Shown here one piece after another: positions 1 to 64,000 of a stretch of DNA of 64,000 nucleotides. The DNA is taken from positions 62,001 through 126,000 of the forward strand of contig NW_024882039.1 in the NCBI RefSeq assembly GCF_019059575.1, given 5' to 3'. The notes beneath the pieces were generated by a model. It saw nothing but the letters and a program-made list of their open reading frames with translations, had not been told where the DNA came from and searched no databases. The stretch is from Amphibalanus amphitrite (lineage: Eukaryota; Arthropoda; Thecostraca; Balanomorpha; Balanidae). Positions within the stretch are counted from its first letter, which is position 1, and each line of letters starts with the position of its first letter. The position numbers were made by a program, and so were the translations under genes.

Positions 1-299
1 GCCGGTTATCAATCCACCTGCATCTCCTCATCTGCTTACTACCTATATCGACTAGTTACTGCAGCCGTTTTGAAGCGGTTCACGGCCGATAACACACCGG
101 GCGTGCGCTAGCCGTCGGTGCTAAGCGCTAACCAATGAGTGCGCACTGCGCGTGGCCGACTGCCGCCCCGATGGCGCTGGCCCCCGGTACCGGCGCGGCG
201 CTGCTGACCCATGGGGGGGGGGGGGCTGCTAATTAGTTGAGCCGGAATTGGGATAGAAGCCGGTATGGGATTGGGATAGAAGCTCAGCGAGACTAAGGG
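1..299. other. Left edge, no gene seen
   Basis: No coding sequence or RNA gene is recognisable here. The stretch contains a 14-base G run near 207-220 and short repeats of the words GGGATAGAAGC around 250-285. The reading frames crossing it are open mainly because of GC-rich composition. Confidence 0.4.
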
Positions 300-1260
300 A
301 TTGTGTGATGCCTTCGGTAGGCCCCTCAAAATCACCTGTGTAGGGCCCTCAGGGCCGCCGGTTATGAAGCCTTTGGAGGCACTGGTGTGGGCCCTCACAG
401 GTACCGGTGTGAGGCTCTCGGATGCATTGGTGCGGGGTCCCCAGAGGTGCCACTGTGGGCCCTCAGAGGCGCCGGTGAGGGTCCTCACAGTTGCCGTTGT
501 GGGCCCTCAGAGACACTGCATGCAGTGTGGGGTTGTCACAGTCGGGTGTGGGACCCTTAGAGCTGCTGGCTCGAACCTTTACAGGCCGACAGGGGCTCTC
601 AAGAGGTCTGCGGTGCCTTCGGGAGCCCTGTGGAGTCCTTAGAGACCAGCAAGATACATTCAAACGCCAGTGGGGCCCTCAGAGTCGTCGGTGTGGGGCC
701 TTCAAAAGTCACCGGTGAGTGGCCGTCCGATGCGCAAGTCCCGTCTGAGGCCGTCAGAGGCTCCGGCGTTGAGCCCCCAGATCGCCGCCGATATGAAGCA
801 CTGGTTTCGGGACCTCATTCAAGGGTGCCGGTCGCACTCAGAGGTGGCAGTGTGGGTCCCTCAGCTAGGCACCGGTGCGAGGCCTTCACAGCCGCCGTTG
901 AGGGCCCTCGCAGGCGCCGTTGTGGGGGCCTTCAACCATTGGTTTAGGGGGTCATCGCAGGCGTTTGTGGAACCCTTGGAGCTGCTGGTCCCTGATAGGC
1001 CGGTAAGGGCCCGCAGAGGCCGGCAAGTAGCCCTCAGAGGTCGCCAATAGGCCCTGAGAAGCCGGCAAGGGGCCCTCAAAGGCCGACAAGGGACACTAAA
1101 AAGCAGGTGTGGGGCTCTTATGGATAGAAGTGTGGCTCTTCGGAGCACATAAGGTGTTCTTCAGAGCCCTGTGGGGCCCTTCTGAGTCGAAAGATGCCAA
1201 CGTGGACCCTCAGCCGCCAATTGGCGTCGCAAGGCCCCTCGGGCCCGAGAGGCCCCCTGA
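300..1260. repeat. GC-rich minisatellite, about 22-bp degenerate unit
   Basis: Degenerate tandem copies of a unit resembling GTGTGGGCCCTCAGAGGCGC recur across this stretch, with longer variants. The same sequence family, in the same order and with the same trailing segment, recurs at 34790-35590 inside a hAT-type element. The left edge of the window may therefore be part of another copy of that element. The overlapping frames on both strands are by-products of the repeat. Confidence 0.75.
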
Positions 1261-1600
1261 TCCGATGGGGGCACGTGCCCCCTGCTTCCCCCCCCCCCGA
1301 TGCAGATGGAGAATGCAATCGGCGGTGCGGGCACAACAATTGCAATTGTTCCCTCTCCCGTCGCGACGTCGCCCATCCGACCCATATCCCATGATTGTCA
1401 ACCCTTGGGCTCAGGTCGGCACTCGGCAATGTACTGGCAAGGAAATCAGCTTTAGGTGAGTAAAAAAGTTATTAAGAGTCATTGGTTGTCGTTACGTTCA
1501 GTAATAACAACTATACGGTGCCAAATGTACGCGACGTACAGCTTGGAGCCGGGCGCCGCCCGGTCTCCACCAGTGACGTCACGCTAATGCCTAGCGACCG
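1261..1600. other. Intergenic, no gene seen
   Basis: A C run near 1289-1299 is followed by mixed sequence without a supported gene. TTTAG|GTGAGT near 1451 resembles a splice donor, but no matching exon can be defined. Confidence 0.3.
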
Positions 1601-1858
1601 GTCCATTGGAAATCGCGGGATGATTCTACCTCTCTTATACGGCCTTGCTCTCTGCCATCCGCTGTCGTCGATGCGCCCTCAGTCAATAGCTTCAAGGCCA
1701 GGCTTGACGAACACTGGGCTCACGCCAAGTACACCATACATTCCAACGACTGATGCAGTGACACACTGACACAAAGCTCGTCACGTCCGGATCCAAGAGG
1801 CCAAAAGGCCTTCCTAAATTCCGCATTTTATAAGCATAAGTATAAGTATAAGTGTACA
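1600..1858 (+). mobile_element. LINE 3' end fragment (C-terminus of reverse transcriptase protein)
   Basis: A frame ending at the TGA near 1740 reads LPSAVVDAPSVNSFKARLD followed by EHWAHAKY. This is the conserved tail of many CR1/L2/RTE-type LINE proteins, where the LPS...VNSFK.RLD..W motif closes the open reading frame. About 90 bases of untranslated sequence follow and end in a short tandem AAGTAT tail at 1838-1858, typical of LINE 3' ends that lack poly(A). The element is severely 5'-truncated. The clade cannot be fixed from this fragment. Confidence 0.6.
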
Positions 1859-2417
1859 ATCATAGTTCCACCAGGGTACTGATTTGGGGCGTCGGTGTTG
1901 TGTTTTAGTGTAAGGGATATATTGTTTTGCTGTCTTGATGATGTGCTGTGTAGTCGGTGGTGCACATTTACGTCACCGACTAGTAAGCTGGAAGTGGTAA
2001 TACTGCTGATTGTTGATTCTAAATCGTGCAAGAAGTTTGGAAAACTGTTGATGGTGAAGCGTAAGAATTTGCAATTGTAATGAAATTCTGTGTTGCTTTG
2101 ATTTCGATAGCTTGAATGTCTAATGTACTATTTGTATCTGTTTCTCGATAAGGCAGATTGTTCTTAATGTACTTTCCTACGCCGCCTCTTATAATTCCTG
2201 AAACTAGTGTTGAGTCTTTTCTGATGAAAGTGAAGGATGTCAAATTTAGATTTTATGGGTCCCCGGGTTTTAGATGAGTTTCCTGAATAGTGAATACACA
2301 TAACAGATGTTTCTGATGCCAGAAGGGCCTGTTTAGCTTCCGCCCAGTTGCCCAGGATTCCCCTAGCATTCCACTGCAGCACTTTTACGTTATGGATGGC
2401 GTGGTGGGTCATCGTGA

Positions 2418-2437
2418 GTGTGTCTGTGTGTGTGTGT
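2418..2437. repeat. (TG)n microsatellite
   Basis: A short run of TG repeats within the LINE ORF1/ORF2 junction region. It is also present at 28783-28800 and 41817-41838 in the other unit copies with different lengths. Confidence 0.8.
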
Positions 2438-2831
2438 GCTCTACTGACGCTGGTTACGAAGGGTGCACGGGTGGGAGTCCGACGGAGCGGAGGCGGACTG
2501 GAGACGGCGTCTGGGCTCGCCCCGTGCCGGTGGCGTGGCTGGACTGCTGGAGGAGTCGGTCTGCTGGCTCTGGTCGGAATGATCAGAGGAAGATGGAGTT
2601 GGGTTGCGGAGTCTAGGATCCTCGGCGGAGGGCTGGGCGCGGGCACCCGTTCCGGAGGAGGATGGGGTTGGGTTGCGGAGCCGGGGGGCTCCGACGGCGG
2701 GCTGGCGGGGGGCACCCGCTCAACCGAGCTCCGAAGAGGAGCCGTCACTCGCAGTCGCAAGGTCCTTGGGCCTCGGGGGGACCTTCGGCGTGACACGCGC
2801 CGGGGTAGCCGGTCTGGGAGGAGGAGGAGGC

Positions 2832-4150
2832 TTGATATGATATGATATGTATTCTCGGTGATCAACACATACATCGTGGTTTTTCATACACCGCGTCGAT
2901 ATAAAACACACTAAAAGATCCTCAATAGGTACAGATAAAAGCAATGGGTTAAAAAAGCGAGCAAGACAAACAGTAAAAACTTACACGCACACATACAACA
3001 CTCCCACGCAGCCGATGACGTCACTCACAGTTTATCAGATGGTTTTTGAGCACGCGCTTAAAGTCGCCGGCACCCGTCTCCCGTACTGCCCGCGGTAACT
3101 CATTGTATGTACAGTGCAGGAGCAGAGTAGGCAAACATACGCTTCCCCAACTCGGTTCTGACTGATCTCGGTCTATATTGCCCCGCGCGACGCGTGTTGT
3201 GACAGTGTTCGTGCACGCTGATGTTTTCCGCCAACGAGAGTGGTTCACCACATGTGATCACTGCACGGAAGGCTGTGATGGTGCTATATTGGTAAAGCGA
3301 AGTGGCCCGTAGCCATCGTAAGTGGTTAAGCGTTCTGAGGAAAATCATCATGAGAAGTAAGGTCAGCCGGATCAAGATAATCATCAAGATAAGGTCAGCC
3401 GGATGCGCATACTGGCCCGTAGCCACTCGAGCGAGCGAATTGCATCGCTGATGTGGTCACGCTTGGATCGGCCTGTGACTGCTCTTGCACAGAAGTTTAT
3501 GATCTTCTGGATGCGACCACGAGCTTCTAAAGACGCATTTCCGTATACTGCCAGGTTTCTTCTTCTTCTATCGTTGGCTCCATCCATCGGATGCAGTGTC
3601 GAACTTGTCGACCGCCTTTCCGTTACGTTTAACTGTTTACTACGCCATCTGACATCAGTAGCGGACTCGCGACAAGACCAGAGCATTGACCAACATCACC
3701 ATGACGTCACGAGGTAGTCAATGGCGGGCAGCTGACAGACCCAAGAGTACGCCCGTGCATGTTCCGGTCACCTGGTCTAAATGCGGACGGAAGGTCATGT
3801 GGCGGTCCATCGTCAGCCCCAGATTACGCACCTTTGACGTTTCAGTGATCGTTTCGCCACCAAAATTTATTTGGATGGGCGGGAGGCCCTGTAGCAGCTG
3901 CTTTGTTCCGAATGTCACCAACTGCGTTTTTGCCGCATTAATTCTCATTTTCCGACTTGCAAACCATTTGCGAACTGTGACCAAAGTTGCCTCGAGTCGA
4001 CTAATGAGTTGTGGCAAGTCTTCCTTTTTTCCACAAACGGCGAGCTGGCATCATCAGCGTACTGGACTAGCCTGACAGATGGGTCTATGTGTAAATACAT
4101 ATCGTTAGAAAAAGTGCTAAACAGAAGGGGACCCAACGCTGTCCCCTGGT
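2832..4150 (-). mobile_element. 5'-truncated LINE (RT C-terminal half) inserted in the Jockey-like ORF1
   Basis: Minus-strand frames give ALGPLLFSTFSNDMYLHI and VQYADDAS (RT catalytic motif, about 4050-4070), then KMRINAAKTQLVTFG and NLGLTMDRHMTFRPHLD (3800-3960), LAVYGNASLEARGRIQKII (3500-3560) and the C-terminus LPRAVRETGAGDFKRVLK (3025-3090). The insertion starts in the middle of the PQG motif, so it is 5'-truncated, and ends at 2834-2848 in a short ATATG/TGATA tandem tail. Units 2 and 3 (about 29190 and 42235) lack it and read straight from GGAGGCTTGGCGTT into CAGGGGAGATAGGG, which gives an empty site. Frameshifts show that it is dead. The clade is uncertain. Confidence 0.75.
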
Positions 4151-5010
4151 ATTGGCGTTGGAGACAGGGGAGATAGGGTGGTAGGTGGGGGTGGAGGACC
4201 GGCTGGTGGGAAGAGTTGGGAGTGTAGGGTACTCTCGGTCGGAAAGTGGCGGCGGAGGGCGGGTCGGGGGAGGGGGAGGGGCTTGGTTAGGGTTGGAGTC
4301 GGGATGGGCGACAACATACTCCCGAGCGTCGCGAACCTCCCAGCCCTGGCGGACCAGCAGGGAGACGCGGCACTCAGCTACCCAACGCGGGCAGCTGGGG
4401 TCGTCGGAGGGGTGGGGGCCACGGCACCCGGCACAGGAGAGGGAGTCGGAGGTGCAGGATTGCTGCAGTGCTGCTGGCGATGTCCGTACTTCTGGCACCG
4501 TCGACAGCGCATGGGCTTGGGAAGGACAGGACGGACATGGAAGGAAAGGTAGGTGGCTCGGACGGTGGACGGAGGCATGGAGGACTCGAAGGTTAGGATC
4601 AGGACTTTAACGAGAGCCGAGGGGGTCGGTAAACCGCACATACACTCACGCGGCTGAAACCATCCCCCAGCTCAGCGATTTGGAGGCCAGGAGCGAAAAT
4701 GGATCCTTGGGACTGATTTAGGTGAGAAGGGGCCCAAGCCCGAACCTCAACCCCAGCGATCCGGCTGACCGCCAGTAAGGCCCGGCGGTCATCCGGGTCG
4801 CAGCGGACCATGAGGTCCCCCACGGAGCAGCCTGGCGCTGGGACAGCGCCCGACCGCCCCGACGAGGGAATCCTCCACGGCCTAGGGGGAGAGCTCGGTC
4901 ATGGGACTCCCATCCAGGCGACGGAAACGGATGAAGGATTGGGGAGAGAAGGTGGTGGGAGGGGGAGGCATGGTAGGGTGAGGTAGGTGTAGTGTGGTGT
5001 TGGAAAGTGG
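4150..5010 (-). pseudogene. LINE gag-like ORF1 fragment, unit copy 1
   Basis: This is the nucleic-acid-binding first ORF of a Jockey/I-like LINE. Reading leftwards, MPPPPTTFSPQSFIRFRRLD starts near 4970, CDPDDRRALLAVSRIAGVEV covers 4740-4815, LILTFESSMPPSTVRA covers 4560-4610 and the zinc knuckle CRRCQKYGHRQQHC covers 4455-4505. A frame change between the RRM-like part and the knuckle part falls at about 4650-4660, and the same break is present in the other two copies. In this copy the second and third knuckles seen in copy 2 are deleted. A proline-rich tail follows. It is not functional. Confidence 0.65.
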
Positions 5011-5639
5011 TGGTGCGAGTGTTGTGATGGGTGGGCGTAAGTGGGTGTTGTGTGTGTAGTGTTGGCTGTGTGAGTTGTAGCAAAGCAAGTGAGTCAGGTG
5101 AGCGTGGGCGAGGCAGGCGAGCAAACTTACGTGAGACGAACGGTCGGCAGGGCACAACGGCGTTCTTCTTGTTGTGTTCTTGGTGGACAGTGGTCCGGGT
5201 TCCAAGCGAGAGCCCGGAGTAGTGCACTGTGCAGTAGCCGCCCTTGGTGCTGAGGATGCTCACGAGTGTCACCAACGTTAACAGCCGACAGCGCACTTTT
5301 TCCAAACGTTTATTGTTTTATTTTGTTCTTGGTTCATTTGACTGCTCTTACTTTGCTAAATTCTCAAATATATTAACTACATGTGTGTGCTGAAGAGTAA
5401 TGTACCTTCTTTTTTTCGTCGAGAGCCGTCTGAGACATGAATTGGAACAACACCGGTCTTCTTAAAGGGACTATCCCACCTTTAACCCGCGCCCTGCTGG
5501 GGGTCCTGGATTTCCACGCCCTGCTGGGGGGGGGGGGTGTTTGAACACCCCCCCCTTGTAACTCGGCTCCTGGGCCACGTAGCGATACGCGGAAGGCGGC
5601 GTTCGAAAGAGCGTAAAAAATAATGACGAAATCACTTCG

Positions 5640-6060
5640 GTCAATTTTTTGGTCAGGTCAAAGGTCAGGTCACCAGAGGTCATTGAAGGCAAAATTTCGC
5701 CGATTTCCAGGTCGAATGTCGAAAATTTCCAAGAAGCCAACGCATAACTCGGGAACCAATAGAGCTACAGCGCCGCGGAAAAGCGCATTCGATAGCCCTA
5801 TTAACGCTCTTTCTGAGTAATTCTCTCAGATTTGACCTAACGTCAACGGTTTTGCCTGCAGGGGGCAAAAACTGCAAAAATAGCCGATTTTTTCGAAAAG
5901 TTTTTCTGCAATAACTTTTGACCCAAACCTTGTACAAGCTTACTTTTACCGGCATCGTGTTCCTCTCGTCAAGACGCATCGAATGAACTATAACTTGACC
6001 TTGAAAGGTCAACTTGAAAATTTGACCTCAGGTCAAGGTCATGACCTGACCGGAAAGGGT
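5640..6060. promoter_or_regulatory. AGGTCA half-site array (left arm of TTAA element)
   Basis: Four AGGTCA words and one TGGTCA fall within about 40 bases at 5650-5687. About seven more in both orientations fall at 5993-6055, including TCAAGGTCATGACCT. This is the core half-site of nuclear receptors, and TCAAGGTCA is the extended form used by monomeric receptors such as FTZ-F1 and ERR. The arrays could equally be transposase-binding subterminal repeats. Function is inferred only. Confidence 0.45.
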
Positions 6061-6425
6061 CATGTTGCATATCAGTCGATCCGTATCGTCGAGCTGAACA
6101 CATCTAAGGCGTTTTCATCGCTCTAGCATGCCTCTATCAAAAGTTATTTGCGAAAAACTGTTAGATACCATTCGTATTCTTACCTGGTATTCTTACCTGG
6201 TGGGGTTTCCTCCACCTCGCAGCTCAGGTCAGGCAAGGGATGAGGTAGAAGGAAACCCGTGTACAAAGGGACACGCCAGTTTTCAAGATGAACAGGACGG
6301 TAAATACAACTACTCAACTCCAAAACTGGAAATGTGTGTCCTCAGTGTGTAATACAGGAATAATGCATCAATACGGAGTGTTTACATTTATATCACAATA
6401 GCATTATCAGTTCTAGTAGGTGTAA

Positions 6426-9326
6426 CTAAACATAATCATATAGCAGATCGCCTAACGTTCTGGCCAGCAGCCGTTTAAATGTGGATACATCTACTGAAGT
6501 CACGACATCATCTGGCAGGCTGTTCCACACAGTGACTCTACGTTGCGAGAAAGAGCGCTGACGCAGGTCAGATAGAGTGCGCGACACATGAATCTTTAAA
6601 CTATGTCCACGCGTTCCCCGATGTAGAGGCTGAACGAACATATTCCCAGGGGCAATTGAACTCTTCCCATGGAAAATTTTCCAGTATTCAATGAGATCAG
6701 CACGAAGAAGGCGCCCTTGCACTGAGAATAGGTCCAGTTCCTTCAGCCTCTCCAAGTAGGTCAGATTCTCAAGGCCTTCTATCTGCTTTGTCCATCTGCG
6801 CTGAACGCCTTCAAGCCTACGCATGTCGTCAATGAAGCCTGTACACCACACACAGGAAGCGTACTCCAGTATAGGTCTTATGTGCGTCTTAAGCAAAAAC
6901 AACATAAAGTCTCGAGAACGACATACCGTAGATTTGGCAAAATTATAAGACAATCCAGAAGCCTTATGAGCCACAGAAGCAATATGATCATGGAACTTTA
7001 ACGAGACATCAACTAATACACCTAAATCGCGTTGTGAACGGCACACAGGAAGTGGAGTTCCATCCATAGTATACATAGGAACAGACTGATTTTTAGATTT
7101 GCGGGAAAAACGTAACACAACGCACTTTTCCTTGTTCATCCTCAAGCCCCAAGACACAGAGGTCTTGTGCAGCACATCAATGTCATTCTGTAACACTCCA
7201 TCAGTGTGGGGGTTCGACATCGAGTTAGCAGTAACTGAAGCGTACAATTTTAAATCGTCGGCGAATATTTTGTAACAACAGGACAGTTTAGAACCTATGA
7301 AGTTAATATAAATTAAGAACAACAAAGGTCCCAACACGGAGCCTTGTGGAACACCGCTGTAGACATTTCTGGTGCTACTGTTAAGTCCATTAACACACAC
7401 TTGCATCAGACGGTCAGAGAGAAAAGAAGAGATCCATGATAAAAGTTGACCTTTAATGCCTATGAGTTCTAGTTTTGTAAGCAAAACTTGGTGGCATACT
7501 ACATCGAAAGCCTTTGAATAATCAAAAAGCACAAGATCCACTGTTTGCCCCGCATCTACTTTGGCTGAGATATCCTCATATACAAGAATAAGCTGCTCCA
7601 TCGTGGATCTACCCTGTCTAAACCCGAACTGGTGAACAGACAGAAGTTCGTTGGCTTCTAAATACGAGTAGATGTGCTTCACAATAAGGCGCTCCAACGT
7701 TTTGCAACACACAGCAGTGAGACTCACTGGCCTATAATTGAGAGGGTCATAGCGACTACCTTTCTTAAACAGCGGAACAACAGTGGATCTCTTCCAGGCG
7801 CTTGGAACTAAACCTTCCGAGAGCGATCGGGTGAAAATCACATAAATCGGGTAACTTAGGGTATCTGAGCAGTTTTTCAAGATCAGTGGGTGGAGGAAGT
7901 CGGGACCCATCGCGGAGTTCGGGTTTAAGGCGCGTAGATATGTGCGGACCTCCTCAACAGTAATTCGCAATGGTTCAATTTCACCGTCGTAGTACTGGTG
8001 AGGCTCCTGTGAAACAGGGACTTCTTTGACAAACACTGAAGCAAATGAAGAGACCAGAAATTCGCTCATAACTTTTGGGTCCGAAGAAATATGTCCATCC
8101 GCTTGCCGAAGTGGACCAACCGACATTGTTCCTACTTTCTTTGATCTTATGTAGGAGTGCAATGACTTAGGCGCTTCCCGAAATCTTTCAATCATAGAAT
8201 ATTCATACGACGCCTGAGATGAAACATTAAAATTTCTCACTCGCTTATTAACACCAGCAAACTGACTGTACGCATCACGAGCCGCAGAGGACGTCCGACC
8301 AACCACCGACCGAACCTTTTTATATTTCAACCAAGCTTCATGTCTTTCTTTAAGCAATCCTCTAGACGGTTTTGTTGGCCACGGTGGTTCACAGCGATTG
8401 TTCTTGTTTTGCAATGGCACATTCTCAACTACATGAGCAGTGACTATATCCCTAAATTTATCAAATGAGTCAGATGCATTCAAATACCTTAACTCGTGAT
8501 CCCAATCGACTACCCGTAGCTCTTCATTCAATCTCGTGTAATTTCCTTTATGCCAGGCGAACTTCTCAGGACCTGAGAACACTTCTGTTTTACTTTCGCT
8601 GAACACGTAGTCAAAAACTATGGGACAATGATCACAGGCTGGCATGGGAGCTTCGACAACTAAATTACCCATTCTATCATGCTCAGTAGTCAGTACAAGA
8701 TCTAGAATATTTCCAGACCTGGGGAAAGTGGGCTCTGAGACCCACTGCATTAGGCCAGCAGACTCAAATACATCCAAAAAAGCTCTCTCCATTGGAGGAA
8801 CGGAACCCACTGGTCGACTCTCAACTTCGCACCACTGAATATTAGGGAGATTTAGATCCCCAAGTATCACAATTTCCCTATTCTTTATCTGGAGTTTTAG
8901 GTCTTCTAAGAGCATTTCGTTTTCAGCTACACTATTTGATGGTGGCCTATAAACACACAGGAAATACACATTGTATTTGGTCAATTTAAACAGAAGGGCA
9001 TTTTCCATTGAGGTAGAAATTATATCTACTAACAAATTCTCATGTACATAAATGCAAACACCATGTTTCTCAACCGTACCAACGACATCCTTCCGGAAAA
9101 GTTGAAAATGGGGTATGTTTATGAAAGAGCTACTGATAGTTGAGGTTAGATGAGATTCAGTGACACAGACAACTTTCAAATCATGCTGGTTTATAAAATT
9201 GATGAGCGAACCCAGTTTATTACAAACACCATTTAAATTAACAGTGCAACATCTAACTGCCGTGTGTCGTGAGCTGGCAGACTGGCCTCCTAGTTTACCG
9301 GGGTGGTCTGGGACACTGTCCCTGCA
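6426..9326 (-). CDS. CR1 LINE ORF2: endonuclease-reverse transcriptase
   Basis: The protein nicks target DNA and copies the element RNA by target-primed reverse transcription. The apurinic-type endonuclease comes first: VNLNGVCNKL (about 9210-9245), CVTESH, CVYRPPS, ILGDLNLPNIQW, LDLVLTTEHD and CDHCPIVFDY. The reverse transcriptase follows: NYRPVSLTAV, QFGFRQGRST, LFDYSKAFD, SGVPQGSVLGPLLF and the catalytic FADD near 7253-7264. The tail WNSLPDDVVTSVDVSTFK ends at the TAG at 6426. Length (about 965 codons of open frame) is normal for CR1. No ATG lies upstream of the endonuclease catalytic core. The frame opens at 9326 inside the end of ORF1, one base back relative to it. Expression probably relies on termination-reinitiation or frameshifting (inference). 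No catalytic residue is visibly lost. Confidence 0.9.
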   Translation of the reverse strand, partial: CRDSVPDHPGKLGGQSASSRHTAVRCCTVNLNGVCNKLGSLINFINQHDLKVVCVTESHLTSTISSSFINIPHFQLFRKDVVGTVEKHGVCIYVHENLLVDIISTSMENALLFKLTKYNVYFLCVYRPPSNSVAENEMLLEDLKLQIKNREIVILGDLNLPNIQWCEVESRPVGSVPPMERAFLDVFESAGLMQWVSEPTFPRSGNILDLVLTTEHDRMGNLVVEAPMPACDHCPIVFDYVFSESKTEVFSGPEKFAWHKGNYTRLNEELRVVDWDHELRYLNASDSFDKFRDIVTAHVVENVPLQNKNNRCEPPWPTKPSRGLLKERHEAWLKYKKVRSVVGRTSSAARDAYSQFAGVNKRVRNFNVSSQASYEYSMIERFREAPKSLHSYIRSKKVGTMSVGPLRQADGHISSDPKVMSEFLVSSFASVFVKEVPVSQEPHQYYDGEIEPLRITVEEVRTYLRALNPNSAMGPDFLHPLILKNCSDTLSYPIYVIFTRSLSEGLVPSAWKRSTVVPLFKKGSRYDPLNYRPVSLTAVCCKTLERLIVKHIYSYLEANELLSVHQFGFRQGRSTMEQLILVYEDISAKVDAGQTVDLVLFDYSKAFDVVCHQVLLTKLELIGIKGQLLSWISSFLSDRLMQVCVNGLNSSTRNVYSGVPQGSVLGPLLFLIYINFIGSKLSCCYKIFADDLKLYASVTANSMSNPHTDGVLQNDIDVLHKTSVSWGLRMNKEKCVVLRFSRKSKNQSVPMYTMDGTPLPVCRSQRDLGVLVDVSLKFHDHIASVAHKASGLSYNFAKSTVCRSRDFMLFLLKTHIRPILEYASCVWCTGFIDDMRRLEGVQRRWTKQIEGLENLTYLERLKELDLFSVQGRLLRADLIEYWKIFHGKSSIAPGNMFVQPLHRGTRGHSLKIHVSRTLSDLRQRSFSQRRVTVWNSLPDDVVTSVDVSTFKRLLARTLGDLLYDYV

Positions 9327-10396
9327 CTATCCTGTGCTGAAGTTGCCTGAATGGCTTCAATGACGTTAGCCCTGGTGCTCTCAGCTACAAGTGTCTGAGG
9401 GTCACTCGCTGGGGCTGCCTGGACGTGTTGATTTTGATTTTGATTTTCCCGTCTAGCTTTGAGCTCCTGCCTTTGACTGTAAGTCAAGTCTCTGCGAATA
9501 TAGACATGATCAAACTGTGATCCCTTCAGTGACTTTGCCTTTTCAAGTACGATAGTTCTCTGGTCTAAGTCAAGGATTTTTGCCCTGCACAAATCAGGAT
9601 GGTCCTTTATCTTGACAATGTCAGTCAGAGTCACCCTTGATCCCATTACCTGTGAAGTTAGCTCACCAAACTCTGCAGCTATACCATCTGGAGTTCTGGC
9701 TGCAAGACCCTTGATGACTACAGAAAAACGCCTCTTTTCCCGCTCTCTAACTTCTAATACTTCTTTTCTGATCGCTGCCCGATAGCTTGGATCAGACAGG
9801 ACTGTGTTCCTGTTTGCAGGCAGAGGTGCAGCAGGTGGAGGAGTTTGTCTTTCGATGGATGGATGGGATGAGAGGTCGTTCTCTGGGGTGGAGCTGGAAG
9901 ATCTGTTAGAGATAGCCTCATCAAGTTTTGCTGCAAGTTTAGCCATCTCAGAAGTCAAACCTTTGACTGTCATGTAGAGCTGTTTCAAGCTGAGATCATC
10001 ATTTTCACCTTCACCTTGCTTGCTTCGAGTGACAGGTTTAGACCAGGCGCCTGAACCGGGGTTTACACGGCATCCAGTACACACAAACAGGACTGAGTTC
10101 TCATCTCGCAGAGAAGCTATCAGAGCAATAGCATTCTCAGGTAACCCCGTGCACATCTCAGAGGGACAGAACCAGGCGTTACATCGGTCACAGCCAATTG
10201 CGTTATCCCCCACAGAAACCTCACACATCCCACATGCAGAAGCACCCTGGTCGCTGCCATCATGCACCCTTCCAGCTTGAGCCTGGCTTTGAAGAGCCTT
10301 TCGAGCAGATCCAGTCTCTGCTCTCTGGGCCTGAGAGTTTGTGACAACACGTGTGCCATTCCCTGCAGCCCTGCCCCTGCCACTCCCTCTTGGCAT
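9290..10396 (-). CDS. CR1 LINE ORF1: PHD-like zinc finger, nucleic-acid-binding protein
   Basis: This is the RNA-binding chaperone-like protein that packages CR1 transcripts. I chose the ATG at 10394-10396 (MPRGSGRGRAAGNG). The open frame extends further but without another ATG. A basic N-terminus is followed by a C4HC3-like PHD finger (CGMCEVSVGDNAIGCDRCNAWFC begins near residue 55) ending VCTGC. A Ser/Pro linker, a charged helical stretch (EVREREKRRFSVVIKGL) and an RRM-like C-terminal half follow. About 368 residues, the usual size. PHD-type fingers in ORF1 are a known CR1 feature. The stop at 9290-9292 overlaps the open frame of ORF2. Confidence 0.85.
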   Translation of the reverse strand: MPRGSGRGRAAGNGTRVVTNSQAQRAETGSARKALQSQAQAGRVHDGSDQGASACGMCEVSVGDNAIGCDRCNAWFCPSEMCTGLPENAIALIASLRDENSVLFVCTGCRVNPGSGAWSKPVTRSKQGEGENDDLSLKQLYMTVKGLTSEMAKLAAKLDEAISNRSSSSTPENDLSSHPSIERQTPPPAAPLPANRNTVLSDPSYRAAIRKEVLEVREREKRRFSVVIKGLAARTPDGIAAEFGELTSQVMGSRVTLTDIVKIKDHPDLCRAKILDLDQRTIVLEKAKSLKGSQFDHVYIRRDLTYSQRQELKARRENQNQNQHVQAAPASDPQTLVAESTRANVIEAIQATSAQDSAGTVSQTTPVN

Positions 10397-11603
10397 AGTT
10401 CCTTGCAAGTTGTGTGTACACAATTGCAGTGACAGACGTATCACTCTTGGCCAATGTCCAAGAAGCAGTCCCAGCAGACACTCGGAAATCTGGCATGCAG
10501 GGTTGGAAGCAGGACAAGCAACTTAGTGGGCTGGCAAGCGAGGACAAGGAAGCTGCTCGGCACTGGGTCTCCCCACCGGTAAGCTCAAGTGCAGTTGCTC
10601 ATGCCGATGCAGCTGTGTCCCTAAGATGACCTCAGGGCATAAACAAGGGTCACGGACACCATTTTCAAGTTCAGTGTGTCTAAACCACTTGTAATTCGGT
10701 GTTTGGGAGTGTTTATAATGTCTTTCATCCAAAAGAGGCGCATTTCAATTTTCACCCATTGACTTATAATGGGGAGGTCGCAAAATTGACCTGACCTTAG
10801 GTCATCGATATCAAAATTCTGAGATATACATTTTGTACATGCTCTTGCTCTTAGCAATCGCTGAAAGTTTCAAAGCGATCGGTCACTCGGTGTAGCTATG
10901 ACAGACATTGAAAGTTTTTATGAGGTGAGGTCACTTCAAGTGACCTGGTGACCTGACCTTGAATGACCTTGGTCTGAAATTTTCACAACATGTGTAGAAT
11001 TGATGTATGATAAGGTGTACCAAAAACGGCGGCGCTCCGCGCCGCCGTTTTTGAGATATTCGCGAAAAACCACAAGGGGGGGGGGTGTTCAAACCCCCCC
11101 CCCCCAGCAGGGCGCGGGTTAACATGGGGTTTGAGTTGAGATAGCCAAGTTTGCGGCGAGGTTCAGAAACCACTATCTATCTAGGTTGCAACCCCCGCGG
11201 CCTCTTGGTGTTGAAGAAATTCGTTCCCTTCATTTGAAAATGGGCCTTGTACAAGGCCCTATCTTCAACATGGAGCGACCGTTAGTGTGACGTCACCTCG
11301 TTTAGTCATTTTGATTTAAATGGGTTTGTTCGTTGAAAAATCGCTTAAAACTTGGTCTGAACTTTGTTATGGTGCCTACAGAGTAAAAGGAATCAGCTTT
11401 ATGACAGTAATGTGGCCTGGGGAAGGAGGTAATTTTGGGCTGTGACGTCACATATTTGAAAGTTTGTGTTTGGAATATGGGAAGCCTAAGATGTTTAATG
11501 AAAAATAAATGCCAGAACCGTGTTCCTGGTCATCCAATCTATAAAGTCGGACACAATTTAACTGGTTTTAACAACATTTTAGAAGGTGGGATAGTCCCTT
11601 TAA

Positions 11604-12480
11604 CAGGCGCACTGGAAACGGGAGAGAGTGAGTTTCGCCCACGTCTCTTGTTTTTCGCAAATATCTTACGCCGTTATCATCCTATTAACGTCACATTTTC
11701 ATTACCTGCCTCAGATTGAATTGCAAATCTAGTGTACCAGTCCACAGTTGATAGTGCACACAAACACACACAAACAACTTATCAAAAGCAATCAGATACC
11801 TAAGTTTTTCAAGCTTTTCCTTCTTTTATTCTAAATTGGTTATGTTTTGACTTGGATTAAGTTGAACTTATTTATCAAGCTCCTCTACTTTTTCATGATA
11901 TCACGTTCCTCAGAATTTCTGCTCTGCCTTCTGTAAATTGCTACTGAAATAGTGGATCTGTACGTACGTAAATAGTGGATCTGTATGTACATCTGTACGT
12001 CGTTAGGGTTTTGTTGAACAAAATATTCCGTGTATATTGGTAGGGAGCATGTCCGCACCGTTTCTCTTATAGCTTCCCTAATCTACTCATCGCGTCGGTT
12101 TGAAGAAGGGAATTACGGCTCATTTTTAAGAAGCCCCTTCCCCTTACTTGCTTGTGCATTTTGCAAAAGCTATGAGACAGTTCTTGGCACACTTGATGGC
12201 GCTCTGTATGAATTCAAATGACGTCATCAATAATTTTTTATGAGTAATTAATGTTTGACTGACAAAACAGATAATCCATGTATGAAAATATCATAGGAAA
12301 TGGCAACCTTGTTCGTTTAGGTACCTATTGGGAAACATTCATTAACTGTCATGCTTACGTCAACGTGCGATATCAACGGAAATTCTGGAAAATCGCAGAA
12401 ATCGATATCCAGGGAGCTCCAAATTACGGATCTGCAGATCACGCACGTAATTTCCTGGACGATCACGCATAGTGTAGCCA
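11604..12480. other. Unit segment without a gene (copy 1)
   Basis: The sequence is shared with 30550-31405 and with 44690-44769, 45267-45515 and 46500-47030. It is AT-rich and non-coding, with a small direct repeat of TAGTGGATCTGTA around 11950-11985. It serves as the empty reference for the MITE at 44774, the mariner-like element at 45538 and the SINE at 31406. Confidence 0.6.
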
Positions 12481-12529
12481 GACCATACGACCCCATTCAC
12501 CTCCCCCCCCCCCACCCCCACCCATGAGC

Positions 12530-12735
12530 CGAGCACGTGTGACCGCGTGTCATAGTGACGTCACCGGCTGGGGCGGGGCGACTCCCGCAGAGGACCAGTA
12601 GCGGCTCGCGGCGGCGGGGTCACGTGCTCGGCGGCACAGCTGCCTCACAGGGGCGGTCACCGGCCGGGCGGGCGGTCGCCGGCCGCGGACCGCCCAGTCG
12701 CGCACCAGCGGGCGGGCAGCGCTCTGCTGCCCTGA
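12530..12735. promoter_or_regulatory. CpG-rich promoter-like block, copy 1
   Basis: About 200 bases of very high GC and CpG content contain a CREB-type TGACGTCA (near 12556), E-box CACGTG words (near 12535 and 12622) and GGGGCGGGG (near 12573). The same block occurs in the other two unit copies (31855-32060 and 47085-47300). It resembles a vertebrate/arthropod CpG-type promoter, but no transcription start or downstream exon can be shown. Confidence 0.3.
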
Positions 12736-13860
12736 TTCTAGCAATTTACTTATTTTATTATTCTGCTCCACTTTCCACTCGCGCTTGGTTATTCTGTTTC
12801 CAGCAATTTACACAGTTCTGGTCTTCTTTCAACTCGTCGCAAGGGTAGCTCTGTGGAGGCTGGCAAGTGGCAGTCGAGGGTGTTTTATTAGAAAATTGGT
12901 AACATTTCCTCCGTTCTGTGGTTGGATTTCTTGGAACTTTGGAAGGTGCGTGAGCATTGGTGTCGGCTGGCGGTGTAGCTCTGTGGGCAGCTGCGGTCCC
13001 AGCGGGCTCTAGGGTATAGGCTAGTGGCCACACTGCGGCGGGGGGCACGCCCGGAGCTGGCCGAGCTACCCCGCTGTCAGCGTGGTTACTGAACATGCGC
13101 ATTCTGTTAAAATGACTAAATAATAATTAGCTACTTCCCCTGAATTGCACATATGGTTGGAGCTGCTCCGGAGGACGTGGCGCGTCACTAGCAGGGGCGA
13201 GTTTCAGCCGCCCGGGGCCAGTGGGGTGCGCCTCTATTGTCTTGTCCAGTGGATGGTCTCGTCTGTCTGATGGGAACTGCCTGACGGCAGTCCCAGCGGC
13301 AGGTGGAATGGTTTTTCTAAGTCCGGCAGGAGGGAGGCCAACGTCCTCTTGTACTCTTGAGGTCATCAGCTTACCATTGATTGCCTCAACCGTTCAAGGT
13401 GAAGGTGGCAATTTTTGTAAGCCAGCTTACCTACGGACGTAGACATGTCCGGACGGGAACGGGAGTTTTTTTTCGTCCGAAAAGTGCGTCCTCATCCAAT
13501 CACCCTCATCAAAATTGGCCATCTACTCAGTGCAGTAAGTCGGCCGATTCGCCTTTTGCTCTTTAGTGAGATGGCTCTGGCTGCCGGAGACCCGTATCTT
13601 GAGCCCGGCGGGTCACAGCCGTCTGGACACTGTTTGGACCGAGACGGGCTCGACATGGGCTCTTCCGGCAGTGGTCGGTGGCCACCTAGTGTTCTATGGC
13701 GGACAGTCTCATCACTGGCGTATCCAGGACCTTGAAAAGCAGGATGTCAGACCTGTTCCAGGAGCCCCACCATTAACACTACGTCAGGGGTCCCAGACGT
13801 AACCTTTATCCACGCCGGGGTGCGGTTCTGCGCCCTCTCCGTTTCCACATGGGGACCTTT
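12736..13860. other. Unit segment, no assigned gene (copy 1)
   Basis: Conserved among the three unit copies (32061-33180, 47301-48425). Several short frames are open on both strands, but none keeps its frame through all copies, and none shows a known domain. It lies downstream of the FAM169-like exon on the minus strand, so it could include 3' parts of that gene. I cannot support a call. Confidence 0.3.
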
Positions 13861-13879
13861 TTTGGGTTTGCAACGACCC

Positions 13880-14075
13880 TTAGGGTTTTACAAAATAACT
13901 GGGTCGTCTAGGGAGTTTGAAACAACCCTAGGGTCGTTGAAACAACCCTAGGGTCGTTGTATCCACCCTAGGGTAGTTGGAACGTGCCCTGGTTGGAACC
14001 ACCGTAGGGTCATTACAGCTATCCTAGGGCCGTTGCAAAATAACTAGTTTGTATGTGAAATCGACAAATATTTCT
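13880..14075. repeat. Palindromic word array (CCCTAGGG / TTGCAA type), copy 1 only
   Basis: Repeats of AACAACCCTAGGGTCGTTG with short spacers, each an imperfect palindrome centred on CTAG. Units 2 and 3 have only a 35-base stub at the same place (33180-33215, 48425-48462), so the array expanded or inserted in copy 1. Related arrays lie at 15990-16165 and 56320-56515. Confidence 0.7.
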
Positions 14076-14091
14076 ATACGTACCTACCTGA

Positions 14092-14390
14092 TAAGAACGT
14101 AGGTACAGGATGGTGCAGTCGGTCACCGACTCGACCGGGTGCCAGCCGGCGGCTCGCCACTGGTCCACGCTGAGGAGCTCCAGCGGCATCCAGAGCGGGC
14201 CGCACGCGGGGCAGCGCAGGCCGTCCAGGCCGGCGCCGTCCCCGGGCGGCAGGAGGAACTCGCCCGGAAGACAGAGCCACGGTCGCGACTCGCGGTTGGG
14301 CCGCAGGCAGTACCGGTTCGGCTCACCGGAGATCGTGCTGACCCCTCCTTCAGGCGCAGGGCTGTAACGGAACGGATATATAATTTGGAG
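14092..14390 (-). pseudogene. FAM169-like acetyltransferase-fold exon, unit copy 1a
   Basis: The minus-strand frame reads SGEPNRYCLRPNRESRPWLC, LPGEFLLPPGDG, CPACGPLWMPLELLSVDQW and TDCTILYLRSYQ. It ends at a plausible splice donor CAG|GTAGGT at about 14092-14097. The region resembles the N-terminal part of FAM169 proteins, which have a GNAT-like fold of unknown catalytic activity. The assignment rests on weak by-eye similarity supported by the next exon at 16188-16620. The exon recurs at 16640-16870, 33230-33500 and 48480-48740. Units 2 and 3 have lost the donor GT. No complete gene is present. Confidence 0.35.
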
Positions 14391-14599
14391 GGCGATAGAC
14401 ACTGGGCATCAGCGACAGCACAAACCACCGTCACAAACTTCTCTGGAAAAAGTAGAATATTATTAAAGCTCTGTTCTAAGATCCGAGGTAGTGGTTCGAT
14501 TGTCACTGGCCATGAGCACATGTTAAACCACCCACTCCAGAACGCTCAGTTATCCCCCATATCGTCCCTAGAAAAGATTAAAATTTATCACAGTTCTCT

Positions 14600-14935
14600 C
14601 CTAACTACTTGTAATGTATATGTCCGCTGGTGGTGAACTCTCGTTGCGTCTTCTCCTTGGCCGGGCTCTTCATCAGGTCCAGCGGGGTGCGGATGGGCCG
14701 GGATCAGACCACTGGCATTCGAAGACCGCCCCTGGACATCGCTCTGAAGGCCGCAGCCAGAGAGCGGCGGGGGTGCAAACAGCAGAAGTTTGTTAACTAA
14801 CGTAGGCAAGTTTTGAAGACGCAAGTTAATAGAGAACACTTTTTGTCAGTAATACAAAGATATGCACACATGCCCATGAGTATTAGAGCGTTTACTGCCG
14901 AAGGTTTTGCGCCACCTTTAGGAACAGGTCCACCA
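14600..14935 (-). other. Short exon-like stretch between Myb/SANT and FAM169-like parts
   Basis: The minus-strand words TPLDLMKS and KEKTQREFTTSGHIHYK (about 14630-14690) are kept in all copies (also 17150-17220, 36690-36760 and 48990-49060). This suggests a coding exon before decay. I do not recognise a domain. Confidence 0.25.
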
Positions 14936-15733
14936 TAAGCTGATTGGTGAAGTCTTCACCGAGGCTGGGCAGAGTCTCCTGATCGCCCGGAATCACGCTA
15001 TCAGGTCACGTAAGCTGTCGGTCGCTGTCCCCGCTGCCCCTGAGCAGGCTGGTGGAGGACGAGGAGGCGGCGGTGGCTGGGTCTCCTGGTCCTTCATCTC
15101 CTTGACGGTGCTCTGGCCGAGCAGACCGTCGGAAAGTCTTGCCAAAACCGACGTGCGTTCCCTGTAGTCTTCAGACTTTTCTGTCTTCGAGAGGCGGTCG
15201 CCTGCGGCATGTTCCACTAGGCGATGGTTTGCTGTCTGACGTGCCGATATGCCGTCTTCTGCGCTGCTGACGTTGATCAGCGTTCGGGCAGCGCGGTGAC
15301 GTCGTCCGTAGGTGGATGGGCGAGTGGTGGCGGCTGGCTGACAGGAGCCGGTCGTAAACTCGTCGTTGTGGGATCCGACGAGCGACCAGCTGTCTCTGAA
15401 CGTACTGCTTTAGCCGGAGGTGGGAAATGCGGCTCAGTGCGGCGCTTGCGGGACTGTGGAGGGAGAGAGAAGGAAGACGCGACGTAGGGCGGGGCTGTCG
15501 CAGGGCTGTCTCCAACGATCCTGTGCATTTGCTCAAAATACGGCCACGGTGTTGACCTCCCACGTCCGATGTTGCGCAGCCCAGACTGGTCGCGGCTTCG
15601 CCGGTACGAATACATTAAGAATTCCCCCGTATTCTTCCCTCCGCGGCGGTCACTCCCAGGAGGTCTCCAGCCTCCCTCCACGTAACCCTCTTCAAGCTGC
15701 CGGTCACTTTCGTGAACCGATGGTAGCGCGCCT
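14936..15733 (-). pseudogene. Myb/SANT-like DNA-binding protein fragment, unit copy 1a
   Basis: The minus-strand frames carry KRATWREAGDLLGVTAVEG then, after a one-base shift, YSYRRSRDQSGLRNIGRGRS, TPWPYFEQMHRIVGD, a Pro/Ser-rich linker, SKTEKSEDYRERTSVLARL, and a final LPSLGEDFTNQLMVDLFLKV. The tryptophan spacing and PWPYFEQM signature match Myb/SANT-like (trihelix/MSANTD-type) DNA-binding domains. These occur in host regulators and as accessory proteins of Harbinger transposons. No Harbinger transposase is visible. The 5' side is cut at 15733 by the AT-rich repeat. The frameshift within the domain marks it as a pseudogene. Confidence 0.5.
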
Positions 15734-15855
15734 CTATATATTGTATTATCAGCTTTAGTATGTAGTATGTGTTATAATCATTTTTATTATATAGTATGTT
15801 TTATTATTATATAGTATGTATTATCAGCTTTTTTCCAAAGTTTCAGAGTTGTTGC
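15733..15855. repeat. AT-rich tandem repeat (TATAGTATGTATTATCAGC), solo copy
   Basis: Repeats of TTATATAGTATGTATTATCAGC-like words. The same block follows the R2-like RT on its 3' side at 21188-21300, 39538-39652 and 51750-51868. It may therefore be the 3' tail of that LINE, present here as a solo or truncated insertion that cuts the Myb/SANT-like fragment. Confidence 0.6.
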
Positions 15856-15989
15856 AGTTATCTGCACTAAAACGTCGGTATAAATGTAAAAAAAAAATCA
15901 TCCCAGGGCTGCTAACGCCATCGTTTAGCAAATGAGAATGTTATAAATGCAACGACTGAATAAGGTGTCTAATGCATCGTCGATTTCAC

Positions 15990-16165
15990 ATACAAAATAG
16001 GGTGGTTGTGCAACTATCCTAGGGTGGATGCAACCACCCTAGGGTCGTTGCAAACTCCATAGACAACCAGTTAGTTTGTAACGACCCCAGGGTCGTTGCA
16101 CACTCCCTGGACAGTCAGCTAGTTTGCAATAACCCTAGGGTTGATGCAATCTGATTCTTCATACA
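15990..16165. repeat. Palindromic word array (CCCTAGGG / TTGCAA type)
   Basis: Alternating palindromic words CCCTAGGG and TTGCAA spaced by about 7-10 bases, e.g. CAACCACCCTAGGGTCGTTG. Same class as 13880-14075. Confidence 0.7.
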
Positions 16166-16187
16166 TTCGTAACATACATTATATCCA

Positions 16188-16620
16188 TTATGTACTTATT
16201 GCAAAAGTACAAAACTTCCAGCTGCTACTCCTGTAGCCCTCGCCGGCCACCCGCGTCACCTGGTAGAGCACGCTGCGGGCCCACGCGTGCCGGCGCAGAA
16301 GCTTGCGCAGGAGCCAGTAGGTGATCCATGGCCAGCCTGGGTCGTGAGACAACCGGCTGCCTGGAGCGGCATAGCTCCAGCAGCAGCGATGACGTCTGCC
16401 GAGTCGCCGCGCGTAGCGGCGCACGAGCAAGCAGTCCAGTACGTCCATGGCGAACGTCTCGAGGGCGGCGTCCGGCCCCAGCAGCTGACCGCGCCGCTTC
16501 AGCGTGACGAAGCCGACCGCCTCGCCGCCCTCGGCGAACAGTGGGAACGCCAAGTCGCCGACGGGAGGCGGGGCGAGGAGGGGCTCTCGCACGGCCGACG
16601 ACCTCTCGCGCTCACCATAT
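16188..16620 (-). pseudogene. FAM169-like second exon (GNAT-like core), only copy in window
   Basis: The frame reads GDLAFPLFAEGGEAVGFVTL, KRRGQLLG, ALETFAMDVLDCLLVRRYAR, then WPWITYWLLRKLLRRHAWAR and SVLYQVTRVAGEGY. The GEAVGF...K..G.L and VLD..LVRR.YAR.LG words match the acetyl-CoA-fold core of FAM169 proteins, and the closing part matches their W.VEGVG.WY segment. It lies directly 3' of the duplicated first exon (16640-16870), whose end CAG|GTAGGG can serve as a donor. The open frame covers 16188-16808. The arginine-rich insert RRLGRRHRCCWS may be intron or decay. It appears to be a captured host gene fragment. The function of FAM169 is not well established. Confidence 0.4.
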
Positions 16621-16621
16621 A

Positions 16622-18260
16622 CGTCCCTACCTGATAAGAACGTAGGTACAGGATGGTGCAGTCGTTCACCGACTCGACCGGGTGCCAGCCGGCGGCTCGC
16701 CACTGGTCCACGCTGAGGAGCTCCAGCGGCATCCAGAGCGGGCCGCACGCGGGGCAGCGCAGGCCGTCCCCGGGCGGCAGGAGGAACTCGCCCGGAAGAC
16801 AGAGCCACGGTCGCGACTCGCGGTTGGGCCGCGAGCAGTACCGGTTCGGCTCACCGGAGATCGTGTGGACCCCTCCTTCGGGCGCAGGCCTGTGACGGAA
16901 CAGACAGATAGTTTGGAGGGCGACAGACACTGGGCATCAGCGACAGCACAAACCACCGTCACAAACTTCTCTGGAAAAAGTAGAATATTCTTTAACTCTG
17001 TTCTAAGATCCGAGGTAGTGGTTCGATTGTCACTGGCCATGAGCGCATGTTAAACCACCCACTCCAGAACGCTCAGTTATCCCCCATATCGTCCCTAGAA
17101 AAGACTGAAATTTATCACAGTTCTCTCCTAACTACTTGTAATGTATATGTCCGCTGGTGGTGAACTCTCGTGTCTTCTCCTTGGCCGGGCTCTCCGTCAC
17201 GTCCAGCGGGGTGCGGATGTGCCGGGATCAGACCACTGGCATTCGAAGACCGCCCTTGAATACCGCTCTGAAGGCCGCAGGCGGGGGCGCAGACGGCACA
17301 TGTTTGTTAACTAGCGTAGGCAAGTTTTGAAGACGCAAGTTAATAGATGAACACTTTTTGTCAGTAATACAAAGATATGCACACATGCACATGCGTATAA
17401 GACCGCTTACTGCCGAAGGTTTGCGCCACCTTTAGGAACAGGTCACCATAAGCTGATTGGTGAAGCCTTCACCGAAGCTGGGCAGTCTCCTGATCGCCCG
17501 GAATCACGCTATCAGGTCACGTAAGCTGTCGGTCGTTGTCCCCGCTGCCCCTGAGCAGGCTGGTGGAGGACGAGGAGGCGGCGGTGGCTGGGTCTCCTGG
17601 TCCCTCATCTCCTTGGCAGGTGCTCTGGCGTTGCGGAGGGTGAGCAGACCGTCGGAAAGTCTTGCCAAAACCGACGTGCGTTCCCTGTAGTCTTCCGACT
17701 TTTCTGTCTTCGAGAGCCGGTCGTCTGCGGCATGTTCCACTAGGCGATGGTCTGCTGTCTGACGCGCCAATATGCCGTCTTCTGCGCTGCTGACATTGAT
17801 CAGCGTTCGGGCAGCGCGGGGACGTCGTCCGTAGGTGGATGGGCGAGTGGTGGCGGCTGGCTGACGGGAGACGGTCGTGAACTCGTCGTTGTGGGATCCG
17901 ACGAGCGACCGGCTGTCTCTGAACGTACTGCTTTAGCCGGAGGTGGGAAATGCGCCTCAGTGTGGCGCTTGCGGGACTGTGGAGGGAGGGAGAAGGAAGA
18001 CGCGACGTAGGGCGGGGCTGTCGCTGGACTGTCCCCAACAATCCTGTGCATTTGTTCAAAATGCGGCCACGGTGCCGACCTCCCACGTCCGGTGTTGCGC
18101 AGCCCAGGCTGGTCGCGGCTTCGCCGGTACGAATACATTAATAATTCCACCATATTCTTCCCTCCGCGGCAGTCACTTCCAGGAGGTCTCCTGCCTCCCT
18201 CCACGTAACCCTCTTCAAGCTGCCGGTAACTTTCGTGAACCGATAGTGGCGGGTCTCCAT
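16622..18260. repeat. Internal duplication of 14092-15733 within unit copy 1
   Basis: The segment starting ACCTGATAAGAACGTAGGTA and running through the FAM169-like exon into the Myb/SANT-like fragment is repeated with scattered substitutions and small indels (for instance loss of the CCAGGCCGGCG block near 16766). Units 2 and 3 have it only once. Confidence 0.85.
16640..16870 (-). pseudogene. FAM169-like first exon, unit copy 1b
   Basis: Duplicate of the exon at 14092-14390 with a small in-frame deletion (AGLDG lost). It ends at CAG|GTAGGG near 16632 and is the only copy followed by the second exon (16188-16620). This copy is therefore the closest to the original gene arrangement. Confidence 0.35.
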
Positions 18261-18400
18261 AAAATTAAGGAGCATCTGTGCGCTCCACTTCGCCCGCCAG
18301 CCTGCCTGGACGGTCCGGGCTGTGGACCAGCAGATCCGGAGTAAGACTCGCTAGCGCTGGCCTGCCAGCAGGTCTGGTGCTCGTCGCAGACCTCTGACTC
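17410..18400 (-). pseudogene. Myb/SANT-like DNA-binding protein fragment, unit copy 1b
   Basis: A longer version of the fragment at 14936-15733. Upstream coding-like sequence YFMESEVCDEHQTCWQASAS (about 18340-18405) precedes the SANT part (about 18060-18250). The PWPHFEQMHRIVGD signature lies at 18010-18080, the linker at 17800-18000 and the C-terminal EDYRERTSVLARLSDGLLTL at 17630-17710. One-base shifts separate the parts, at the same places as in the other copies. The decay therefore predates at least part of the amplification. Confidence 0.5.
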
Positions 18401-18479
18401 CATAAAATACTGGATACGTTGGTACTATTCGTACAGCTCGTCATACACCCCGTGAAAGCATGCAGTGTATTATGTTATG

Positions 18480-19104
18480 GTTAGAGCATATTCATCTACA
18501 AAATAGACTCCTTTGTGATGTATAGCGCGTAGATGTGCTCGCATTGACATAAATTTATCGTGAAAATTAATGTGTGAAGAAAAAATGTCCTACAATATAT
18601 GGTTCCTACGCCAGCAAGCAATGCATATGTTAGAAAAATCCAGGTGTCTATTGCATTTTATTGTCATAAAGGTGTCACAAGCGTAGTACTACTTTGTAAC
18701 GTTAAACCCCGCCGGGACGATGCCCAGCGCCCACCAGGGCTCAGGGCCGGGGGTGGCTGATCGTCTATGAAGCTACCCTACAAAAATTACCGCATGTAAG
18801 TCGGTCAAGTGGTTGCTGAGATGCAAAAGCGTTCGCACGCTCGACCGGCTGGCCGCTCATACTCAGAAATTTCCATTAGTCTACGAAAGACTACGATCGC
18901 TTCGCCTGCTCCGTAACAAACCACAATTACCGTTTCGTATACGCCGAGATATCCCTTTAGCATTACCCTAGCCGTGCAGGAAGCATTGCACATGATCTTT
19001 CCTGCACTGTTGTCCGGCACGGGTTGATGACCTACAGTTCTGGTGATTTTATAATAAAATACTTTAGCTCGCGCCACGCTGGGGGGGGGGGGGCTCCACG
19101 CCCC
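18480..19104. other. Unit segment with small conserved minus-strand frame
   Basis: Shared with 38045-38690 and 50240-50880. A minus-strand frame (NSAGKI...RVMLKGYLGVYETVIV...EYERPAGRACERFCISATT, ending near 18805) stays open in all three copies, but its amino-acid changes are frequent. I do not treat it as a gene. The stretch ends in a G-run/C-run hairpin (19079-19104; 38648-38672; 50850-50875) preceded by TTTAGCCCGCGCC or TTAAGCCCGCGCC, resembling an end of the G-tract TTAA family. Confidence 0.35.
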
Positions 19105-19109
19105 CAACC

Positions 19110-20306
19110 CACAGTGTTGCAAATGGGGTTCACGAGTGGCCATAAATACGAAAAAGGCCCAAAATTCAAGTTAACTTAATCGAATAAATCGTAATATGGT
19201 CAGTCAGACAAATGTTTGGGGTGTCTGAAAAAGTATGATTTTAATGTTTTTGTCAAAACCGGCCTCGTGTAGGATTGTCAGAAGTCGAGACATTTTCGAT
19301 GTCGTAAAATGACTGTCAGGTACTTGAAATTCAAGTGCCGCTAGCGTGCGTTCAGGTCATACAAACTGCAAAAATTATACATGAAAATGATCCCCGAAAC
19401 CTGCTGCTTCTAATGCCACGTCACAAAGAGCCGTATCTATTTTGGTTTGGCGGTGAGCTAACTATTTGTAATCATGTTGCAACCGCAGTTTTTTACCAAA
19501 AATATTTGCTTTCAATTCACCTACAGCACTTCACACAGTGTGTGCCCGTTAGTGCAACATATCATAGCATTCCCTAATCATTTCTGAGTCGCATCGTGAA
19601 AGAATTAAGGCGCTAGCACAGGGCTGACCGGCGCTACAGAAGTTTTCGTCCGGCACGGTCGGGTGCCGCGGCGCAGCGGGCGGCCCGGGCGGCCGCGCCG
19701 CCGCGCCGCCCGGACGCCGCGCGGCGGCACCCACCCGACCACTGCGCGCCCGCTGAGGCACCCGACAGCCCGGACAAAAACCTCTGTAGCGCCGGTCAGC
19801 CCTGTGCTAGCGCCTTAATTCTTTCACGATGCGACTCAGAAATGATTAGGGAAGGCTATGGTATGGTGAACTAACGGGCACACACTGTGTTAAGTGCTGT
19901 AGGTGAAACGAAAGCATTTTTTTCTTAGTAAAAAACTGCGATTGCAACATGATTATAAATAGTCAGATTACCGCCAAACCGAATGAGATACGGCTTTTTG
20001 TAACCCGGCACTAGAAGCAGAAGGCTTTAGGGATCATTCTCATGCATAATGTTTTCAATTTGTACGAAATGAACGCAAACCAGCGGCGTTTGAACTTGCG
20101 AGTGTCTGACCGTCATTTTACGACCTAGAAAATGTCACGACTTCTGACGATTATACACGTGGCCGGTTTTGACAAAAACATGAAAACCATGTGATTTCAG
20201 ATGCCCCAAACATTTGTCTACTCGGCCATATCGCATTTAACTCGATTTGGTAAACTTGACTTTTGGGTATTTATGGCCACTCGTGAACCCCATTTGCATC
20301 ACTGTG
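19110..20306. mobile_element. Giant foldback element with CACAGTG termini and 5-bp target duplication
   Basis: The two halves are inverted copies of about 590 bases each. The left end is CACAGTGTTGCAAATGGGG and the right end reads CACAGTGATGCAAATGGGG in inverse. The flanks are CAACC at 19105-19109 and 20307-20311. The other units have a single CAACC at this point (38673-38677, 50875-50879), so the insertion duplicated 5 bp. The axis near 19708 lies in a GC-rich core (19656-19760). No protein is encoded. Five-base duplications with CAC(A/T)-starting ends fit the Transib/RAG-like superfamily, but other 5-bp superfamilies cannot be excluded. Confidence 0.85.
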
Positions 20307-20546
20307 CAACCTCAGATCCTGTGGAGGGCGTCTCGCGCCGCCCCCATCGCACTTGAGTTTGTCTTCGTCTTCGGGCCACAGAATGCTTCGCCGGCGCGGG
20401 CTGGCGACCCACGCCGGCTAGCGGTTACCTCCAGCTCTTGGCCGTCCGCAGGGCTGCGGGTCGTTGCCTGGGCTGCGCCACGAGGAGGCGGCTGGTGGGG
20501 ACTTGGGACGGCGGTTGGCCGCCCCTTTGCAGCCCGTTGGCCGCCC

Positions 20547-21006
20547 CTAAGCAGCCAGATTTGTTTGCCGGTTTTCCATCTTGCAGGTTTGGCACCTGCC
20601 GTCCGCTCCTTGCTTAGCGCCCTGGATCTGTAGGGCGACCAGTTTCTGCTTCGTCCGGTACCTCCGGGTATTCGGCCCGTCATGGTCCTCGTCTTCCTGC
20701 TCGGACAGGTGCGACCCTGACTGCCAGTTGAATGGAACACCTAGAGGATCATATTGGTGTTCTCTACGACCAGTCTTGACCTTCCAGGCTGGCAGTCTGT
20801 AAAGCACCCTTCAGCACCCGGTTAAACCTCTCCACGGCACCCGCTTCCCTCGGGTGGTAGGGGGTAACACGTATATGTTTCACCCCGACCCTGCTCAGGT
20901 ACTCGGTGAAATCACGGGACGTAAATGCCGTGCCATTGTGATTGTCCGACACGAGTTCCTCCGGACAGCCTTCCCTGGCCACTACGGTCTCCGTGAAATC
21001 TATCAC
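20547..21006 (-). pseudogene. Ty3-like retrotransposon integrase fragment, unit copy 1
   Basis: The frame contains VSDN (catalytic Asp region), GTAFTSRDFTEYLSRVGVKH, IRVTPYHPREAGAVERFNRV and LKGALQTASLEGQDWS, then YRLPAWKVKTGRREHQYD. This is the second half of a DDE integrase core: D in SDNGTAF and E in GAVERFNR. It resembles Ty3/Gypsy or integrase-derived genes. Only about 80 residues of the core survive, with no protease or RT nearby. Copy 1 has a small insertion in the SDN-GTAF region (SDNHNGTAF). Equivalent fragments are at 38900-39312 and 51122-51521. Confidence 0.65.
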
Positions 21007-21187
21007 TGCACGTGACGAGGGCTGTGAACAAGAGCCGCATTTTGGAGAATTTTGCTACTCAGCGGCCTGGAGGTCGTCGGCCGGCGCCGGAGGCGGTATA
21101 CTGTTCGCCGTGGCGGCGCTCAGCGACGAGCGCAGGCCGCCGGAGGATCTCGACTCGGACCTGGCGCTGGGCGCGCGCCGCTTCCGC

Positions 21188-21300
21188 TCGTATATATTGT
21201 ATTATCAGCTTTAGTATGTAGTATGTATTATCAGCATTTTTATTATATAGTATGTATTATTATTATATAGTATGTATTATCAGCTTTTTTCCAAAGTTTC
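21188..21300. repeat. AT-rich tandem repeat 3' of the R2-like RT, copy 1
   Basis: Words TATAGTATGTATTATCAGC repeated with TTATTA spacers. It lies directly downstream of the R2-like frame on the minus strand, consistent with a LINE 3' tail. Confidence 0.6.
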
Positions 21301-21342
21301 GGAGTTGTGGCGCCCTCGACACCACCTCGAGAAGTTGCGTGA

Positions 21343-22000
21343 TTGCAAGTAAGCATCACAACAAATTCTAGAACCTTGGCAAACAAGTTGAGTCACGTCA
21401 CGATAGGACGTAGGACGTGCTCTCTCGGGAGGGTCATCCTCTGGTGTGGCTTGAGGGGAGCCGTCTTTAGTTCTTCGAGATGTTGGTCGATCTTCAGGCC
21501 TGCGTCCCGGACTATGCCACTGCTCGAGTAGGATATCCCGAGGCACTGAATTTTGCCATCCGAGCCGAGGTTAGGCAGGGGCTGACCCTGTACCTCGATC
21601 CGGGCCCTTGAGCCGATGTAGCAGATCTTATTCTTGCCGTCGATCTTGGCGATTGATGTTCAGCACTTGACGGTGTTGATGGTGAGCCCCGACTTCCTCA
21701 GTGTGTCGGTTAACTCCGTGATCCGTTTTCCAAAATCACCGGAGTCCTCGCCAGGATTACCAGATCGTCTGCGAACGCCATGGCTGGCGGCAGGTCTGAT
21801 GAGGCGGCGGCTTCGATGGTAGGGGAAGTTGCCTCGCCTGACGGACACCTCTGGTGGTACGGATATGGTAGCCACGCCGCAGCTCCGTGTTTGCCCCTGT
21901 ATAGATGTTCTCGAGGTCTACGGCTTGCGGCGGCACTAACAGAATAAACAGAGCGGTAGAGGAAAAGAGAGACGAGAAAAAGCTAGGCGCTGGTAGCGAT
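21343..22000 (-). pseudogene. R2-like LINE reverse transcriptase fragment, unit copy 1
   Basis: Reading leftwards: VDLENIYTGANTELRRGYHI and RTTRGVRQ (RT motif region), MAFADDLVILA (catalytic, about 21755-21785; clearer in copy 2), TDTLRKSGLTINTVKCW, then CYIGSRARIEVQGQPLPNLG, CLGISYSSSGIVRDAGLKID and RTAPLKPHQRM. The order ADD, GL.IN..KC, QPLP.L, LGI, APLKP.QR is characteristic of R2/NeSL-clade LINEs. About 25 residues around the GDPL segment are missing, and three frame changes separate the parts. No endonuclease or zinc-finger N-terminus is present, and no 28S rDNA flanks it. Confidence 0.6.
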
Positions 22001-22039
22001 TTGTTAACCACAAGTAAATTTGAGTAAATTGCTTACTGC

Positions 22040-22250
22040 CTACCGATATACAATCTGTCGTCCGTGACTGGAGGTGTCAAACGTCTTCTCGTCAGTGAAC
22101 ATGACGGTTCTCCAGTACTCGCCATCGGAATGCTGGCGAATGGCTGCTTGGGCAAACGCCAGCCGACCCTCGATGTTTCTGGGCGACAAGAGGTTTCGCT
22201 CCTCAGCCGCAGGACCTCGGAGGCCGACTGCTCGCAAGCGGCTGAAAATG
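22040..22250 (-). pseudogene. Tc1-like transposase exon-like fragment, unit copy 1
   Basis: RLRAVGLRGPAAEERNLLS, PRNIEGRLAFAQAAIRQHSD, GEYWRTVMFTDEKTFDTSSH and GRQIVYR match the middle of Tc1-family transposases, with the first catalytic Asp in FTDEKTF. Upstream the similarity stops at TTTTCAG|CCGC (near 22250), which has the form of a splice acceptor. Downstream it stops at GGTAGGC. The fragment may be an exonised transposon piece. Copies: 40392-40600 and 52624-52798. Confidence 0.6.
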
Positions 22251-22754
22251 TCATTGAATTGTCGTGATGATGGCAAGGCAACAATAACATGCGTCACAAC
22301 AAGGGACAGAAATAATGAAAAAATCCACCAGACAAAGGCATCTCGAGTAATTAGGTAATCAGCTATTGTGTTACATAATCCGAGAAATGCATGCAATACC
22401 TCCGTGTCAAAGCACTGGAGTGAAGGCAAGCAAAAACATTACTGTTAACGAGAATCGTACTGTTCATCCTTTCGATACGTTATCTGGCCCGAATGACTAG
22501 AAATGTTCGTGCGTGTTCGTGATCGTTCGTCGCCCAGAGAACCATAAATTTTTTGTTAAAATAGGTATAAGTCTATTTTTGATTATCAAGTAACAGTTTA
22601 ATCGATACACTCACGTCTGTCACACGTCATCAGGTGCGTCAGCCACGTCGTACACCGGCGCGGCCTCGCACCGGTGGAATCGATTCGAAGACTGTCCGGC
22701 CCCCGTCCCGTCTCAGCCCTAGTGGTATATATGTTACAGGCAATGTATGGAATT

Positions 22755-22825
22755 AGGCATTCTATAGAATGCCTGGCCGACCATGCATTCTATAGAATCC
22801 CTAGGCATTCTATAGAATGCCTAAG
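22755..22825. repeat. Triple perfect palindrome AGGCATTCTATAGAATGCCT, copy 1
   Basis: Three tandem occurrences of a 20-bp palindrome (the middle one mutated at one arm) lie near 22756-22822, with 10-14-base spacers. Copy 2 has the same cluster at 41112-41178. Function unknown. Confidence 0.75.
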
Positions 22826-23104
22826 CATTATTTCTCGCAAAATAATGCTCCCGAGGCATGTAGTTAAAGTGTGTATTGCGAATCCTTCTACAAGTTATAT
22901 TGTAGCTTTCGACCAAAACGTTAGCTGGGAAAACAGGGGCAAGCTCCTGCACTGCTTCCTGTTCTGTTGGTGTAATATCTCTATATTATCCATTCACAGC
23001 ATGTTTACTATTGCTTCAACTGTCACTGCCAAACACGTCACGCAACAGCTAAATCACGGTTCAAGTCACGGGCATGTATATTTTTCACGTGTTTGTATCA
23101 TTTT

Positions 23105-23410
23105 TTAGGAATTGTTACAATGGCTTCCTCGGTGGCACCGACTGATACACTTCCTTTTCGCTTTCCGGCACTTACAGCGGCCCGCACATCTCCTCACACA
23201 CGAGCACTTGAACATGCCCTGCCCGCTGCCGCCGGAGGACAGGCTGAACCGCGATCACTGCGGGAGGTGGCCCACCTCCCGCAGTGATCGCGATTCAACC
23301 GTCGGCACGTCGCTGACGTTCATGAACGTCCCCCTGCATTCCGCCAGCATAGAACGGCAGAACCTTAGCTGGCCGTGCTTGGTTCGGATGGCGTACCCCT
23401 CGTCAGTGTT
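23105..23410 (-). pseudogene. Integrase-derived gene (KRBA2/SCAND3-like), last exon, unit copy 1
   Basis: After an acceptor TTTGTTGCAG the exon reads NTDEGYAIRTKHGQLRF, ECRGTFMNVSDVP and SLRE, and ends with a cysteine-rich tail KCSCVRRCAGRCKCRKAKRK then CISRCHRGSHCNNS and a stop at 23105-23107. This is the typical end of KRBA2/SCAND3-type proteins derived from a retroelement integrase: an SH3-like fold followed by a C.C...C...C.C....C...CH cluster. In this copy a 43-base palindrome (23252-23294) adds an in-frame stop after GHLPQ, so the cysteine cluster is cut off. The unit-2 copy lacks this defect. Phase-0 continuity with the exon at 23685-24240 is clear. Confidence 0.65.
23252..23294. repeat. 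43-bp near-perfect palindrome disrupting the exon
   Basis: Arms CGCGATCACTGCGGGAGGTGG and its inverse are separated by one base. The unit-2 exon (41590-41620) has only the right arm. The left arm therefore arose in copy 1 as an inverted templated duplication. Confidence 0.85.
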
Positions 23411-23684
23411 CTGCAACAAAGGATGAATGCGGTCAGTTCAGTCTCATTACTCACCCTGTCGCAAATGCACCTATTAATTACACATATCTTATTTCCAGAT
23501 GTGATTGAGCTAGAAAAGTAAAACGAGTACAGGTAAAATGTGCCGTTAAATTATTCGTCGTGTTTTTCACATGTCAGTTTTTGCGCTACTCTGTACACTT
23601 ATTTTGCGTAGTAGTAATATAAAATAAAATAACAGGCATTGTTTACCCGAAACAATGAAACACATTGCCGTCAATTCAGCTTAC
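23411..23684 (-). other. Intron of the integrase-derived gene
   Basis: The donor CAG|GTAAGC at 23684-23679 and acceptor TTGCAG at 23416-23411 (read on the minus strand) give a 274-base GT-AG intron. It joins VVMQ to NTDEGYAIRTKHG in phase 0. The protein sequence across the junction matches the family, which supports the splice. Confidence 0.65.
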
Positions 23685-24240
23685 CTGCATCACTACGCCC
23701 AGGAGGTTTCGTTGTTGATTGCGGGCTCGATCGACGTCAGGTATGCCCACTCTAACGTTGGTACCCACTTGTAAGATGTCCTCGGCACTCCTGGCTCTTG
23801 CCAGCATGCGCTGTGCCCGCCGCTGCTGGTTTGGTGCGGGCCGAGCGCCGCTCGCGTTCCGCCTTCGCGGTCCTGGTGCAGAGTGCGTATCTGGCGCCAT
23901 CTGGTCCGGGGGACGAGCAGGGCGGCTGGGCGTGAACGGCTTCCCCGCACACTGCACAGTGACCATCGTCACCGTCCAGGTCATGGGTGCAAACTATGCA
24001 CTCTTCCCGGCTTGGCCCGGCCACAGCAGACCCTTCGTCCGGCGAGTGGGACGGCTGGCCAGACCTAGCCGAGCGACTGTGCGTGTTGACCGGCTGCACG
24101 AGCCCTCCTGGGCGGTCGTCCGTGTCGATCCCGAGCGCCTCCGCTGCAGCTGCTCCTCCGTCTCGAGAACCCGGCGCACAGAGGGTGGCAGCCGGGTGTC
24201 CCGCAGACCTAGATCATGCGGTTTTTCCTGAACCTGATCC
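23685..24240 (-). pseudogene. Integrase-derived gene (KRBA2/SCAND3-like), penultimate exon
   Basis: Reading leftwards: HDLGLRDTRLPPSVRRVLET (about 24165-24225), ECIVCTHDLDGDDGHCAVCG and EAVHA (zinc-binding Cys/His, about 23960-24010), then in a shifted frame RMLARARSAEDILQVGTN and VRVGIPDVDRARNQQRNLLG before the donor. The V.IPDVDR.R.....LGVV words are a hallmark of the integrase C-terminal region in KRBA2/SCAND3-like genes. At least one frameshift falls between the zinc part and the IPDVDR part. The integrase core is missing because LINE sequence begins at about 24240. Confidence 0.6.
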
Positions 24241-24826
24241 AAGCTTCTTTTTTGTGTATTTGCTCTATTAAACGTTTGTTGCTAGACAAGCTTGGGCACA
24301 TAGGCATCGGGGGAGACCTTCTAAGGTGGCTCAATTTCTATGTGACAGATCGATGCAAGTGGTCGTCAAAGATGCGTACAGCGCACCAAGATACGTCAAA
24401 AGTGGTGTACCCCAAGGGTCAGTCCTCGGCCCAGTTCTTTTTCTAATATATATTAACCACATCGCGACAAACCTTAAATGTCACTACAAGATATTCGCAG
24501 ACGATCTCAAAATATACACATGCATTGATAGTTCGAACATCGGCCGTGACACTGCAAGTCTGCAATCTGATATCAACCTTCTCCACGCAACCGCCAAGTC
24601 ATGGGGATTACACATGAATTCAAAGAAGTGTGTCACTCAGCGATGCCATTCCTTGGGATTTGTCCCAAGATCTTGGGATTTGAACATTAACATTGGGATC
24701 TTGTGATTTGCGCTGCATATCTTGGGATCTGGCAGAAGCTGATTTCACTTTGTCTTCTCATGCTGTCGAATGCTTTTTCCTTGGTCGATAATAGATTTAG
24801 GATGGATTTGCCTCACGGACGGTTAA

Positions 24827-25326
24827 AGGAAAAGTGCCACCTTCGTGAAATATGAAGATATCGTTGCTTTTCATTTTGACATTATTTCATGTTCTTTTTA
24901 AATCTGGTGCCAGAAGTGCATAATTCGCAAAAAAGTATGTCAAACTATTTAACATATTGGTACTATGTTTGTACTCTCTACCGCACCTTCTGTATGATGT
25001 CATAGCGATGACATCACACTCAAGCCAATCAGCCTTCAGAAGACAGTCTCATCGGCTTGTGTCAGATTAGCTGATTGGTTAAAGCTGAGCTGATTGGAGC
25101 TGATTGGCTAAAAACCAAAGCCTCGCCGCGGGTGGCTGTATTACAGGATAAGAACGCATTCCTGGGATAAGGACGCATTCCTGGCATATTTTCTTTTAAA
25201 ATTGCCGATACCTACAAATGGAGGCCGAAATCGGCCGTAAGGTGGGACACTTTCGGGGTTTTCGGACACGGGCTACAAGATGGCCATCTCAGTTTCAAAC
25301 CCCATGTTAAAGGTGACCCTTTTCCT
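24827..25326. mobile_element. TTAA MITE, divergent member
   Basis: TTAA (24823-24826) and TTAA (25327-25330) flank a 500-base element with ends AGGAAAAGTGCCACCTT and AAAGGTGACCCTTTTCCT. The right subterminal word, read inversely, TTTAACATGGGGTTTGA, is shared with the MITEs at 5466-11599 and 57785-58280, so it is an older member of the same family. Confidence 0.75.
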
Positions 25327-25485
25327 TTAATAGCATTCAAACATATTGAAGTAACGGACGAAGCTTGCGATGTTTCTTGCAGGCATTATCTTCCCGAGGT
25401 CGCAGGATTATTTTTGTACCATTACTTGTTATGGGTATAGTAGCAGCTTTCAGTCGGTGTTCGCAACTGGCGCTCATTTGTTTAA

Positions 25486-26390
25486 CCCTCGCCCGCACAT
25501 GGGGGGGGGGGTGGTTGCCACCCCCCAGGCAGTCTTTCTGCTCTGCACTAAACATTTTTAGAGCTAGAAGGCTGATTTTTCGTATAGCTGCTCGTCTATC
25601 CTTTCTTGATGTCCACTGAAAATTTCAAGTTTCTGTGATTTTTGGTTTCGGAGATATGACCTTGTTTTTCAGGTCATGTCATGACCCAAATGGCCAATTC
25701 TCAACATCTTGCGTTTGCCATGGGCCTTGTGAGCTTTTGACACCCTGATTTCGGCCTTTTTTGCCAGTCTTACCTCCCACCTCTCATGGAACATGTTGTT
25801 CGACGATGTACAGGGGTCAAGGTCAGGGTCAAGGTCAACCTAGGTCATCTAAGATAATTGCGTTTTAGGCAAGCTGAATTTACTTTTTGTGAAGTTTTTT
25901 GACTGCATTTTTGTTAAAAGCTTCTCAGATCATGATTTCATGTGATATGGACCCAAAAACAATCGGTGCACACATCAGTATACACACAGACACACACAGA
26001 CATACAAACACATATAATTGACCTTGACCTAATTTGACCTGAAATGACCTCAGCAGCAAAATTCTGGTCGGATAGTGTGACAAAGAGGTTCTAGCTGGCT
26101 TGGCACCAGAAAACAGCATCGTCATCGGTATTTGATAAGCAGCGCACTTGATATCCAACGGTGACCCAAAACAGCAACATTTTTTAGTTTGACCTGACTT
26201 GGAAGGTCAATGACTGACCTGAGAAGGTAAAACTGGGTATCATTGGATTCGTCTCTTACCAAAAATTTTTTTTGGTCTTTTCTGCTAAGCTCTATCTCTA
26301 ACAGGAACGAAATGGCGCGGGGGGGGTGGCAACCCCCCCCCCCCCCATGCGCGTTCTAGGATGGGAAAATGGCATGTGCGGGAGAAGGTT
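25486..26390. mobile_element. G-tract TTAA element (piggyBac-like ends)
   Basis: The left end TTAA-CCCTCGCCCGCACATG is followed by a G run and TGGTTGCCACCCCCC. The right end shows the mirror G/C tract (26319-26347) and CATGTGCGGGAGAAGG before TTAA (26391-26394), with a second degenerate copy of the terminal word between them. AGGTCA/TGACCT words cluster at 25805-25850, 26016-26055 and 26190-26220. About 905 bases, no coding potential. Confidence 0.65.
25800..26225. promoter_or_regulatory. AGGTCA half-site array
   Basis: GTCAAGGTCAGGGTCAAGGT with CAACCTAGGTCA at 25810-25850, four TGACCT words in about 40 bases at 26019-26056, and three more at 26190-26218. Same motif class as in the related elements. 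Role inferred only. Confidence 0.4.
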
Positions 26391-26940
26391 TTAATTTTCA
26401 ACTACCGATCAACGGGGATGGGTGGTTTGGCGGCATGATGTTGGATGGCTATGAAAAGCTTTTACAAACATTATGCCTAAAAAATATTTCAGAAAGCGGC
26501 TCCCGAACAAAGCGTTTCAATTCACGGTTTTGCTCTATGGAGGCTTATCCGTTGACCGCGAACCAAAATAAGGGCAATTTGTCTTTGACCTCGGAAAAGT
26601 GTCTGGTCACCTGACCTCTGGGCTCTGCTGGACCAAAAATAATCAAAGCGTAACGTACCGATCAACTGTAGGAGTCCGATCGACCCCCTCCCCCTCCCCT
26701 CCCCGCGGCCTCTAGGTACATTAGCTGCTGTAAAGACGCCAATAAGGACAAGGGTGGACCTGAAGAAGAGAAAGTTGAATACTTAACACACTAATATGTC
26801 CAAAATAAGCTATGGATTTACTTGGGGTACTCCTAAGGATATGCGATGGGTAGTCTTGGGATTCGAGACGAGAATCTTGGGAAATTCTGGTCGAGATCTT
26901 GGGATGGAGCAAAAATGTGGATGGCATCACTGGTGTCACT

Positions 26941-27624
26941 CTTCGTTTCAAGAGACGCTCACACATCTTGGATAGACCCAGCTATACCCTCGATGGACGT
27001 CAACTTCCCGATTCAGTCGCCCAGGTTGATCTTGGAATACTCGTTGACGACCAACTGAAGTTCCATGAACACAGCAGAACAGTGACAAGGAAAGCCGGCG
27101 GCGTAGCCCACAACCTCCTGAAAGGCACAGTATGTAGAGAACCTGAATTTATGATACACATACTTAAAACGCACATCAGGCCTATTCTGGAATATGCGTC
27201 GCCTGTCTGGAACACTGGATATGTCCAGGACAGGAAAAGGCTGGAATCAGTGCAAAGGCTATGGACCCGCCAGATAAAGGGACTTGAAGGCAAAGAGTAT
27301 GAGGACAGGCTACGAACGCTCGACCTTTACTCCATAAAGGGACGACTACTGAGGGCTGACCTGATCAAATGCTGGAAAATCTTCAACGGAAACTGTCCAA
27401 TACAACCTGCAGATCTATGGGATATCTCCCGTGACACTCGTACAAGAGGTCATCCGTTCAAAATCCGCAGTCAAGTTGACGCCAGAGCCCGCTTCTTCTC
27501 CCAGCGTGTCGTCCAAGACTGGAACTCCCTGCCGACCTGGGTGGTCACATCCAAGACACTGAAGGAGTTCAAGTCTGCCTTGGAAACCTGTCTCGGAAGT
27601 CGACTATTTGATTATCTCCAGTAG
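26941..27624 (+). pseudogene. LINE RT C-terminal part (after the hAT interruption)
   Basis: The frame reads LRFKRRSHILDRPSYTLDG, DLGILVDDQLKFHEHSRTV, LLKGTVCREPEFMIHILKTH, IRPILEYASPVWNTGYVQDR, RLWTRQIKGLEGKEYEDRL, LKTCWKIF-like LRADLIKCWKIFNGN, and FFSQRVVQDWNSLPTWVV, with a stop near 27622. This is the thumb and C-terminal domain of CR1-type LINE proteins, and it is closely related to the C-terminus of the complete element at 6426-9326. It continues the frame that stops at 24637. Confidence 0.8.
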
Positions 27625-28057
27625 CTGAAAAAGAAACACACCCAATCAATCCTGCCTGTCCCTGGTAGGCGCCCCCTCTTATCAAGCAAGAGTGGGGTTA
27701 TACGCGCCAGGGACTCCCATCCCCGCCCTTGTTCCTAATTCCCTCCCCAAATCCTCACTATCTTGTCTATCCATTCTGATTCATCTCATTCTCCATATGT
27801 TACTCACTTCATCGCACATCTTAGTCAACACTTCTTTTGTTGTTGCAAATTGCACAAAGACTACCTCCACCAGCAACAACTACACCCTAGCAGACGTACC
27901 ATTCCAACCCTTAACAATTGCACAGTCCAGTTCTGAATGTCCTGCTTATCTATTGTCCGGGTTGGCACGTCTCTCTTCGACACGGTTTCCTGTCTAATAA
28001 CCCTACCACCATCTGGGCAATGAGCAAGGAAACCTAACAGGTGAGTTCAACAGGTGA
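27625..28057 (+). other. LINE 3' UTR
   Basis: Pyrimidine-rich non-coding sequence ends in two tandem AACAGGTGAGTT words (28033-28057). These are comparable to the tandem CCAGGTAAG words at the 3' end of the complete CR1 element. Confidence 0.6.
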
Positions 28058-28149
28058 GTTGGTCCACTTCTTGTGATTACTCTTTGTTTTCTGGGGATGT
28101 AATGGTATTGTCTTATTCATAACACAGTTAAAGTGCTCCATAAAAATAC

Positions 28150-28664
28150 TCCATGCAGCTCCTCCTCCTAGTTGATGGCATCAAACATTCTAATTGCTTC
28201 ATTGTATGAGCCCTTATGATAGTTTCTCTTATGGTGGTTGTTTTCACTGTGAACAATCCTCTCAGAACATTCAACATGAAAACTAAATGTCATTAGCACA
28301 CAATGGTCACTAGAGCCAAATGGGGACTTGTACTCTATATCTTCAACTTCCATTACATCTTTTGTCAGCACCAGATCCAGTGTTGATGGTTCATCATCAC
28401 CTCTTGATCTAGTGAAGTTTTTCACGTGTTGTGTTAGGTAGCAGCTTTCACACATCAAAAAATTTAGCTTGTTCGCTGTTCTCACCTCCAGTTACTTCTG
28501 CTCTTATCCAGTCTATTTCTCTGAAGTTGAAGTCCCCACATGTAATTGTTTGTTCATGTCTCTTGGCACTGATTATTTCTATTGTCTCCTGTACCATTGT
28601 ATTATAGGCGCATGAGCTACTAGGCGGTCTGTAAATGCATACAGCATTGACCAGAATACACATC
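28150..28664 (-). mobile_element. LINE endonuclease fragment (second CR1-like family)
   Basis: Minus-strand frames read AVCIYRPPSSSCAYNTMVQE, TITCGDFNFREIDWIRAE, then in a shifted frame LTQHVKNFTRSRGDDEPSTL, DLVLTKDVMEVEDIEY and GSSDHCVLMTFSF. The YRPP, GDFN, LDLVLT and SDH motifs define the catalytic half of the LINE apurinic endonuclease. It abuts the start of unit copy 2 exactly where the Jockey-like endonuclease (SVMCI) breaks off. It has no RT and is dead. Confidence 0.7.
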
Positions 28665-28665
28665 A

Positions 28666-30390
28666 TATAACAGATGTTTCTGATGCCAGAAGGGCCTGTT
28701 TCGCTTCCGCCCAGTTGCGCAGGATTCCCCTAACATTCCATTGCAGCACTTGTATATTATGGCTGGCGTGGTGGGTCATCGTGAGTGTGTTTGTGTGTGT
28801 GCTCTACTGACGCTGGTTACGGAGGGTGTACGGGTGGGAGTCCGACGGGGCGGACTGGAGGCGGCGCCTGGGCTGGCCCCGTGCCGGTGGCGTGGCTGGA
28901 CTACTGGAGGAGTCGGTCTGCTGGCTCTGGTCGGAATGATCAGAGGAAGATGGAGTTGGGTTGCGGAGTTTAGGATCCTCGGCGGAGGGCTGGGCGCGGG
29001 CACCCGTTCCGGAGGAGGATGGGGTTGGGTTGCGGAGCCGGGGGGCTCCGACGGCGGGCTGGCGGGGGGCACCCGCTCGACCAAGCTCCGAGGAGGAGCC
29101 GTCACCCGCAGTCGCAAGGTCCTTGGGCCTCGGGGGGACCTTCGGCGTGACACGCGCCGGGGTAGCCGGTCTGGGAGGAGGAGGAGGCTTGGCGTTGAAG
29201 GCAGGGGAGATAGGGTGGTAGGTGGGGGTGGAGGACCGGCTGGTGGGAAGAGTTGGGAGTGTAGGGTACTCTCGGTCGGAAAGTGGCGGCGGAGGGCGGG
29301 TCGGGGGAGGGGGAGGGGCTTGGTTAGGGTTGGAGTCGGGATGGGCGACAACATACTCCCGAGCGTCGCGAACCTCCCAGCCCTGGCGGACCAGGAGGGA
29401 GACGCGGCACTCAGCTACCCAACGCGGGCAGCTGGGGTCGTCGGAGGGGTGGGGGCCACGGCACCCGGCACAGGAAACTGAAAGAGATTCGAAAGGGCAG
29501 GTTTGGGCTTCGTGTCCCGGCTTGGAACAGCTCGAGCACACAGAATTCGGCAGTGCTGCTGGCGATGCCCGTACTTCTGGCACCGTCGACAGCGCATGGG
29601 CTTGGGAAGGACAGGACGAACATGGAAGGAAAGGTAAGCGGCTCGGACGGTGGACGGAGGCATGGAGGACTCAAAGGTTAGGATCAGGACTTTAGGAGAG
29701 CCGAGGGGGTCGGTAAACCGCACGGACACCCACGCGGCTGAAACCATCCTCCAGCTCAGCGATTTGGAGGTCAGGAGCGAAAATGGATCCTTGGGATTGA
29801 TTTAGGTGAGAAGGGGCCCAAGCCCGAACCTCAACCCCAGCGATCCGGCTGACCGCCAGTAAGGCCCGGCGGTCATCCGGGTCGCAGCGGACCATGAGGT
29901 CCCCCCACGGAGCAGCCTGGCGCTGGGACAGCGCCCGACCGCCCCGACGAGGGAATCCTCCACGGCCCAGGGGGAGAGCTCGGTCATGGGACTCCCATCC
30001 AGGCGACGGAAACGGATGAAGGATTGGGGAGAGAAGGTGGTGGGAGGGGGAGGCATGGTAGGGTGAGGTAGGTGTTGTGTGGTGTTCGAGGGTAGTGATG
30101 GAGCTGTTGTGATGGGTGGGCGTAAGTGGGTGTTGTGTGTGTAGTGTTGGCTGTGTGAGTTGTAGCAAAGCAAGTGAGTCAGGTGAGCGTGGGCGAGGCA
30201 GGCGAGCAAACTTACGTGAGACGAACGGTCGGCAGGGCACAACGGCGTTCTTCTTGTTGTGTTCTTGGTGGACAGTGGTCCGGGTTCCAAGCGAGAGCCC
30301 GGAGTAGTGCACTGTGCAGTAGCCGTCGTGGTGCTGATGATGCTCACGAGTGTCACCAACGTTAACAGCCGACAGCGCACTTTTTCCAAA
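28666..30390 (-). pseudogene. LINE gag-like ORF1 plus start of endonuclease, unit copy 2
   Basis: This is the best-preserved of the three ORF1 copies. Reading leftwards from about 30050: MPPPPTTFSPQSFIRFRRLD, CDPDDRRALLAVSRIAGVEV, a shared frame change near 29745, VSVRFTDPLGSPKVLILTF and CRRCQKYGHRQQHC. In the next frame come SVCSSCSKPGHEAQTCPFES and CAGCRGPHPSDDPSCPRW. This gives three zinc knuckles (CX2CX4HX4C-type plus a CX2CX3H variant), then a basic, proline-rich tail, as in Jockey/I-clade LINE gag proteins. ORF2 starts near 28750 (WNVRGI-type motif) and stops after VMCI at the unit edge. Confidence 0.65.
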
Positions 30391-31405
30391 CGTTTATTGT
30401 TTTATTTTGTTCTTGGTTCATTTGACTGCTCTTACTTTGCTAAATTCTCAAATATATTTAACTACATGTGTGTGCTGAAGAGTAATGTACCTTCTTTTTT
30501 CGTCGAGAGCCGCCTGAGACATGAATTGGAACAACACCGGTCTTCTTAACAGGCGCACTGGAAAGGGGAGAGAGTGAGTTTCGCCCACGTCTCTTGTTTT
30601 TCGCGAATATCTTACGCCGTTATCATCCTATTAACGTCACATTTTCATTACCTGCCTCAGATTGAATTGCAAATCTACGGTACCAGTCCACAGTTGATAG
30701 TGCACACAAACACACACAAACAACTTATCAAAAGCAATCAGATGCCTAAGTTTTTCAAGCTTTTCCTTCTTTTATTCTAAATTGGTTATGTTTTGACTTG
30801 GATCAAGTTGAACTTATTTATCAAGCTCCTCTACTTTTTCATGATATCACGTTCCTCAGAATGTCTGCTCTGCCTTCTGTAAATTGCTACTGAAATAGTG
30901 GATCTGTACGTACGTAAATAGTGGATCTGTATGTACATCTGTACTTCGTTAGGGTTTTGTTGAACAAAATATTCCGTGTATATTGGTAGGGAGCATGTCC
31001 GCACCGTTTCTCTTATAGCTTCCCTAATCTACTCATCGGTTTGAAGAAGGGAATTACGGCTAATTTTTAAGAAGCCCCTTCCCCTTACTTGCTTGTGCAT
31101 TTTGCAAAAGTTATGAGACAGTTCTTTGCACACTTGATGGCCCTCTGTATGAATTCAAATGACGTCATCAATAATTTTTTATGAGTAATTAATGTTTGAC
31201 TGACAAAACAGATAATTCATGTATGAAAATATCATAGGAAATGGCAACCTTGTTCGTTTAGGTACCTATTGGGAAACATTCATTAACTGTCATGCTTACG
31301 TCAACGTGCGATCATGAACGGAAATTCTGGAAAATCGCAGAAATCGATATCCAGGGAGCTCCAAATTACGGATCTGCAGATCACGCACGTAATTTACTGG
31401 ACGAT

Positions 31406-31776
31406 TTTTTTTTTTTATAAATTTTGTCCGAACCTTTTGATGGGAAGGATTCACAAGGACAGAGCCACCGCTAAGCGAAGCTTGTTGCGATGACCCTGCC
31501 CTCTACCCTCCGATCGCGCAATTCCGATTCTATGGCAGAATTTAGAGTCCAAAGTTTAACGTGCGCACAAAGCCGCGCACGGCCGGTCCCCTCGCTGACT
31601 TCGCCTGGCTACGGCCTGCCACCAACCGCAACCATACCTGTCAGGAGGCCCATAAATGTCGAGCGCCCGTCGCGCTTCGAACCCGGACTGTTATAACCGG
31701 GAACGCGTGCTCTCACCACGCGGAGTCCAACGCTCTAACCAACTGAGCTACGGGACCGGCAATCGATCACGGGAGC
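31406..31776 (-). mobile_element. tRNA-derived SINE
   Basis: The minus-strand head reads GGTCCCGTAGCTCAGTTGG (A-box region, near 31757) and GTCCGGGTTCGAAGCGCG (B-box, near 31675-31695). A tRNA-unrelated body follows and ends in a T run on the plus strand (31405-31416), that is an A-rich 3' end. The flanks are GACGAT at 31400-31405 and 31777-31782. Units 1 and 3 have an uninterrupted GGACGATCACGC or GGACGGTCACGC site (12460, 47009). The anticodon arm is degenerate, so it is not a tRNA gene. Confidence 0.85.
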
Positions 31777-31854
31777 GACGATCACGCATAGTGTAGCCAG
31801 ACCATACGACCCCATTCACCTCCCCCCCCCCCCCCACCCACCCATGAGCCGAGC

Positions 31855-32060
31855 ACGTGTGACCGCGTGTCATAGTGACGTCACCGGCTGGGGCGGGGCG
31901 ACTCCCGCAGAGGACCAGTAGCGGCTCGCGGCGGCGGGGTCACGTGCTCGGCGGCACAGCTGCCTCACAGGGGCGGTCACCGGCCGGGCGGGCGGTCGCC
32001 GGCCGCGGACCGCCCAGTCGCCCGCCAGCGGACGCCGGCAGCGGGCGGGCAGCGCTCTGC
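31855..32060. promoter_or_regulatory. CpG-rich promoter-like block, copy 2
   Basis: Near-identical to 12530-12735, with TGACGTCA and CACGTG words retained. It differs by a short GGACGCCGGCAGCGGGCGGG extension. Confidence 0.3.
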
Positions 32061-33229
32061 TGCCCTGTTTCTAGCAATTTATTTAGTTATTCTGCTCCAC
32101 TTTCCACTCGCGCTCGGTTATTCTGTCTCCAGCAATTTACACAGTTCTGGTCTTCTTTCAACTCGTCACAAGGGTAGCTCTGTGGAGGCTGGCAGTCGAG
32201 GGTGTTTTATTAGAAAATTGGTAACATTTCCTCCGTTCTGTGGTTGGATTTCTTGGAACTTTGGAAGGCGTGTGAGCATTGGTGTCGGCTGGCGGTGTAG
32301 CTCTGTGGGCAGCTGCGGTCCTAGCGAGCTCTAGGGTAGGCTACTAGTCGGACTGCGGCGGGGGGCACGCCCGGAGCTGGCCGAGCTACCCCGCTGTCGG
32401 CGTGGTTACTGAACATACACATTCTGTTAAAATAACTAAATAATTAGCTACTTCCCCTAAATTGCACATATGGTTGGAGCTGCTCCGGAGGGCGTGGCGC
32501 GTCACTGGTAGGGGCGAGTTGCAGCCGCCCGGGGCCAGTGTAGGGTGCGCCTCGGTTGTCCGGTGGATGGTCTCGTCGGTCTGGTGGGAACTGGGTGACG
32601 GCGGTCCCAGCGGTAGGTGGAATGGTTTTTCTAAATCCGGCAGGAGGGAGGCCAAGGTCCTCTTGTACTCTGAGGTCCTCAGCTTACCATTGATTGCCTC
32701 AACCGTTCAAGGTGAAGGTGGCAATTTTTGTAAGCCAGCTTACTTACGGACGTAGACAATAGACATGTCCGGACGGGAACGGGAGTTTTTTTTTTTCGTC
32801 CGAAAAGTGCGTCCTCATCCAATCACCCTCATGAAAATTGGCCATATACTCAGTGCAGTAAGTCAGCCGATTCGCCTTTTGCTCTTTAGTGAGATGGATC
32901 TGGCTGCCGGAGACCCGAATCTTGAGCCCGGCGGGTCACAGCCGGCTGGACACTGTTTGGACCGAGACGGGCTCGACATGGGCTCCTCCGGCAGTGGCCG
33001 GTGGCCACCTAGTGTTCTATGGCGGACAGTCATCACTGGCGTATCCAGGACCTTGAAAAGCAGGTCAGACCTGTTCCAGGAGCCCCACCTTCGCGTCAGG
33101 GGTCCCAGACGTAACCTTTACCCACGCCGGGGTGCGGTTCTGCGCCCTCTCCGTTTCCACATGGGGACCTTTTTGGGGTTTGCAACGACCCTTAGGGTTT
33201 TACAAAATAACTGGTCGCCTGATAAGAAC

Positions 33230-33500
33230 GTAGGTACAGGATGGTGCAGTCGGTCACCGGCTCGACCGGGTGCCAGCCGGTGGCTCGCCACTGGTCCACG
33301 CTGAGGAGCTCCAGCAGCATCCAGAGCGGGCCGCACGCGGGGCAGCGCAGGCCGTCCAGGCCGGCGCCATCCTCGGGCGGCAGGAGGAACTCGCCCGGCA
33401 GACAGAGCCACGGTCGCGACTCGCGGTTGGGCCGCAGGCAGTACCGGTTCGGCTCACCGGAGATCGTGTGGACCCCTCCTTCGGGCGCAGGGCTGTAACG
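33230..33500 (-). pseudogene. FAM169-like exon, unit copy 2
   Basis: Same exon as at 14092-14390 (RESRPWLCLPGEFLLPP, CPACGPLWMLLELLSVDQW, TDCTILYLRSYQ). The donor is lost (CAG|GCGACC). The second exon is absent. Confidence 0.35.
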
Positions 33501-33749
33501 GAACGGATAGATAATTTGGAGGGCGATAGACACTGGGCATCAGCGACAGCACAAACCACCGTCACAAACGTCTGTGGAAAAAGTAGAATATTCTTTCAGC
33601 TCTGTTCTAAGATCCGAGGTAGTGGTTCGATCGTCACTGGCCATGAGCACATGTTAAACCACCCACTCCAGAACGCTCAGTTATCCCCCATATCGTCCCT
33701 AGAAAAGATTAAAATTCACGGGCGTAGGAACGTCATGAAAAGTGGGTGG

Positions 33750-34120
33750 GCCACCCTTACCTGGTTTACTTACCTGGTTGGGTTCCCTTCGCTTGGTAGT
33801 CTTAGGAAAAAGGGCTGGTAAGGAAGGATAGGAACCCTGTCTCATAAGACACGCCAGTTCAAAACATGCTATACAGTTGTTCCAGTTTGGCAACGTAGAT
33901 CACAAGAATGAGAACTGGAAATGTGTGTCTGCAGTATGACAGGCAATAGATACATTTCATGTTAGCGATAATACATACAGAGAATACCAATATAACGAGC
34001 GATTTTACAAATATTCTACGAGTTTGTCTGGGATATGCTGCTCAAGACCCCTCTTGAAGGACTGGATGTCCGGAGCAGTAACAACAGATTCAGGGAGGCT
34101 GTTCCAGAGGTTAACACATC
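33750..34120 (-). mobile_element. CR1-type LINE 3' end fragment
   Basis: RCVNLWNSLPESVVTAPDIQ then SFKRGLEQHIPDKLVEYL and stop (34003-34110) is the extreme C-terminus of a CR1 ORF2. The 3' UTR down to the tandem ACCAGGTAAG words at 33760-33780 matches that of the complete element at 6173-6425. It is a short, 5'-truncated copy inside the hAT element. Confidence 0.75.
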
Positions 34121-34370
34121 GTCAAGGGGCCTCCTTTTCCAGGGGGCCTCCTATTTTCAGGGGCCTCCAACTTTTGCCGCGTCCTGCTGGCTGCTTTCAA
34201 ATAGGTATGACCTCCAAATCTAGCTTCTGAGATCGGGCAGATGTACCCAGGTCCCAGGGGCGTAGCCGCTTAAGCGAACAGAGCGGAAAGTCCGCACCAT
34301 TTTTAAAACTTATTTTCTCTCCGATTTTTTTTTAGAATCAATTTGCCGCAAACGGCGCATGACCCCTGAA
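34121..34370. other. Interior of hAT-type element, no gene
   Basis: GGGGCCTCC words at 34130-34170 lead into mixed sequence. CAGGGGCGTAGCCGCTTAAG at 34255 looks like the terminus of another hAT insertion whose partner end is not identified. Confidence 0.4.
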
Positions 34371-34790
34371 AACCCTTACACAAATGTCTTCCTCGTTTCC
34401 CAGGTGCCCCCATTACCTTCATAGGCGCCCTCTTTGGCATATAAGCGCCCTATGTATAGTCATCAGAGACATCCCTATATGTCCCACAGTCGCATACAAT
34501 GTGCGCTTATCATAGGCGTCTCCCTTTTATGGACACTTGAAGCCTGAAGGCGCCTCTGTTTGCCATGCCGGCGCCCCTGTTAGTTATGAATGCACTCCCA
34601 TGGCATTGATCAATTGCATTGCAGACCCCTATTGCATGTGGACGCCCATATATGTAGGCCTCACAGGCGCCCCTCTTTCGCATTGAGGCGCCGCTATGGG
34701 CATCATAGGCGCCCCTCTATTGCACGTAGGTGCCCTACTGTCTCAGAACCGCTCCCTTTTGGCATGCAGACGCCCATCTTTCGTACGGAG
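34370..34790. repeat. Minisatellite A, about 27-bp unit (AGGCGCCCCTNTTTGCAT)
   Basis: Degenerate tandem repeats around the words CATAGGCGCCC and TTTGCAT or TATTGCAT. No coding signal. Confidence 0.65.
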
Positions 34791-35590
34791 GAGCCGCTGT
34801 GGTTCTTAGAGACGGCATGGTGCTCCCAGACGCAGATGGGGCTCTCGGAGTCGACAGTGTGGGACCTTCAGTCGTTGATGGGTGCCTGCCAGATGTGGAC
34901 CCTCGGAGACGCAGGTATGGGGCCCTCAGAGATGCCGGTATGTGGCACTCAGAGACACCGGTGTGGAACCCTCAGATACTTCAGTGTGAAGCCCTTACAA
35001 TTGCTGGTGTGGAGCTATGAATGCGCTGTCTTAAATCCCTCAGAGGCCGGTACATGGACATTAGAGCTAAGTGAGAGCTTGTGTGGTGCCTTCAGTGGCC
35101 TTGTGGGGAGCCGTTAGACATCAACATGGTGCTCTCAGGAGCCGGTGAGTCCTCAGAGTCACCGGTGTTGGGCCTTCAGAGCTCGGAGATACTGGTGTGG
35201 GGCCCTCAGAGGTGTCGGTGTGGGTCCTTCAGATGTACCTATAGAGCCTTGAGATACACAGGTGTGGTGGCCCACAGAGGCGCCGGTGTGGGGCCCCCAG
35301 AGCCACCGATATATGGCCCTATGAGACACTAGTATGACCCTCAAAGGCGCCGCTGTGTGGCACTCATTAACACTGGTGTGGAGCCATCACAGGCGGGTGG
35401 AGCTGTAAGAGGCCGGAAAGGGCCCTTAGATGCCTACAAGGAGCCTTCAGAAGCCGGCGTGGCACCCTTATGGGGATAAGCGTGTCTACTTAGGAGCCCT
35501 TGAGGTGCTCTCATGAGCTCTGTGGGGCCCTACCGAGCCGAAATATGGCCACGGCCAGTTGCCGCCGCATGGCTCTTCGGACTATCATTC
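34790..35590. repeat. Minisatellite B, about 22-bp unit, homologous to 300-1260
   Basis: Degenerate tandem copies of GGTGTGGGGCCCTCAGAGRC. The closing part (CTTATGGGGATAAGCGTG to GGGGCCCTACCGAGCCGAAA) matches 1112-1190, showing shared ancestry rather than chance low complexity. Confidence 0.75.
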
Positions 35591-36440
35591 TCAGGGGCCT
35601 CATCTGCCTAGTTTGAATAGAAGGGCCTCTCAGACCATCAGTCTCATGGGCCTCCTCTGGCTAGTATAAATAGAAGGGCCTGTTAGACCATCAATCCTAG
35701 GGGCCTCCTCTGGTTAGTATAAATAGAAGAGCCTCTCAGATCATTAATCTCAGGGGGCTCCTGTGGACAGTATAAATAAAAGGGCCTCTCAGACCATCAG
35801 TCTCGGGGGCCTCTCTAGAAAAGTGTAAATGTGGATAGAGGGCCCCCTCAGATTCATTAGGAGTGGACCTCTCTGATCTGACTATCAGTCTCAGGGGCCT
35901 CTTGTGGCCAGTATGAATATAAGAGCCTCTCAGACCATCGGTCTCAGGGGCCTCTTCTGACTGGTGTGGATAGAGGGCCCTCCCAGACCACCGGTTTCAG
36001 GGGCCTTCAGTGGCCAGTTATATGAACAGAAGGGCCTCACAGCCATCAGCCTCGGGGGCCTCTTCTGACTGGTGTGAATATGAGGGCCTCATACCATCAG
36101 TCTCAGGGGCCTTTTCTGCCTAGTGTGAATATAAGGGCTTCCCAGGCCATCAGTCACAGGGGCCTCTTCTGACTATTGAGGATAGAGGGGCCTCCTCTGA
36201 CTAGTGAGGGTAGGGGGCCTCGGCTAGACCGCCAGTGTCAGGGGCCTATTCTGACTAGTGTGGATGGAGGGGCCTCCCAGACCACCAGTCTCAGACCTCT
36301 GACTAGTGTGGATAGAGGGGCCTCCCCAGACCAGTGTGGATATTGGGGCCTCCTCAGATCCACTAGGGCCTCTCAGGCCATCAGTCTCAGGGGCTTCGAC
36401 TGACAAGTATGAACAGAGGGCCTCCTTGGATCCATCACGG
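35590..36440. repeat. Minisatellite C, about 53-bp unit
   Basis: Roughly fifteen degenerate copies of a unit beginning AGACCATCAGTCTCAGGGGC and continuing CTCTTCTGACTAGTGTGAAT with AGAGGGGCCTC. Some units are internally deleted. Confidence 0.75.
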
Positions 36441-36964
36441 CCCCTTGGAGTCCGTGCATGGGGATTCGTGGAACTTATTTTTACCGAGTTTGTTTATTCT
36501 GGAAGGTGACGACGTCCTCTCAAATCGAGACGAGGGGCCTCGAGTAAAAAGTGGGTGGGCCAAAACACATGGTTGGCCCCCCCCCCCCACCTCGAAAAGT
36601 GGGTGGGCACTTGCCCACCTGACCCCCCCCCCCCTGTTCCTACGCCTATGTTAAAATTTATCATAGTTCTCTCGTAACTACTTGTAATGTATATGTCCGC
36701 TGGTGGTGAACTCTCGTTGCGTCTTCTCCTTGGCCAGGCTCTTCATCAGGTCCAGCGGGGTGCGGATGTGCCGGGATCAGACCACTGGCATTCGAAGACC
36801 GCCCCTGGACATCGCTCTGAAGGCCGCAGCCAGAGAGCGGCGGGGGTGCAAACAGCAGAAGTTTGTTAACTAACGTAGGCAAGTTTTGAAGACGCAAGTT
36901 AATAGATGAACACTTTTTGTCAGTAATACAAAGATATGCACACATGCCCATGCGTATTAGAGCG

Positions 36965-37960
36965 TTTACTGCCGAAGGTTTTGCGCCACCTGTAGGAACA
37001 GGTCCGCCATAAGCTGATTGGTGAAGTCTTCACCGAGGCTGGGCAGAGTCTCCTGATCGCACGGAATCACGCTATCAGGTCACGTAAGCTGTCGGTCGCT
37101 GTCCCCGCTGTCCCTGAGCAGGCTGGTGGAGGACGAGGAGGCGGCGGTGGCTGGGTCTCCTCCTGGTCCCTCATCTCCTTGACGTTGCTCTGGCGTTGCT
37201 GAGGGCGAGCAGACCGTCGGAAAGTCGTGCCAAAACCGACGTGCGTTCCCTGTAGTCTTCCGACTTTTCTGTCTTCGAGAGCCGGTCGCCTGCGGCATGT
37301 TCCACTAGGCGATGGTCTGCTGTCTGACGTGCCGATATGCCGTCTTCTGCGCTGCTGACGTTGATCAGCGTTCGGGCAGCGCGGTGACGTCGTCCGCAGG
37401 TGGATGGGCGAGTGGTGGCGGCTGGCTGACGGGAGCTGGTCGTGAACTCGTCGTTGTGGGATCCGACGAGCGGCCGGCTGTCTCTGAACGTACTGCTTTA
37501 GCCGGAGGTGGGAAATGCGGCTCAGTGTGGCGCTTGCGGGACTGTGGAGAGAGGGAGAAGGAAGACACGATGTAGGGCTAGGTTGTCACAGGGCTGTCTC
37601 CGACCATTCTGTCAGTCTGTTCAAAATACGGCCACGGTGCCGACCTCCCACGTCCGGTGTTGCGAGGGCCAGACTGGTCGCGGCTTCGCCGGTACGAATA
37701 CATAAGAATTCCACCGTATTCTTCCCTCCACGGCGGTCACTCCCAGGAGGTCTCCAGCCTCCCTCCACGTAGCCCTCTTCAAGCTGCCGGTCATTTTCGT
37801 GAACCGATAGTAGCGGGCCTCCATAAAATCGAGGAGCATCTGTTCGTTCCACTTCGCCCGCCAGCCTGCCTGGACGGTCCGGGCTGTGGACCAGCAGATC
37901 CGGAGCAAGACTCTTGCGCTGGCCTGCGACAGCAGGTGCTCGTCGCAGACCTCTGACTCA
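36965..37960 (-). pseudogene. Myb/SANT-like DNA-binding protein fragment, unit copy 2
   Basis: The first part is the best preserved: ICWSTARTVQAGWRAKWNEQ, MLLDFMEARYYRFTKMTGSL, KRATWREAGDLLGVTAVEGR and IRWNSY (37720-37910). A shift follows before the PWPYFEQ region, which here carries LTE in place of MHR. The C-terminal LPSLGEDFTNQLMADLFLQV precedes a stop near 36970. The hAT element at 33717-36650 lies just downstream, between this fragment and the FAM169-like exon. Confidence 0.5.
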
Positions 37961-38899
37961 ATAAAATACTGGATACACTGGTACTACTTATCGTACAGCT
38001 CGTCATACACCCCGTGAAAGCAAGCATTGTATTATTTTATGGGTAGAGCATATTCATCTACAAAATAGACTCCTTTGTGATGTATAGCGCGTAGATGTGC
38101 TCGCATTGACATAAATTTATCGTGAAAATTAATGTGTGAAGAAAAAATGTTCTACAAAATATGGTTCCTACGCCAGCAAGCAATGCATATGTTAGAAAAA
38201 TCCAGGTGTCTATTGCATTTTATTGTCATAAAGGTGTCACAAGCGTAGTACTACTTTGTAACGTTAAATCCCGCCGGGACGATGCCCGGCGCCCACCATG
38301 GGCTCGGGGCCGAGGGTGGCTGATCGTCTAAGTATGAAGCTACCCTACAAAAATTACCGCATGTAAGTCGGTCAAGTGGTTGCTGAGATGCAAAAGCGTT
38401 CGCACGCTCGACCGGCTGGCTGCTCATACTCAGAAATTTCCATTAGTCTACGAAAGACTACGATCGCTTCGGCTGCTCCGTAACAAACCACAATTACCGT
38501 TTCGTATACGCCGAGATATCCCTTTAGCATTACCCTAGTCGTGCAGGAAGCATGGCACGTGATCTTTCCTGCACTGTTGTCCGGCACGGGTTGATGACCT
38601 ACAGTTCTGGTGATTTTATAATAAAATACTTAAGCCCGCGCCCCGCTGGGGGGGGGGGTCTCCACGCCCCCCAACCTTAGATCCTGTGGAGGGCGTCTCG
38701 CGCCGCCCCCATCGCACTTGAGTTTGTCTTCGTCTTCGGGTCACAGAATGCTTCGCCGGCGCGGGCTGGCAACCCACGCCGGCTAGCGGTTACCCTCCAG
38801 CTCTTGGCCGTCCGCAGGGCTGCGGGTCGTTGCCTGGGCTGCGCCACGAGGAGGCGGCTGGTGGGGACTTCGGACGGCGGTTGGCCGCCCCTTTGCAGC

Positions 38900-39312
38900 C
38901 CGTTGGCCGCCCCTAAGCAGCCAGATTTGTTTGCCGGTTTTCCATTTTGCAGGTTTGGCACCTGCCGTCCGCTCCTTGCTTAGCGCCCTGGATCTGTAGG
39001 GCGACCAGTTTCTGCTTCGTCCGGTACCTCAGGGTATTCGGCCCGTCATGGTCCTCGTCCTCCTGCTCGGACGGGTGCGCCCCTGACTGCCAGTTGAATG
39101 GAACACCTTGAGGATCGTATTGGTGTTCTCTACGACCAGTCTTGATCTTCCAGGCTGGCAGTCTTTAAAGCACCCTTCAGTACCCGGTTAAACCTCTCCA
39201 CGGCACCCGCTTCCCTCGGGTGGTAGGGGGTAACACGTATATGTTTCACCCCGACCCTGCTCAGGTACTCGGTGAACTCACGGGACGTAAATGCCCTGCC
39301 ATTGTCCGACAC
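38900..39312 (-). pseudogene. Ty3-like integrase fragment, unit copy 2
   Basis: Contains SDNGRAFTSREFTEYLSRVG, VKHIRVTPYHPREAGAVERF and NRVLKGALKTASLEDQDWS. The SDNG word is intact here, unlike copy 1. It stays open for only about 60 residues before the downstream WKIKTG part in a shifted frame. Confidence 0.6.
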
Positions 39313-39537
39313 GAGTTTCTCAGGATAGCCTTCCCTGGCCGCTACGGTCTCCGTGAAATCGTATCACTGCACGTGACGAGGGCTGTGAACAAGAGCCGCA
39401 TTTTGGAGAATTTTGCTACTCAGCGGCCTGGAGGTCGTCGGCCGGCGCCGGAGGCGGTATACTGTTCGCCGTGGCGGCGCTCAGCGACGAGCGCAGGAGG
39501 ATCTCGACTCGGACCTGGCGCTGGGCGCGCGCCGCTT

Positions 39538-39652
39538 CCGCTCGTATATATTGTATTATCAGCTTTAGTATGTAGTATGTGTTATCAGCATTTTTATTAT
39601 ATAGTATGTATTATTATTATATAGTATGTATTATCAGCTTTTTTCCAAAGTT
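39538..39652. repeat. AT-rich tandem repeat 3' of the R2-like RT, copy 2
   Basis: Same block as 21188-21300. Confidence 0.6.
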
Positions 39653-39696
39653 TCAGAGTTGTGGCGCCCTCGCCACCACCTCGAGAAGTTGCGTGA

Positions 39697-40363
39697 TTGC
39701 AAGTAAGCATCACAACAAATTCTAGAACCTTGGCAAACAAGTTGAGTCACGTCACGATAGGACGTAGGACGTGCTCTCTCGGGAGGGTCATCCTCTGGTG
39801 TGGCTTGAGGGGAGCTGTCCTTAGTTCTTCGAGATGTTGGTCGATCTTCAGGCCTGCGTCCCGGACTATGCCACTGCTCGAGTAGGATATCCCGAGGCAC
39901 TGAATTTTGCCATCCGAGCCGAGGTTAGGCAGGGGCTGACCCTGTACCTCGATCCGGGCCCTTGAGCCGATGTAGCAGATCTTATTCTTGCCGTCGATCT
40001 TGGCGATTGATGTCCAGCACTTGGCGGTGTTGATGGTGAGCCCCGACTTCCTCAGTGTGTCGGTTACCTCCGTGATCCGTTTTCCAAAATCACCGGAGTC
40101 CTCGCCAGGATTACCAGATCGTCTGCGAACGCCATGACTGGCGGCAGGTCTGATGAGGCGGCGGCTTCGATGGTAGGGGAAGTTGCCTCGCCTGACGGAC
40201 ACCTCTGGTGGTACGAATATGGTAGCCACGCCGCAGCTCCGTGGTTGCCCCTGTATAGATGTTCTCGAGGTCTACGGCTTGCGGCGGCACTAACAGAATA
40301 AACAGAGCGGTAGAGGAAAAGAGACGAGAAAAAGCTAGGCGCTGGTAGCGATTTGTTAACCAC
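39697..40363 (-). pseudogene. R2-like LINE reverse transcriptase fragment, unit copy 2
   Basis: DLPPVMAFADDLVILA (catalytic ADD, about 40100-40145) is readable in one frame. KRITEVTDTLRKSGLTINTA, KCWTSIAKIDGKNKICYIG and CLGISYSSSGIVRDAGLKID with LRTAPLKPHQRM lie in the next frame. Frame changes and the missing GDPL segment are as in copy 1, so the decay is shared. Confidence 0.6.
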
Positions 40364-40391
40364 AAGTAAATTTGAGTAAATTGCTTACTGC

Positions 40392-40600
40392 CTACCGATA
40401 TACAATCTGTCGTCCGTGACTGGAGGTATCAAACGTCTTCTCGTCAGTGAAGATGACGGTTCTCCAGTACTCGCCATCGGAATACTGGCGAACGGCTGCT
40501 TGGGCAAACGCCAGCCGACCCTCGATGTTTCTGGGCGACACGAGGTTTCGCTCCTCAGCCGCAGGACCTCGGAGGCCGACTGCTCGCAGGCGGCTGAAAA
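40392..40600 (-). pseudogene. Tc1-like transposase exon-like fragment, unit copy 2
   Basis: RLRAVGLRGPAAEERNLVSP, RNIEGRLAFAQAAVRQYSDG, EYWRTVIFTDEKTFDTSSHG. Similarity starts right after TTTTCAG (about 40602). Same structure as copy 1. Confidence 0.6.
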
Positions 40601-41111
40601 TGTCATTGAATTGTCGTGATGATGGCAAGGCAACAATAACATGCGTCACAACAAGGGACAGAAATAATGAAAAAATCCACCAGAGAAAGGCATCTCGAGT
40701 AATAAGGTAATCAGCTATTGTGTTACAGAATCCGAGAAATGCATGCAATACCTCTGTGTCAAAGCACTGGAGTGAAGGCAAGCAAAACATTACTTTTAAC
40801 GAGAATCGTACTGTTCATCCTTTCGATACGTTATCTGGCCCGAATGACTAGAAATGTTCGTGCGTGTTCGTGATCGTTCGTCGCCCAGAGAACCATAAAT
40901 TTTGTGTTAAAATAGGTATAAGTCTATTTTTGATTATCAAGTAAACAGTTTATTCGATACACTCACGTCCGTCACACGCCGTCAGGTGCGTCGGCCACGT
41001 CGTACCTACAACGGCGCGGCCTCGCACCGGTGGAATCGATTCGAAGACTGTCCGGCCCCCGTCCCGTCTCAGCCCTAGTGGTATATATGTTACAGGCAAT
41101 GTATGGAATTA

Positions 41112-41178
41112 GGCATTCTATAGAATGCCTGGCCGACCAGGCATTCTATAGAATCCCTAGGCATTCTATAGAAAGCCT
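41112..41178. repeat. Triple palindrome AGGCATTCTATAGAATGCCT, copy 2
   Basis: Same cluster as 22755-22825. Here the third repeat has an A-for-T change in one arm. Confidence 0.75.
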
Positions 41179-41460
41179 AAGCATTATTTCTCGCAAAATA
41201 ATGCTCCCGAGGCATGTAGTTAACGTGTGTATTGCGAATCCTTCTACAACTTATATTGTAGCTTTCGACCAAAACGTTAGCTGGGAAAACAGGGGCAAGC
41301 TCCTGCACTGCTTCCTGTTCTGTTGGTGTAATATCTCTATATTATCCATTCACAGCATGTTTACTATTGCTTCAACTGTCACTGCCAAACACTTCACGCA
41401 ACAGCCAAATCACGGTTCAAGTCACGGGCATGTATATTTTTCACGTGTTTGTATCACTTT

Positions 41461-41668
41461 TTAGGAATTGTTACAATGGCTTCCTCGGTGGCACCGACTG
41501 ATACACTTCCTTTTCGCTTTCCGGCACTTACAGCGGCCCGCACATCTCCTCACACACGAGCACTTGAACATGCCCTGCCCGCTGCCGCCGGAGGACAGGG
41601 CCTCCCGCAGTGAGCGCGGTTCAACCGGCGGCACGTCGCTGACATTCATGAACGTCCCCCTGCATTCC
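41461..41668 (-). pseudogene. Integrase-derived gene (KRBA2/SCAND3-like), last exon, unit copy 2, truncated
   Basis: ECRGTFMNVSDVPPVEPRSL, REALSSGGSGQGMFKCSCVR and RCAGRCKCRKAKRKCISRCH then RGSHCNNS and stop at 41461. The cysteine-rich tail is intact here. The exon is cut on its 5' side at 41668, where the LINE endonuclease (VMCIQEIHLKP) of unit copy 3 begins. An artificial in-frame fusion results. Confidence 0.6.
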
Positions 41669-41679
41669 GGTTTAAGATG

Positions 41680-43301
41680 AATTTCCTGAATACACATCAC
41701 ATAACAGATGTTTCTGATGCCAGAAGGGCCTGTTTCGCTTCCGCCCAGTTGCGCAGGATTCCCCTAACATTCCATTGCAGCACTTGTATATTATGGATGG
41801 CGTGGTGGGTCATCGTGGGTGTGTCTGTGTGTGTGTGTTCTACTGACGCTGGTTACGGAGGGTGTACGGGTGGGAGTCCGACGGGGCGGACTGGAGACGG
41901 CGCCTGGGCTGGCCCCGTGCCGGTGGCGTGGCTGGACTACTGGAGGAGTCGGTCTGCTGGCTCTGGTCGGAATGATCAGAGGAAGATGGAGTTGGGTTGC
42001 GGAGTCTGTGATCCCCGGCGGAGGACTGGGCGCGGGCACCCGTTCCGGAGGAGGATGGGGTTGGGTTGCGGAGCCCGGGGGCTCCGACGGCGGCCGCGGG
42101 CGGGCGGGGGACACCCGCTCGACCAAGCTCCGAGGAGGAGCCGTCACCCGCAGTCGCAAGGTCCTTGGGCCTCGGGGGGACCTTCGGCGTGACACGCGCC
42201 GGGGTAGCCGGTCTGGGAGGAGGAGGAGGAGGCTTGGCGTTGGAGGCAGGGGAGATAGGGTGGTAGGTGGGGGTGGAGGACCGGCTGGCGGGAGGAGGGA
42301 GGTTAGGGTACTCTCGGTCGGAAAGTGGCGGCGGAGGGCGGGTCGGGGGAGGGGGAGGGGCTTGGTTAGGGTTGGAGTCGGGAGGTTTGGGCTTCGTGTC
42401 CCGGCTTGGAGCAGCTCGAGCACACAGAATTCGGCAGTGCTGCTGGCGATGCCCGTACTTCTGGCACCGTCGACAGCGCATGGGCTTGGGAAGGACAGGA
42501 CGAACATGGAAGGAAAGGTAGGCGGCTCGGACGGTGGACGGAGGCATAGAGGACTCAAAGGTTAGGATCAGGACTTTAACGAGAGCCGAGGGGGTCGGTA
42601 AACCGCACGGACACCCACGCGGCTGAAACCATCCTCCAGCTCAGCGATTTGGAGGTCAGGAGCGAAAATGGATCCTTGGGATTGATTTAGGTGAGAAGGG
42701 GCCCAAGCCCGAACCTCAACCCCAGCGATCCGGCTGACCGCCAGTAAGGCCCGGCGGTCATCCGGGTCGCAGCGGACCATGAGGTCCCCCCACGGAGCAG
42801 CCTGGCGCTGGGACAGCGCCCGACCGCCCCGACGAGGGAATCCTCCACGGCCCAGGGGGAGAGCTCGGTCATGGGACTCCCATCCAGGCGACGGAAACGG
42901 ATGAAGGATTGGGGAGAGAAGGTGGTGGGAGGGGGAGGCATGGTACGGTGAGGTAGGTGTTGTGTGGTGTTGGAGGGTAGTGATGCAGGTGTTTGTTGGG
43001 TGGGCGTAAGTGGGTGTTGTGTGTGTAGTGTTGGCTGTGTGAGTTGTAGCAAAGCAAGTGAAATTTCATTACGTTAAGCAAGTGAGTCAGGTGAGCGTGG
43101 GCGAGGCAGGCGAGCAAACTTACGTGAGACGAACGGTCGGCAGGGCACAACGGCGTTCTTCTTGCTGTGTTCTTGGTGGACAGTGGTCCGGGTACCAAGC
43201 GAGAGCCCGGAGTAGTGGACTGTGTACTCAGAAGACGCCGTGGTGCTGAGGATGCTCACCAGTGTCACCAACGTTAACAGCCGACAGCGCACTTTTTCCA
43301 A
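41680..43301 (-). pseudogene. LINE gag-like ORF1 plus start of endonuclease, unit copy 3
   Basis: Same ORF1 as in copies 1 and 2, with the shared frame change near 42630 (LEDGFSRVGV to VSVRFTD-type switch). The knuckle CRRCQKYGHRQQHC lies at 42450-42490, followed by a deletion that removes the second and third knuckles. Endonuclease start ETSVMCIQEIHLKP runs to the unit edge at about 41672. Confidence 0.6.
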
Positions 43302-43444
43302 ACGTTTATTGTTTTATTTTGTTCTTAGTTCATTTGACTGCTCTTACTTTGCTAAATTCTCAAATATATTAACTACATGTGTGTGCTGAAGAGTACCTTC
43401 TTTTTTCCTTCTTTTTTCCTTTTTTGAAGAGTACCTTCTTTTAT

Positions 43445-44635
43445 CCCGCGCCTCAGTGGCGGTCTCGGCCAACTTCGCCCTAGTGGGGGGGGGGGGGGGC
43501 ATATGTTACCAGTTACCACCCACCTCTAACTCAAAAACTAAGAGGGCTAGAAAGACGCGGTATAAAGCAGTCGATAGCCCTCAATGCGTACGTTTGAAAG
43601 TATTTCGGTCATTTTTCATCTTAGAGCAATATTGGGGTCACCAGAGGTCATCAAAGGTCAAAATTTGCCAATTGTCATTATATTTTTCAGAAAACATGCC
43701 GCTATCTCATGAACTATGGTAGCTAGAAAAACGCATGGAAAAGCATTCGATAGCTTTTGAACTTTTCTTTTGAAAAGGTTATTATCAATATTGACCTCAG
43801 GTCAACGGTTTAGCCTCCAGAGGGCAAAAACTCCAAAAATAGCTGTTTTTACGAAAAGTGTTTTTCGACAATAACTTTCGACTCCAAAAAGCCACGACAT
43901 TTCTATTGCCAGAATCGTGTTCCCCTCGCCGAGACGCGTCGAATGAACTATAATTTGACTTTGAAAGGTCAACTTGAAAATTGAACCTCAGGTCAAGGTC
44001 ATGACCTTACCGGAAAAGGTCATGTTGCAAATCAGTCGATGCGTCTCAAAAAGACAAACACAATGAGACCATCCCCAGCGTTCTATCTCTTTCCAATCGC
44101 GAGTTATTGGCAAACAACTGTTTGTAGCCTCAAGTGACCTCGGATGACCTGTCTAGAGGCTATCAGCAAAAATGACACCTTGGTCATCACGAGTGGACTA
44201 AATCATTGTGATTCTGAAATATTTGGACTGTTCCGATGCGTACACACGGATCTAGAGGTATTTTCATTTTTCTCCATTGACTTGTAATGGAAAGGTCACG
44301 CCGCTGACCTGACCTTAGGTCACGGATATAAAAAATCCGAGATATACAAATTGTAGGCGCCCATAACAGCATGCAATCCACCAAGCTTGAAACCTTTCTG
44401 ACAAACACTGCAGGCTGGACATGATTGCAAACTTTTCTTTAGGCTTGGTCAGTTAACTTGAGCTGGTGACCTGACCTGACATGACCTGGGGTCAAAAATT
44501 TCACACATTATCCAAAATTGATGTACCAAAAGCTAGCCCAAGCGGCGCGGCGCTACGCGCCGCGGTTTTTTATTTACACGCAAAAAACGCGACAGGGTGG
44601 TAACATATGCCCCCCCCCCCCCACTGGGGCGAAGG
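43445..44635. mobile_element. G-tract element with TTAT target duplication (piggyBac-like ends)
   Basis: The left end CCCGCGCCTCAGTGG is followed by a second terminal word CTTCGCCCTAGTGGGG and a 14-G run. The right end is the C run and CCACTGGGGCGAAGG. The flanks are TTAT (43441-43444, 44636-44639). Units 1 and 2 lack it and read through TTCTTTTTTCGTCGAGAG. The interior shares TCAGGTCAAGGTCATGACC and CAGTCGATGCGT with the element at 5486-11118. Some 18 AGGTCA/TGACCT words are present. No protein. Confidence 0.8.
43630..44500. promoter_or_regulatory. AGGTCA half-site array
   Basis: Clusters lie at 43635-43660, 43790-43807, 43970-44025, 44134-44155, 44293-44325 and 44465-44495, in both orientations and with variable spacing, including TCAAGGTCATGACC. 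This is the densest example in the window. Function not shown. Confidence 0.45.
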
Positions 44636-44773
44636 TTATCGTCGAGAGCCGCCTGAGACACGAGTTGGAACAACACCGGTCTTCTTAACAGGCGCACTGG
44701 AAGGGGGAGAGAGTGAGTTTCGCCCACGTCTCGTGTTTTTCGCAAATATCTTACGCCGTTATCATTCTATTAA

Positions 44774-45262
44774 AGGGACCCTCCCACCTTCAAAGAAGTT
44801 TATGAATTGGCATGAAAGTGATGTCGCTCGGCTCAGAAAGAGCGAAAACGAATATCTACCAACTTTCACCGAAAAATATTCACCGGTTTTCAAGATATTA
44901 GACTTTTACTTTTGTTTACTTTTTAGGATCTCCGCTGTTCCTAGCGACTTTAATTGGAAGCAATAGTTTGGCAGCTGAAAGTGCGGCACTTGTTGCGCGC
45001 AAAGCAGCATATACCACCGCGTGCTACAAAATGTTTTAGTCAAACATCTAAAAATCGTTAGATATCTGCGCTGACGTCACACATTCAGAGGGGTATTCCT
45101 ATGCATTAGCCCCTCTGAATCAAAATGCTGCAATTTTGAAATTCAATATTTCCGATTTAAGGCATTTCTCGATGTTGTGAGTGCCGAAACGGGTAATTGT
45201 GAGCCAGGGACCCCATTTTGGCTATCTCAACTCAAAGCTAATGTTAAGGTGGGAGGGTCCCT
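44774..45262. mobile_element. TTAA MITE in unit copy 3
   Basis: The ends AGGGACCCTCCCACCTT and AAGGTGGGAGGGTCCCT are perfect inverted repeats. TTAA lies on each side (44770-44773, 45263-45266). The empty site CTATTAACGTCAC is present in copy 1 (11683-11695) and copy 2 (30629-30641). Inside, TTCAGAGGGG and its inverse CCCCTCTGAA form a hairpin near 45085-45121. No coding sequence. Confidence 0.9.
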
Positions 45263-45537
45263 TTAACGTCACATTTTCATTACCTGCCTCAGATTGAATT
45301 GCAAATCTACGGTACCAGTCCACAGTTGATAGTGCACACAAACAACTTATCAAAAGCAATCAGATACCTAAGTTTTTCAAGCCTTTCCTTCTTTTATTCT
45401 AAATTGGTTATGTTTTGACTTGGATCAAGTTGAACTTATTTATCAAGCTCCTCTACTTTTTCATGATATCACGTTATGTCTGCTCTGCCTTCTGTAAATT
45501 GCTACTGAAATAGTGGATGTCCTCATGTTCAGTATTA

Positions 45538-46489
45538 CAGGGTGTCCCAAAATAATGTCACACCTTTCCAGCGTCAATTTCATGAAAATAACAAACATGA
45601 GAGGCGCACTTTTCTTACATATTCCCACCTTCTCCCTGATGCGGGCAAGCATACGGTCCGGGACATCAGACATCAACATATCCAGCTTCTGTGGACTGAT
45701 CTTGGATCAGACAGATCGAACGTTCCTGGTCAGCGTGCGTTCAGGTTATCCTGGCGCCGTTTTTCTCACCTCTTACAGGACGATCGCCCAAAGATTTTCT
45801 ATCGGCGACAGGTCGGGGCTATTCACCGGCCATTTGTCCTTCTCCTAGTATGCTGGGAGGTTCGATCTGTACCAGTCCTTCGTCGTTCTAGCTCGATGAG
45901 CCGGGGCGCCGACTTGTTGAAAGATGGCCCTGGACATGTTCAGCAGAAGTTTTCGGCTGGAAACATGTCTTGTTGGGCTTCAGCTTTAGAGACATCCTCC
46001 GGTACCGATGGATTATCAATTTGAAGGCTGGATGACTGTTGGCAATCAGCCTCCTTGCCAGTTTCCTTGTGGATAAGACCGTCTTTAGCTCCGCACTTCG
46101 CGATGACGATCTGCGCTATACCCGGCTGGCGGAAGTCTTCCTGCCGCGGCCTAGCTTGTTCCCAGGCGTCTATCCGCTTCTGTCGCGTGATAACCAGTAC
46201 CAAATTGTGCGACAACTCATGCCCAGTACCTCGGCGACCTGGCCGTGGGTCATGCCACCGGCAACCAACCATGCCGACTGCTCCGCTGCGGGACGATTTG
46301 CTCTGCAGTTTCGGAAATGACCTCCGTACACCCTTGACCGGTCAGGGTCACAAAAATTCGAAGGTCACGTGACTAGAATGTGGCCAATATGGTCTTGAAG
46401 CCAGTACCGGTGAAATTATATTGATACTGCGCAGTAGAAGGCAAAACAAAGTTTGTGGGAGGGTGTGACAATAATTTTGGGACACCCTG
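45538..46489 (-). mobile_element. Mariner/Tc1-like element, decayed, in unit copy 3
   Basis: Inverted ends CAGGGTGTCCCAAAATAATG and its partner sit between TA dinucleotides (45536-45537, 46490-46491). The minus strand encodes a stop-ridden transposase: FQQVGAPAHRARTTKDWY, KDKWPVNSPDLSPIENLWAI and PQKLDMLMSDVPDRMLARI. The second catalytic position, normally Asp in QQDGAPAH, is Val here, and TGG codons have become stops. At 952 bases it is nearly full length but inactive. Units 1 and 2 lack it. Confidence 0.8.
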
Positions 46490-47084
46490 TAATGTCTCCC
46501 GAAAAAAACGACGAGCAGATGTACATCTGTACGTTGTTAGGGTTTTGTTGAACAAAATATTCCGTGTATATCGGTAAGGATTATGTCCGCACCGTTTCTT
46601 TTATTGCTTCCCTAATCTACTCATCGTATTGAAGAAGGGAATTACGGCTCATTTTTCAGAAGCCCCTTCCCCTTACGAAGCCCCTTCCCCTTACTTGCTT
46701 GTGCATTTTGCACAAGTTATGAGACAGTTCTTGGCATACTTGGTGGCGCTCTGTGTGAATTCAAATGACGTAATCAATATTTTTATGAGTAATTTATGTT
46801 TTATTCACAAAAAAGATAATTCATGTATGAAAATATCATAGGAACTGACAACCTTGTTCGTTTCGTTTAGGTAGGTGTTGGGAAACATTCATTAACTGTC
46901 ATGCTTACGTCAACGTGCGATCATCAACGGAAATTCTGGAAAATCGCAGAAATCGATATGAAGGGAGCTCCTAATTACGGATCTGCAGATCACGCACGTA
47001 ATTTCCTGGACGGTCACGCATAGTATAGTCAGACTATCCGACCCCATTCACCTCCCCCCCCCCCCCAGCCCACCCATGAGCCGA

Positions 47085-47300
47085 GCACGTGTGACCACGT
47101 GTCATAGTGACGTCACCGGCTGGGGCGGGGCGACTCCCGCAGAGGACCAGTAGCGGCTCGCGGCGGCGGGGTCACGTGCTCGCCGGCACAGCTGCCTCAC
47201 AGGGGCGGTCACCGGCCGGGCGGGCGGTCGCCGGCCGCGGACCGCCCAGTCGCCCGCCAGCGGACGCCGGCAGCGGGCGGGCGGCGCTCTGCTGCCCTGA
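47085..47300. promoter_or_regulatory. CpG-rich promoter-like block, copy 3
   Basis: Same block as at 12530-12735, with TGACGTCA near 47107 and CACGTG words. Confidence 0.3.
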
Positions 47301-48479
47301 TTCTAGCAATTTACTTATTATTTTATTATTCTGCTCCACTTTCCACTCGCGCTCGGTTATTCTGTTTCCAGCAATTTACACAGTTCTGGTCTTCTTTCAA
47401 CTCGTCGCAAGGGTAGCTCTGTGGAGGCTGGCAAGTGGCAGTCGAGGGTGTTTTATTAGAAAATTGGTAACATTTCCTCCGTTCTGTGGTTGGATTTCTT
47501 GGAACTTTGGAAGGTGCGTGAGCATTGGTGTCGGCTGGCGGTGTCGCTCTGTGGGCAGCTGCGGTCCCAGCGAGCTCTAGGGTATAGGCTAGTGGCCACA
47601 CTGCGGCGGGGGGCACGCCCGGAGCTGGCCGAGCTACCCCGCTGTCCGCGTGGTTACTGAACAGGCACATTCTGTTAAAATTACTAAATAATTAGCTACT
47701 TCCCCTAAATTGCACATATGGTTGGAGCTGCTCCGGAGGGCGTGGTGCGTCACTAGTAGGGGCGAGTTTCAGCCGCCCGGGGCCAGTGGGGTGCGCCTCT
47801 ATTGTCTTGTCCAGTGGATGGTCTCGTCTGTCTGGTGGGAACTGCCTGACGGCAGTCCCAGCGGCAGGTGGAATGGTTTTTCTAAGTCCGGCAGGAGGGA
47901 GGCCAACGTCCTCTTGTACTCTTGAGGTCATCAGCTTACCATTGATTGCCTCAACCGTTCAAGGTGAAGGTGGCAATTTTTGTAAGCCAGCTTACCTACG
48001 GACGTAGACATGTCCGGACGGGAACGGGAGTTTTTTTTTCGTCCGAAAAGTGCGTCCTCACCCAATCACCCTCATCAAAATTGGCCATCTACTCAGTGCA
48101 GTAAGTCGGCCGATTCGCCTTTTGCTCTTTAGTGAGATGGCTCTGGCTGCCGGAGACCCGTATCTTGAGCCCGGCGGGTCACAGCCGTCTGGACACTGTT
48201 TGGACCGAGACGGGCTCGACATGGGCTCCTCCGGCAGTGGCCGGTGGCCACCTAGTGTTCTATGGCGGACAGTCATCACTGGCGTATCCAGGACCTTGAA
48301 AAGCAGGTCAGACCTGTTCCAGGAGCCCCACCTTCGCGTCAGGGGTCCCAGACGTAACCTTTACCCACGCCGGGGTGCGGTTCTGCGCCCTCTCCGTTTC
48401 CAAATGGAGACCTTTTTTTGGGTTTACAACGACCCTTAGGGTTTTACAAAATAACTGGTCGCCTGATAAGAACGTAGGT

Positions 48480-48740
48480 ACAGGATGGTGCAGTCGGTCA
48501 CCGACTGGACCGGGTGCCAGCCGGCGGCTCGCCACTGGTCCCGCTGAGGAGCTCCAGCGGCATCCAGAGCGGGCCGCACGCGGGGCAGCGCAAGCCGTCC
48601 AGGCCGGCGCCGTCCCCGGGCGGCAGGAGGAACTCACCCGGAAGACAGAGCCACGGTCGCGACTCGCGGTTGAGCCGCAGGCAGTACCGGTTCGGCTCAC
48701 CGGAGATCGTGTTGACCCCTCCTTCGGGCGCAGGGCTGTA
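48480..48740 (-). pseudogene. FAM169-like exon, unit copy 3
   Basis: Same exon as 14092-14390. A one-base deletion after the PLELLS word changes frame here, and the donor is lost as in copy 2. Confidence 0.35.
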
Positions 48741-49239
48741 ACGGAACGGATAGATAATTTGGAGGGCGATAGACACTGGGCATCAGCGACAGCACAAACC
48801 ACCGTCACAAACGTCTCTGGAAAAAGTCGAATATTCTTTAAGCTCTGTTCTAAGATCCGAGGTAGTGGTTCGATTGTCACTGGCCATGAGCACATGTTAA
48901 ACCACCCACTCCAGAACGCTCAGTTATCCCCCATAGGTATCGTCCCTAGAAAAGATTAAAATTTATCACAGTTCTCTCCTAACTACTTGTAATGTATATG
49001 TCCGCTGGTGGTGAACTCTCGTTGCGTCTTCTCCTTGGCCAGGCTCTTCATCAGGTCCAGCGGGGTGCGGATGGGCCGGGATCAGACCACTGGCATTCGA
49101 AGACCGCCCCTGGACATCGCTCTGAAGGCCGCAGCCAGAGAGCGGCGGGGGTGCAAACAGCAGAAGTTTGTTAACTAACGTAGGCAAGTTTTGAAGACGC
49201 AAGTTAATAGATGAACACTTTTTGTCAGTAATACAGAGG

Positions 49240-50165
49240 CTGGGCAGAGTCTCCTGATCGCCCGGAATCACGCTATCAGGTCACGTAAGCTGTCAGTCGC
49301 TGTCCCCGCTGCCCCTGAGCAGGCTGATGGAGGACGAGGAGGCGGCGGTGGCTGGGTCTCCTGGTCCCTCATCTCCTTGGCAGGTGCTCTGGCGTTGCGG
49401 AGGGTAAGCAGACCGTCGGAAAGTCTTGCCAAAACCGACGTGCGTTCCCTGTAGTCTTCCGACTTTTCTGTCTTCGAGAGCCGGTCGTCTGCGGCATGTT
49501 CCACTAGGCGTTGATCTGCTGTCTGACGCGCCAATATGCCGTCTTCTGCGCTGCTGACGTTGATCAGCGTTCGGGCAGCGCGGGGACGTCGTCCGTAGGT
49601 GGATGGGCGAGTGGTGGCGGCTGGCTGACGGGAGCCGGTCGTGAACTCGTCGTTGTGGGATCCGACGAGCGACCGGCTGTCTCTGAACGTACTGCTTTAG
49701 CCGGAGGTGGGAAATGCGGCTCAGTGTGGCGCTTGCGGGACTGTGGAGGGAGAGAGAAGGAAGACGCGACGTAGGGCGGGGCTGTCGCTGGACTGTCCCC
49801 AACAATCCTGTGCATTTGCTCAAAATACGGCCACGGTGTTGACCTCCCACGTCCGGTGTTGCGCAGCCCAGACTGGTCGCGGCTTCGCCGGTACGAATAC
49901 ATATGAATTCGACCGTATTCTTCCCTCCACGGCGGTCACTCCCAGGAGGTCTCCAGCCTCCCTCCACGTAGCCCTCTTCAAGCTGCCGGTAGCTTTCGTG
50001 AACCGATAGTGGCGGGTCTCCATAAAATCAAGGAGCATCTGTTCGCTCCACTTCGCCCGCCAGCCTGCCTGGACGGTCCGGGCTGTGGACCAGCAGATCC
50101 GGAGTAAGACTCGCTAGCGCTGGCCTGCCAGCAGGAGGCCTGGTGCTCGTCGCAGACCTCGGACT
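49240..50165 (-). pseudogene. Myb/SANT-like DNA-binding protein fragment, unit copy 3
   Basis: LLDFMETRHYRFTKATGSLK, RATWREAGDLLGVTAVEGRI, frameshift, SGLRNTGRGRSTPWPYFEQM and HRIVGD, then the same linker and EDYRERTSVLARLSDGLLTL. The very C-terminal segment is removed by the deletion at 49233. Confidence 0.5.
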
Positions 50166-51121
50166 CCATAAAATACTGGATACACTGGTACTATGCGTGC
50201 AGCTCGTCATACACCCCGTGAAAGCATGCAGTGTATTATTTTATGTTTAGAGCATATTCATCTACAAAATAGACTCCTTTGTGATGTATAGCGCGTAGAT
50301 GTGCTCGCATTGACATAAATTTATCGTGAAAATTAATGTGTGAAGAAAAAATGTCCTACAAAATATGGTTCCTACGCCAGCAAGCAATGCATATGTTAGA
50401 AAAATCCAGGTGTCTATTGCATTTTATTGTCATAAAGGTGTCACAAGCGTAGTACTACTTTGTAACGTTAAACCCCGCCGGGACGATGCCCGGCGCCCAC
50501 CAGGGCTCGGGGCCGGGGGTGGCTGATCGTCTAAGTATGAAGCTACCCTACAAAAAGTACCGCATGTAAGTCGGTCAAGTGGTTGCTGAGATGCAAAAGC
50601 GTTCGCACGCTCGACCGGCTGGCCGCTCATACTCAGAAATTTCCATAAGTTTACGAAAGACTATGATCGCTTCGCCTGCTCCGTAACAAACCACAATTAC
50701 CGTTTCGTATACGCCGAGATATCCCTTTAGCATTACCCTAGCCGTGCAGGAAGCATTGCACGTGATCTTTCCTGCACTGTTGTCCGCCACGGGTTGATGA
50801 CCTACAGTTCTGGTGATTTTATAATAAAATACTTTAGCCCGCGCCACGCTGGGGGGGGGGGCTCCACGCCCCCCAACCTCAGATCCTGTGGAGGGCGTCT
50901 CGCGCCGCCCCCCCCCCCCATCGCACTTGAGTTTGTCTTCGTCTTCGGGCCACAGAATGCTTCGCCGGCGCGGGCTGGCAACCCACGCCGGCTAGCGGTT
51001 ACCCTCCAGCTCTTGGCCGTCCGCAGGGCTGCGGGTCGTTGCCTGGGCTGCACCACGAGGAGGCGGCTGGTGGGGACTTCGGACGGCGGTTGGCCGCCCC
51101 TTTGCAGCCCGTTGGCCGCCC

Positions 51122-51521
51122 CTAAGCAGCCAGATTTGTTTGCCGGTTTTCCATTTTGCAGGTTTGGCACCTGCCGTCCGCTCCTTGCTTAGCGCCCTGG
51201 ATCTGTAGGGCGACCAGTTTCTGCTTCGTCCGGTACCTGAGGGTATTCGGCCCGTCATGGTCCTCGTCCTCCTGCTCGGACGGGTGCGCCCCTGACTGCC
51301 AGTTGAATGGAACACCTTGAGGATCGTATTGGTGTTCTCTACGACCAGTCTTGACCTTCCAGGCTGGCAGTCTGTAAAGCACCCTTCAGTACCCGGTTAA
51401 ACCTCTCCACTGCACCCGCTCCCCTCGGGTGGTAGGGGGTAACACGTATATGTTTCACCCCGACCCTGCTCAGGTACTCGTTGAAATCACGGGACGTAAA
51501 TGCCGTGCCATTGTCCGACAC
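51122..51521 (-). pseudogene. Ty3-like integrase fragment, unit copy 3
   Basis: SDNGTAFTSRDFNEYLSRVG, VKHIRVTPYHPRGAGAVERF and NRVLKGALQTASLEGQDWS, followed by WKVKTGRREHQYDPQGVPFN in a shifted frame. Equivalent to the fragments in copies 1 and 2. Confidence 0.6.
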
Positions 51522-51749
51522 GAGTTTCTCAGGATAGCCTTCCCTGGCCGCTACGGTCTCCGTGAAATCGTATCACTGCACGTGACGAGGGCTGTGAACA
51601 AGAGCCGCATTTTGGAGAATTTTGCTACTCAGCGGCCTGGAGGTCGTCGGCCGGCGCCGGAGGCGGTATACTGTTCGCCGTGGCGGCGCTCAGCGACGAG
51701 CGCAGGAGGATCTCGACTCGGACCTGGCGCTGGGCGCGCGCCCCTTCCG

Positions 51750-51868
51750 CTCGTATATATTGTATTATCAGTTTTAGTATGTAGTATGTATTATCAGCAT
51801 TTTTATTATATAGTATATATTATTATTATATAGTATGTATTATCAGCTTTTTTTCCAAAGTTTCAGAG
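51750..51868. repeat. AT-rich tandem repeat 3' of the R2-like RT, copy 3
   Basis: Same block as 21188-21300 with small substitutions. Confidence 0.6.
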
Positions 51869-51906
51869 TTGTGGCGCCCTCGCCACCACCTCGAGAAGTT
51901 GCGTGA

Positions 51907-52577
51907 TTGCAAGTAAGCATCACAACAAATTCTAGAACCTTGGCAAACAAGTTGAGTCACGTCACGATAGGACGTAGGACGTGCTCTCTCGGGAGGGTCA
52001 TCCTCTGGTGTGGCTTGAGGGGAGCCGTCCTTAGTTCTTCGAGATGTTGGTCGATCTTCAGGCCTGCGTCCCGGATTATGCCACTGCTCGAGTAGGATAT
52101 CCCGAGGCACTGAATTTTGCCATCCGAGCTGAGGTAAGGCAGGGGCTGACCCTGTACCTCGATCCGGGCCCTTGAGCCGATGTAGCAGATCTTATTCTTG
52201 CCGTCGATCTTGGCGATTGATGTCCAGCACTTGGCGGTGTTGATGGTGAGCCCCGACTTCCTCAGTGTGTCGGTTACCTCCGTGATCCGTTTTCCAAAAT
52301 CACCGGAGTCCTCGCCAGGATTACCAGATCGTCTGCGAACGCCATGACTGGCGGCAGGTCTGATGAGGCGGCGGCTTCGATGGTAGGGGAAGTTGCCTCG
52401 CCTACGGACACCTCTGGTGGTACGGATATGGCAGTCACGCCGCAGCTCCGTGGTTGCCCCTGTATAGATGTTCTCCTCGAGGTCTACGGCTTGCGGCGGC
52501 ACTAACAGAATAAACAGAGCGGTAGAGGAAAAGAGAGACGAGAAAAAGCTAGGCGCTGGTAGCGACTTGTTAACCAC
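51907..52577 (-). pseudogene. R2-like LINE reverse transcriptase fragment, unit copy 3
   Basis: A single open frame covers VDLEENIYTGATTELRRDCH, ITEVTDTLRKSGLTINTAKC, CYIGSRARIEVQGQPLPYLS, CLGISYSSSGIIRDAGLKID and RTAPLKPHQRMTLP. A one-base loss has joined parts that lie in different frames in the other copies, but the catalytic ADD segment is still out of frame. Same R2-like signature order. Confidence 0.6.
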
Positions 52578-52623
52578 AAGTGAATTTGAGTAAATCGCTT
52601 ACTGCCTACCGATATACAATCTG

Positions 52624-52798
52624 TCATCCGTGACTGGAGGTATCAAACGTCTTCTCGTCAGTGAAGATGACGGTTCTCCAGTACTCGCCATCGGAATACT
52701 GGCGAACAGCTGCTTGGGCAAACGCCAGCCGACCCTCGATGTTTCTGGGCGACAAGAGACTTCGCTCCTCAGCCACACGACCTCGGAGGCCGACTGCT
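52624..52798 (-). pseudogene. Tc1-like transposase fragment, unit copy 3, truncated
   Basis: NIEGRLAFAQAAVRQYSDGE and YWRTVIFTDEKTFDTSSHG are retained. The 5' part ends at 52798, the right-hand edge of the composite unit. Confidence 0.6.
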
Positions 52799-53034
52799 TG
52801 TTTACCGACTTTGAATCGCATTTGAATAAAACGTACCAGCGTAAAACGTAAATGTTTGAAAATTCACAGGTACCGAAATAATTGTTTTACTATGCCTTGG
52901 CAAAAGCTGAAGCTTCAAGTTAACCGAAATAAAAGCACGTTGCCGTAGCGCATTTTTTTGGGGGGCCCTTCGGCATGGGGGGCCCAGTTCGCAGGTCGTG
53001 CCCCCCCCCCCATTAAAAAAAAATCCTGTGTGCG
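52799..53034. other. Junction region right of unit copy 3, no gene
   Basis: AT-rich sequence, then a G run/C run region (52960-53010) with GGGGGGCCCTTCGGCATGGG. No coding sequence is supported. Confidence 0.35.
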
Positions 53035-53179
53035 CGCCTGGTGTTGATCTGGGGATACTGAACGCGCCGGCCACTGCCCGTAGCGTACGGCCATTATCGA
53101 CGACCTCCGAGGCCGCTCTCTTCATTTGGGCCGGCGGAGTTGACCCGATGTCCGATTTCCGCTTGTATCTGCGAGGCAT
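53035..53179 (-). pseudogene. HTH-psq/CENP-B-type DNA-binding domain fragment (pogo-like)
   Basis: From the ATG at 53177-53179 the frame reads MPRRYKRKSDIGSTPPAQMK, RAASEVVDNGRTLRAVAGAF and SIPRSTP. This matches the N-terminal helix-turn-helix of psq/CENP-B/pogo-type proteins (MPR.YKRK...W....M..A...V..G.S.R.AA..F.IP..TL), although the usual Trp position is changed. The match ends at about residue 47 where a poly-G tract begins. The DDE part is absent. It is probably the start of a pogo/Tigger-like transposase. Confidence 0.6.
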
Positions 53180-53399
53180 GGGCGGGGCCACTGACAGCAC
53201 GGTAGGTAGCTCGCCAGATTCAAGGATATGAAAAGGACGGAAGAGGTTGTTGGTAGAGGACGAGATGAAGCGGCTGCAGTTTCGGAATATCGTGTTGGGT
53301 GAGGGTCTTGGCTGGAGACATAATGTCTCCAGCCATGCCAACCGGACACGGCGGGCGGAGACATAATGTCAGGACCTAGGGGAATAAGGCCTGTGGGGG

Positions 53400-53530
53400 C
53401 CCTCCATATGTCAAAGGCAGGGTTGCGGAGTCGTGGTAATTTTGTTTCGACTCCGAGCCCGATTCCGACTTCGAGCTTTTTACCACATCTCCGGGCGACT
53501 CCGACTCCGACTCCGGCTTCGGGTCTTAAC
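53400..53530. repeat. Degenerate (GACTCC)n repeat
   Basis: GACTCCGACTCCGACTCCGG and related words. A short outlier lies near 53775. Simple-sequence origin. Confidence 0.65.
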
Positions 53531-53639
53531 CGAAAATCGGGTGTATATATCGGTGCATAAGCAGGTACAAATTCTTCTCCCGATAATTTACACTCCAGAT
53601 TGTCGCCCAAGAGGGTACCTATTTAGCATGCGATTCGGC

Positions 53640-53965
53640 TGATAAGATACACTGTTGACAGGCGTTGGTCTGCGAGCCAGGTGTAAAAGTTATGAGTGTA
53701 CCCCTCCGCAGAGGTAAATTATGTCGAAAATCCTAAAACATCTCCTGGAGCAGGGGTCGAGGCGGCTTGACCCGACTCCGACTCCTCGCTGGCCGTGATG
53801 GTTTTATGTACAAGTTGCATTTCTACTTTGCATGAAAGGTATACAAATATGTATGCATCCTATTGTTCCTGGGTAGGCATTAGCTTGCGTACCTCCCTAG
53901 TTATTCCTACCTATTGATAAAAATCAGAATGATTAAAATGTCATGGCCGTAGACCAACTTAATAC
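53640..53965. other. Intergenic, no gene seen
   Basis: Mixed sequence with no domain or RNA signature. Confidence 0.3.
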
Positions 53966-54410
53966 TAAGCGGGGAGAACTGGGACAGAGATGGGAGAACT
54001 GGGACAGAGCGGGGAGAACTGGGATACGTCGTCTCAGTTCTCCCCAAATCGTCATTTTTACTTCAGAGACTTCCCACACAAAAAGTATAAGACAGATGCC
54101 ACAATCAATCTGGCAAATCAAAGAGAGACTTCACCGGCACTCAATGGTGAAAGGCCTTATAGATTCACTTCGCTGCAAAGACGGCAAACTGAATTACAGT
54201 ACAACTAAAAAAAACGATTTTTTCGCCCTACCTCAATATCTCGGCAACGGGCGACCGGAAAAGGAAACCGCTCGGTAGTGATGTGCGCCAACTAATGCCG
54301 CGCAGAAATATGCTAAATAAAGGTGATTTATCTGATTGTTCTACCAGCTAGCGAAGTTGTCCCACTTCTCCCGCGGCCCACTTATCCCCACTCTCCCCTA
54401 AAGAATCGAA
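53966..54410. repeat. Possible MITE with GGGGAGAACTGGGA subterminal repeats
   Basis: Three tandem GGGAGAACTGGGACAGAG units (53971-54025) face, in inverse, TTTAGGGGAGAGTGGGGATA and GGGAGAAGTGGGACA at 54357-54402. The arrangement suggests a small element with degenerate inverted ends. No target duplication could be fixed. Confidence 0.4.
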
Positions 54411-54784
54411 GTCCGATAAGATTTTTTTTTTCTGGAGCTTGGAGGAACTTTTTGGGGGTAAACCCCTCCCCCTCACGCAGCGCCCAAGACCATTTTTAAT
54501 TATAATTCCTTTTTATCTCGAGCAGCGGCCCATGCTTTTCGTTTTTACTACGAAAACATCTCGGTGCGAAGCTTCACTGAATGTTCTAACCGTCCACTGT
54601 TGTTTTAAATGATGAAGCAGATTATTGGCATATAATACCAGCTCACGGAAAAAAAAATGACAGGTATGGTCCCACTATGTATTGTTGCACGCCTTGCTGT
54701 GATGGCAGCGACTAGTGCACAACACCTTAGCACGCACGCACATATGTACATCGTCCTACACACATCTTACTACAAGCGCATTTA
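54411..54784. other. Intergenic, no gene seen
   Basis: AT-rich with poly-T and poly-A tracts. No supported feature. Confidence 0.3.
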
Positions 54785-54980
54785 AAAAATTATGTCCTTT
54801 GCCCCCCAGATTGGGCTCGTGCGGCTTCCCGGACAGAGATGTTCCGCTCTGGAACATCTTCGACGGCCAGGTGTTTTTTTTTTCACGGCACGGCTCCAAC
54901 TGGTTCCTGGAGAAAACCCCCAGCTGGCCATGCTTGCAGCCCAGAACATAGCTGTCCTCTTTCACCTGGAACATATGGTA
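54785..54980 (-). pseudogene. Second integrase-derived gene exon (KRBA2/SCAND3-like)
   Basis: The minus-strand frame reads QVKEDSYVLGCKHGQLGVFS, RNQLEPCREKKNTW, SKMFQSGTSLSG and NLGGKGHNF. The pattern EDxYxLGxKHGxL...SRNQxxxC followed by TSL...GGGQGF-like spacing matches the region before the cysteine tail of KRBA2/SCAND3-type proteins. It parallels the exon at 23105-23410. The cysteine tail is not found downstream. A pyrimidine-poor TGTTCCAG precedes it as a possible acceptor. Assignment is by motif spacing only. Confidence 0.35.
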
Positions 54981-54989
54981 TAGTTGAAG

Positions 54990-55960
54990 CTACGTGGTGC
55001 ACTCCAGAAGTTTTGAGACTTTTTCAGTAGAGACAGTTGTCTGTTTCAGAGAAGCATGAAACTTCTATGACTCTCGAAATGGAATCTCCCGAGTCCAATG
55101 CACCTACTTTAGCGCCCCTGTCACTGCCTGGAAGCCTTCTGATAGGCCTTCAAAGTGAAGGTGCCCAGGGCCTCTATCACAGCCTCACTCATCTCCTCCA
55201 CATCCTCCGAAAGACGGCCCCTGAGCTTCCCTGTCAGTCTGGGGAACATCCAGAAGCCAGGGGGCCAGATCAGGACTGTGGGAAGGGATACGGACGGTTT
55301 TGACGCACATCTGTGTCAGATAGTTCGTCTCCATGGTGGACTTGAGGGTGTGTGCGCTGTCCTGGTGCAGGAGCCCCTGGCCAGAGTTGAAGAGTTCCGA
55401 CCTTCTGCGGCGAAATCTCTTTCTCAACTCCCTCAGAACCTTCACGAATCATTCCTTGTTGACAGGACCCAGGTTATGAAGTTTTTGCCTTTTTGTTCTA
55501 AGGAAGGGATTAATTGCTTCCCAGGGGACCTGCGCTGTCTGTCTTTATTGGGTCTGAAGGAGTCAGTGTGTTTTCACTGGACCTTTTGTCTCTTGGTCTC
55601 ATGATGGTAAAAATACATCCAGCTTTCGTCTCAAGTCATTTGAGAGCCAATTTGCTATGTTTCTCGGGCATTTTTGCCAAGCTAATCTCAAAATTTTATT
55701 GCACAGCGACCCTCCAAGTTGTCTTCACATGAACAACCTGACTGTGCTCTACACTGGTCACTGTGACAAGCCGCGTGCGACTTGCCATGTTCAGGGTGAC
55801 GCCGTTGCCGTTTTTTGCAACGTAGAAAAACAAAATTACGCAAGTACGTTTATAACAACTGTGGTAAGGACTTGTGAGAACAACTGGCGGTTCCAGAAAG
55901 ATGGTCTTAAACGTTGCGGGAGACAATCCCAAAAAGTTTCTCCAAATTCCAAAAACCTTT
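54990..55960 (-). mobile_element. Mariner (DD34D-type) transposase relic
   Basis: In successive minus-strand frames: DESWMYFYHHETKRQKVQ (first catalytic Asp, about 55570-55635), KVLRELRKRFRRRRSELF then GLLHQDSAHTLKSTMETNYL (second Asp in HQDSAHT, about 55350-55375), SHSPDLAPWLLDVPQT (third Asp in SPDLAP) and AYQKASRQWQGR followed by RCIGLG (C-terminus). The three aspartate motifs in order identify the mariner family. Many stops and frameshifts show it is dead. Inverted termini could not be located. Confidence 0.7.
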
Positions 55961-56315
55961 CGGATTTTGATTCCAACCCTTGCACACGGCTGTGCAGCCT
56001 AAAACAAAAATTTGATTATAAAAATTGTTCAGTTTTCGTTTCATTCTCATAAAAAGTAAATATTCGTCGCTTTCGGGCGCTGCGTGGATGACGGAGCGAT
56101 TTCGGGCGCCCTTCCCCCTTTTGATCCGCCAGTGATCGTCACGTTATGTAGTCAAATCCGGTTAATTCACCTTTACGAGTTTCTATCGTAGAGGTGACCA
56201 CCCGTCTTATGTCTAGTATCACCCGCTAGAAAAACAGCTTTGTTTTAACAACCGCTGTTAAAATTTACATAAAAGTTGAATATAACCGACAAATACAGCC
56301 TCGTCAATTTCGCAT
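55961..56315. other. Intergenic, no gene seen
   Basis: AT-rich sequence between the mariner relic and the palindromic array. GGGCGC-containing words near 56078-56110 are the only GC-rich part. Confidence 0.3.
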
Positions 56316-56319
56316 TACA

Positions 56320-56515
56320 ACTAGTTCCGTTGCAACACACCTAGTTCCGTTGCAAAGTAACTAGGTAGTTTGCAATGTACCTAGGTACCTAACTAGTTAG
56401 TTTGCAAACTAACTGGACGGTCAGTTTGCAACGGAACTAGTTTCGTTGCAAACTACCTGGTCGGTCAGGTAGTATGCAACGAAACTAGTTGCGTTGCAAA
56501 CTAACGGATTTCGCA
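56320..56515. repeat. Alternating palindrome ladder (TTGCAA / CTAG)
   Basis: Words TTGCAA and CTAG (often AACTAGTT or CCTAGG) alternate about every 10-12 bases, e.g. AACTAGTTAGTTTGCAAACT. Every spacer is shared by two overlapping palindromes. Related arrays lie at 13880-14075 and 15990-16165. Confidence 0.75.
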
Positions 56516-56610
56516 TACTAACTGTAACATATAGATAATGCTGATGTGACATGACACATGACATCGTGGTCTATTCAGTGCTTCTTCTTGCATGTTCACC
56601 AGTTCAGTGA

Positions 56611-57760
56611 TCAGTGATCACATCTACTCAGCACATCGCTCACCCACGACCACGTGGCTAACTCTGAGTGCCACACACCGACCTCCGGCACCTTGCGGAC
56701 ATCGCTTTCGTCTTGTTGACACTGTTGCTTGTGCTTCTTGTACCCGATGCCGTGCTGGTTGACAGTGCAGAGGTAACAGCGGGCGCGCTGTGCCTCCGTC
56801 CGCTGGGGTGCTGCAGGCGGTGCCGTTTTCTCCTTCAGGATGACCTCAACGGCCAGCCTGGTCTTCATCACCATGTGGTCGGTGGGCCGGCTGCAGACGA
56901 GCGACAGGCCGAGCCCTCGTCGGAAGGCCTTCCTTCCACCATGTCGGACGTCCGCGAACTGGCCTGTGGCCTCGGAGAGGACCGCCCAGCTGTTGAGTGC
57001 CGCCACGTCAAGTATGAAGAAGAAGATAGCCATCGGCCACCTCCTTGTCGAGACTGCAAGTGTATGTGTGTCCAGCATCTGGTCGATGGTGTCGATGCCG
57101 CCCTTGGTGGAGTTGTAGTTGAGCATCACCTCGGGTTTCTTCTTTCCAGCCACTCCTGCGTCCACTAGTGGCTGATCATGCTGGGTGGATAGCATCAGGA
57201 CATTCTTGCCCCTTTTCTTGTTGTAGAAGGCCACCATGATGCCGCGCAACCAGTAGAACTGCGTGCTGTACTGCTCAGTGCTCGCGGCCGGTCGTTGTTT
57301 TTGCTTCCTCTGGCAGGTCCACACGGTTCGCCTGAGCCGTGCCGACGTGGGTGAGGTTTTGCTCCAGAAGTTCTTCACAGAGAGTGATGGTAGTGTAGAA
57401 TCGGTCGGCAGTCACGTTCCGGCCGCTGTTCTTGAACGGCGCCACCAGATGCTTCACGATGCTCGTTGCGCCAGTCACATGCAGGTCGGGGTCTGGATCT
57501 TGGGCGACACCGGCGTACGGCAGCATACGAAGCATGTAGCGGCTTCGATCATCGGCGAGATTACGTATCAGCAGACCGTACTTCGATGGCTTGTTCGGCA
57601 TGAAGGTTATGAAGCCGCAGCGCCCTCTGAAGCTACGGAGGGTCCCATCGACCGTAATGCAGTCGGATGGGTTGTAGTGGCGCGTCAGCGTCTCTCTCGT
57701 TAAACTCGCTGTCGCCCATCACCTCTCGGATGGCCGAAAACTTGTCTTTTAAAACTTGTC
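56611..57760 (-). pseudogene. piggyBac-type transposase, decayed
   Basis: PiggyBac enzymes excise DNA and reinsert it at TTAA. Reading leftwards: YNPSDCITVDGTLRSFRGRC (first catalytic Asp, about 57610-57670), FITFMPNKPSKYGLLIRNL, then NVTADRFYTTITLCEELLEQ (second Asp). After a frameshift come VMLNYNSTKGGIDTIDQMLD (third Asp in GGIDTIDQM, about 57080-57135), RRWPMAIFFFILDVAALNSW and a C-terminal Cys/His segment RCYLCTVNQHGIGYKKHKQQ with C. The three aspartates survive. At least two frameshifts and loss of the N-terminal half before the TTAA MITE make it inactive. It is the only transposase in the window able to explain TTAA duplications. Confidence 0.8.
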
Positions 57761-57784
57761 ATCTAAGGTCATCTAATGTTTTAA

Positions 57785-58280
57785 AGGGACTATCCCACCT
57801 TTAACATGGGGTTTGAGTTGAGATAGCCAAGTTTGCGGCGAGGTTCAGAAACCACTATCTATCTAGGTTGCAACCCCCGCGGCCTCTTGGTGTTGAAGAA
57901 ATTCGTTCCCTTCATTTGAAAATGGGCCTTGTACAAGGCCCTATCTTCAACATGGAGCGACCGTTAGTGTGACGTCACCTCGTTTAGTCATTCTGATTTA
58001 AATGGGTTTGTTCGTTGAAAAATCGCTTAAAACTTGGTCTGAACTTTGTTGTGGTGCCTACAGAGTAAAAAGAATCAGCTTTATGACAGAATGTGGCCTG
58101 GGGAAGGAGGTAATTTTGGGCTGTGACGTCACATATTTGAAAGTTTGTGTTTGGAATATGGGAATCCTAAGATGTTTAATGAAAAATAAATGCCAGAACC
58201 GTGTTCCTGGTCATCCAATCATTAAAGTCGGGCACAATTTAACTGGTTTTAACAACATTTTAGAAGGTGGGATAGTCCCT
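57785..58280. mobile_element. Intact TTAA MITE (reference copy)
   Basis: The ends AGGGACTATCCCACCTT and AGGTGGGATAGTCCCT lie between TTAA (57781-57784) and TTAA (58281-58284). 496 bases. Nearly identical to the split copy at 5466-11599, and it provides the empty TTAA (57801-57804) for the nested element there. It contains a perfect palindrome GGGCCTTGTACAAGGCCC near 57925-57942. It sits in the 5' region of the piggyBac relic. Confidence 0.9.
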
Positions 58281-58287
58281 TTAAAAC

Positions 58288-58520
58288 AGCAGGTCATCTA
58301 AGGTCAGCTCCCTGACCTGACCATGACCTTGACACCCACCTGTATCGGACAGACATCATTTTACATGCTGAAATCCCAACAATTACGAAAAGACTGCAAA
58401 CGCACGGCTAATGTGCCCTGACATACGTCGAATCACGATTCCGGCCTGACAAGGTCTCGAGAAAGAGGTCACAGGTCAAAGGTCATTGGTCATGGGAATT
58501 GGTCCCGGCAGGGTCATGAA
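58288..58520. promoter_or_regulatory. AGGTCA half-site array upstream of the piggyBac transposase
   Basis: AGGTCATCTAAGGTCAGCTC and CCTGACCTGACCATGACCTT at 58289-58331, then AGAGGTCACAGGTCAAAGGT with CATTGGTCA at 58464-58495. This places the array in the presumed 5' regulatory region of the transposase. Role inferred. Confidence 0.45.
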
Positions 58521-58662
58521 ATTTTAAGGGTAGGTGTAACATTGATTAAAACGAGGGTACTGAAAGTTTAATCACGATCAGCCGCTCTTTTGCGCGAGTT
58601 ATTTGCGAGAAACCAAGGGGGTCCGTTCGACCCCCCCCCCCCCCTATACGGGCGAGGGCTAA

Positions 58663-59388
58663 ACTTTCATTTCTCCATTATTCTTGTTTGGAGTTTGCCT
58701 GGGGGGGGGGGGGGGGGGCGGCATCACTCGGTGTTGTAGTTTGCACCGCCTCCCCGGGCGGTCTATTACTACTATGGTGAGCATCCCCCCCCCCAGCCGG
58801 CCTGCTGCTCCTCGGTTTGTTTTTTGTTTTGTTGGGTTAGGCCCTTTCGGTCCAGTAAGACCATTTCAGAGCCGGGAGGATGATAGGATATAGGGGGAGA
58901 CATTGGTCTGGGCAGGCACCCTAGTGAGTCGCCGGGGCTGAGCCCGTCCGAAGACAGGCCACCCAGCCCCAAGGCACTCACTGCACCCGGCTACGGGGTG
59001 CGCTCCCTCGGGAGCAGCGGTGCCGCTCCAAGGGAGCAGCCCGCATGAGATAAAGTTGCCTGTCCAGCCCGGAGGGGGTTGCGGTGTGGAGGAGAAGGAT
59101 TTCAGTATCCTGAGGATAGAAGCATGGAACGGTGACCTGCTCCTCGGTGGTGTTTAGGCCGGCCGGCCCGTAGGGCGGGCAGCAGCCTGCGATTTTGGAG
59201 TCTGTGCTGCCTCCACCCCACAGCCCGGCCGTCGCTCGTCTTTGGTTGTGTCCGAGGGCGGCCTAGGGGACGGACTGCAGCTCTCGGTGCTGAAGATTGC
59301 GCCGCCCCCCCCCCCCCCCAGGCCGGACCGCGTCTCCTTGTAGGTGTTTTGGCCAGTCCCGGGTGCTGGAGTAGGCTGCCCCCGCGGC
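58663..59388. other. GC-rich non-coding stretch, repeat-like
   Basis: A G run of about 18 at 58700-58718 and C runs near 58785 and 59307 frame structured GC-rich sequence (for example CTCCCTCGGGAGCAGCGGTG at 59010-59030). No long frame has a recognisable domain. It may be the 5' region of an unidentified retroelement, with the T-rich tract at 59860-60070 as its far side. Confidence 0.3.
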
Positions 59389-59675
59389 CAGTGCTGCCAG
59401 ATTTGGAGGATTTCCGCAAATCTGGAGGATTTTGAACTATTTGCGGACAAATTTCGCTTTTGGAGGATTTTTGATTCTGGAAGAAAATCTGGAGGATTTG
59501 TCGTCCAATTATTATATTCAATTTCATGGAAAAATATAACACATTCAAGACTAAAAAGGCATTTTCCTGCCCAGCGTCACCCTACCCGTTAATCTACCAA
59601 TAGGATTTGGAGGAATCTGGAGGATTTTTTGTAACTGATCTGAAGGATTACAGCCTTCCCCATCTGGCAGCACTG
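59389..59675. mobile_element. hAT-type MITE
   Basis: 287 bases with inverted ends CAGTGCTGCCAGAT and ATCTGGCAGCACTG and an exact 8-bp duplication CCCGCGGC (59381-59388, 59676-59683). The interior is a set of GGAGGATTT words (about eight). No coding potential. Confidence 0.9.
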
Positions 59676-59742
59676 CCCGCGGCCCGCGCCGCAGGCCGGC
59701 TCCCTGCTTCTCTCTGCTGATGGCTTACCCAGGGTATATTGA

Positions 59743-59778
59743 GTCCACCTCCCGGGCTTACCAGCCCGGGAGGTGGAC
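59743..59778. other. Perfect 16-bp hairpin
   Basis: Arms GTCCACCTCCCGGGCT and AGCCCGGGAGGTGGAC around the loop TACC. It is not followed by a U tract. Without other context it is a structure of unknown role, possibly in an element's RNA. Confidence 0.75.
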
Positions 59779-59859
59779 AGCTACTCCTGGCGCTGGAGGT
59801 GGTGGTGCCCCACGCTGTCCGCACCGGCCCGCCGTTGGCGCTGCCGTTTGCTGGAAATG

Positions 59860-60195
59860 TTCTTTTTATAATCATTATTTTTTTGTGGGCTTGTATGTTT
59901 CTTTTTTAATTAATATGTATTGTTTGCCTCTTTTTAACTTTGAAGAACAAGTTCACACATGTCACACATTTCTTATTGGGCTTTTTTATTGAAGCTCATT
60001 TTCTTTTTTCTTTCTCTTTTTCTTCTTTTTTCCTTATCTTTTTTCCTCTTTTTTTCTTTTTTTCTTTTTTCCATCATTTTTTTTAACTTAAAAAGCACAA
60101 TACATACACATGGACATTGACATATGCATACATATACGTGTACATTTTTGTTTTCCTTCTCTGTTTGATACACTCCTATTTTGAGCTCTTTTTAT
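59860..60195. repeat. T-rich / (TTTC)n pyrimidine tract
   Basis: Long runs of T with C interruptions, densest at 59998-60085. Low-complexity. Minus-strand Lys/Arg-rich frames here are artefacts. Confidence 0.6.
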
Positions 60196-61860
60196 TTTAA
60201 CTGTCTCCTTCATCTATTATAAGAGGAGAGCAGTATAATTCTTTTCCACATGGAATTACATCGCTGAGAATGTGCTCCTGCGCAAGAAAACTGTTGCTTA
60301 CCGATCTTGTCCCCTCTTGGAGGAAAGTTCTTTTCGTTAGGCGGCACGGGTGGACATCGATAGCAGCGCCTCTAGCGGTCACTAGGGAAAGCTGGGCTGT
60401 AGGCGACGAAATACCGGCTGAGTTGTTACACGTTGAATAGGTTTATAGACATCCGTCTTGGAAAAAAGTTGAACTTTTGCCTTCAATATTTCTAGAGGCA
60501 ATTTTAGAAGTGATCTTCACATCTTGCAAAACCGTTTAGATTATTGTATTCACTTCAAGCCTTCCTTATTGTTCCTGATGATGCTGGAACTATTTATAAT
60601 TAGTGTTAATCTAGCTTAGTAAAGTGATATATTGTGCAAACGATGGAAAAACATAAAAGGAAGATTTGAAATGCAATTTTATTTAATAATTGATGGTAGA
60701 ATCTTTACACAGCAAGGAAAAGTTGCATGCTAACTGATAATTTAAAGCTCTTGGGGCCAGATGTTTTCTTCTTTCCTAACGTCGCCCCAATGCACAATGG
60801 GACCGGAGCGAAAATTAGCGCGACATCGGTACTTTTTCGTATTTCGTGCCCGCTTTTCACATGAAAAGGATGGTAGAATCATAAAAATGGTAATCGGTGT
60901 ACTTTCTAAGCAATTTCTGATTAATTTAATTAATAAATCATTAATTAATTCATTAATTAATTGATTAATTAATCGGTTGACCTGCCCTGACCTCGACTCC
61001 GCTCGGTCACGTGATAAGACGGCAGCACCTGTCAGGCCAGGTCATGACGGCACCGGAAATTCCGATAAGCAAATAATGTAGCCACCAAAACCGTGAAGAT
61101 GGGAATCTGATGGCCTACATGACTATATAACAAATTTATTACGGGTCAGAAAAGTGTATCAGAAACTCCGATAGAAGGTACGGATATGTCCGGACAAAAC
61201 TTTAATATAGTTGGTACTTGGCAACCTTGTTCGATTCCTGAGGTTCTGTTACTCGCGGCTCCCGGCCGCGGCGACCTGGAGTAAAAAAATGCCCCTAATT
61301 TTCGCTGTCGCAGGCTGACGCAGCTAAATTATACATTTTCTGAAAGGCAATTGATTGGTAAACACCATATTGATAAAAGAACAGCGGGACCTAGCGGGAC
61401 TTTTTATATCGGCATTCCAGAATATCTATAACAGTAAAATTAACTCACAATTTTTAAAGCACCAAAAAAACTTAACATTTGAAGCGTATTTATATATTCC
61501 GCTATGAGTTTTTTTTCTTCCATCGTGTAGCCCATTGTCTAAACTATCAGGTTAGACGTCGAAAATATTGATAAAGCCGTCTAATAGATATATTTTTTAC
61601 CTACATTAGCTGCTATTTTTCTCCGTACGAAAACGGGTCTACGATGCTTGGCACAAAACTTTGTGTTTGGGCTGATGTGGCGCGGACGCTGTACACTATG
61701 GACGAAAAATATTTGCAGATTCGTGGTTCATGGACATTTCTGAACTACGTGACACAGTTTAACTCAGTTTGGGAAAGGTCGCCAAATCCACCAATGTCGC
61801 CCTATCGTTATGAAGCAAAAGTAACCTTATTGTTCATTTGAGGCCTAAATTTCTGAGTCG
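60196..61860. other. Intergenic, no gene seen
   Basis: No domain, RNA gene or element terminus is recognisable. A TTAATTAA-type simple repeat lies at 60920-60975. Short frames (for example 61644-61841) have no recognisable similarity. Confidence 0.35.
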
Positions 61861-61899
61861 AGTTTTGTATTTTTTCCAGAAAATAAATAACTTACTGTA

Positions 61900-62620
61900 A
61901 CATACTGGAATGGTTGTCTCCCAAGATGGTTTGTGGATTGAAATTGATACCTACGGTTCGTCGTGCAGTAGTCGAGCATCTTTTTCCTCTCTCTTGAATA
62001 ATTTTGGCATTCTATGAGTATGTGTTTTACAGTGAGGCGGCAGTGAGGCAGTGAGGCAGTTTTGACATTCCGGTTTTTTATTTAAGTGTAAGAATAAGTG
62101 GGTTATTTTAGTACGACCAAAACGCAATCGCGCAATCAATCTTCTCTCTTTGAGGCTAAAGCTAACTAACTATTGGTGTCCAGGGGTTTATTTGAGGGTG
62201 AATAGTTTTAAAAATGTTTTTGAAGTGTCCCACTTCTCCTGAGCCATTCTCTTGCTCTTCTTTTTCAGGTTCGAAAGAAATTCTACCGTTGCTGGCGGTA
62301 TTTTGGCGGGGTGTGGCAGATTTAGGGCTTCTTTGGCGAGATGGTCAGCTTTTCCGTTGGGAAAAAATGTCGCAATGAGGGGGGATCCAGAGAAGTTTGG
62401 GGAATAAAGACAGTGAATTTTGAATTTGAATTATTCTCCATATAAGGGCAAGAAGAAGCAAATTTGGAATGAATGGCTTGAAGAGCTGACAGCGAGTCCG
62501 AAATGATGAAAGCATTTTTTTTTAATTTTCATCTTAAATGATAGTAAAGACTGCCAGGATTGCATTTAGTTCAGCAGAGAAAATTGACGGTCGTTGAGCC
62601 TGGCAGCTTTTCTTTCAACG
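61900..62620 (-). mobile_element. I/R1/Loa-like LINE relic: RNase H domain and C-terminal zinc motif
   Basis: Reading leftwards: FSAELNAILAVFTII (about 62540-62585), AFIISDSLSALQAIHSKF (catalytic Asp region of RNase H, 62460-62515), then GKADHLAKEALNLPHPA (62320-62375). The tail is RRLIARLRFGRTKITHLFLH then NKKPECQNC (62050-62150), the CCHC-like motif that closes many I- and R1-group LINE proteins. RNase H cleaves the RNA strand in RNA:DNA hybrids. The WIPSH-type segment is mutated and frameshifts are present. The RT part is missing. Confidence 0.65.
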
Positions 62621-62812
62621 CCGTAGCTACTGCGCCTCTGGTTCGTCTTACAGCCGCTGCTCCTGTTCTGTTATGGAAGGAAAGAATTATGGAGAGCCCG
62701 GATTTGTTGGGAAGAGTAATCTGTTTTCTTTGAATCCAGGAGATAGATGATTGATTGGGGGGGGGGGGACAATCCACCACGCCACCGGTTTGCGTATGGG
62801 TTGTGGAGGTGG

Positions 62813-63500
62813 TTATGTTGTGTTGTGCAATTCGAAGAAGTGCTTTGAGTCCGCGTCCCCATCTTCTGACTCCAGCTCCAGGCTGAATGGAGCGGCGGCG
62901 GTCGGAGCTGTGGAGTCAGCGCTGCTGACTGCCGCCACCGCCGACTGGGTCTTGCTCTTGGCCCTGCGTATGAACAGGGCGGCAGCTCCAGTCTTTACCA
63001 GCTCCTGGATACGGGAGCGCGTCTCTTCATCCAGGGGGGTCAGCTGCGCGAGGCGCCGGTACCGCGGGTGCAGCGGCAGCACGGGGTGGTGACTGTCACC
63101 TACCTTTCCCTCGAACTTGTCGCCGAGGATTCCTCGCAGCAGCTTGACCTTCAGCTTTTTCACAAGAGGACGGTCGACGGCGTCGCGCTGGACATGGCGG
63201 CGGGACTGCTCTACCATCAGCGGCACCAAGAAGCGTGTCGGCTGTTTCGACGCCGACAGCTGCTTGCTGGCGTCGTCGAAGAAGCCCAGCAGGGACACCA
63301 CCGCCCGCAACTCCTCCTTCTCCAGCTCCTCCATGTGCCGGATCATCTCCTCTCTGTCGGCCACGCCAGCCATCGTGGTCAGGGCGGGGTAGCAGTGGAC
63401 GATTGACTCCAGCATGATGTACTCGGAGTTCCACCTCGTGGGCACCGCAGACTTCAGTCCGCGACCGTTCGGTCTCCCGCCTTTATCTTGATGTTGATGG
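62813..63500 (-). pseudogene. hAT transposase fragment
   Basis: A continuous frame of about 225 residues reads LKSAVPTRWNSEYIMLESIV, AVVSLLGFFDDASKQLSASK, QPTRFLVPLMVEQSRRHV, VKLLRGILGDKFEGKVGDSH and RYRRLAQLTPLDEETRSRIQ. TRWNS..YMLE and the following helical segment are characteristic of the RNase H-like core of hAT transposases and ZBED-type domesticated relatives. The BED finger, the catalytic start and the C-terminal dimerisation region are missing; the frame stops after FFELHNTT. No stop interrupts the preserved part, and codon use looks coding. It is either a young truncated copy or an exon of a larger gene extending off view. Confidence 0.65.
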
Positions 63501-64000
63501 TCGTTCCTCTTATACGGCTTTAGGTCGTTGTTTTAGACCCTCGTGACATTTCTATGACGGCCATAATTCTGCGTGTATGTAAGGATGAAGCAGATAGGAT
63601 AGCCGAAACAATATGTATCCGAGATGCTAGGCCAAATATCAACAACTAAACATCATGACATATTTTGTAAACATCGATAGCGTTTTGTTTTTGGTGACTG
63701 ATGATATCGTTCGTATGTCGCTGTCACACCGGACCGGGCTTGGTTAGGGGCGAGGAGGGCCATGACTCACTTAACTGACTCTTGCTTTACGAACCACCAC
63801 AAAGGGTGTTTTTTCTTTGTGCTATCTTAGCATTGGATAGACGTTTGATTGATATCATGTAACATGATAAAGCGATATTTTCTGATTGGCAGAATTGGAA
63901 GTATGATCGAAAATTGTCACGGATTGTCTGACTGTTCGGTAAAATTCACGGACGTTTGAATAAACGTTTAATTATATGAAGTTTAAATGAACGTTTAATA
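63501..64000. other. Right edge, no gene seen
   Basis: AT-rich. The last 60 bases contain repeated AACGTTTAA(T) words. No supported gene. Confidence 0.3.

Follow-up and report, generated by a model that had tools for sequence, protein, structure and literature searches.

AGGTCA arrays phased at about 168 bp in TTAA-type elements of a piggyBac-superfamily clade in Amphibalanus amphitrite

The stretch of Amphibalanus amphitrite DNA analysed here (the window, 64,000 nucleotides of contig C542 in the 807.6-Mb assembly) raises the question why several of its TTAA elements are filled with AGGTCA, the half-site that serves as a landing site for hormone (nuclear) receptors. A sequence-only reading had delimited four elements, E1 to E4, and had proposed that they either spread hormone-responsive sites or carry AGGTCA as the recognition repeat of their transposase. 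That the elements are related and their arrays genuine was upheld, and the choice between hormone sites and a transposase repeat was the right question. The analysis supports the assignment of E1 to E4 to TTAA-type elements of a piggyBac-superfamily clade. Three points are added here: the AGGTCA words sit in clusters with a period of about 168 bp, roughly the spacing of nucleosomes, a LINE lies within E1, and the doubled ends are of a piggyBac nature.

The clade is marked by TTAA-type targets, CCC ends and the 27-bp left/right offset of Trichoplusia ni (T. ni) piggyBac. The features found in the window are collected in Table 1. The boundaries read for E1 (5486-11118) were correct and those for E2 and E3 held within a few bases, whereas E4, placed at about 56600-58658, is not one element. 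Three of the four elements (E1, E2 and E3) are non-autonomous; E4 represents the right arm of one that retains a remnant of the transposase gene. The non-autonomous elements are short, lack a transposase, have inverted ends and occur in high copy with uniform length, as MITEs do, their non-coding status being judged from length and the list of open reading frames only.

Table 1. Features of the AGGTCA elements and of the sequences nested with them, in window coordinates
Feature	Coordinates	Strand	Remarks
TTAA target duplicate, left of E1	5482..5485	.	
E1 left arm	5486..6175	+	CCCGCGCC end, doubled terminal word with 27-bp shift, G12/C8 palindrome, AGGTCA clusters
LINE-type retrotransposon in E1	6176..10619 (about)	-	ORFs 9290-10444 and 6426-9179
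E1 right arm	10620..11118	+	AGGTCA clusters, G10/C12 palindrome
TTAA target duplicate, right of E1	11119..11122	.	
E2	25486..26388	+	about 903-905 bp, non-autonomous; cluster centres 178, 345, 545 and 717 from left end
E3	43445..44635	+	1191 bp, non-autonomous; six clusters; TTAT on both sides (flanks read by eye)
E4 transposase remnant	56546..57749	-	piggyBac-type; DDE_Tnp_1_7 in frame 56611-57378
TTTAAAGGGACTATCCCACC MITE nested in E4	57781..58284	+	unrelated to E4
E4 right arm	58290..58658	+	AGGTCA clusters, G14 tract, CCCTCGCCCGTATAG end; right flank CTAA

The 5.6 kb that E1 occupies in the window were rejected as its true size, since other copies measure about 1190 bp. The insert is absent from the E1 copies L002-L008 and the LINE at about 6176-10619 is therefore foreign to the TTAA element. 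Its ORF 6426-9179 contains the RVT_1 and Exo_endo_phos_2 domains; the LINE has two long frames of 917 and 384 aa, and on its 3' side lies a tail of repeated GTATTCTTACCTG. The first 575 bp of the left arm of E1 are 98-99% identical in the scored copies. An empty site for E1 is provided by the MITE copy at 57781-58284, to which the joined flanks of E1 match with 98.4% over 505 bp and with one TTAA. A second TTTAAAGGGACTATCCCACC MITE copy (5467-5485 with 11119-11598) hosts E1, and its TTAA is the landing site of E1. When the flanks of E2 were joined, 40 of 40 scored places gave a single alignment, an empty-site length within 9 bases and 93-99% identity. E3 is 65-68% identical to E1. The TTAT at E3 and the CTAA to the right of E4 are variants of the TTAA target.

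E4 as one intact element was rejected: it consists of a right arm and a transposase remnant with the nested MITE between them, and no left arm was found within the 64-kb window. The nearest solved structure to the remnant is the T. ni piggyBac transposase 6x67 (E 8.1e-16). A fuller relative with the same ends was found at C702:41300-45357, examined without its extreme left tip. It contains a broken DDE_Tnp_1_7 transposase gene with AGGTCA arrays on both sides, and by eye the transposase reading frame has a Cys/His-rich C terminus. A relative on C53 was considered as an independent insertion and rejected, because the similarity extends, in pieces, beyond the end of the element (window 58290-62309); it therefore adds no independent evidence and is probably the same insertion as E4, present as an allele or a duplication. 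A minisatellite-like stretch with low-complexity frames on both strands lies beside an E4-type transposase remnant at C53:659421-661083 and in L069/L050.

The ends had been described as starting with CCC and carrying a G run that pairs with a nearby C run. CCC-type termini were present at E1, at the left ends of E2 and E3 and at the right end of E4, but not at the right end of E3, which reads CCTTCGCC, or at that of E2, which is mutated. The terminal word is doubled in three of the four elements, as had been claimed (E1 left, E3 left and E2 right), and in all three it is shifted by 27 bp against the opposite end, the shift of E2 being measured with its end taken at 26388. These doubled words are the known left/right asymmetry of piggyBac. 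In T. ni piggyBac, the right-end bp 34-63 are almost identical to the left-end bp 7-35, and the cysteine-rich domain of the transposase binds a tip-adjacent palindrome (excerpts of PMC7351741).

The hairpins were evaluated by single-strand DNA folding against shuffles. A clear hairpin was obtained at 3 of 7 ends, namely at both E1 ends (z -3.55 and -2.59) and at the left end of E2 (-3.34). The signal was weak at the right ends of E2 (-1.43) and E4 (-1.82), and in E3, which has a G tract without a long matching C run, no hairpin was found at either end (+0.63 and -0.99). The 18-G run at 58701-58718 falls outside E4. The G-tract palindrome sits where the domain-binding palindrome of piggyBac would be, and its loop sequence varies among the families.

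The excess of AGGTCA (counted with TGACCT on both strands) was then measured against shuffled sequence, the check that the sequence-only reading had asked for. The arms contain 13-19 words per kb: 12 in the left stretch of E1 at 5486-6270 (15.3/kb), 9 in its right stretch at 10600-11118 (17.3/kb), 12 in E2 (13.3/kb), 18 in E3 (15.1/kb) and 7 in the right arm of E4 at 58290-58658 (19.0/kb). In the remaining 54.2 kb of the window 35 were counted (0.65/kb). Each stretch was shuffled 500 times with dinucleotides preserved, which gave means of 0.2-0.6 and maxima of 2-4, against 7-18 observed; for the E1 left stretch the mean was 0.32 and the maximum 3. Over its full length E1 contains 24 words (4.3/kb), against a shuffle mean of 3.64 and a maximum of 12, a low density that is due to the foreign insert in its middle. 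Among the hexamers seen at least 8 times, none is more strongly enriched in the arms than AGGTCA (58 words, 23-fold relative to the rest of the window). In the 326 kb examined, its density was 15.08/kb inside the 108 kb that match the representative families and 1.07/kb elsewhere.

Nine representative stretches were used for the further analysis: the two C702 arms and E1, E2, E3, E4N, L057, L014 and L032. Their independence is limited, since two come from C702, E1 is related to E3, and E4N shares 64% identity with the right arm of C702. Their 9,065 bp hold 144 AGGTCA (3.0 expected), 23 GGGTCA (4.0 expected), 21 ACGTCA (2.8) and 9 AGTTCA (4.0). Outside AGGTCA words, GGGTCA was found 18 times in clusters and 4 times in spacers, which are 2.9 times longer. 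Among the RGKTCA half-sites AGGTCA and GGGTCA exceed expectation and AGTTCA hardly does (4 in clusters, 5 in spacers); GGGTCA, the other canonical receptor half-site, is the best-supported cluster-enriched variant. ACGTCA, which is not a receptor half-site, is enriched in clusters too (13 against 8 in spacers). The other one-letter variants occur 4 times or fewer in clusters, and some unrelated words are cluster-enriched (clusters/spacers: AGCAAA 6/0, AAGTGA 6/1 and ACTTGA 8/3).

Neighbouring words are most often arranged as DR-1 (24) and DR4 (16), which places them 5 and 10 bp apart, the DR-1 pairs overlapping by one base; DR0 (7), DR1 (6), IR1 (4) and IR0 (2) are rarer. No consistent rule for the orientation of the words relative to the ends was apparent by eye in the representatives. 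The extended monomer site TCAAGGTCA, proposed as a feature of the family, accounts for only 15 of the 144 words, 7 of these lying within AGGTCAAGGTCA, and therefore does not characterise the family.

The words of the representatives are mostly found at about 150-210, 310-380, 450-580 and 630-745 bp from the ends, and so on. Their vector strength peaked at 168 bp (R = 0.62), whereas clusters of the same sizes placed at random gave a maximum of 0.43 between 140 and 220 bp (0 of 1000 trials reached the observed value). The gaps without words between the clusters measured 100-171 bp in 30 of 31 cases, the other being a gap of 450 bp in L014. The first word was located 143-200 bp from the end, the left arm of C702 being counted from the edge of the examined piece, except at the right ends of L057 (103 bp) and L032 (667 bp); L032 has no AGGTCA word in its right half. 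When similar ends were grouped by their tip motif into 16 clusters, words were absent from the first 100 bp in all of them; 11 had words at 100-200 bp, 2 only further in and 3 none within 600 bp inside.

The spacing was also present in sequence that had been held out. There, 32 clusters with at least two words gave six neighbouring distances under 620 bp, and all six fell at 120-220 bp. An end facing the cluster within 1300 bp was not recognisable for 16 of the 32, at random positions an end was found in 22.5%, and for 27 of the 32 clusters the edge of the locus is no more than 1300 bp away. Among the clusters with three or more words, 8 of 18 had a facing end within that distance. That every array belongs to a recognisable element was thus not borne out, as 16 of 32 held-out clusters had a facing end.

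Genome-wide, same-strand pairs of AGGTCA were counted together with pairs of the reversed word as a control. At 153-183 bp we counted 293,304 + 291,050 = 584,354 pairs (control 3,864 + 3,363 = 7,227), at 237-267 bp 37,797 + 36,447 = 74,244 (control 3,468 + 2,922 = 6,390) and at 321-351 bp 172,779 + 146,236 = 319,015 (control 3,410 + 2,798 = 6,208). The excess over the control is 81-, 12- and 51-fold at 168, 252 and 336 bp, respectively, a multi-word cluster being counted many times in these numbers. The off-phase pairs at 237-267 bp are still above the control, partly through minisatellites and other arrays. Contig C1, which had not been used to find the period, has 13 forward ends listed up to 253 kb. 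The first listed word is 132-191 bp inside in 7 of them and at 223 bp in 1, and 5 have no listed word within 400 bp; these lists are confined to words that have a partner on the same strand at the distance searched.

Sequence features related to nucleosomes were examined in 36 spacer stretches of at least 95 bp (4,722 bp, element-end stretches included). The AA/TT/AT/TA steps showed a spectral peak at 10.5 bp, and 2 of 300 matched genomic samples reached this power at 10.0-10.5 bp. The peak is broad, with similar power from 9.5 to 11.5 bp, and one chosen period was tested. None of 300 mononucleotide shuffles, a weak control, reached it. The A/T content by phase between the clusters showed no clear linker/core pattern (0.51-0.62).

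A simple tandem duplication could also generate a regular period. Therefore, an all-against-all comparison of 44 spacers was made for both strands; of its 1,892 scores, 39 exceeded the maximum of the shuffled null. Within the same element, this was the case for 3 of 93 pairs (one direct in E3, the others inverted in E1 and E3), and simple tandem duplication as the whole cause of the period is accordingly unsupported. In this comparison, E2, E4N, both C702 arms and other representatives had no detectable homology among their own units. Ten spacers from E1, E3, L057 and L014 form one connected homology group. Some of the units of about 168 bp duplicate one another and part of the period may therefore be inherited. 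Spacing may persist after the sequence has diverged, and its presence among units without detectable homology suggests, but does not prove, a constraint on length.

In five alignments between families of 62-71% identity, 41 of 71 words of the first member were intact in the second, compared to 431 of 2,887 other hexamers. The retention was strong for E1/E3 (13 of 20 words, 120 of 1,003 hexamers; Fisher p about 6e-8) and for L014/L032 (12 of 15 and 50 of 433; p about 6e-9). It was weaker for E4N/C702 right (8 of 15 and 137 of 669), L057/E4N (4 of 11 and 47 of 317) and C702 left/E4N (4 of 10 and 77 of 465), with p values of 0.006, 0.07 and 0.07; the pairs share members and overlapping hexamers are not independent tests. 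Between families the palindromes near the tips differ while AGGTCA stays constant, and the position of a cluster stays while the order and strand of the words within it change. Provided that most members encode no protein, the preferential survival of the words suggests that they serve transposition or chromatin.

The 12-base end TTAACCCKCGCC occurs 34,791 + 34,961 = 69,752 times in the assembly, and its reversed-letter control 62 + 55 = 117 times. With two ends per element, and with mutated ends being missed, we infer roughly 35,000 elements. Some gene clusters occur on two contigs (for example C8 and C391), so that both haplotypes are probably present in parts of the assembly and the genome-wide counts may be up to doubled. 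In agreement with an arthropod host, the cuticle domain PF00379 gave 150 scored matches among 705 candidates. The families of E1, E2 and E3 each have at least about 40 scored copies with 93-99% identity, beside the copy in the window. Head-to-tail copies of one element, a few bases apart, were seen at C721:157782-159597, C293:606609-608961 and L006 46-2426, and look as if one copy had landed in the TTAA of another.

Three other transposase-bearing elements were inspected for AGGTCA. L072 has 5 words in 4.7 kb and L073 has 1 in 4.8 kb. The inner piggyBac of L071 (973-3653) has CCCATTAGTGCCCA ends, a 604-aa open frame and 2 words in 2.7 kb, and is nested in an AGGTCA element (313-4131) with clusters at 472-504, 630-663 and 771-825 on the left and at 3941-3978 on the right. 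None of the three has arrays of its own, and as far as they show, the arrays are not general to piggyBac here. Among the transposase matches listed, 11 places have a 604-aa frame and 258.2-258.7 bits.

How the clusters function was considered with several explanations. We tentatively favour, at somewhat less than even confidence, that a host factor of the nuclear-receptor class binds the linkers between positioned nucleosomes and thereby aids transposition. In this reading, a piggyBac-superfamily clade with many non-autonomous members of about 0.9-1.2 kb has spread massively in this arthropod genome. The word-free spacers would be wrapped in positioned nucleosomes with the AGGTCA clusters as exposed linkers. 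A host factor whose specificity is fixed, most probably a member of the nuclear-receptor class, would occupy these linkers in the germ line and keep the element open and phased, which would raise its use by the transposase. In autonomous copies the factor would also raise the transcription of the transposase, and the genome-wide spread of receptor half-sites would be a by-product. The host genome has 77 matches to zf-C4, the nuclear-receptor DNA-binding domain, some of them single exons. The word excess, the 168-bp period, the retention of words between families, the spectrum of variants and the 10.5-bp peak speak for this model, and the C. elegans MITE CERP2, with CELE2 to some extent, is a precedent for factor motifs paired with a periodicity linked to nucleosome positioning. 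The host factor is favoured because the word is constant while the tip palindromes vary, because the arrays start only beyond the minimal ends that the transposase binds in piggyBac and because the best-supported variant, GGGTCA, is a receptor half-site. Against it stand the exceptions L032, L014, L057 and 3 of the 16 end clusters, and the enrichment of ACGTCA and of unrelated words in the clusters. Further, two receptors could hardly fill both words of a DR-1 pair that overlap by one base, which also counts against receptors. The duplicated units, the breadth of the 10.5-bp peak, the A/T content without a linker pattern and the held-out clusters lacking a facing end weigh against the model as well. 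The wider proposal that the elements are mobile chromatin templates, in which each copy would install positioned nucleosomes with linkers recruiting a transposition-aiding receptor factor, and the 168-bp AGGTCA grid formed by tens of thousands of copies would be readable by hormone signalling, is possible but rather doubtful.

The same arrays might instead be read by the clade's own transposase. AGGTCA would then be its subterminal recognition repeat, bound for instance by the C-terminal cysteine-rich domain, and the spacing would let the ends synapse across nucleosomes. We rank this explanation close behind the host factor, as plausible though somewhat less probable, since the arrays persist in non-autonomous copies and transposases often bind at subterminal repeats. 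Such copies need no transcription, arrays flank the C702 transposase remnant on both sides, and the three piggyBac transposase elements with different ends lack arrays, as expected for a word of one clade. The transposases of piggyBac and piggyBat bind repeated motifs near the ends, subterminal ones in piggyBat (excerpts of PMC7351741 and PMC11707139). However, none of the 16 clusters of ends has AGGTCA in its first 100 bp, and the known bound ends are short compared to the arrays, with minimal piggyBac ends of 35 and 63 bp (excerpts of PMC7351741) and a left-end footprint of about 120 bp for piggyBat (excerpts of PMC11707139). In most non-autonomous elements the arrays span most of the roughly 1 kb, and the place of piggyBac's domain-binding palindrome is held by a G-tract palindrome that varies between families, whereas AGGTCA is invariant. 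An unlikely explanation is that the arrays are a frozen relic of an ancestral satellite-like unit of about 168 bp, duplicated in one ancestor and inherited, with AGGTCA having no present role. The homology of a few units (the three within-element pairs and the ten-spacer group) and the recent, high-copy nature of the families would fit it, but the words outlast other hexamers between families, strongly in two pairs and weakly in three, and the cluster position is steady despite the changed order and strand of the words. Finally, the very dense occurrence at the elements might reflect host-side insulating or silencing sites that were acquired after insertion or favoured by the host. This we regard as very improbable: the families share words at homologous places and the scored copies are 93-99% identical over their length, and the words were therefore present before the elements spread.

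Transposons carry single regulatory motifs or subterminal repeats; Ac, En/Spm and Tol2 have subterminal motif arrays, and piggyBac has a further internal left-end site. In the present clade, motif clusters at a near-constant, nucleosome-scale interval were kept while much of the intervening DNA diverged, in copies that would, by the end counts, number in the tens of thousands. Should the clusters be linkers, the elements would amount to a replicated natural experiment on how the spacing of motifs shapes chromatin, and the fitness of a transposon would depend on the hormone-receptor machinery of its host. Should the transposase read them instead, their ends would have an architecture that is new for piggyBac, which is widely used as a tool. 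No description of such AGGTCA-array piggyBac elements was found among the openly accessible papers covered, as judged by titles and the starts of abstracts.

Several known systems share parts of this organisation. T. ni piggyBac and its MITEs have the TTAA-type targets, CCC ends, 27-bp asymmetry, tip-adjacent palindrome and a related transposase in common with our elements; ours differ by the palindrome with a G tract and by phased AGGTCA clusters over most of their length, neither of which is mentioned for piggyBac in the excerpts of PMC7351741. The coral CMITEs are piggyBac-related TTAA MITEs with tandem copies, in which the interior is more conserved between families than are the terminal repeats, but they are about 100 bp long with one conserved 75-bp block, and the excerpts of PMC2872659 mention no AGGTCA array or periodicity. 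The C. elegans MITE CERP2, and to some extent CELE2, carries motifs for a host factor (HIM-17) and a TT periodicity of about 10 bp tied to nucleosome positioning, and these MITEs are a source of germline promoters; in contrast to our elements, the motif pairs are in inverted repeats, motif and factor are different, and no multi-cluster 168-bp array is described in the excerpts of PMC9757741. Alu has likewise multiplied AGGTCA-type receptor sites, with 90% of 108,582 human DR2 motifs lying in Alu, although it is another kind of repeat whose DR2 sites (retinoic-acid response elements) arose largely by CpG deamination, with no phased clusters in the excerpts of PMC1785376.

Other repeats were also noticed. 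A very dense AGGTCA tract with a period of about 10 bp lies at C1:1237935-1238515, and a AGGTCAGCCGGGCGT minisatellite recurs at C1:826691-827138, 1312110-1312557 and 1773674-1773984. In the window, a 22-bp tandem unit GTTGGCCGCCCCTAAGCAGCCC is present at 20514-20556, 38880-38922 and 51089-51131; near-identical 134-aa frames follow the units at 38880 and 51089, and the three places look like several copies of another repeat.
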